From the NCBI GenBank assembly GCA_029939235.1, contig JAOZTG010000005.1:15057-48833 (forward strand): 33,777 nt of DNA. The letters are read 5' to 3'. This document shows positions 1 to 33,777 of the stretch, piece by piece. Position 1 is the stretch's first letter; every line of letters starts with the position of its first letter. The notes under the pieces are model-generated. The model made no database searches and had not been told where the DNA came from. It saw only the letters and a list, made by a program, of their open reading frames with translations. This DNA comes from Flavobacteriaceae bacterium (GTDB lineage: Bacteria; Bacteroidota; Bacteroidia; Flavobacteriales; Flavobacteriaceae). A program made the position numbers and the translations under genes.

Positions 1-3000
1 CTAATAAAATAGCTTTTCAATCGGAATTTTTTGTCTTGATATTCCGGGGCCTTTATAATTGATTTCCAGAGTCTGACTACCTCCACCATCAAAATAATGT
101 AATTTAATTGAATGTAAACCGGCGTCCAGTTTTAATTTACCCTTTCTTTCTGTGCTACCATGAACTCCGTCATTATTAACTATCAATATATCATCAATGT
201 AAAGTATGCTTCCATCATTTGAATTTACATAGAAATCATATATGCCACTTTGATCAATCTTTATGTAACCCGTAAATTCCATGGCAAAATTGGCAAATCT
301 CCTCTCCAGATTATCCAGATTAAAATCATCTATTTTATCTTTTCTGATAGCTGTTAATAATTCAAATTCCGGTATTTTACTCCAGATTCCTTCATAATAG
401 GAATATTCCAGCCCATTTTGGTATTTATGATCTTTTGAAACCTTTTGCTTTTTCTTGATAACAAAATATTTATGTTGAACGATTGGACTCGAAATAAATC
501 TGTTTTTAAATGCTCTTACTTTAACAATTACACTTTTTTTCAATGTAATTGGTTTAACATAAAGTTTAGATGATCTGTTAGGATCACTTCCATCCAATGT
601 ATATCGCATTTCTGCACCATCAGTTTGATTAGTAATTGAAACCAAAATAGGTTTTTCAACACTGATAGAATCTTTTGTTTTAAAAACAGGTTTTGAAACA
701 TGTTCTGTTTTCCAATAAACTTTTTTAGGTGAACCTTCTGACTCAATGAATAAAAAATCCTGAAATAATCCATAATCAATAAAATCATATTGATTTCCGG
801 ATGGTATATGTGCGCTTGCATTTGCAAAAGATGCCGGGCGCACAGAACCCCGATCATTTCCAAAATGGTGTGGACCTAATAAATTCTTCAACGTACCGGA
901 AACTACAACAGAAATTTCATTTTCGCCTTCTGTGACCTTATCTGTAATATCTAATTCATAAGGTGAAGAGAAAATTATACCGGATGGTTTATTATTTATC
1001 AATATCTCAGCAACACTACCATTCCAGTCAATCAACTTTATGATATATCTTTTATCTTTCACTTTATTCTTGATTGAATAAGTCCTGGTGTAAGAAACAT
1101 TATTGGAATAGAATGGAAATCCCTGATCTTTCCAACTTCCCAAGTCAAGTAGTTTGGAAGGAACAAGTTTCCAACCTTTCTTTTGTGGTTTTAAACTAAA
1201 ATCACCTAAAATATATACGGATTCTATTTCGGTGAAAACGGTCATTTTAGAAACATTTAAAGTAATTTTATTTTCACCTTTCACAACATATTTACCAATA
1301 TTATATACCGTAAACTTTCGATCAAGCCAATATATTGAAGGCAGGGCAGTAACTTTTTTACCATTGATCAATACCTGCCAAAGATTAGGTTGTTCAACTA
1401 CAACCTGCATAGAAGTAACATCTACACTTTCATCAACCATAAAAGGATAACTAACCTCAAAACCGGATCTGTTTGAAAAATTGTTTTTATCAATAATAGA
1501 TGTTTTATACTGTACAGCAGAATTCCAGGGATCTCCATCAAATCCATAGTGCTTAAATACTTTATCAGCAGCATTAAAAAAATAGATATCCTTATCAATC
1601 TTACCATCCAGAGTTAAATCACAATAATCAAGTGTTAGCACATTTGGTTCTTTCTTTTCAATACGCAACTTATCAAATGAATTGATCAATCTGGCTTTTC
1701 CGGTAATCTGAACAGGGATTTCTTTTGCAGGAGAATCACTGATGGTTAGCAATAAACTTCCGGCCGGAGGCAAATCAAATTCTATTTCCATTGAATTTCC
1801 ATTTGTTTTATTTGGATATGGATTTACATCTCCATTGGACAGATCAAATTCTTTTACAGATTTCCCTTTTATTGAGAAGGTTCCTTTGGACCATTTTTCC
1901 AGGCTGGTATTTACCAGAAATAACAATTGCCCATCTTCAAATTCACGTCGATGATGAAATAGTTTGCCACTGATCATTTCCGGTTGTTGAAAATGAATAC
2001 TTTTGGAAGCTTTCAAATTATAGCTCTGCAGATCAGAAATGGCATTGGTTTCTATCCATTGTTTTGGATTTTTTTCGACAATTGATTTTAATTCATTGTT
2101 AGTTTTTCCATCTACATGGTCAGGTATCCCATTAAAGGAAACAACTTTTCCTCCATTTTTTAGATAAGTTTTAACAAGTTCAAAAGTAGCTTTATCTAAA
2201 TTTTCTAATGTTGGAGGAATGACAATAATATCATAAGATCTTTCACCAACTACAAATTTTTCATTCTTGACCTTAGCAATATCCTTCATTATATTTTCAG
2301 ATGCCAGATCATATTCAATTTGGTATTTTTCGAGAGTTAGTACAAATTTTTGAAAATCAGGACCTATCGAAGCAAACTTATTGTTAGATACATTGTCAGA
2401 GAAATACATCCATGCGGTTGTGGTTGGTTCAATGATGAGTATATTATTTATTTGCTTTCCGGAAGATAGTGCCAATGTCAATCGGGCAAAATAATCTATT
2501 TGAACCTTGTAATTTTTCCACCAAGGTTCATGATAAGAAAATGATTGTGGATGATCTCTTTTTCGGGCTCCTTCAATGGTCACAAATGATAAATGTTGGT
2601 TGAGAAAATTTACACCAAGCACATATTCCCAATCGCCAATTCTTTTCATATCCTCAAATCGTAAGTCCCAGCCAGCTGCTCCATAAGTTTCGCTCAAGGT
2701 TCGGGTTTTGCCCATCTGGTTTGCAACGCTACTCAGTTCTTTTACCGACCGCACATTGCCAAACTGTGCATTGACATATTCACTATATTCATTCATTAAT
2801 ATATCAATTGCCGGCATTTGGTGCCAGGCATACATTGCCATATTATCTGCACCATGTGAAGGATTTGGCCAGCCATGTTCCCAGTAATGCCCGGTCCATT
2901 TCAAATCATTCTTTTCCGTATACGTATTCCAGGGTTTACTCCATCTCTCAATAAATAATTCCAAAAGTGTGTCATAATAATTATGTCTTATTTTTTTCCA

Positions 3001-3864
3001 ATCACCAATTTCATGATCCAAAGAAGGAAGATTGACCTTGAGATCATAGCCCCAACGTTTTTCAAATTCTTTAAATAATAAAGGTGTCCACCTAAGCCCT
3101 CCAGGAGAAACTATATTAGGCTCATCTGTAAAAATTCCGGGAACGGTTTTTCCAAATTCTTTTCCAAAAGCATTTTTATAACCGGTCATGGTTAATTCTA
3201 TAAATTTTTCAGTTACACCTTCATGCAATAAATCAACATATGAAAAGCCACCATGCCACCCTAATTTTTCATAATACTTTTTTGTGTAGAGATAATAGTC
3301 ACCTTCTTTATTTTTTTCTTCATCCAGTTTATCTGTGATATCTATGAAATTTTGTCCTTGTTTTTTTAATATGAGAAAAAAGGAGTCTGCATTCTCCGGT
3401 AGTTTTTTAAATATTTCCAGTTTTAACCCTCCACCTTTATTGTAAGATTCTGGCATTTCTGCAGGAACATGACCACCTGCAAATCCACTTGGATATGAAT
3501 TTTCATCGTAAAGCCATACATCCAATCCAATTTCTATTCCTTTTTGTACTGTGTAATTACAAAGAGAAAACCATTCATCTGATAAATATTCTGTGATCAG
3601 TCCCGGTCTTGGATGAATAAAAACACCACCAATACCCGCGGTTTTGAAATCGTTAAGTTGTTGATCTATTTGATCTTTTGTTATAAGATCATTCCAAACC
3701 CAAAGAGGTGCTGATCGAAATTGATTAGGTGGATCCTTAAATAAATCATGTACTTCTTTTAGTGAATTTATACTTGATTTCTCATTGGATTTTTGAGATT
3801 CTTCTTGATTGCAACTTGTAATTAGAAGAATAAGTATGATAAATGATATTACTTTTTGAAACAT
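1..3864 (-). CDS. GH106-like secreted glycoside hydrolase lipoprotein with CHB_HEX_C and PA14 domains
   Basis: A 1287-residue exported enzyme, complete, with its TAG stop at the first three bases of the window. The N-terminus is a lipoprotein signal (hydrophobic stretch ending LLITSC, Cys18), so it is probably anchored at the outer membrane. Residues about 40-760 resemble the GH106 alpha-L-rhamnosidase-like family: APLWVWND, GGVFIHPRPG and WLYDENSYPSG near the start are typical of its TIM barrel. Beta-sandwich sugar-binding modules follow (about 760-1010). Residues about 1075-1135 (YTLDGSDP) look like a chitobiase/hexosaminidase C-terminal domain, and about 1150-1287 is a PA14 lectin-like domain (DGSILYIDD, LHYFDGGG). 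It lies 46 nt downstream of the acetyltransferase gene and ends this CAZyme block. Rhamnosidase activity is a family inference; the substrate could be another deoxy- or uronic-sugar linkage. Confidence 0.8.
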   Translation of the reverse strand: MFQKVISFIILILLITSCNQEESQKSNEKSSINSLKEVHDLFKDPPNQFRSAPLWVWNDLITKDQIDQQLNDFKTAGIGGVFIHPRPGLITEYLSDEWFSLCNYTVQKGIEIGLDVWLYDENSYPSGFAGGHVPAEMPESYNKGGGLKLEIFKKLPENADSFFLILKKQGQNFIDITDKLDEEKNKEGDYYLYTKKYYEKLGWHGGFSYVDLLHEGVTEKFIELTMTGYKNAFGKEFGKTVPGIFTDEPNIVSPGGLRWTPLLFKEFEKRWGYDLKVNLPSLDHEIGDWKKIRHNYYDTLLELFIERWSKPWNTYTEKNDLKWTGHYWEHGWPNPSHGADNMAMYAWHQMPAIDILMNEYSEYVNAQFGNVRSVKELSSVANQMGKTRTLSETYGAAGWDLRFEDMKRIGDWEYVLGVNFLNQHLSFVTIEGARKRDHPQSFSYHEPWWKNYKVQIDYFARLTLALSSGKQINNILIIEPTTTAWMYFSDNVSNNKFASIGPDFQKFVLTLEKYQIEYDLASENIMKDIAKVKNEKFVVGERSYDIIVIPPTLENLDKATFELVKTYLKNGGKVVSFNGIPDHVDGKTNNELKSIVEKNPKQWIETNAISDLQSYNLKASKSIHFQQPEMISGKLFHHRREFEDGQLLFLVNTSLEKWSKGTFSIKGKSVKEFDLSNGDVNPYPNKTNGNSMEIEFDLPPAGSLLLTISDSPAKEIPVQITGKARLINSFDKLRIEKKEPNVLTLDYCDLTLDGKIDKDIYFFNAADKVFKHYGFDGDPWNSAVQYKTSIIDKNNFSNRSGFEVSYPFMVDESVDVTSMQVVVEQPNLWQVLINGKKVTALPSIYWLDRKFTVYNIGKYVVKGENKITLNVSKMTVFTEIESVYILGDFSLKPQKKGWKLVPSKLLDLGSWKDQGFPFYSNNVSYTRTYSIKNKVKDKRYIIKLIDWNGSVAEILINNKPSGIIFSSPYELDITDKVTEGENEISVVVSGTLKNLLGPHHFGNDRGSVRPASFANASAHIPSGNQYDFIDYGLFQDFLFIESEGSPKKVYWKTEHVSKPVFKTKDSISVEKPILVSITNQTDGAEMRYTLDGSDPNRSSKLYVKPITLKKSVIVKVRAFKNRFISSPIVQHKYFVIKKKQKVSKDHKYQNGLEYSYYEGIWSKIPEFELLTAIRKDKIDDFNLDNLERRFANFAMEFTGYIKIDQSGIYDFYVNSNDGSILYIDDILIVNNDGVHGSTERKGKLKLDAGLHSIKLHYFDGGGSQTLEINYKGPGISRQKIPIEKLFY

Positions 3865-3910
3865 ATCAATATTTTTCTTGTTGTTTTAATGAGATCTCAA
3901 AGAGTTAAAA

Positions 3911-5026
3911 CTAAACCCTTAAGAATATTTTATTTTTATACAAATAATACAAGATGAACCATTCAAAAGCGATGCTTCCCAGTATGATAATTACTTCACC
4001 AAAATCACCCATAGGTTTTGCTAAAAAACCAAGAAAAAACTCGGCTGTATCCCAGGAATCTAATATTCTATGTCCCATATAAATGGTAATCGAGTTGAGT
4101 CCGATCACTCTAAAGAAAAGGGTCCAGTTTCGCCATTTTCTTACATCGATGATATAGTAGAACAGAGCCATCAAAAGAAAACTAATACCTGAGGTTAGCA
4201 TATTAAATGGAACTGTCCATATGTTTTTAATGATTGGATAAACAGGTGACAATAATAAAGCCATCAATACAAGAGGAATTCCAATACTTAGTAGTAAACC
4301 AGTTTTTTTATTTTGCGTATATGTTTTGTTTCTCAGAATAAATCCGGCAATAGATCCAAATAAAGTGATCATTGTTGCGGAAACGATCGACAATATACCT
4401 TCAGGATCATAGGTTCCATATATCAACCTTCCGGGAAGAAATTTTTGATCCATCCATGCATTGATACTACCTTCTGGTGTTAATACGCCAACTCCAAATC
4501 CTGGAACAGGAGTAAAAAGTTGTAAAATGGTTATACCAGTCATGATACCTATCAGCCAAAATATTCGGGCTTTAAGGGTTGATGAGTTTATTACAATGAC
4601 AGAGGCAAAGAAATAGCCAATTCCTATTTGTGATAAAACACTGAGATAGCGAGGGTCTGAAAAACCATTTTTTAAGACTCCGTTATAAATAAGTCCGAAG
4701 AGTACCAATAAAACCATTCTTTTAAATACTTTTTTATGAAGAACGGATTTTTTAATTCCTTTTTCTAATCTGGAGACCAGTGCAAAGGGTATGGCTACTC
4801 CTGACATAAACATAAATAATGGGAAGATAAGGTCTTCAAAACGAAACCCTTCCCATGGTACATGATGCATTTGTTTGGCAAGAACTTCTACCCAGCCCCA
4901 TTCTGTGGCCTTCGCCAGAGCTCCTAATAAAGAGCCTCCTCCAATGATCCAGAACATATCAAATCCTCGAAGGGTATCTAAAGAGTATAATCTTTCTTTT
5001 GCTTTTGGCTCATTTTTTGTTTCCAT
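3911..5026 (-). CDS. HGSNAT-like membrane acetyltransferase (DUF5009/COG4299)
   Basis: A 371-residue polytopic inner-membrane protein with roughly ten hydrophobic segments. The N-terminus carries the family signature SLDTLRGFDMFWI (about residues 15-27), followed by a cytosol/periplasm boundary loop with HHVPWEGFRFEDLIFPLF. These are hallmarks of the bacterial relatives of human heparan-alpha-glucosaminide N-acetyltransferase, which move acetyl groups across a membrane onto the amino sugar of a glycan. The gene starts 19 nt after the GH20 hexosaminidase stop, and the two are probably translated from one mRNA. That pairing suggests that terminal glucosamine is N-acetylated, or that a released amino sugar is modified, before or after hexosaminidase action. 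The substrate is not visible from sequence, and another acyl acceptor is possible. Confidence 0.75.
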   Translation of the reverse strand: METKNEPKAKERLYSLDTLRGFDMFWIIGGGSLLGALAKATEWGWVEVLAKQMHHVPWEGFRFEDLIFPLFMFMSGVAIPFALVSRLEKGIKKSVLHKKVFKRMVLLVLFGLIYNGVLKNGFSDPRYLSVLSQIGIGYFFASVIVINSSTLKARIFWLIGIMTGITILQLFTPVPGFGVGVLTPEGSINAWMDQKFLPGRLIYGTYDPEGILSIVSATMITLFGSIAGFILRNKTYTQNKKTGLLLSIGIPLVLMALLLSPVYPIIKNIWTVPFNMLTSGISFLLMALFYYIIDVRKWRNWTLFFRVIGLNSITIYMGHRILDSWDTAEFFLGFLAKPMGDFGEVIIILGSIAFEWFILYYLYKNKIFLRV

Positions 5027-5045
5027 TATTTTAATATTTAATTGA

Positions 5046-7145
5046 TCAATTTGATAATTCGTTCATTATTTTCTCTAAAAACAATATCTCAGCATAAATT
5101 TGCCAGTCGAATGAAATGGTCTGATTTGCCAGATGAGAATGGTGATCCTGATCCAGGATATAATCAGCAGGTTTATTTAGCTTTCTGGTTTTACTGTATA
5201 CCACTTCAAGAGCTTTTCTTGTTTTATTAAAATCTTCAGGAAGTTCCCTTATCCGGTTTAAAGCAGCAGTCTCTTCTTGTTTATTATTAGTGTTATCGTA
5301 ATCCTTTAAAGTCAAAAGCATTTTGCTTGAAAACAGAACCATTTCGTTTACCTGTTCATAAACCTCTAAAGAATATTTATTTCTAATGGTTTTGGCTTTC
5401 ATGGTTTGGATCTTTGAACGGATTTGAATACACTCTTGCTCCATTAATTCTGCTTGTTCTAATCTTTCAGCATATTTTTTACTCCAGGTACCTTTTTTAC
5501 TTTTGTTAGGCAGATCAATAATTCCTTTTTTGAATGGTTGATCCATTTTATGGAGATAATTTCTTTTATTTCCATGTAGTAAGGCGTTTTTCCAAAAGGC
5601 TACCGGTTTTTCCAGCTGGTCGATAAAAGCAAGCTCAGATGCAGCCAGTGAGCTCGAAAATTCTCGCTGACGATAAGCTGATTTAATCTCATTTTTAGTT
5701 CTTTTTTCTCCTGACCAGGTGTATTCTGAAAAAGCAATAATTCCCCGGTTATATAGTTCAAAATGAGGTGAATCGTCATCCCAAAGTGTTAGTAATAATC
5801 CTTTTAGATTGTTTTGGATAGAGCTTACAGCAAACGCTTTGATATTATCCATATTACTTTCATTTTGAGGCATCAAAACCCATCTGGTTTGACCGGCGGT
5901 AGCTCCCATTACCTGCATACCGTTTTTTTGGAACCATTCCATAGCTTTGCTGTTTCCAACTGCCTGAGAAGAACTGTAATTCCACCTCATGTAAATGCAA
6001 TTCTTTGGAAACTGATCTAAAAATGCAACTAATTTATGTTCATTCTTTTTCCAAACCTTATCTACTTCTTTTTCTGTTAATTTAGTGTTGAACATTGCTT
6101 TATAAACTCCCGCCTGTTTTAGGGGCATATCATCCCAAAAAATTGGTATTCGATTATGCTCTTCGGCAAATCTGGCTACTTTATTTAACCATATCAATTG
6201 CAACTCTAATGCCGACTTGCCACTATTTCTTCCCGTAGTATGAACTTCATCTCCACCAACATGTAAATATTTACCATTTGGTGTTGCTTCTATCGCATCT
6301 AAATACAGATCAAATTGAACTTTATAGGTTTCGGGATCAAGCGGATTAAATGCCCAGTCACTTTTTGGATCATCACGTAAGCCTTTGTATTTATCATGTT
6401 TTAGAATAAAAGAAGCATGACCTAAACCCTGGATCAACGGACTTATTTCAATATTTCTCTCTTTTGCATAATTGCTTATCTTTTTCCATTCCTCAATACT
6501 CAATGCATCAGCAGAACCAACTTCTGGTTGCCGCTGGTACTGCAACTTGTCTTCCATTTCTACAAGAACCGCATTGACTTTATATCTTGCCAGTTTATCT
6601 AATAACTTATAATAATATTTAGTCTTTTCTAAGTGATGTTTTATATCCAGATGTATCGCTCGGTAAGAGAGTAATGGAAAGTCTTCGATCTTGCATAAGG
6701 GTAAAAAAAGACCTTGCTCCTTCGCATCTTCCAATAGTTGTTCAAGTGTCATAAATGAGTAGAACAAACCTGCTTTATCTTTGGCTGTAATATGGATCTT
6801 CTTTGGGGTAATATTTAGCAGATATCCTTCCGGAGGCAGATCAATAGATTCATCAATATGAAAAACGATCTGAGCTTTTGATTCTTTGTTTACAGGTTGA
6901 ATAGTATTTAGCACATATCCAACTTTTGGAAGGTCAATCTTATTGCTGGTATAATAACTTAAAACGTCTTTAAACTTTAAGGAACTATTTCCTGTAACTT
7001 CAAATTGTTGGGGCTGAGGTAATAACTTGAAATGAGCCTTTATTTCTTTTAATTCATTAGAATCATTACCTGTAAAACCTGTAAAAAAAAACATGGCAAT
7101 AACTGTAAGAAATAATTTTAAAGTACTTTTTATCTTGTTATTCAT
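5046..7145 (-). CDS. GH20 beta-N-acetylhexosaminidase-like protein, secreted
   Basis: A 699-residue exported protein: Lys-rich N-terminus and a hydrophobic stretch to about residue 25. Residues about 40-155 form the GH20b-type N-terminal alpha/beta domain. The TIM barrel follows, with the diagnostic HVGGDE pair at Asp299-Glu300, where Asp orients the substrate acetamido group and Glu is the acid/base of substrate-assisted hydrolysis. The region 170-300 has the usual YRAIHLDIKH and IQGLGHASF strands. Residues about 540-699 are an unassigned mostly helical tail, longer than in compact GH20 enzymes. The gene begins a short operon with the HGSNAT-like and GH106-like genes, separated from the upstream ABC gene by 200 nt. 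Removal of terminal GlcNAc/GalNAc is the family role. The divergence of the sequence leaves room for a different hexosamine. Confidence 0.85.
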   Translation of the reverse strand: MNNKIKSTLKLFLTVIAMFFFTGFTGNDSNELKEIKAHFKLLPQPQQFEVTGNSSLKFKDVLSYYTSNKIDLPKVGYVLNTIQPVNKESKAQIVFHIDESIDLPPEGYLLNITPKKIHITAKDKAGLFYSFMTLEQLLEDAKEQGLFLPLCKIEDFPLLSYRAIHLDIKHHLEKTKYYYKLLDKLARYKVNAVLVEMEDKLQYQRQPEVGSADALSIEEWKKISNYAKERNIEISPLIQGLGHASFILKHDKYKGLRDDPKSDWAFNPLDPETYKVQFDLYLDAIEATPNGKYLHVGGDEVHTTGRNSGKSALELQLIWLNKVARFAEEHNRIPIFWDDMPLKQAGVYKAMFNTKLTEKEVDKVWKKNEHKLVAFLDQFPKNCIYMRWNYSSSQAVGNSKAMEWFQKNGMQVMGATAGQTRWVLMPQNESNMDNIKAFAVSSIQNNLKGLLLTLWDDDSPHFELYNRGIIAFSEYTWSGEKRTKNEIKSAYRQREFSSSLAASELAFIDQLEKPVAFWKNALLHGNKRNYLHKMDQPFKKGIIDLPNKSKKGTWSKKYAERLEQAELMEQECIQIRSKIQTMKAKTIRNKYSLEVYEQVNEMVLFSSKMLLTLKDYDNTNNKQEETAALNRIRELPEDFNKTRKALEVVYSKTRKLNKPADYILDQDHHSHLANQTISFDWQIYAEILFLEKIMNELSN

Positions 7146-7218
7146 AAGTTCCGGATTATTTTAAAAGATTTTCTGAATCAAATTTTTCATTGTAGTCTTA
7201 TTGAGGATTTACAACCTT

Positions 7219-7247
7219 TAAAATTACACTATTAAAAAGATATCCAA
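7219..7247 (-). promoter_or_regulatory. candidate Bacteroidota promoter for the GH20 operon
   Basis: Reading the minus strand, TTG (7245-7247) is followed after 18 nt by TAATTTTA (7219-7226), one base off the Bacteroidota -33/-7 consensus TTG-N(17-23)-TAnnTTTG. It lies about 75 nt upstream of the GH20 start, in the 200-nt gap at 7146-7345, which is the largest break inside the minus-strand run. No convincing terminator was found for the ABC genes upstream. Confidence 0.3.
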
Positions 7248-7345
7248 CTAATTTTTTTTGACGGAAATACATTAAAAATTAACATCAGTTTTTGAAGTAA
7301 TAATTTGGAATAAAGAATGAATAAACGATGCTTAAAACATTTTAA

Positions 7346-7990
7346 TCAAATTACGATCTTTCCATTTTTTAAGGAAATAATACGATCAGCGTATTTATCA
7401 GCTTCTTTACCATGGGTTACAACAATTACTGTACCTCCGTTTTTATGGAATTGCACAAAACTCTTCAATACTTCTTCTGCATTTTCCGGATCCAGATTAC
7501 CTGTAGGTTCATCAGCTAAAATAATTTTAGGATGATTGATCAATGCTCTGGCAACAGCTGCCCGTTGTTTTTCACCTGCACTTAAGGCATTTGGTTTATG
7601 ATGCATTCTATCACCCAATCCAAGATCCACCAGCATTTTTTCTGCTTCAGCATTCTTTTGTCCTAAAGACATTACATTCACATTTTCAAGAAGTGTTAAA
7701 TATGGAAGTAAATGAAACATTTGAAATACAAATCCAACTTTAGAAGCCCGAAACTGATTTCTTTCGGTCGCGCTCAAATTGTAAATATCCTGCTCGTCAA
7801 AAAGTAATTTTCCACTACTTGGTTTGAGCATAGCTCCAATCATCAGGAGCAGGGTTGTTTTTCCACTTCCACTTGCACCTCTAATCACAATAAACTCCCC
7901 ATTTTCAATATGCAAGGAAACATGATCCAGAGCTTTAACTTCTTCTCCTTTTGATATATATACTTTACTAAGATCCTTTATTTCAATCAT
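7346..7990 (-). CDS. ABC transporter ATP-binding protein, LolD/MacB type
   Basis: A 214-residue cytoplasmic ATPase with every catalytic motif: Walker A GASGSGKTT (residues 38-46), Q-loop Gln90, signature LSAGE (136-140), Walker B ILADEP (Asp160, Glu161) and switch His193. The LSAGEKQRAAVARAL form and the small size are typical of LolD/MacB/FtsE-like ATPases, which drive FtsX-fold permeases as mechanotransducers rather than classical importers. It starts 2 nt after the permease stop and is the last gene of the tight module 13659-7346. The partner is therefore the adjacent permease, and the work is probably done on the extracytoplasmic proteins encoded upstream. Cargo, if any, is unknown. Confidence 0.92.
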   Translation of the reverse strand: MIEIKDLSKVYISKGEEVKALDHVSLHIENGEFIVIRGASGSGKTTLLLMIGAMLKPSSGKLLFDEQDIYNLSATERNQFRASKVGFVFQMFHLLPYLTLLENVNVMSLGQKNAEAEKMLVDLGLGDRMHHKPNALSAGEKQRAAVARALINHPKIILADEPTGNLDPENAEEVLKSFVQFHKNGGTVIVVTHGKEADKYADRIISLKNGKIVI

Positions 7991-7992
7991 AA

Positions 7993-9135
7993 TCAGTTCT
8001 CTCTTAAAATTATAGCAGGATCCTTAGAAATGGCGATCATTGTTGGAATAAAAGATGCAACAATTGCCAGTAACGGAGCAAGTAACATGGACCAAAAAAG
8101 TAAACTGTAAATTGGCTTGATCGATTTGGCAGTTACTACAAAAATATCCGGTCCGTAGATCAATGAAAAAGCAGTACCGATGATAAATCCAAATATTGCT
8201 CCAATAATTCCCATAATAAATGCTCTTCCCAAAAAGAGTAAAGCGGTTTTAACCGACCCGTATCCTAAAGCTCTGAGTACCCCTATTTCCTGAATTCTTT
8301 CCTTCACATTTAAATAGGCCAGTGTTCCGATCCATATGGTGGAAACCAAAATTAAAATTGGGATCAGATATGCAAAGTACTTTTCAAACATTCTTCGTTG
8401 CTTTTCACGGGTAACAGCTATGGTTTGATTGAGAACCAGTTTCCCTTCGGGCATCACCTGATCCAGTTGTTCTCTTAAAAGTGTTATTGCATCTGTATGA
8501 TCATCAATTAAACACAGGCAATCCAGAGCCTTAATTTCATTAATCTTTCCTTCCATATGCAGAATTTTCTGCACGTCAGTAAGTGGTGCAAAAATACGAA
8601 TATCATCTGTGTTCCCATTTTCGGTTAGTGTTTTTGTAATCACAAATTGCTTGTCTAAAACAGAGATGCTATCTCCTTTTTTAAGATTGTATTTTTTTGT
8701 AATTTCATGTCCAACATACACACTTCCGGGTTGAATAGTAAACACCATCGGAGCTTTTTTCTTTCCTGAAGGTTCTATCTCCGGAGAGATTCCTGTGAGG
8801 ATAATATTCATATCCTTCCATTTGATTTTTTGATGTAAAGTGGCTGTTAAATGTGCATATGAAAAATCTTTAAAATTATTAAATCTCTGTACAAATTCCT
8901 CCGGCATAGTATTACTTGAAAATCCTGACAACCAGAAATTATCCATATTTGTTTCCTTAGGGATGATCCGAAGGTTAAAACCCATATCTCTGGTTAGGCG
9001 TTTTGTTTCTCTGTCTGAAGCCTCACTCGTGGTATAGAAAGCAACAAAAAAAGCAACGGCAGTGATCACGGCGATCAATGCCAGGATAAAGTTTACCTTT
9101 CTACTTAAGATCTCTTTTATTATCAGTTGGAACAT
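7993..9135 (-). CDS. FtsX/MacB-type ABC permease
   Basis: A 380-residue membrane protein. I start it at 9135 (MFQLIIKEIL) rather than at 9195. This start puts it 1 nt after the stop of the upstream gene, matching the spacing in the rest of the operon, and places a Lys/Arg-flanked first TM helix at about residues 13-35. A periplasmic MacB-like domain spans about 40-245. Three C-terminal helices (about 260-285, 310-335 and 350-372) complete the 4-TM MacB/FtsX topology, and the QEIGVLRALGYG coupling segment is diagnostic for contact with the ATPase. The periplasmic domain holds a Cys206-x-Cys208 pair (DCLCLID), unusual in LolCE/MacB proteins as I know them. No outer-membrane or membrane-fusion partner is encoded nearby. 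Confidence 0.85.
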   Translation of the reverse strand: MFQLIIKEILSRKVNFILALIAVITAVAFFVAFYTTSEASDRETKRLTRDMGFNLRIIPKETNMDNFWLSGFSSNTMPEEFVQRFNNFKDFSYAHLTATLHQKIKWKDMNIILTGISPEIEPSGKKKAPMVFTIQPGSVYVGHEITKKYNLKKGDSISVLDKQFVITKTLTENGNTDDIRIFAPLTDVQKILHMEGKINEIKALDCLCLIDDHTDAITLLREQLDQVMPEGKLVLNQTIAVTREKQRRMFEKYFAYLIPILILVSTIWIGTLAYLNVKERIQEIGVLRALGYGSVKTALLFLGRAFIMGIIGAIFGFIIGTAFSLIYGPDIFVVTAKSIKPIYSLLFWSMLLAPLLAIVASFIPTMIAISKDPAIILREN

Positions 9136-9136
9136 G

Positions 9137-10420
9137 TTAATATTTTTTTCTAATAAAAATGATAAATCCGATGACCAGAATAACAAAAAAACCAATCAGT
9201 ACGATATTCATTGAATCTCTGTAATTATAGGATTTCTCTTTTACTTCTGATTTTTTTTCGACAATTGGTGGTTCTGTTTTTTTCTTTTCGGATGCTACCG
9301 GAATAGTTTCAAGACTATCATTTTTTATAGCTTCTGTTTTTTTAGATTCAATTTTTTTGACATGAACATTTTTTGAAGTATCTGCTTTTTTTATAGTTTT
9401 TTTAACTTGCAATTTTTCTTCTTTAGCTGATTCCGTTATGATCAAAACACTTTCAGAATAACCATATAAAATATCTGTATCGATGGAATTATTTACTCTT
9501 TCAGGTGCAATGGATAAGATCTGACTCATTTCGGAAATGATCAAAGGGTTATCTGCATCAAATCCATGCTCTTTAAACACAGCAGCTTTTAATTTTGAAT
9601 CCCATCTTAGCGGAAGCATGGTGCCCAGCATCCAGCTTCTATCTAGTCCACATTCGCAATCTTCCCCTATAAAACGCATCATATTTTCAATAACATCCTG
9701 CTTAATCATGTTGCCAGTAAGTATAGGTCCCATTCTTCGGGCACGCCCGTACATCATTGCAATAGCAGGATGTTCTGCATCTTTCTTCTCCCAGCCAAGA
9801 CTCCAGAGAAGTACACTTTCTTTCTCTGTTTCATTTGATTTGATTGTGATCACATGTGGAGGTGTATGAACAGGATGTGGTAATCCTCCCATGATCTTTT
9901 TGATCTCATCAATTCCAATATTCAAAAGAGCACGTGCTTTTTCATTTTCTTCTTTGTTGTTTCCTTCCACAAAAAATATTACTCCGTAAGCTTTGATGAT
10001 ATTTTTAGTGAGTTCATTTCGTGCAGGAGAAATAAGTATTTCCTCTATCAGATCCCATAATGCTAAAGAAAAATTTTCAGATTCATCGATAAAAAATTCC
10101 TTAGCCCTTTGCTCGGGAGAAATTAACATGATATTTGGTTTCCTTTTGCCTGCATACTCTTTATAATATTTGGTTAGTGAAGATTCATCATTGTTCACAT
10201 CAATAACCTCAACTATAACATTTGCGTCCAGCATGGCTGCTCTGGCAGTATTTTTAAAGGTCTTTATATCTCCATCAGATATGCTTCCATCATTAAAAAG
10301 TACAAACCAATACTGATCTTTTCCAAAATCAGCAAAACCAATTTCACGAACCGTATATCTGCAGGCAAATAAATTACTTATTGCCACAAATAGAAAAAGA
10401 ATAGTTAAACGTAATTTCAT
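9137..10420 (-). CDS. unknown exported protein with C-terminal membrane anchor, partner of the ABC module
   Basis: A 427-residue protein that I cannot assign to a characterised family. It has a signal peptide (residues 1-19) followed at once by Cys20 in the segment CRYTVREIGF. Residues about 25-105 alternate strands and helices (WFVLFNDG, then PNIMLISP) in a way that recalls a thioredoxin-like fold, but with no CxxC. A Cys255-x-Cys257 pair (EDCECGLDR) follows in a conserved-looking core (about 200-320). Residues 335-397 are a low-complexity Lys/Glu linker, and 404-423 is a single TM helix with RKKY after it, suggesting a large extracytoplasmic domain held at the inner membrane. It sits 2 nt after the propeller/methyltransferase gene and 1 nt before the FtsX permease. 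The translational packing implies that the four products act together. A lipoprotein alternative (LFAC) is less likely given the C-terminal TM. Confidence 0.7.
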   Translation of the reverse strand: MKLRLTILFLFVAISNLFACRYTVREIGFADFGKDQYWFVLFNDGSISDGDIKTFKNTARAAMLDANVIVEVIDVNNDESSLTKYYKEYAGKRKPNIMLISPEQRAKEFFIDESENFSLALWDLIEEILISPARNELTKNIIKAYGVIFFVEGNNKEENEKARALLNIGIDEIKKIMGGLPHPVHTPPHVITIKSNETEKESVLLWSLGWEKKDAEHPAIAMMYGRARRMGPILTGNMIKQDVIENMMRFIGEDCECGLDRSWMLGTMLPLRWDSKLKAAVFKEHGFDADNPLIISEMSQILSIAPERVNNSIDTDILYGYSESVLIITESAKEEKLQVKKTIKKADTSKNVHVKKIESKKTEAIKNDSLETIPVASEKKKTEPPIVEKKSEVKEKSYNYRDSMNIVLIGFFVILVIGFIIFIRKKY

Positions 10421-10422
10421 AT

Positions 10423-13400
10423 TTAATTTTTTGAGATAAATACAAATGATGTTTGAATTGGATAATCACAGGTACATCCTGAACTTGCTTCGGGAACAGA
10501 TATCAGATCACCCGCAGGAATTATATTGATCCAGCATCCCGGTCTGTTCACTTTTGTTAAATGAGTTCCTTGTTTATCTTCTTTGATCAGATCATAAAAA
10601 GTAGGATTTGAATTTCTGGCAAACAGATTATTTGCAGAACCAGAAAATGCTCCACATCCTCCTTTACTAAAAGTTACATCATCTCTAAGACCGGTTTTCA
10701 GATCAAAAATATACGGGTATAAAAATATTCTATTACCAATTATAACAGGGTGCTGCCATTGCTCACCATGAGAACCTCCAGTATCACCTCCTTTATACTC
10801 TTTCTCCCAGTTTAATTTCCCTTTTTTTCCATCAAATGCATAGATACGATAATGAACATTTGCCTTTACATTAAAAGATCCTGTAACGAGTAATGTTCCT
10901 TTTGTAAAAGAAAGAAACATGATTTGAGAATAAGGAAACTTAAATTCTTTTTCCCATACTTTTTTACCTGTACGTTTGTCTAATTTCACAATATAAGTTG
11001 GTCCTTCATTGAAATGATCCACTCTCAATCTTCCATCAAAATCGTGCACTGCCTTTGAGTTACGGCTTTCAACTAAATACATAAAATCATCACCAATTGT
11101 GATCGTATTATTGAAAACCAGTCCACGATATGTCCATAAAACTTCACCTGTTATTCGATCAAGAGAAAACAGAAAATCACTACTCACCATATCACGGTAA
11201 TCTCCTTCAAAAGCATCGCAATTATCACGACCTAATGTAGTAACCGATGCATTAGGTTTTTTGCCTGATCCAAATATCTGATCACCAACGATTGCGAGAT
11301 AACCCCATTTGCTTTCTTGTCCCTTAACCACTTGAGGAACATCCAGTGTGATATCCTGATCGCCATCTTCCACTTTAAAACCCAATGCCGTTTGACCGGC
11401 AGCAATATAAATATGATCACTTGCTACTGCCATGGTTCCACAATCTCTTAATGCTCCAAGAACTCTTGAATCAGGAACATATTTATTCCAAAGAGGTGTT
11501 CCATTGTATGCATCCACACTAATAATTCGGTTGTCTCCCGGCACAAAAAGTCTGCCGTCTTTGAATAGAGGTGCCATAGGTCGACTATGTCGATTGATCA
11601 TTTCACGTGGTCCGGGCTGACCAAACCACTGAATTTCAAAGGGACCTTCAACAGAATCTTTACTGCAGGCTGTATTGCCCGGTTCAGCGTAAAGATGTGT
11701 CCATTCTCCAGCCCCCGGAATGATGCCTCTTTTGACACTTATCCATCCATCATGTTCTTCCCACTTTTTATTTGATTGAACAGTCCACTGTTTTAAAAAT
11801 TGTTTATTTTTCTTTTCTATTCCCAGATATGCAATACCTCCATAAGGTTTTAGAACTCTATATATTTCATCAGCTGATGTTTCTAAACTACCTGATATCA
11901 ATAATTTATCAGAAATGATCAGATTTGCAAAGTATTTATTAAAAGGTAAATTCTTTAGATCTCCATGAATGATATTTACTTTACTTCCATAGATACCTGC
12001 ACTATTTAACAATTTACGAGATTTTTCAACTTTTACAGCATCACTTTCAATACCTATTATTTTAAGATCTGTTCTTTTAGCAAGCTCATAAACCAATTGT
12101 CCGGTTTCACTACCAACAACAAGACAGTAGCCTTTTTTAACCCCTGTTGAAATGATCTGACTTACAGCAACCTCGTAAATTTGTGCATTGTGATCATCCT
12201 TATATGGATTTTCCACCAGTTCTGATCTATAGTCAGCAGGTTTTGAAACTCTTTGAGACGTAAAACTGTAAATGATTCCTTTATCAGTACTTACCAGCAG
12301 TTTTCCGTTGGCAACAGCCAGACTGTAAACAATACCTTCTACTTTTTCTGACCATGTTTTTTTCCCTGAAGTGGAGTCATAGATATCCACTTTCCCATTA
12401 CCTCCGATGATAATGGATTTTCCTGCAAGAATCATAGAATAGGAGCCATCGATCTTTGTTTTCCAGATCAAACCTCCGGCTTCAATTTTCTCTCGTTTAT
12501 CCTCATACAAATTGATTTTCTCAATAAACCCCTGTATTCTAGAATCAATCTTTTTTATTTCGGATGGAGATGCTTTTTTTCGTTGTTCCCGGAGATCCCA
12601 GAGGTCATGGGCCAGATCACTCTTTTTATCTTCTGCCTTTGCCCAGTCTTTGTAATCGGCTATATATTTTTCCCGCCTGATAGCTGATAATTCTTTATCT
12701 GATCGCAAATAGGAAATATCGTTTTCAACAATAATTTGCAAACCTAAAAATGTAGCAATTTCATCATCTTCATTTGTACTGCAGGCAGGATAATTATTGA
12801 GCCCTCCCTCATCACCGGCACCAAAAATAATTTCATCATCTACCAATAAAGCATAGGTACCACCATTACCATCATTAAAATCACCTACTCTGCTACCATC
12901 CTTACGGGAAAAGATCTTAGGTTGGGTTCTCCCGGTGGGTATATAAAGATTGGTTTTTGAGGCGAGCATATATCCCTGAGGTGAAATTTGAAGATTTGTT
13001 TCTTTCCAGATAATATTTCCATTATCTGCATTTACAGCATAAAGTTCAACCCCTTCATTTGGAAACATACCAGAACAAAAATAAGCAACTCCATTATCAA
13101 CAAGAACTCCGGTTCTTATTGCTGAAGTTGAAATGATCCTTTCATTTCCCGGAATAAGTTTTTTGCTTTCCGAGGCTTCTACTTTCCAGATCAATGTTCC
13201 TTTTTTGGCATCTAAACAATAGGCTATACCATCATCCGAACCAAAATAGATCTTTCCATTTGCATAAGAAGGAGCAAGTCTTACCGGACCACCTGTAAAA
13301 AATGACCATTCTTCCTTACCCGTTTTTGCATCAAGGCAATATACTTTGTCATTGGCTGAAGAACCAAAATAAACTTTATCATCTACACTGATAACATGAT

Positions 13401-13659
13401 AAGCCCTGTCAAATACAACACGTGGTTTTAAATTCTCTTCACGATGCCAAAAATCAGTTTTTGCAGGGGCAGGCCATGCCGGACTCGGGGCAACAGTTGC
13501 CTGATGTTTCCATTGTAAGTTCAAAGGAAATTTTAAAGTATTAGGAGTGATACAACTTCGCTGCACGTCATTTTGATAGGTTGGCCAGTCCTGTGCAAAA
13601 AGTGAATTAATGGAAATTGTCAATACAAATATGAAAGAAAGATAAAGTTGTTGTTTCAT
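10423..13659 (-). CDS. secreted PQQ-like beta-propeller protein with inserted methyltransferase fold
   Basis: A 1078-residue exported protein. I start it at 13659 (MKQQLYLSF), 1 nt after the GH172 stop and with a clean signal peptide ending LFAQ; the longer reading from 13761 only adds sequence overlapping the upstream gene. Residues about 25-490 are PQQ-type WD-like repeats (CLDAKTGKEEW, CLDAKKGTLIWK, YDSTSGKKTW). They are interrupted by a charged helical insert at about 320-392. Residues about 505-630 match a class I SAM-methyltransferase Rossmann core (CLVVGSETGQ, IIGIE, HGDLKNLPF, YRVLKPYGG). A second propeller region (about 640-1078) opens with WTHLYAEPGNT and ends with a Cys1062-x-Cys1064 pair. 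I believe similar fusions occur in Planctomycetes and Verrucomicrobia, without known function. It need not bind PQQ; BamB-like scaffolding is possible. Confidence 0.8.
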   Translation of the reverse strand: MKQQLYLSFIFVLTISINSLFAQDWPTYQNDVQRSCITPNTLKFPLNLQWKHQATVAPSPAWPAPAKTDFWHREENLKPRVVFDRAYHVISVDDKVYFGSSANDKVYCLDAKTGKEEWSFFTGGPVRLAPSYANGKIYFGSDDGIAYCLDAKKGTLIWKVEASESKKLIPGNERIISTSAIRTGVLVDNGVAYFCSGMFPNEGVELYAVNADNGNIIWKETNLQISPQGYMLASKTNLYIPTGRTQPKIFSRKDGSRVGDFNDGNGGTYALLVDDEIIFGAGDEGGLNNYPACSTNEDDEIATFLGLQIIVENDISYLRSDKELSAIRREKYIADYKDWAKAEDKKSDLAHDLWDLREQRKKASPSEIKKIDSRIQGFIEKINLYEDKREKIEAGGLIWKTKIDGSYSMILAGKSIIIGGNGKVDIYDSTSGKKTWSEKVEGIVYSLAVANGKLLVSTDKGIIYSFTSQRVSKPADYRSELVENPYKDDHNAQIYEVAVSQIISTGVKKGYCLVVGSETGQLVYELAKRTDLKIIGIESDAVKVEKSRKLLNSAGIYGSKVNIIHGDLKNLPFNKYFANLIISDKLLISGSLETSADEIYRVLKPYGGIAYLGIEKKNKQFLKQWTVQSNKKWEEHDGWISVKRGIIPGAGEWTHLYAEPGNTACSKDSVEGPFEIQWFGQPGPREMINRHSRPMAPLFKDGRLFVPGDNRIISVDAYNGTPLWNKYVPDSRVLGALRDCGTMAVASDHIYIAAGQTALGFKVEDGDQDITLDVPQVVKGQESKWGYLAIVGDQIFGSGKKPNASVTTLGRDNCDAFEGDYRDMVSSDFLFSLDRITGEVLWTYRGLVFNNTITIGDDFMYLVESRNSKAVHDFDGRLRVDHFNEGPTYIVKLDKRTGKKVWEKEFKFPYSQIMFLSFTKGTLLVTGSFNVKANVHYRIYAFDGKKGKLNWEKEYKGGDTGGSHGEQWQHPVIIGNRIFLYPYIFDLKTGLRDDVTFSKGGCGAFSGSANNLFARNSNPTFYDLIKEDKQGTHLTKVNRPGCWINIIPAGDLISVPEASSGCTCDYPIQTSFVFISKN

Positions 13660-13660
13660 T

Positions 13661-14809
13661 TTATTTCTTTTTTTTAATAATAAGATCTTCATTTGAAGGT
13701 AATTTTGGGAAGGGATTATGAGGCTCCATTTGATACCAGAAAGCAACAGATGCCAGATCATCTTTTAAAGGTAAATATCCATCAGGTCCCCACCCCAGGC
13801 TTTGGACTGTAATTCTCAAATCTTTATCAAAACGGATCGGATCCAGAACATGCCACCTGTACTGACCAAAAACTCCAACAAATCCGTCGATCTTAGATTT
13901 TTTTACTTCATAGAATCCTGAATATAAGCTACTAAAGCTATCGTAATACATTTTTCCATCAATTTCTCTGTCGTTATAACCGTAAGATCCCAAAAAATAA
14001 TCTTCTTCTCCTGTTGTGCAAATGGTTGGGAATTCTTTGTCTCCATCCATAAAGAATTTAACTTCGCCTTCTCCCCACCAGCCACTTTTTCTGGCACCAT
14101 GAGCCAGGTAGGTTCCAACATATTGACCTTTACCTTTTATTCCATCTACAATAGTAAATACTTCTTTATAAGGTAATTCTTTTACTCTTCTAAACTGAGC
14201 ATGAAAATATGGAGTGTCTTTCTCTACTTTTTCAAGGGAATAATTTATTTGATAATATACAGTTGCTTCCTTATCAGACATGTTTTCCATGGTAATTTTG
14301 CACTTTTTTCTAAATGGCATTTGCCAGTAAGAATTAAATCCACTTCTTGGGTTAACTGCTACTGTTGCAGAATTTATTACCGGTTCATTCATAATTCCCC
14401 AGCCTGCAGCAAAAAAATCTCCGACAGGAACTTCAATAGAAGGTTCTTTTTCATCATCCCAATAAAAACGTAAGATCATCAAACGGTATTCACCAACGGG
14501 AGTCATCCAGACATGATTGATAATTCCTGAGGCATTAATCTCTCCCAAAGTGAAAGTTTCTCCAGGTTTGATGTGAATATATGGGTTGACTTTCCATCCT
14601 CTTCCTAATTTTTTTGCGGCTTTTGCGGCCGAACCTTCTTCTAAGGTTGCCATTCCTCCTTTGCCTTTTTCTCCTGTAAAGTTTTCAGGACTTATGGATC
14701 GGGTTTGGGCATTGGAAAGTTGAAACAGATTTCTTAGATTGTTTGTCTGACAATAAGAATTTAAACTTATTGATAATATGATTACTATTAATAAAAATGA
14801 TTTTTTCAT
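13661..14809 (-). CDS. GH172 (DUF2961) glycoside hydrolase, copy A
   Basis: A 382-residue secreted enzyme with a signal peptide ending near Cys20-Gln21. The sequence is a complete DUF2961 domain, the family now called GH172, whose characterised members act on alpha-D-fructofuranosides or D-arabinofuranosides as trimers/hexamers. Glu247 (WWGEGEV) and Glu268 (TTGEEDYF) lie 21 residues apart, the same spacing I recall for the two catalytic Glu residues (270 and 291) of the Bifidobacterium alpha-D-fructofuranosidase. Hand alignment with copy B (22033-23202) shows about 87% identity over about 360 residues. It follows the GH3 gene by 58 nt and precedes the propeller/methyltransferase gene by 1 nt, so it links the glycan block to the ABC module. 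The exact furanoside is unknown. Confidence 0.88.
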   Translation of the reverse strand: MKKSFLLIVIILSISLNSYCQTNNLRNLFQLSNAQTRSISPENFTGEKGKGGMATLEEGSAAKAAKKLGRGWKVNPYIHIKPGETFTLGEINASGIINHVWMTPVGEYRLMILRFYWDDEKEPSIEVPVGDFFAAGWGIMNEPVINSATVAVNPRSGFNSYWQMPFRKKCKITMENMSDKEATVYYQINYSLEKVEKDTPYFHAQFRRVKELPYKEVFTIVDGIKGKGQYVGTYLAHGARKSGWWGEGEVKFFMDGDKEFPTICTTGEEDYFLGSYGYNDREIDGKMYYDSFSSLYSGFYEVKKSKIDGFVGVFGQYRWHVLDPIRFDKDLRITVQSLGWGPDGYLPLKDDLASVAFWYQMEPHNPFPKLPSNEDLIIKKKK

Positions 14810-14867
14810 GGTTTTATCTCTTTTAATTTCTGGATATGATCAACTTTTATGTCTCTTAAAGAAAAAT

Positions 14868-17249
14868 CTATTTATCTGATCTGCTCAACTCTTTCATCAT
14901 AAAGTTTGGGTAAAGAACGTCATGCACTTTTTCAACAATTATTTTTTCAGCTAAATGGAAGGAAGCTTTCAATCGGATATCTTTGGAGGAAGCACCTATG
15001 CGTACTTCATAATCTCCTTTATCTGCTACCCAGGAACTGATTCCACTCCAAAAAGAAGCAAGAGAACGTTTGTCCAGGTCAAAGGAAAGTTGTTGACTTT
15101 CCCCTTGCTTTAACAATTTTGTTTTAGCAAAACCTTTTAACTCTTTTTCGGGTTTTTCAATTTCATTGGAAGGTGCTTTTAGGTATAACTGAACGATCTC
15201 TTTTCCTGCTACTTTTCCTGTATTCTTTACCGTAACCGTAACTTTTATTTTATTTGAAAAATTAGTACTGCTCAACTTGAGGTTGGAATATTCAAATTTT
15301 GTATATGACATTCCATATCCAAATTCATATGCTGTTGGAACATTAAAAGAATCGTAATAACGATATCCAACATAAATTCCTTCTTCATAAAACGAATTGA
15401 TTGGATCATTGGCTGGTATTCCGGGAAATGATTTTGATGAAGGAACATCTTCATACTTCATTGGGAATGAATCTGGTAATTTTCCTGAAGGATTGATTTT
15501 TCCTTTGATAATATCTGCGACAGCATTTCCACCCTCCTGTCCAGGTTGCCATGCCAATAAGATAGCATCCGGATAGTCTCTCCAGCTTATAGTTTCCCAT
15601 ACACCCCCAACATTTAATACCACGATTACTTTTTTTCCGGTAGCATGGAAAATCTCACTAACATTTTTAACAAGATCCATTTCAATTTGAGTTATCGGTA
15701 AATATCCATTTTCATAATTTTCTCCACCACTTCTCCCAAGTGTAATCACAGCAAAATCAGACTTTGATTCATATTTTTTAATATCTGCAATTGGAGTTGC
15801 CTGTTCCTTGCTAAATGCAACCAATCTCTTTTTGAAATGAGGAGGTGCCTGGTTTCCTTTTATGCCATTATCTTTGCGCATTTTGGGATTATCAAAATAT
15901 GGAGGAACAAGATTTTCTCTCTTTGTTTTTTCAATAAAACCCATATAATTTTTCTCCATTTCTTTCAATACCTTAAACCCAACTGATTTAAGACCTTCAT
16001 TTACAGAAATAGCATATTTATTACTTCTAATTCCTCCGCTTCCTGTTCCGGCTGCAATGGAATAGTATGAGATTTTACCAAAAACAGCTACTGTTTTTTT
16101 CTTTTTGATTGGAAGTGTATTGGCATCATTTTTTAGCATGACAATTCCTTCACCTACAGCTTCTCTTGCAATTTTTGCATGCGCTTGTAGATCTGGTTTT
16201 AAGGAAGGTTTATATTTTTTCATACTTGGTGAATTCAGTTTAAGTTTCATATTATAAACTAAATTCTTATCCAGTGTACTTTCGTCAAGTGTTTTGTTTT
16301 TTATTGCAGTTGTAATTTGATCTAGCTCCTCTTTGCTACCACTCATGATCATATTAATTCCTGCACGTACCTGTGCAACAGCATCTCCGTAGTGCATATC
16401 GAAATCGGTCATATACAGCCCTTTAAATCCCCATTCTTTTCTAACGATATCCTGTAATAATTCGGGTATTTCAGGAGTGTAGAAACCATTCAATTTATTA
16501 TATGCTGTCATGATAGCCCTTGGGTGACTTTCTTTTACAGCAATTTCAAATCCACGTAAATAAATTTCGCGCAAAGCTCTTTGACTTACAACTGCATTAT
16601 ATTTTCTTCGGTTTGTTTCCTGATTATTTGCCAGAAAATGTTTTAAGGTGGCACCAATTCCATTAGATTGTAATCCATTGACTATAGAGGAAGCCATCTT
16701 ACCGGAAAGTAGCGGATCCTCGGAATAATATTCGAAACTACGACCACCATTTGGATCTCTGTGCAGATTTAAAGCGGGCATTAGTACTAGGTCGTAATCA
16801 TATTCCAGTACTTCATTTCCAAAAGCTTTTCCAATATTTTCTACTAATTCAGTATTCCATGTAGCTGCCAGACAAGTGGAGGTTGGAAATGCAGTTGTAT
16901 AAGTGTAATCCTTTGCTCCTTCAGGAGCTGGATTCTTATTGATCCCTGAAGGTCCATCTGTAAGAGCAGTGGTTCTTATGGAAAGTCTGGGGATGATCAT
17001 TTTTGAGTTTCGATTGGCAATCCAAACATCATTGATCTTCTCCACTTCTACGTCAATCAAATATCTTCCATCACCTACGGTCATACCAATTTTTTCCTCA
17101 ATAGTCATTTGTGATACAAGATCTTTAGCCTTTTTATCAATTCCATTATTTTCAGTTTTGACCTGTGCAGTCAAAGTGGAACTGTTAACTCCAAAAAACA
17201 ATATCATAAAGATTATTCCAATACTAACTTTTGATCTGTTTAAATTCAT
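14868..17249 (-). CDS. GH3 beta-glucosidase-like enzyme, secreted
   Basis: A 793-residue exported protein (signal peptide to about residue 29, STLTAQ). The GH3 (alpha/beta)8 domain covers about 40-360. Its catalytic nucleophile is Asp282 in MTDFD, in place of the commoner SDW, with the substrate-binding Lys203-His204 pair (TLKHFLANNQ) and the RSFEYYSEDP loop at 170-179. The (alpha/beta)6 C-domain (about 370-620) and a fibronectin III-like domain (about 655-770) complete the full-length architecture. The family removes terminal beta-D-glucose or related sugars from oligosaccharides in the periplasm. It is upstream of GH172 A in the same strand run. A gap of 114 nt separates it from the preceding gene, so a promoter of its own is possible, but no clear consensus was found there. 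Confidence 0.9.
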   Translation of the reverse strand: MNLNRSKVSIGIIFMILFFGVNSSTLTAQVKTENNGIDKKAKDLVSQMTIEEKIGMTVGDGRYLIDVEVEKINDVWIANRNSKMIIPRLSIRTTALTDGPSGINKNPAPEGAKDYTYTTAFPTSTCLAATWNTELVENIGKAFGNEVLEYDYDLVLMPALNLHRDPNGGRSFEYYSEDPLLSGKMASSIVNGLQSNGIGATLKHFLANNQETNRRKYNAVVSQRALREIYLRGFEIAVKESHPRAIMTAYNKLNGFYTPEIPELLQDIVRKEWGFKGLYMTDFDMHYGDAVAQVRAGINMIMSGSKEELDQITTAIKNKTLDESTLDKNLVYNMKLKLNSPSMKKYKPSLKPDLQAHAKIAREAVGEGIVMLKNDANTLPIKKKKTVAVFGKISYYSIAAGTGSGGIRSNKYAISVNEGLKSVGFKVLKEMEKNYMGFIEKTKRENLVPPYFDNPKMRKDNGIKGNQAPPHFKKRLVAFSKEQATPIADIKKYESKSDFAVITLGRSGGENYENGYLPITQIEMDLVKNVSEIFHATGKKVIVVLNVGGVWETISWRDYPDAILLAWQPGQEGGNAVADIIKGKINPSGKLPDSFPMKYEDVPSSKSFPGIPANDPINSFYEEGIYVGYRYYDSFNVPTAYEFGYGMSYTKFEYSNLKLSSTNFSNKIKVTVTVKNTGKVAGKEIVQLYLKAPSNEIEKPEKELKGFAKTKLLKQGESQQLSFDLDKRSLASFWSGISSWVADKGDYEVRIGASSKDIRLKASFHLAEKIIVEKVHDVLYPNFMMKELSRSDK

Positions 17250-17363
17250 AATTTATCTATTTATATTCATTATTTCTTTTTTAAACTTTTGCGTAGTCTA
17301 CTATATTTTAATCTGATAGTATTTTGATAAACTAAACAATGTATCCATTCTTATTTTATAATA

Positions 17364-19706
17364 TTACCAATGTACCCGGCCATAATCCGTTTTCTTTTGG
17401 GTATTTTTAATAGCTATGGATATCATCTCCATTTTTTCCTTTTTGGATCGAGTTGATTTTATTTTTTTTAGACTATCTGAAAGTCCTTCCATATCTCTTA
17501 AGTGTTGATCCAGCTTGAAGTAGCCCACATTGCGAATACCAAACAGTTGCTCCGTCTTAATTCCCAATTGATTTGCTTCTTTACGATAGACTGTCATATC
17601 TTTTGTTACTCTGGGTTCTGCAAGTACAGTTAAAGATTGATCAATCGATTTATTCAATTTACCGGATTCAAGACCTTGCTCTAAGTATTGCCGGATACGT
17701 TCTTCCTGTTTCAGTTCCAGTTGTAATTTTAATTGAATATATTTATCTAATGCTGCTTTTTGCATAAACAATTTCCAAAGGTGATCCTTTTCCATTAAAT
17801 TCTCCGGTATTAGTTTGCCTGCTTCTTTAACCAAATCATAATACCTGTCAATACCATCATTGGTTGCTAATGGTAATTCAATATTTTTTTCCAACTGAAA
17901 AATAGCCTGAGTCATCAGATCACTGGCCTTTTCACCAAAATAGATCTTGCAATATTCATCTGTCACCTCTTTTGCAGACCTGTGTGGATTCATCAATAAA
18001 CGATGCCAAAAGTATTGATTGAAGTGATCATGGTAGCCTTCGGTATAAATAATATCTCCCTGAGAAAAAGGCATGATCGCCTGAAATATTTCGTGCAAAG
18101 CAACGGGTCTGGTATGCCATGTTCTTCTTCCAAAGGATTTTGCGATATTTCGTTCCGGATTTTCAACATTGTACTGAGCCATGATCCAATGAGTGATATC
18201 TGAATAATGAACGATCTTTTGATCTTTTGGAAGTGCATTGAGGGTTTCTGCCAAATAGCGATTCAGCCAGCCATATCCAGGATATTCAAACATTTGGTCA
18301 TTTAGCTGATTTCGAAAATACCATGTCATGGCATTAGATCCCGGACCATAAGCTATACCGTACAACCATTCCTGAGACTTCTCGGAAAGGTAATCAAAAA
18401 TGGCAAAATCTCCTTCATTTGTCAGATCCTGATTGGCAATTAACACAATTAAATCAGGGTGTATTTTTAGGGCGATCTTTGAAATGTCTTCACATAAAAG
18501 TGCAAAGGTTTTGCCCCAGGGCTTACATCGTTCATCACGGCATCCTCCCGGGTCTCCTGCATAAAACCTTAAAATATCGTGATCTCCAAGTGTTTTTAAT
18601 TTTTCCGTCCACTGTTTGAGCAAGGCTTCTCTGGCTTCTGGTATAGAAGGGCAGACCCAGTTGCTTTTGATCCATTCCCAATCAGCTAAACCACCGGATT
18701 TCCATGCTTCAGGGGTTTCTCCGTAATATTGATTTGGACGGATGCCTACCGTTGTCATTAGATCAAATGATTTAAGAAAACGCGTTCTTTCACTTGTGCT
18801 ACCCCATTCTTCGGCATAAAAACAGTTGGCACCGGCAAGAGCATAATCCAAAATAACATTTTTCCATTCATCTGTAGTCCACGCTCTGGATTTTGTGTAT
18901 TTTCTCATGGTTCCCCCCTGAGGGTTATTTGCCCCGCGAAAACGATAGGCAGGTGCAGTACTAACTTCAAATGTTTTAAACCTTACCGATTGTTTACCCA
19001 ATTCCATTTGCCGAAGTATTTCCCCCGCAGCATATAACACCCCTCGATTGTCTGTTCCTACTGCAATAATTGCAGGAGCATTGTCAAGAGTCACCATTTT
19101 AACAGCAAATCCTTCTGCAGAAGGTTTAGATCGCCTCGGTAATCTTATGTTATTTATTTTGATAAGCTTATCTAACAGATCGGATTTTGTAGCCAACCCA
19201 AGGTAGATATGTAAATCTGCATTTGGATCTTTTTGTTTTGATATGGATACTTTAATCTTACTATTTACCTGCAATCTGTCCTGTAGTACATTTGCTACAT
19301 TTTGCTCAGGCATTCCGGCATTTTCATTGAGAATTATTCTTATTTGTGTAGCATCAACTGTTTGTATTTTCTCAGCCGGTATTTTTATCAGATCTATATC
19401 AATTCTTGATCTGTTTCCAACAACAATTTCCTGTGTGATCATTCCCGGATAAGAATAGATAAGTACCGATTTTTCATCTGAAACAAGGATGCTGTATTCA
19501 CCATCATTGTCTGAAACTATTTTGACAGATGTACCCTTTATAGAAATATTGATCCCACCAACTCCCGGAGAATTAACTTCGCCTATTGTGATGATTCCAC
19601 CAACCTTTTTATCCTGTGCAGAAACGAATTGACTAACAAAAATTGTAAGGGTAAAAAACAGACTGATAAACCAGATCGGTTTGATATGTGTAGTTGTTTT
19701 TTTCAT
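17364..19706 (-). CDS. putative secreted glycoside hydrolase with SusC-type carboxypeptidase-regulatory-like N-domain
   Basis: A 780-residue exported protein with a signal peptide to about residue 30 (VSAQD). Residues about 35-107 (VGGINISIKGTSVKIVSDND, then YSYPGMITQEIVVG) match the carboxypeptidase-D-regulatory-like domain found at the N-terminus of SusC/TonB-dependent transporters. Residues about 115-250 look like the zincin-like alpha/beta domain that precedes the barrel in GH20/GH67/GH84-type enzymes (ADLHIYLG, IIAVGTDNRGVLYAAGEIL). A TIM-barrel-like catalytic region follows, with YAEEWGST (298-305) and FYAGDPGGCRDERC (381-394). A helical C-terminal part is rich in Lys/Glu. No assigned CAZy family is evident to me. 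Its neighbours are glycosidases, so a glycan role is likely. The acids Glu299/Glu300 and Asp385 are candidates for catalysis only by position. Confidence 0.6.
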   Translation of the reverse strand: MKKTTTHIKPIWFISLFFTLTIFVSQFVSAQDKKVGGIITIGEVNSPGVGGINISIKGTSVKIVSDNDGEYSILVSDEKSVLIYSYPGMITQEIVVGNRSRIDIDLIKIPAEKIQTVDATQIRIILNENAGMPEQNVANVLQDRLQVNSKIKVSISKQKDPNADLHIYLGLATKSDLLDKLIKINNIRLPRRSKPSAEGFAVKMVTLDNAPAIIAVGTDNRGVLYAAGEILRQMELGKQSVRFKTFEVSTAPAYRFRGANNPQGGTMRKYTKSRAWTTDEWKNVILDYALAGANCFYAEEWGSTSERTRFLKSFDLMTTVGIRPNQYYGETPEAWKSGGLADWEWIKSNWVCPSIPEAREALLKQWTEKLKTLGDHDILRFYAGDPGGCRDERCKPWGKTFALLCEDISKIALKIHPDLIVLIANQDLTNEGDFAIFDYLSEKSQEWLYGIAYGPGSNAMTWYFRNQLNDQMFEYPGYGWLNRYLAETLNALPKDQKIVHYSDITHWIMAQYNVENPERNIAKSFGRRTWHTRPVALHEIFQAIMPFSQGDIIYTEGYHDHFNQYFWHRLLMNPHRSAKEVTDEYCKIYFGEKASDLMTQAIFQLEKNIELPLATNDGIDRYYDLVKEAGKLIPENLMEKDHLWKLFMQKAALDKYIQLKLQLELKQEERIRQYLEQGLESGKLNKSIDQSLTVLAEPRVTKDMTVYRKEANQLGIKTEQLFGIRNVGYFKLDQHLRDMEGLSDSLKKIKSTRSKKEKMEMISIAIKNTQKKTDYGRVHW

Positions 19707-19746
19707 TTTTCAATATGTATTAAAAGGTTAATTTATATTGTTGATT

Positions 19747-20727
19747 TTAACTTGCAAGGAATAATTTCCATACCCAGTCAACAAGTGTATGTGCCAAAAT
19801 TGCTGCAAACAAATTATTTCCACTTTTTCTATATGCCCATCCATAACCCAAACCAGCAATTGTTGCTAAAGAAACATAGGTGATTTGCATGGAAAGATCA
19901 TTCACGTTATTCCAGTGCATCAATCCAAAAGCAAGGGAAGATACAGCCATCGGAATCCATTTTTTAGAAGATACTTTTTCGAGCCCCCTGAGTAAAAGAC
20001 CTCTAAAAAATAATTCTTCCGGTAAGGCAACAGTTAAAAACAGACCAATAAAATGGGCTGATAATTTAGGAATATCATAAGATTCAGGAATTGAAAAAGT
20101 TAAAAAACCTGTGGCCAGTCCCGGAGGGATAACCACTGCCATAATCATGATCAATGACAACACTGCAATTGTTAGATCTTTAAATTTGGGAACCAGATTA
20201 TAACCAATATTTGCATTACGGTAGCCATACCATCCGATGACCGCTGTAACAGAAATTGCCATGGACCACCAAGTATAATCAAGATTTTCCTGCATACCAT
20301 CGTACCAGCGAAGATCAAACGGGATCCAAAGGAGTAACCAAATTGCCACATCACTCCAGTTGAATTTAAATTCTTCAGCTCTGTTTTGTTTCATCACTCC
20401 AAAAACAGCTAAAGTGATAAAACCAAAAATAATTGTATGATAGGGATCGAAATTGCCGGTTAATAATCCCGGGATAGCAAATAGAATGGTTAATCCACCC
20501 GCTATATAATACAATGCGTTTTGATTTTCTTTAATCCAATTGTTAAATTGTTCAGCAGCTTTTGGAGATCCTAAGGCAAGCATAAGACCCAATAGTGGTG
20601 AAAAACTTAATACTAAAGCCACCAGGGTTAACATATTTTTATCTGAATCGGAGGATGATACTCCATATATTAGTAAAGCCCCTAGCAAGGACCATAGTAT
20701 CCAGAGTGTTATAAATTTAGTTTTCAT
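19747..20727 (-). CDS. CPBP family intramembrane metalloprotease (Abi/CAAX-type)
   Basis: A 326-residue polytopic membrane protein with about eight hydrophobic segments. The CPBP motifs are intact: EExxxR as Glu237-Glu238-x3-Arg242 (PEELFFRG), FxxxH as Phe267-His271 (FGLMH), and His313 with Asp317 (AHTLVDW). These residues bind the catalytic metal in Rce1-like proteases. Members act as intramembrane peptidases, in prenyl-protein or bacteriocin-type processing, or in unknown roles. It is flanked closely (24 and 40 nt) by GH16 and the SusC-domain glycosidase, so it is probably co-transcribed with the glycan genes, yet no substrate is suggested. It could be a processing enzyme for a surface protein, or a passenger. 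Confidence 0.85.
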   Translation of the reverse strand: MKTKFITLWILWSLLGALLIYGVSSSDSDKNMLTLVALVLSFSPLLGLMLALGSPKAAEQFNNWIKENQNALYYIAGGLTILFAIPGLLTGNFDPYHTIIFGFITLAVFGVMKQNRAEEFKFNWSDVAIWLLLWIPFDLRWYDGMQENLDYTWWSMAISVTAVIGWYGYRNANIGYNLVPKFKDLTIAVLSLIMIMAVVIPPGLATGFLTFSIPESYDIPKLSAHFIGLFLTVALPEELFFRGLLLRGLEKVSSKKWIPMAVSSLAFGLMHWNNVNDLSMQITYVSLATIAGLGYGWAYRKSGNNLFAAILAHTLVDWVWKLFLAS

Positions 20728-20751
20728 AGTAATATTTCATAATTAATTAAG

Positions 20752-21987
20752 CTATTTCTTCTTATACACTTTTACATGATCTATGATAAAAGTATCTGGC
20801 AGTATAGCCAATTCCAGATCTTCCACAGAATGTGCGGGCTCAAAACTCAGAATGATGTATTCATCAATATGTGAGATAGCTTCCTTGATCTCGTGGTACT
20901 TTAATCCATCAACAAAGAATGCGTATTTTTCTGGTGTCCATTCTACTGCAAAAGTATGGAAGCCTTCTCCAATACCGTCTACTTTACTAAGGAAAGCTCC
21001 TGTGGATTTTTGATTAGGGCCGTAAGCCCAGTGGAGGTTATGAGATACAAAATCGCCACCTTGATTTTTAAAATATTCAAAAATATCTATTTCCACACCA
21101 TATTTACCAGGGTCTTCTCCTGTTGAAATGCCAGGTGACTGAATCCAGAAAGCAGCCCAGTTTCCGGTTGTCTTTGGTAGTTGTGCCCTGCACTCGAAAT
21201 ACCCATAAGTTGTATCAAAAAGTCCCTGTGTACCTATAGCACTAACTTTTAGGGAATCATTTTCCATAAAAGCCTTGATATGCAGTTTTCCGTTTTTGAT
21301 CTCTAGGGCATCAGGCGTCACAAAACCAACACCTCTGGGGCCAACACCACGAACTTTCCATTTTGTACTGTCGAGTTTGTCACTGTTAAAGTTATCTTCC
21401 CAAAATAGTTTATATCCCTCATTTGCTGGATTGAACAATTTATTTGATAAAGGTTGAAATAAGTCTGTTTCTTTTTTATCTGTAGTGATTATTACCGGAA
21501 GTCTCCATAAACCCCCACTGTTCCCCCAGTCATTCACTCTAACAGTAATTAAGTTAATCCCTTTGTAATTAATTTTATCTGTGATATTTGTAAACGATGG
21601 TTTATCTGCAAAAGTAATATTTGCTTCGCCGAAAGCACTTAGTTTTTCACCATTTACAAACAATTCATAGGCATCATTTACAGCTGCGAATTTTATCCAA
21701 ACATCTTCCCCTTTCCAGTCTGCCGGAATTTCAACTGTTTTTCTATACCAACCATAGGAGTCCAGTTCAGGATATCCCTGATCTTCCCATTTTTTACCGG
21801 CATCGAGTATGGTCCATTGGGAATCGTCAAAATCAACAGAATACCATTTTTCAGAAATTCCAATATTTTTTTCATCTGCAGAAAAACGCCATTTTTTGGA
21901 TATATCAATTGTTTTTTGGGAATCGTTTTTTACACATGACAGGGTCATTGTGAAAATAAAAAGGAGAAGGCTCAATTTTATCTTCAT
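20752..21987 (-). CDS. GH16 beta-glucanase-like lipoprotein with N-terminal GH2-type sugar-binding domain
   Basis: A 411-residue protein with a lipoprotein signal (MTLSC, Cys18). Residues about 28-170 form a galactose-binding/GH2-like jelly roll (WYRKTVEIP, ELFVNGEKL, RVNDWGNSGGLWR). The GH16 beta-jelly-roll catalytic domain is at about 195-411, with the signature GVEIDIFEYF: Glu299 nucleophile, Asp301, and Glu304 acid/base. GH16 enzymes cleave beta-1,3/1,4-glucans (laminarin, lichenan), agar, carrageenan or porphyran, and the sequence does not choose among these. The ExDxxE form without an extra residue between Asp and Glu matches the shorter type, often agarase/carrageenase or xyloglucanase-like rather than laminarinase. 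It sits 45 nt after GH172 B. Confidence 0.87.
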   Translation of the reverse strand: MKIKLSLLLFIFTMTLSCVKNDSQKTIDISKKWRFSADEKNIGISEKWYSVDFDDSQWTILDAGKKWEDQGYPELDSYGWYRKTVEIPADWKGEDVWIKFAAVNDAYELFVNGEKLSAFGEANITFADKPSFTNITDKINYKGINLITVRVNDWGNSGGLWRLPVIITTDKKETDLFQPLSNKLFNPANEGYKLFWEDNFNSDKLDSTKWKVRGVGPRGVGFVTPDALEIKNGKLHIKAFMENDSLKVSAIGTQGLFDTTYGYFECRAQLPKTTGNWAAFWIQSPGISTGEDPGKYGVEIDIFEYFKNQGGDFVSHNLHWAYGPNQKSTGAFLSKVDGIGEGFHTFAVEWTPEKYAFFVDGLKYHEIKEAISHIDEYIILSFEPAHSVEDLELAILPDTFIIDHVKVYKKK

Positions 21988-22032
21988 TTAATTATGGATT
22001 TAAAATTTGTTTTACAGTCATATTATATATTG

Positions 22033-23202
22033 TTAGTTCTCTTTATTTTTCTTTTGAATGATCAGGTTTTCCTTAGAAGGTAACGCAGGAAAGGGATTGT
22101 GTGGTTCAATTTGATACCAATAGGCAACGGAAGCCAGATCATCCTTTAAGGGTAAATATCCATCGGATCTCCAGCCCAGACTTTGAACTGTAATTCGAAG
22201 ATCTTCATCAAATCGGATAGGATCTAATACATGCCAGCGATATTGTCCAAAAACACCCACAAACCCCTTGATTTTTTCATCTTTTACTTCATAGAAGCCA
22301 GCATATAAGCTGCTAAATGAATCATAGTGCATCTTTCCATCTATCTCTCTGTCATTATAGCCATAGGATCCTAAGAAATAATCTTCTTCACCTGTAGTGC
22401 AAATAGTTGGAAATTCTTTATCGCCATCCATATAGAATTTCACTTCACCTTCTCCCCACCATCCGCTTTTTTTTGTACCATGAGCCAGGTAAGTTCCAAC
22501 ATATTGTCCTTTGCCTTTTATTCCGTCAACTATGGTAAATACCTCTTTGAACGGAATTTCATTTACTCTGCGAAACTGTGCATGAAAGTATGGTGTATTT
22601 TTTTCTACCGTTTCAAGTGAATAATTTATTTGATAATATACGGTAGCCTTTTTATTAGATCTGTTTTCCATCGTAATCCTGCATTTTTTTCTGAATGGCA
22701 TCTGCCAGTAAGAATTAAATCCACTACGCGGATTAACAGCTATCGTTGCTGAATTGATCACCGGCTCATTCATAATTCCCCAACCAGCAGCAAAAAAATC
22801 ACCTACGGGAACTTCAATAGAAGGTTCTTTTTCATCATCCCAGTAAAATCTAAAGATCATTTGTCGATAATCTCCAACAGGAGTCATCCAGATATGATTG
22901 ATTATTCCTGAACCATTGATCTCACCAAGGGTAAAGGTTTCTCCTGATTGAATGTGGATATAAGGATTTACCTTCCAACCCTGACCTAATTTTCTGGCCA
23001 TTTTTGCAGCCGTACCTTCTTCCAGAGTTGCTATTCCACCTTTCCCTTTTTCGCCTGTAAAATTTTCCGGACTTATGGATCGTGTCTTTGCATTTGATAA
23101 TTGATAGAGATTTTTAACTGTAGGAACCTGAGCAAATAACATCCCATTGATAAGTAGTGAAATAAAGAGTAATTTTTTAATTCTATTTTTTATAGTGATC
23201 AT
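22033..23202 (-). CDS. GH172 (DUF2961) glycoside hydrolase, copy B
   Basis: A 389-residue secreted enzyme, a close paralogue of the protein at 13661-14809. The signal peptide ends near MLFAQ. Candidate catalytic residues are Glu251 (GWWGEGEV) and Glu272 (TTGEEDYF), the same 21-residue spacing as in copy A. Substitutions relative to copy A are mostly conservative and concentrated in the signal peptide, surface-type Lys/Asn positions and the C-terminal tail; one notable loop change is LGWRSDGY here against LGWGPDGY in A. It starts 1 nt after the sialidase-fold gene stop, suggesting coupled expression with that enzyme. GH172 includes alpha-D-fructofuranosidases and D-arabinofuranosidases; which applies is open. 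Confidence 0.88.
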   Translation of the reverse strand: MITIKNRIKKLLFISLLINGMLFAQVPTVKNLYQLSNAKTRSISPENFTGEKGKGGIATLEEGTAAKMARKLGQGWKVNPYIHIQSGETFTLGEINGSGIINHIWMTPVGDYRQMIFRFYWDDEKEPSIEVPVGDFFAAGWGIMNEPVINSATIAVNPRSGFNSYWQMPFRKKCRITMENRSNKKATVYYQINYSLETVEKNTPYFHAQFRRVNEIPFKEVFTIVDGIKGKGQYVGTYLAHGTKKSGWWGEGEVKFYMDGDKEFPTICTTGEEDYFLGSYGYNDREIDGKMHYDSFSSLYAGFYEVKDEKIKGFVGVFGQYRWHVLDPIRFDEDLRITVQSLGWRSDGYLPLKDDLASVAYWYQIEPHNPFPALPSKENLIIQKKNKEN

Positions 23203-23203
23203 T

Positions 23204-24925
23204 CTATTTAAGGTCTTTTAATTCCCAATGGGTTTGCATCAGGCTTGTTTTTTCACCGGCTTTATCTATTTGATAATAGATGGTGAGAATGGAGCCATCA
23301 TCCAGTTGAACAGATGCCGGATAACCCAGATCATCTGTTGCACTCATGCTCAGAAGAATTTCATTTTCTATATCCCAGGTTTTACCACCATCTTTACTGA
23401 TACAGGCTCTTTCGCCATAAGGGATTTTTCTAACCCCATAAGAAAGTAGAAGCCAGTCATTTTTAAGTTTTATGAGGTGAGGAGGGTAGCCCCAAATATT
23501 TGTTTTTCGGGTTACAGACCATGTTTTACCACCATCAGTGCTCTCTGTTTGACGTAAAAAGGATTTTGATCGATCCTTAGGTTGATATCTGAACATCGCT
23601 ATTAATTTACCATCGGGAATTTCTACAACATGTGGTTCAGAATATGGTTCTAATAGATCTTCCTTAGGAATATCTATAGTGGATAGCAAATTCCAGGTCT
23701 TCCCTTCATCTTTAGATTCTTCAACCCCTAATTTTTTTTCTCCATTAATTGAGGTAGTCCCTACATACAACAGCCTGCCATCTTTCAATTCTATCGGGCC
23801 ATGTGGAGCTGTTACCAATTGTTTTACAGGCTCTTCCCATGTTTTTCCTTGGTCTGTAGATCGGCGTGTCCAGTTACCCAGCCATTTATTGATGGTTTCC
23901 TTATTCAGTTTTTCTCTATGCCGTTTATACTCCGGGTGTTGAGCATAGGATCTTCCATTGTCGAATGCCATGGAGGTAAACCAGCTAACGATCCAGGTGC
24001 CTGATCTCGTCTCCAAAATACCGGCATCCCGATCATCCAAAGGAGTGTTATTTATAGTAATGGGATCAGTCCAGGTCTTGCCATTATCGGTACTCCGTAT
24101 CATTTCGGTAATCCCATAGGGACAAACATGTTGGTCTCTGTTTCCGGAAAAAACCGCTATCAATTCCCCGGACTTAGTTTTCATAATTGTTGGCCAGCCA
24201 ATATACCGATTGGGCTCTTTACAAATTACTTTGGTCTCCATAATACTTGCATTTTTGGAGCTTTGGGAATGCATCCTCTCTATTCTGGAATCGAAGAGCT
24301 TTTGATCTTTCGGTCCGTAAATTTGTGCATAGGCGCCCCATCCACCACCAATTTGATCAATTTTAAGTAAGATGCTGTTCTTTCCTTTTTTTAAATGAAT
24401 ATTTGCTATGTTTTGAGATGGCTGGGCAGCTCTACCGGTTTTGTGATCAACTACTAATCTGCCATTGAACCATACTTTACCGGCATCGTTTGTGCCGATA
24501 TGTAAATGGATATCCTGATCAGCATTGCTGTCCAATTCAGCATATAAATAAGTAAATACATCGGAAGGATTCCCAAACAGATCTGTTAGATTGATATAGT
24601 CGGTCCTCCAGGAGTGCAATTTAAACTTATTAGTTTTCCCGTCTGGTGTTTTGAATTCTTTTAAAGCAACAATTTTAGCAGAAGTTTCTCCGCCGATATC
24701 GATGAGAAAATCTTTTGAAAATCCATTTTGAAAATTCTTTGTATTTATTCCATTTTGAGAATAATTATTTGCTATTGGAGCAGTAACAAGCCAATTGTGT
24801 AAAGTAACAATATCCCCATTGACTGGAATTGAAGTGATATGTTTTTGAGCCAAAGAATTATTATAAAACAGTGCTATAAGAACAATTGGCAATATTCTGG
24901 TAATTCTTCTGATCTGATCTATCAT
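23204..24925 (-). CDS. sialidase-fold (BNR/Asp-box) exo-glycosidase-like protein with N-terminal jelly-roll domain
   Basis: A 573-residue exported protein. I use the start at 24925, giving an ATGA overlap with the upstream stop, rather than 24940. The signal peptide ends NNSLAQ. Residues about 35-205 are a beta-sandwich module ([31 protein letters not shown]), resembling the non-catalytic domains joined to glycan-binding enzymes. Residues about 230-573 form a six-bladed sialidase-type propeller with five Asp boxes of the form S-x-D-x-G-K-T-W, at about 278, 356, 404, 462 and 510. The strand [19 protein letters not shown] is typical of this fold. A full sialidase Arg triad cannot be confirmed by eye, so it may act on a different sugar or only bind. 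It is translationally coupled to DUF1080 and GH172 B. Confidence 0.75.
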
Positions 24926-25689
24926 AATTCGCGGATCCAAATGTTTCTATAACTAACCGGGGAGCCATGGTCTTGTAAGGAAATGGGCTCCTTTGTCCCG
25001 TGTTTTTTATAGGAAGGAGCACTTGAATGCGCTGTATTTCCCAGAATCTCTACATGATTTTGGATCAATACACCATTTTGAATAACAGTGATATATGCAG
25101 GTTTGTCCATTTCGCCGTTATCTTTAAAAACAGGTGCTTTATAGATGATATCATAAGCTTGCCATTCTCCGGGACGACGGCATGCATTCACTAATGGTAT
25201 GTATTGCTTATAGATACTGCCGGCCTGTCCGTTCACATAGGTCTTATTGTCATATGAATCTAATACCTGCACTTCATAACGCTCTTGTAAAAAAATTCCG
25301 CTGTTTCCTCTGTCTTGTGAATCATCTTTAACAATAGCGGGACTTCTCCATTCTACGTGAAGCTGACAATCGCCAAAAGATCTCTTTGTTCGAATACTTC
25401 CCGATTTTTTAACAACGGTCATCTCTCCATTTTCTAATTTCCATTTTGCTTTTCCACCTTTTGTGCTTTCCCATTCATTCATATTGGTACCATTCATCAG
25501 TACGATTGCATCTGACGGAGCTGTTGTTGCATTACCGGGATTGATCACGACGGGTACAGGTTCCCATATGGCGGTAGATTTACTTTTATTTTCCTGCCCG
25601 ATGCACGTTGATGAGAACAGAAATATGGAAGTTCCAATAAATAGAAATGCTGGTTTTAATCTTTTAAGAATGAAGTTTTTTTTGTTCAT
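24922..25689 (-). CDS. DUF1080 (3-keto-disaccharide hydrolase-like) secreted protein
   Basis: A 255-residue exported protein. I start it at 25689 ([10 protein letters not shown]), which leaves a 25-nt gap after the upstream stop; the longer reading from 25764 overlaps that gene and adds no signal-like sequence. The signal peptide ends at about SSTCIGQ. Residues about 55-250 are a DUF1080 jelly roll: [50 protein letters not shown] and the closing [20 protein letters not shown]. The domain is named for hydrolysis of 3-keto-disaccharides made by glycoside 3-dehydrogenases; no such dehydrogenase is in the window. It overlaps the sialidase-fold gene by ATGA, so the two are translationally coupled. 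Confidence 0.8.
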
Positions 25690-25714
25690 GGTTATTATTT
25701 TTAATTTGTCTGAA

Positions 25715-26590
25715 TTATTCCTCAATGCAAATAGAATAAGCTGCATCAAAACTCTTTTTAGCATTTAGCCTGATCAGTCCTTCTTTATTTTCAAAACTCC
25801 TATCGGAATCATAACTGTCTGCGATTCCTATCCAGGGTTCAATGCAGACGTATTCTGCATTTGGCTTTGCCCAAATTCCCAAATAGGGAAAATCTTTAAA
25901 TTCAACCGAAAGGACCTGATTTGATCTTTTGCTTTTCAGACTTACCTTATTAGAATTCAAATTTTTAAGCACGAGTGCATCGTCATCAAATAAGTGGGCA
26001 TGTAAATGGATAATCTTAGGTTCGGAGAAAACAGGATAGGTTTCCTTTCCTATCAAACCATCCTTTTGCACACTCCATGTTTGGGCTGTTTCGGGTTTTT
26101 CAAACTCCAGGTAATAATCGCTGTATTTTTCGCCTTCATTAAGCGGACATTTAAAGCCGGGATGACCTCCCAGTGAAAACAACATCTGCTGATCACCATG
26201 ATTTGTGATTTGATGTTCAAGTCTCAATTTATTTTCTTCAAGGATATATTTGATCCGGTATTCAAATAGAAATGGATATATCTTTAAATAATGATCATTA
26301 TATTTTAAGCCAAAAGTGAGTGTATTCTCTGTTTTTTCAATCAAGGAAACATCTTTATTATTCCTTATAAAACCGTGTTTCGGACAGCTGTATTCTTTTC
26401 CCTGATATAAAAAACTATCATTTTTCAGACAACCGATGATTGGAAATAAATTTGGAGCATGAGATGCCCATACATCAGGGTTGGCATCCCACATGTATTC
26501 TTTGTTGCTGATCAGTGATCTTATACTGCATAATTCAGCCCCTTTTTCCTTTACTTTTACCTGAAGATATTTATTTTTTAGTGTATACAT
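25715..26590 (-). CDS. aldose 1-epimerase family protein (LacX-like)
   Basis: A 291-residue cytoplasmic protein (no signal peptide) of the galactose-mutarotase fold. His72 (KHGFIR), His143 (GGHPGF) and Glu251 (CIEPWIG) correspond to the substrate-binding histidines and catalytic Glu of aldose 1-epimerases. The family interconverts alpha and beta anomers of free aldoses, or of hexose-6-phosphates in YeaD-type members. LacX-like members have no proven specificity. It is the first gene of the glycan block, 94 nt downstream of the transporter gene, and it reads into the DUF1080 gene 25 nt later. It fits handling of monosaccharides released by the secreted hydrolases. Confidence 0.82.
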
Positions 26591-26684
26591 TTTTAATTAG
26601 AATTTTGAAGCATGCAAATCAAGAGTTAAATACTGCTTTATTGATAAAAATATTCTCTTGGTCTAAAGAAAAATATCTTGTAAA

Positions 26685-27962
26685 TTACAACTGAACCTTT
26701 TTATTTCTTGATCTGAACCAGAGAATAAAAGTGATCAGTGCCGTTATCGAGGCTACCACCACTAACAAGTAAAAAATAGGAGCAACCTCATGATTGTATT
26801 TTTCATACATCCAACCGATAATCTCTTCCTGAAAAATAGGTCCGATAGATCCTGTTCCGTTGATAAATCCAGCTGCTACTACGGCACCACGTTTAGAACC
26901 TATGTCAATTGCCCCAACTCCGGAAATTAATGAATCCGGTCCGTAAAGCATAAAGCCTGCCAGTCCCATGGAAATGGTAAAATACATCAAACTTGTTGAT
27001 CCCATGGTGTACATCAAAACAAAAGATAATGCCATGAAAAACAACATAATGAATGAAAGAAAAGATCTTCTTCCTTTAAAAAGTTTATCAGATGCAAATC
27101 CTGCAAAAATTACTCCTGCAAATCCAAAAATATCAAAAACAGTAGAAATATATCCGGCATCGTCTCCTGCCAGTCCAAAATTATTGTTAAGTAAAAATGG
27201 TACCCAGCTCCAGAGTGCATATCTTAAAAATTTAATTCCAAAATAGATTAACCCCATGGTTACAATAGTAAAAACAACTTCTCTATTCCATCCTAAACCT
27301 TGTTTATCACCATCTGTTAGTTCTTCTACTTCTTCTTCCAGTTCATCTTCATCTACAATTGGTTCCAACCCAACATCCTGCGGGCGATTCGGGTGAAGGT
27401 AAAGAACACCAGCCCAAATGATAAGAACAACTGCTGAGCCTCCAAAAAATGACCATCTCCAGCCATATTGACCTAACATATAAGCTGCATAAGATGTTGC
27501 CAGTACAGATCCTATCTGATAACAAGTTGACCAGATACCCAAAATACTTCCCCGTTGCTTTCTTTTAAACCAATAGGCCAGACTTCCTATACTCCCGGGC
27601 CAGCCGGTACCCTGCGCCAGTCCGTTAATAATTAAAAAGGATAATATTGTCCAGTAACTATTTGAAAATCCAAAAGCTAGATTACATAAAAAGGTTATTG
27701 CCAGCCCAAGAATTAACAGGTATTTTGGTCCAAGCTTTCGCCCAAAGTAGGCACTTGAATATTGACCTATCATATATGAAACTAAATATGCTGTTCCAAG
27801 ATGTGCCAATTGTATGGTATCTATACCTAATGTTTCTCCCATGGCACTTTTTACAACAAAAAATGCTTTTCGTCCAAAATAGTAACCTACATAAGCAATC
27901 CAGGTTGCCGAAAAGATTTTATATTGCCATTTGCGATAAGGACCTTCCTCTATCAGTGCCAT
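26685..27962 (-). CDS. OPA family (GlpT/UhpT-like) MFS organophosphate transporter
   Basis: A 425-residue MFS protein with 12 predicted TM helices and an acidic central loop (DEDELEEEVEEL, about 204-215). Two Arg residues match the phosphate-binding pair of GlpT (Arg45, Arg269): Arg31 in GYYFGRKAFF and Arg247 in FLRYALWSW. The position of GlpT His165 looks like Tyr148 (STCYQIG), so the substrate may differ from glycerol-3-phosphate. The family exchanges inorganic phosphate for organophosphates at the inner membrane. It is the last gene of the dehydrogenase operon, 47 nt after the amidotransferase gene, and probably supplies that pathway rather than the glycosidase block. Phosphonates or sulfonates are possible alternatives. 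Confidence 0.82.
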   Translation of the reverse strand: MALIEEGPYRKWQYKIFSATWIAYVGYYFGRKAFFVVKSAMGETLGIDTIQLAHLGTAYLVSYMIGQYSSAYFGRKLGPKYLLILGLAITFLCNLAFGFSNSYWTILSFLIINGLAQGTGWPGSIGSLAYWFKRKQRGSILGIWSTCYQIGSVLATSYAAYMLGQYGWRWSFFGGSAVVLIIWAGVLYLHPNRPQDVGLEPIVDEDELEEEVEELTDGDKQGLGWNREVVFTIVTMGLIYFGIKFLRYALWSWVPFLLNNNFGLAGDDAGYISTVFDIFGFAGVIFAGFASDKLFKGRRSFLSFIMLFFMALSFVLMYTMGSTSLMYFTISMGLAGFMLYGPDSLISGVGAIDIGSKRGAVVAAGFINGTGSIGPIFQEEIIGWMYEKYNHEVAPIFYLLVVVASITALITFILWFRSRNKKVQL

Positions 27963-28009
27963 ATTTTATTTGTTAAGATTAATTTTAAGTTTGTAATTTA
28001 TATGAACTC

Positions 28010-28861
28010 CTACTTTTGTAAGATCTGGTATTTTATCCAGTTTGCAAATTCAAGTTGTCGGATATCATCTGATAATACATCCTCATCAATACCATATTTC
28101 CAGCGAAGATCTTTTCTTGTAGGATCTTTATAAATTGTTTTCAGATCATCTACAAAATTCACCAGATCTTCATGACTTCTAAAATATCCTTCACCGGATA
28201 ATTTTTCTTCTCTTGCAGCGATCAAGCCGGCAACAAGATACAGATCATATTCAGGATGATATTGAGGCGCCCAGAATACACCATTCTTAAAGCTTACATC
28301 CACAGACTGTATGGGTGTAAAATCATTAGAAGCTAAACTAACGGCTCCTTCCGGCATTTTTGTAATGATATCATCATGACTGATGAATCCGTCAAAAACC
28401 TGGGTTTTACCTTCATACATAGGATGTTTTTTCCCTTCTTCTGTTAAAAAAACTTTTCGGGCTAGACCCATTTCCCTTCCTTTTACATTTGGAGCCACTT
28501 CACCACCGGCCACATAAACTGCCAGTTGTGCTGCCCAGCAACTTCCAAATTGAGGCAGACCTAACTCAAATCCATCATCACAGATTTTTGTCATTTTTGT
28601 AACTCTTTCGTCATGATCGTGATAAACAGTTAAATTACATCCCGGCCATAAAATAGCATCATATGCTTTTAATCCTTTCTGATCAGGAATTTCTGTCTCA
28701 GGATCACTTGTATAAAGGATCTTATATTCAGCATCGGGTAAATGTCTTTGTAATAATTCAGCATATAGAACTCCTGCCAGTTTTACCCCAAACTCATCAA
28801 ATTGTTCTCTGCTTGGTTTTGGATAACCATCTATGATCAGAAAATTTAATTTTTTACTCAT
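28010..28861 (-). CDS. class I glutamine amidotransferase-like protein
   Basis: A 283-residue cytoplasmic protein of the GATase1 fold. The catalytic triad is present: Cys108 (QFGSCWAAQ), His202 and Glu204 (QYHPEYD). The oxyanion region LWPGCN at 71-76 is recognisable. It is standalone, with no synthetase domain, like the GMP-synthase-like amidotransferases and gamma-glutamyl hydrolases such as PuuD. After the triad a 70-residue tail ends in FANWIKYQILQK. It lies 3 nt after the HAD gene and 47 nt before the transporter gene. No gamma-glutamyl ligase or glutamine-synthetase-like gene lies in the window, so both hydrolysis of a gamma-glutamyl intermediate and ammonia supply to an unseen partner are only possibilities. 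Confidence 0.82.
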   Translation of the reverse strand: MSKKLNFLIIDGYPKPSREQFDEFGVKLAGVLYAELLQRHLPDAEYKILYTSDPETEIPDQKGLKAYDAILWPGCNLTVYHDHDERVTKMTKICDDGFELGLPQFGSCWAAQLAVYVAGGEVAPNVKGREMGLARKVFLTEEGKKHPMYEGKTQVFDGFISHDDIITKMPEGAVSLASNDFTPIQSVDVSFKNGVFWAPQYHPEYDLYLVAGLIAAREEKLSGEGYFRSHEDLVNFVDDLKTIYKDPTRKDLRWKYGIDEDVLSDDIRQLEFANWIKYQILQK

Positions 28862-28864
28862 TTT

Positions 28865-29611
28865 TTACTTGATTGATTTTATTAGCAGTGGCAGATCTTT
28901 ATAATCACTAAAAATCCCATCTGCTTTTGTATTTTTACTATCTCTGTCAATTGCAGCTGTACATAGTAAAGCATGTGCACCAACTGCTATCGGACCAAGA
29001 ATATCATTGTGTTCACGGTCGCCAATATGCACTAATTCATGAGGTTCTACACCAAATTTTTTAAAAGCAGATTCAAATACAATGGGCATTGGTTTTGAAT
29101 TTCCTATTTCATCTGAAAAGACAAAATGCTCAAAGTAATGTAATATGCCTTCTCCTTTTAAAAGTTCTCTAAGAACGCTTCCCGGGCTAACAATTGCATC
29201 CGAAATAACACCAATTTTATAGTTATTGCTTAGTTCTTCCAGTACATCACCAATTCCTTCAATAAAATCAGGTCGAAATTCCAGTTCCATTTCTTCATGA
29301 AGTTTGGTGATCTCATTCATTTCATCAGCAGGCAAGTCTATACCCAAACCTTTAAAAATGATTTCTAATCGCTCTCCAATTTCCCAGGTTACAAATTGTT
29401 CATGCCATACTTTATTAAAAGAAGCATCTACCGTATTGTAGATGATATCAACCAATTCTTTACTAACATTTTTGTGCTTATTCGCATAATCGAATACAAG
29501 CTGCCTTCTTTCCTCTTTTTTTGATAGTCGTCCGGCAGCTTTTCTTTTTGGTTCGTCAGAATCATCTATAAAAATGGTATCCCATAAATCAAAAGTGATC
29601 ACTTTAATCAT
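28865..29611 (-). CDS. HAD superfamily hydrolase with FDLWDT motif I
   Basis: A 248-residue cytoplasmic HAD protein. The nucleophile Asp8 lies in TFDLWDT, where residue 10, normally the acid/base Asp of phosphatases, is Trp; Asp11 and Thr12 follow. Ser137 (GVISDA), Lys173 (GNSKPMP) and Asp198/Asp203 (HIGDREHNDI) are the remaining HAD motifs. Residues about 20-115 are a helical C1 cap. Members of this DLWxT kind are widespread, and few have known substrates. It starts 14 nt after the alcohol dehydrogenase stop and ends 3 nt before the amidotransferase gene, so it is certainly in this operon. Phosphatase action on an imported phosphorylated compound is an attractive idea, but the missing second Asp weakens it. 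Confidence 0.83.
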   Translation of the reverse strand: MIKVITFDLWDTIFIDDSDEPKRKAAGRLSKKEERRQLVFDYANKHKNVSKELVDIIYNTVDASFNKVWHEQFVTWEIGERLEIIFKGLGIDLPADEMNEITKLHEEMELEFRPDFIEGIGDVLEELSNNYKIGVISDAIVSPGSVLRELLKGEGILHYFEHFVFSDEIGNSKPMPIVFESAFKKFGVEPHELVHIGDREHNDILGPIAVGAHALLCTAAIDRDSKNTKADGIFSDYKDLPLLIKSIK

Positions 29612-29625
29612 GATTTATTTCTTAT

Positions 29626-30771
29626 TTAAATTAATTTTTTCAAAATTGCTATAACATCTCCTTTTTCTACTTTCTTTGGATTTAACGGACAACAAGGATC
29701 TTTTAAAGCATAGGCTTCCAGATCTTCCAGTTTGTCTGCTTTAACACCAAGTTCTGATAGGTTCTTAAGTATATCCATTGATCTTAACCATTCTTCCACA
29801 GCAGTGATAACAGCTTCAGCATCATTTTCAACTCCAAAAATAGTTCCTAAAGAAGCATATTTTTCACGAATTTGATCTCTTGATAAATTGTATCTCATTA
29901 CCTCAGGCAAGACAACTGCATTTGCCAAACCGTGGTGCATATCATAAAAAACACCCAAAGCATGTGCAATAGAGTGATTGATTCCCAATCCTTTTTGGAA
30001 AGCGATGGCTCCCATTGCAGATGCCATTAACATATTACCTCTTGCTTCAATGTCAGATCCGTTATTTACCGCAGTTGGTAAATATTTTACACACATTTCC
30101 ATTGCTTCTTTTGCAAGTCCATCTGCCATCGGGTGAAAGGTTTCCATAATGTAAGCCTCTAAATTGTGCACAAAAGCATCAACACCTGTTGCAGCTGTTA
30201 ATTTAGCAGGTAAAGAAATGGTGATCAAAGGATCAAGTACCGCAATATCCGGCATCATATATGGTGAAAAAATAATGGTTTTCACATTATTTACTGTAAT
30301 TACACTACTTCTTCCTACTTCACTTCCTGTTCCGGCGGTAGTTGGAATTGCATAAAAAGGAGGCATATTATTCTTGATATATTTATCACCACCTTTTGTG
30401 TCATCATATTTTTTCAGAGGCCCGTCATGTGTAGCCATTACTTTAATGGTCTTACCTGTATCAATTGGAGAACCACCACCAAGTGCTACGATAAAGTCAC
30501 AATTTGCATCTAAGTAAACTTTTGTCCCCTCCAATACATTTTCCTCTGTGGGGTTTGATTTTACATCACTAAAGATTACTGTTTCTACACCAACTTTGGT
30601 AAAATAGTCTTGTAATTGTTTTGCTGTTCCTACTTTTTCAATTCCTTTATCGGTAACGATCAATCCTTTTTTTGCTCCACTTTCTTTTACAATAGTTGTA
30701 AAATCCTTCATTGCTCCAGGTCCGTATTCAATTCTTGTTGGAAATGAATAAGAATGTCTCATATTTGCCAT
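29626..30771 (-). CDS. iron-containing alcohol dehydrogenase (group III)
   Basis: A 381-residue cytoplasmic oxidoreductase. The N-terminal NAD(P)-binding half has GGGSPID (98-104) and TTAGTGSEVG (144-153). The metal-binding half has Asp198 (VDAF), His202 (VHNLEAY), His266 (NHSIAHALG) and His280 (MHHGLANA), the four Fe2+/Zn2+ ligands of this family. Members oxidise alcohols or reduce aldehydes (propanediol, 4-hydroxybutyrate, sulfoacetaldehyde, phosphonoacetaldehyde). I start it at the first Met; Met4 is also possible. It follows the aldehyde dehydrogenase gene by 20 nt, so an alcohol-to-aldehyde-to-acid sequence within the operon is natural, but the substrate is not shown. Confidence 0.93.
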   Translation of the reverse strand: MANMRHSYSFPTRIEYGPGAMKDFTTIVKESGAKKGLIVTDKGIEKVGTAKQLQDYFTKVGVETVIFSDVKSNPTEENVLEGTKVYLDANCDFIVALGGGSPIDTGKTIKVMATHDGPLKKYDDTKGGDKYIKNNMPPFYAIPTTAGTGSEVGRSSVITVNNVKTIIFSPYMMPDIAVLDPLITISLPAKLTAATGVDAFVHNLEAYIMETFHPMADGLAKEAMEMCVKYLPTAVNNGSDIEARGNMLMASAMGAIAFQKGLGINHSIAHALGVFYDMHHGLANAVVLPEVMRYNLSRDQIREKYASLGTIFGVENDAEAVITAVEEWLRSMDILKNLSELGVKADKLEDLEAYALKDPCCPLNPKKVEKGDVIAILKKLI

Positions 30772-30791
30772 ATTATATTTTATTTATTTTT

Positions 30792-32183
30792 TTATTTGAT
30801 TTTTGTTCGAAGATGATATGATTTTGGTCTGGTAAGCTGGTCATATCCAATTGTAGAAAGTGTACAGCCACGGCCGGTGTCTTTCACACCTGTCCATGCC
30901 AAATACGGATCTAGATAATCACATCTGTTCATAAACCATGTGCCTGTTTCAACCTCGTTACCTATTGAAAGTGCCTTGTCCTGATCATTTGTCCAGATAG
31001 AAGCTGTTAAACCATATTGGCTGTCATTCATTAGTGCCAATGCTTCTGCATCATCTTTTACTTTCATGATCCCAACCACAGGGCCAAAACTTTCTTCCGT
31101 CATTATTTCCATACTGTGATCTACATCTATAAGAACCTGAGGTGCTAAATAATTGTACCCCATTTGTGTTTCGGGAAATAATGAGGGGTCAATCAAAGCT
31201 TTTGCACCTTTTTTTATAGCTGCTTCTATTTGAAATTTAACATACTCAGCACCTCCTCTTTTTGCTACCGGACCCAGATTTGTGTCTTTATCAAGCGGAT
31301 TTCCAAGTTTATATTTTTTAGTTTGTTCGGTGTAAGCTTCCACAAAACGATCAAAAACATTGTCTTTTACATAGATACGTTCAATTCCACAGCAAGACTG
31401 TCCGGAGTTAAAAAAGGCTCCTTCAACAAGATTCTCTACATAAAAATCCAGATTGGCATCGTCACGAACATATGCCGGATCTTTACCTCCAAGCTCCAAT
31501 CCAACACCTACAAAACTCTCTGCGGCAACTTTTTGGATATGATGTCCACCACTTACCGAGCCGGTAAAAGAAACAAAATTTATTCTCTTGTCACGAATAA
31601 CATTTGCAGTTTCACTATGGTTTAAGTGCAGATATTGAAATAAACCTTCAGGTAAATCAGCAATTTTAAAAGCTTCAGCAAAACGTTCGGCTACCAAAGG
31701 TGTTTGCGCAGAATGTTTTAATATCACAGCATTTCCGGCAAGTAAAGCAGGAATAACTGTATTTACAGCTATCAGGTAAGGGTAATTCCAGGCAGGAACT
31801 ACAAAAACAACTCCAACCGGATCTTTTTTAATAAAACGATCAAATCCTGATATTTCATCCACCTTTACATCTGATAAAGATTTTTCAGCCAGGCTTAACA
31901 TTCCTTTTGTTCTTTCAATAGCTCCGTTAACCTCAAATGGTGTATGACTGATTGGTCTACCCATTTGCCAGGTCAATTCAGTACTGATTTGATCTTTTAA
32001 ATTTTCTAATGCGGTTATAAACTTTTCAATATACGGTTTACGTTCTTTGACCGTATAATTTTTCCATATTTTCTGTGCGCTTACAGCTGCTGTTAGTGCC
32101 TTGTCAATATCCTTTTTAGTGTGGAGCTCACGCTCGATATAGATACTGCCATCTATTGGTGATATCAATTGCAATTTACTCAT
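30792..32183 (-). CDS. NAD(P)-dependent aldehyde dehydrogenase
   Basis: A 463-residue cytoplasmic ALDH, slightly short for the family (typically about 475-500) but complete in all motifs: PAWNYP (130-135), FTGS (206-209), catalytic Glu230 (LELGGKDP), catalytic Cys264 (FFNSGQSC, with Cys265 next to it) and EESFGPVVG near the C-terminus. It converts an aldehyde to the carboxylic acid. The sequence is closest in appearance to the succinate-semialdehyde/aminoaldehyde group, but the substrate is uncertain. It is the first gene of the minus-strand operon and is divergent from the phosphoesterase gene. The ATG at 32183 has no Shine-Dalgarno sequence; only A/T-rich sequence precedes it, as is usual in this phylum. 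Confidence 0.93.
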   Translation of the reverse strand: MSKLQLISPIDGSIYIERELHTKKDIDKALTAAVSAQKIWKNYTVKERKPYIEKFITALENLKDQISTELTWQMGRPISHTPFEVNGAIERTKGMLSLAEKSLSDVKVDEISGFDRFIKKDPVGVVFVVPAWNYPYLIAVNTVIPALLAGNAVILKHSAQTPLVAERFAEAFKIADLPEGLFQYLHLNHSETANVIRDKRINFVSFTGSVSGGHHIQKVAAESFVGVGLELGGKDPAYVRDDANLDFYVENLVEGAFFNSGQSCCGIERIYVKDNVFDRFVEAYTEQTKKYKLGNPLDKDTNLGPVAKRGGAEYVKFQIEAAIKKGAKALIDPSLFPETQMGYNYLAPQVLIDVDHSMEIMTEESFGPVVGIMKVKDDAEALALMNDSQYGLTASIWTNDQDKALSIGNEVETGTWFMNRCDYLDPYLAWTGVKDTGRGCTLSTIGYDQLTRPKSYHLRTKIK

Positions 32184-32246
32184 TTGTTATAGTTTATTAA
32201 TTCGATTAAAATTTCTCAAACAGGGTAATATATTATGTAAAAAAAA

Positions 32247-32254
32247 CAAAGATA
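32247..32254 (-). promoter_or_regulatory. candidate -7 element for the dehydrogenase operon
   Basis: On the minus strand these bases read TATCTTTG, a perfect match to the Bacteroidota TAnnTTTG -7 element, about 63 nt upstream of the aldehyde dehydrogenase ATG. No clear TTG -33 element is at the usual distance. The surrounding 278-nt gap (32184-32461) contains no ORF. Confidence 0.4.
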
Positions 32255-32397
32255 GACCTAAATTATTTGGATTATTTCAGATATCTTATTTGATAAACAC
32301 TAAATATTAACCTTTTTAAAAATTCAACAATTTCGATTTTTCAGTCGGGCTTCTATTTATTTTATTTTTGCAGGTTAATATTTGATGTTTCATAGGT

Positions 32398-32405
32398 TAA
32401 TTTTG
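32398..32405 (+). promoter_or_regulatory. candidate -7 element for the phosphoesterase gene
   Basis: The sequence TAATTTTG is a perfect TAnnTTTG match ending 56 nt before the phosphoesterase start. A second copy, TATTTTTG, lies at 32363-32370. TTTG boxes at 32367 and 32381 are not at ideal -33 spacing, so the choice between the two is uncertain. Confidence 0.33.
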
Positions 32406-32461
32406 ATGTAATAATTGTAAATTGGCTTCATAAATTTAATCAAATTAAATTCATCTTTTTT

Positions 32462-33604
32462 ATGAAAATTTCACACCTTTCTAAAATCATTTTTATATTA
32501 ATTTCAATATTATCCAGCACTTTTTCAGTGAATGAAATAATTGCGCAACAAAAAATAATAGGTCCTTATTTACAAAAAATGTCAGATGATGAAGTTACGA
32601 TCTCCTGGGCGACATATGGAGGAGCTACTGAGATCAAGAAATCAGATAAAGTGATTCAGGAAGTAAGCCAATATCAACATCATCAATCTACTATTACCAG
32701 ACTGGAACCAAATACCAAATACACATATGATGTTCTTAAGGATGGTACTGATAGGGGTAAAGGTAGTTTTACAACTTTTCCGGAAGAAACGGAACCTTTT
32801 ACATTTGTAACCTTAGGTGATACCAGAACACGTCATGATGTACATCAGAAGATTGTGAATAGAATCATAAGGGAAGATCCATTATTTGTTGTGAATACGG
32901 GAGATCTTGTTTCTAAAGGAAACAGCATGCAGGACTGGGAACATTTTTTTGATATCAACGACCAATTGATCAGGCACACACCCTATTACACAGTTTTAGG
33001 AAATCATGAGCAAAATTCAGATAATTATTTTAATTTCTTTTCATTGCCCGGAAACGAAAGTTATTATTTCTTTACTGTTGGGGATGCTCTATTTATTGTT
33101 TTAGATATGGATGGAGAGAATATCAACACGCCTGCCTATTTGAAAGAAAAAAATGAAGATCATTTTTGGGAAAATATCAGCAAAGATTATTTTGAAAAAG
33201 AGAAAAAATGGCTGGAAAATGTACTTAGTTTAAACAAAGATGCCGGTTATATTTTTGTTTTCTTTCATCCAACTTATTACAGTATCAAATCATCCCGTGT
33301 TGCCGAAGCCGAAATGAGAAGAAAATTCTGGGGTGATATTTTTGAACGCCATCAGGTTACTGCTGTTCTCAATGGTCACGATCATTATTATCATCATGCT
33401 AAAAACGGTGGTGTACATTATATCGTTACCGCTGGCGGAGGTGCTCCATTGTATGAAACGGATGCTATACAGCCCGAGACGGTCAAGTATAAAAAAATAG
33501 AGCACTTTATGCGTATAGATGTTAAGAAAAAACATGCGGTTTTAAAAGCAATTGATATCAACGGAGAACTTATTGAAGAGATCAAGGTTAAAAAAAGGAA
33601 TTAG
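32462..33604 (+). CDS. secreted purple-acid-phosphatase-like metallophosphoesterase
   Basis: A 380-residue exported protein with a signal peptide ending NEIIAQ (about residue 29). Residues about 31-108 are a fibronectin III-like domain of the purple acid phosphatase N-terminal type (ISWATYGG, LEPNTKYTYDVL). The calcineurin-like domain has Asp120 (LGDTR), Asp148 (TGDLV), Asn181-His182 (GNHE), His269 (FFHPTYYS), and His306/His308 (NGHDHYYHH), which are the two-metal ligands of the superfamily. It should hydrolyse phosphomonoesters or diesters outside the cytoplasm. It is the only complete plus-strand gene, divergent from the dehydrogenase operon, whose OPA transporter could take up a phosphorylated product. 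Its stop overlaps the stop of the convergent gene by 4 nt. Confidence 0.88.
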   Translation: MKISHLSKIIFILISILSSTFSVNEIIAQQKIIGPYLQKMSDDEVTISWATYGGATEIKKSDKVIQEVSQYQHHQSTITRLEPNTKYTYDVLKDGTDRGKGSFTTFPEETEPFTFVTLGDTRTRHDVHQKIVNRIIREDPLFVVNTGDLVSKGNSMQDWEHFFDINDQLIRHTPYYTVLGNHEQNSDNYFNFFSLPGNESYYFFTVGDALFIVLDMDGENINTPAYLKEKNEDHFWENISKDYFEKEKKWLENVLSLNKDAGYIFVFFHPTYYSIKSSRVAEAEMRRKFWGDIFERHQVTAVLNGHDHYYHHAKNGGVHYIVTAGGGAPLYETDAIQPETVKYKKIEHFMRIDVKKKHAVLKAIDINGELIEEIKVKKRN

Positions 33605-33777
33605 AAAAGATCTAATCTGCCTCTTTGTTGCTTAAAAAAAAGGATATCTGAAGGAACTAACTGATTTTCTATATTATTACTTTTGTATTGCAATTCAAGT
33701 CCTTTACCTACTGTTTTCGTTACTAGGACACCCTGATTAAAAATCAGATCAACCAATCTGATATTTCTATTTTTTTT
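33601..33777 (-). CDS. partial ORF, C-terminal 58 residues of an unidentified protein
   Basis: Reading the minus strand from the window edge gives 58 sense codons without a stop, ending in TAA at 33601-33603. The visible part contains LVDLIFNQGVLVTKTVGKG and ends QQRGRLDLF. The N-terminus lies beyond the window. I do not recognise the family. The open frame across an AT-rich stretch and the 4-nt tail-to-tail overlap with the phosphoesterase stop support a real gene. Confidence 0.5.
   Translation of the reverse strand, partial: KKNRNIRLVDLIFNQGVLVTKTVGKGLELQYKSNNIENQLVPSDILFFKQQRGRLDLF

Follow-up and report, generated by a model that had tools for sequence, protein, structure and literature searches.

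The four genes that occupy the minus strand between positions 7346 and 13659 of the window (the whole 33,777 nucleotide stretch of Flavobacteriaceae DNA analysed here) form a real conserved module, which is also present in distantly related bacteria; it recurs in other genomes, so the gene set is not a product of chance. It encodes an exported double-propeller protein (PROP), a membrane-anchored protein of 427 amino acids (U427), an FtsX/MacB-type permease and an ABC ATPase. Our tentative explanation, to which we give somewhat less than an even chance, is that a Type VII ABC machine and a thiol relay mature the double-propeller protein, most probably by giving it a soft-metal or metal-sulfur centre. 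No module of this kind is described in the titles and abstract openings of the open-access literature searched; new here are the predicted tandem thioredoxin fold of U427, the invariant CxC in three parts, a sister module, a second copy of the module in the window's genome, and the ModABC and MoaD/ThiF neighbours.

All four genes begin with ATG and are free of internal stops. They are separated by gaps of 2, 1 and 2 nt, with 1 nt between the stop of a GH172 gene and the PROP start, and our gene calls agree in this with the original prediction. A longer PROP ORF starting at 13761 would overlap the GH172 gene and is not needed.

Table 1. Genes, domain and conserved cysteines of the module, in window coordinates
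Feature	Position	Strand	Description
PROP	10423..13659	-	1078 aa, exported; BamB-like propeller ~39-470, degenerate methyltransferase-fold domain ~500-640, second propeller ~650-1078
PROP methyltransferase-fold (Rossmann) domain	11740..12162	-	Methyltransf_25 35.9 bits, cut-off 27
PROP C1002	10654..10656	-	19/19 rows
PROP C1042	10534..10536	-	19/19 rows
PROP C1062-T-C1064 (CxC)	10468..10476	-	19/19 rows
U427	9137..10420	-	427 aa; signal peptide, predicted tandem thioredoxin-fold domains, C-terminal TM anchor
U427 C20	10361..10363	-	28/28
U427 C255-E-C257 (CxC)	9650..9658	-	28/28
FtsX/MacB-type permease	7993..9135	-	380 aa from ATG; Pfam FtsX 49.5 bits
FtsX C206-L-C208 (CxC), extracytoplasmic domain	8512..8520	-	18/18
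ABC ATPase, LolD/FtsE/MacB type	7346..7990	-	214 aa; Pfam ABC_tran 116.3 bits

By sequence and hydropathy the permease has the FtsX/MacB fold, four transmembrane segments (16-34, 257-275, 305-323 and 345-363) and the large domain between TM1 and TM2, here about 220 aa, that mark Type VII ABC systems, and a dedicated ATPase (Walker A GASGSGKT, signature LSAGE) is encoded alongside it. These features, the Pfam FtsX and ABC_tran matches and the profile matches of the permease to MacB (1.6e-16) and LolE (1.2e-11) bear out the earlier assignment of both proteins to the MacB/LolCDE type. MacAB-TolC, LolCDE-LolA, FtsEX-EnvC and YbbAP-TesA likewise combine a four-TM FtsX-fold permease, a large extracytoplasmic domain and a dedicated ATPase, and in them, as here, the periplasmic partner defines the job. 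To our knowledge it is the partner that characterises each Type VII ABC machine, and few such partners are known; unlike those, the partner in the module is a membrane-anchored protein of predicted tandem thioredoxin fold plus a double propeller. The usual partners had been said to be missing, and the Pfam scan of the window's 19 larger proteins, which lie outside the three genes at 29626-33604, finds no membrane-fusion protein, lipoprotein carrier (LolA and LolB included) or outer-membrane factor. The module differs from MacAB-TolC in that ATPase and permease are separate proteins and no adaptor is found among those 19, and from LolCDE in that the equivalog cut-offs of LolD (the top NCBIfam model for the ATPase, 208.1 against 307.75 bits) and LolCE (43 against 362.45 bits) are not reached. 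The matches to LolD, MacB and LolE would fit the extraction of PROP from the inner membrane by a system resembling LolCDE or MacB, with U427 as carrier or adaptor, as would the resemblance of several PROP to lipoproteins, with a Cys following the signal. We consider such a release or secretion role quite unlikely: the signal stretch of the window PROP lacks a lipobox Cys, a membrane anchor sets U427 apart from a soluble LolA-like carrier, and the invariant CxC would be left unexplained.

U427 has no Pfam model above cut-off, and no sequence relatives of it were found in the PDB. The top Foldseek match of its AF2 model (21 rows, mean pLDDT 77.4) is the b-b' part of ERp57 (E 1.7e-6), and its residues 130-252 match thioredoxin with a VIA Z of 9.2. 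The protein had been called a membrane-anchored unknown; the anchor, predicted at 405-423, stands, and in place of the unknown there is now a predicted tandem thioredoxin-fold protein. Like thioredoxin-fold proteins and the b-b' part of PDI it has the predicted fold, with cysteines in partner and client; unlike thioredoxin and PDI it is tandem, has its CxC after the second domain, ends in a C-terminal TM and, in the window protein, has no CxxC, since C20, C255 and C257 are its only cysteines. C20 is probably the first residue past the signal cleavage, whose position is itself inferred. Sco-type copper chaperones are thioredoxin-fold proteins too.

An invariant CxC is present in all three extracytoplasmic parts of the module (FtsX 18/18, U427 28/28, PROP 19/19), and M77 and H95 of FtsX are likewise invariant. 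Among mechanically called, uncurated ORFs outside the module, CxC occurs in 7 of 207, and in 1 of the 83 that have an N-terminal hydrophobic stretch. The permeases chosen as negative controls turned out to carry the CxC and to be members of a sister module, so the controls are this ORF background together with MacB (5gko) and LolE (7arh), the two, of five alignments listed, that extend through the FtsX CxC segment; unlike the module permease, neither has a Cys at that place. The sister module matches the first in its four parts and in its CxC sites at 3/3 loci, its propellers carry a CxC in the matching stretch (3/3), and across both types the permease CxC is found in 16/16. The sister permease matches MacB_PCD below cut-off (23.5 versus 27 bits). 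A sister profile gave no match in 395 Bacteroidota genomes, a result that shows little because the profile rests on three rows and was searched without a positive control. That the same cysteine pair is shared by the three outward-facing parts suggests that the machine installs or repairs something in an exported protein, perhaps a metal centre.

PROP is the candidate client. Like BamB, the PQQ_2 propellers and tetrathionate hydrolase it has a propeller in its N-terminal half (Pfam PQQ_2, 121.8 bits); in the AF2 model (13 rows, mean pLDDT 72) residues ~30-470 match Rv3035, tetrathionate hydrolase and BamB with VIA Z 27-28. It scores below the BamB equivalog cut-off (78.3 versus 285.2 bits, NCBIfam) and the PQQ dehydrogenase family score (TIGR03075, 55.6 versus 480.05 bits), and it differs from BamB and PQQ_2 propellers in its second propeller, its degenerate Rossmann domain and its four conserved cysteines. 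The second propeller is poorly modelled, with pLDDT below 50 at 646-695, 998-1008 and 1026-1073. The invariant residues are the CxC, two further Cys and one His, counted over 19 rows; those shorter than 1000 aa (L014 and the two halves of L022) were omitted, as were L018 and L040, which are rearranged. Of the omitted rows, L018, L040 and the C-terminal half of L022 also have a CxC, and the short L014 row is without it.

Propeller/methyltransferase proteins occur in Planctomycetes, and PROP had been described as such a fusion; the domain is upheld by Pfam, and the methyltransferase glycine motif is not, [DE]xGxG being retained in 1/19 rows and missing from the window protein (the GxG count is seven, and three of these precede the strand). 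It is highly improbable that PROP is a secreted SAM-using enzyme for which the ABC system exports cofactor or product: the window PROP exceeds the Pfam cut-offs of Methyltransf_25, _31 and _11, and the acidic residue after strand 2 (E538) is E or D in 17/19, but against this stand the loss of the glycine motif from all rows but one, the exported location and the lack of any methyltransferase match at E 0.001 in PROP of L025 and L018 and in the sister PROP-B.

In the maturation that we favour, ATP hydrolysis by the ATPase would move the FtsX permease, the FtsX CxC (with H95 and M77) and U427 (C20 and CEC) would form a thiol relay, and at a candidate four-cysteine site of PROP (C1002, C1042 and CTC, perhaps with H655/H964) this relay would either deliver an ion of a soft metal or a metal-sulfur unit or rearrange thiols. 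Such a machine would resemble NosDFY/NosL by analogy, with unrelated parts. NosZ is a beta-propeller, and the ABC type and chaperone fold of the Nos system differ from those of the module. In both, an ABC system and a chaperone (putative in the module) are encoded together with an exported client; neither Pfam nor NCBIfam gives a Nos match for the module proteins, and the analogy is functional only. PMC7660919 provides the precedent, an ABC system and chaperone that mature a copper site. Counting against maturation, Type VII systems typically pass no substrates across the membrane, as stated in PMC12646458. The CxC and the four PROP cysteines could also be disulfides, which counts against a metal. 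An unlikely alternative is a thiol-disulfide relay, with U427 as a PDI-like chaperone lacking CxxC: electrons would be passed on, or PROP disulfides isomerised, at the CxC sites, and ATPase and permease would drive release of the folded protein. The PDI b-b'-like predicted fold, the CxC in all exported parts and the four conserved PROP cysteines agree with it; the three-Cys window U427 without CxxC, the lack of a thiol reductant partner among the scanned window proteins and the presumption that an ABC machine is hardly needed for a single four-cysteine client speak against it. We prefer metal or cofactor insertion to plain disulfide shuffling because CxC is in every part, because CxxC is absent from the window U427, and because in six Flavobacteriaceae genomes the module lies behind an oxyanion importer with a tri-Cys ModA. 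A machine with matched cysteine pairs in permease, partner and client would link the Type VII class to thiol or metal chemistry and offer a way into the large exported propeller proteins, and it might bring to light a metal centre so far overlooked in bacteria that degrade polysaccharides.

Module copies were retrieved through U427 (n=29, window included) and genes were counted on the same fetched stretch. All four genes are together in 15/29, in several gene orders; PROP is beside U427 in 23, FtsX in 20, and the ATPase is present in 17, the window's included. Independent occurrence is thus not the rule, as the original prediction required of its synteny check, and its guess of a machine for an extracytoplasmic protein or cofactor is still reasonable. 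FtsX is absent from the stretch in 9/29 copies (in L006, L018 and L048 despite several kb of flank), and this counts against the machine explanation. The four-gene module spans Bacteroidota and a KSB1 phylum; seven of 82 genomes of the latter have U427, and an FtsX match of at least 370 bits is present in six of these seven versus none of the 75 U427-negative genomes. The U427 and FtsX trees comprise 28 and 18 rows. Searches of viral contigs and plasmids found no relative of U427 or of the sister protein, and plasmid propellers, among the matches listed, cover at most 20% of the PROP length.

The window copy sits inside a glycoside hydrolase locus, and Type VII systems of the sensor/activator kind exist according to PMC12646458, so the module might, like FtsEX-EnvC, switch PROP or a neighbouring glycosidase according to the cytoplasmic state. 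This is very unlikely, since the neighbours vary between copies: L008 has an S49 peptidase and lpxK there, L010 a radical SAM protein, and the six Flavobacteriaceae genomes ModABC. With such variation no fixed glycan client is seen, and glycan specificity was rejected, there being no constant neighbour among copies.

Where the module follows ModABC, ModA (above the TIGR01256 cut-off, 116.3 versus 62.5 bits) is extended in 6/6 by a second domain of which three ligand loops contain Cys, which sets it apart from the usual importer; it is single-domain in 2/2 loci without an adjoining module. ModABC was rejected as module core, since it adjoins the module in those six genomes only. L020 and L024 have the same gene order without ModABC, a further Flavobacteriaceae copy (G003, 77% complete) has no ModB match anywhere in its genome, and two related genomes have ModABC, with 83-84% identical ModB, and no module beside it. 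Five of 299 genomes are ModB-positive, one being the window's; G699 and G773 are the same genomes as G112 and G117 (identical coordinates). MoaD/ThiF lie at the locus in four of the six, L021 and L082 being without. It is doubtful, though not far-fetched, that the Type VII ABC and CxC relay equip exported double-propeller enzymes of a new class with a new metal or metal-sulfur centre (possibly Mo/W-S or Cu-S), a dedicated tri-Cys ModABC and MoaD/ThiF supplying metal and sulfur in Flavobacteriaceae. A molybdopterin requirement is unsupported and not evident, because MoaC turned up in 10 of the 21 module genomes, several of which are incomplete MAGs, and was not found in the other 11, the window's included. 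The module MoaD/ThiF are unlikely to be the ordinary Moco genes, because another ThiS/MoaD-family gene adjoins MoaC in G112, G115 and G117 and the short ThiF has no close relative in 149 family genomes; its matches there (97/149, 27-37% identity) lie in frames of 347-411 residues, except four (209, 222, 247 and 562). GH20 and sulfatase genes recur close to some module copies.

The cluster is a real, rare envelope module that is apparently horizontally spread, and it is a new variant of the Type VII ABC systems. Its four genes, for an exported propeller/methyltransferase-fold protein (PROP), a 427-residue protein of predicted thioredoxin fold (U427), an FtsX-type permease and an ABC ATPase, lie on the minus strand as the original prediction had them; they are spaced by 2, 1 and 2 nt, and a single nucleotide separates them from the GH172 gene. 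The window is part of contig C278 (15057-48833) in a 3.43 Mb assembly of 303 contigs.

Module genes in the window, and the ModA genes with two domains found at two other loci
Feature	Coordinates	Strand	Remark
PROP gene	10423-13659	minus	first in module order
U427 gene	9137-10420	minus	second in module order
FtsX gene	7993-9135	minus	third in module order
ATPase gene	7346-7990	minus	last in module order
Tandem ModA	L047:1031-2494; L082:6606-8108		three-Cys second domain

That these genes belong together is borne out by gene-neighbourhood conservation. The counts cover 29 copies, all picked via U427: 28 retain most of that gene, and the other is the second copy carried by the window's genome, where a contig end truncates U427. 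The DNA retrieved around U427 also contains PROP for 23 of them, FtsX for 20 (18 first counted and two found later) and the complete set for 15; many of the incomplete ones are on short contigs. The linkage is not one frozen block, because three gene orders occur: PROP-U427-FtsX-ATPase, U427-FtsX-ATPase-PROP and FtsX-ATPase-PROP-U427. A matching FtsX of at least 370 bits is present in 6/82 genomes of the phylum of locus L018, each U427-positive (next best score 106 bits); in two of these, G104 and G157, FtsX and U427 are on separate contigs. U427, which matched no Pfam or NCBIfam family above cut-off, is rare and scattered: it is present at 20 loci of the genome collection, in three of 100 relatives (own genome counted; two of the three already among the 20 loci), in one of 395 evenly drawn Bacteroidota genomes, namely the window's own, and in 7/82 genomes of the phylum of locus L018, which includes the KSB1 genome of L010; one U427 locus is from a Calditrichaceae MAG. 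In Arenibacter hampyeongensis (L022:4535-8986) PROP is broken into two ORFs where the methyltransferase-fold domain starts, Snuella sedimenti (L048:6230-10568) has a second PROP-U427 pair with no adjoining module-type FtsX or ATPase, and in L042 and L043 a 707-aa protein (with a GH65-C match in L043) sits between PROP and U427.

By hydropathy FtsX has four TM segments, with an extracytoplasmic domain between TM1 and TM2, and a profile search relates it to MacB (1.6e-16) and LolE (1.2e-11); the nearest family of the ATPase is LolD, with a score below the equivalog cut-off. The AF2 model of U427 (pLDDT 77, 21 alignment rows) has two thioredoxin-like units, its best Foldseek matches are ERp57/PDI multi-domain chains (E 1.7e-6; whole-length TM-scores low, about 0.19), and residues 130-252 of the predicted model give VIA Z 9.2; the protein is membrane-anchored, since it has a C-terminal TM. 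The N-terminal half of PROP is predicted to be a BamB-like propeller (Z 27-28), followed by a methyltransferase-fold domain (above the Pfam cut-off in the window protein) and a second, poorly modelled propeller in the C-terminal part. Only 1/19 rows keep the [DE]xGxG motif of the methyltransferase-fold domain; the acidic residue that follows strand 2 is present in 17/19.

All three exported parts carry conserved cysteines. In rows that are not independent (near-identical pairs are present and some genomes supply two), FtsX C206xC208, M77 and H95 are invariant (18/18), as are U427 C20, C255 and C257 (28/28), which are all the cysteines of the window protein, and PROP C1002, C1042, C1062xC1064 and H655 (19/19); PROP H964 is kept in 17/19. 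Such CxC pairs (two cysteines with one residue between them) occur in 7 of 207 further ORFs, each 200 aa or longer, from 27 of the loci, and in 1/83 of those with an N-terminal hydrophobic stretch. MacB (5gko) and LolE (7arh), aligned across the FtsX CxC segment, have no Cys at that place.

Three weak FtsX matches (84-106 bits) taken as controls proved to be permeases of a diverged sister module, each in its own four-gene cluster (L093-L095) of a CNVPVFRYALERW-type protein, FtsX, ATPase and propeller. Past its signal, the U427 counterpart (366-406 aa) starts with ACNVPVFRYALERW or a close variant, and it has C..CSC and a C-terminal TM; its profile aligns with U427 at probability 97.4 (E 1.6e-11), with only three rows on the sister side. 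The sister FtsX carries KCxC, and M77, H95, C206 and C208 are invariant over both permease types (16/16). The sister propellers (1245-1256 aa) have GC, GC and CxC in the C-terminal stretch corresponding to that of PROP (3/3, matched by eye); the one scanned has PQQ_2 and malectin and no methyltransferase match. Both of the diverged systems thus keep the same signature in their three exported parts, which is the strongest evidence that these parts act on each other or on a common ligand.

In Type VII systems ATP-driven conformational change does periplasmic work and the partner defines the job (PMC12646458). Here the partner role falls to a protein of predicted thioredoxin fold and to a propeller in which four cysteines are conserved, and maturation of PROP via a thiol relay is the most economical reading. 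Insertion of a soft metal or metal-sulfur group into PROP is preferred over disulfide exchange. NosDFY and NosL mature the CuZ site of nitrous oxide reductase (PMC7660919); they are a precedent for the maturation logic, not relatives of the module. The cysteine signature is a testable chemical signature.

The window's genome carries its second copy on contig C39 (L082:6606-16051), behind genes for ModABC, an oxyanion importer; U427 there reaches only residue 22, the conserved Cys, before the contig ends. The window U427 groups with Marinilabiliaceae, Bacteroidales and Draconibacterium copies (support 100/99), and the C39 FtsX, 47% identical to that of the window, with a Flavobacteriaceae copy (97/99). 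Because the two copies group apart, the window copy seems to have arrived by horizontal transfer, unless its contig was assigned to the wrong bin.

The ModABC-module link is lineage-bound. At L019, L022, L023 and L025 the module is preceded by ModB, ModC, a MoaD-like protein with a terminal GG, and then a short ThiF; at L021, as in the second copy, it directly follows ModABC. ModABC is not beside the module at L020 and L024, G003 has no ModB match anywhere in its genome, and MoaC was detected in only 10/21 module genomes. ModA in these six Flavobacteriaceae loci is tandem (487-500 residues): its first domain looks like an ordinary ModA, and in domain 2 the three loops that align with the ligand loops of ModA structures each contain a Cys (6/6). 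ModA of two genomes without an adjoining module stops after domain 1. The tandem form is perhaps a thiophilic-ligand binding protein.

Two GH172-type (DUF2961) genes lie less than 10 kb apart in the window (13661-14809 and 22033-23202), with GH3, GH16, GH20, GH106-like and 3-keto-disaccharide hydrolase (24922-25764) genes around both. Downstream of the module is a gene for a DUF5009-type membrane protein (3911-5026), whose counterpart in L006 (4760-5878) directly follows U427, without FtsX and ATPase.
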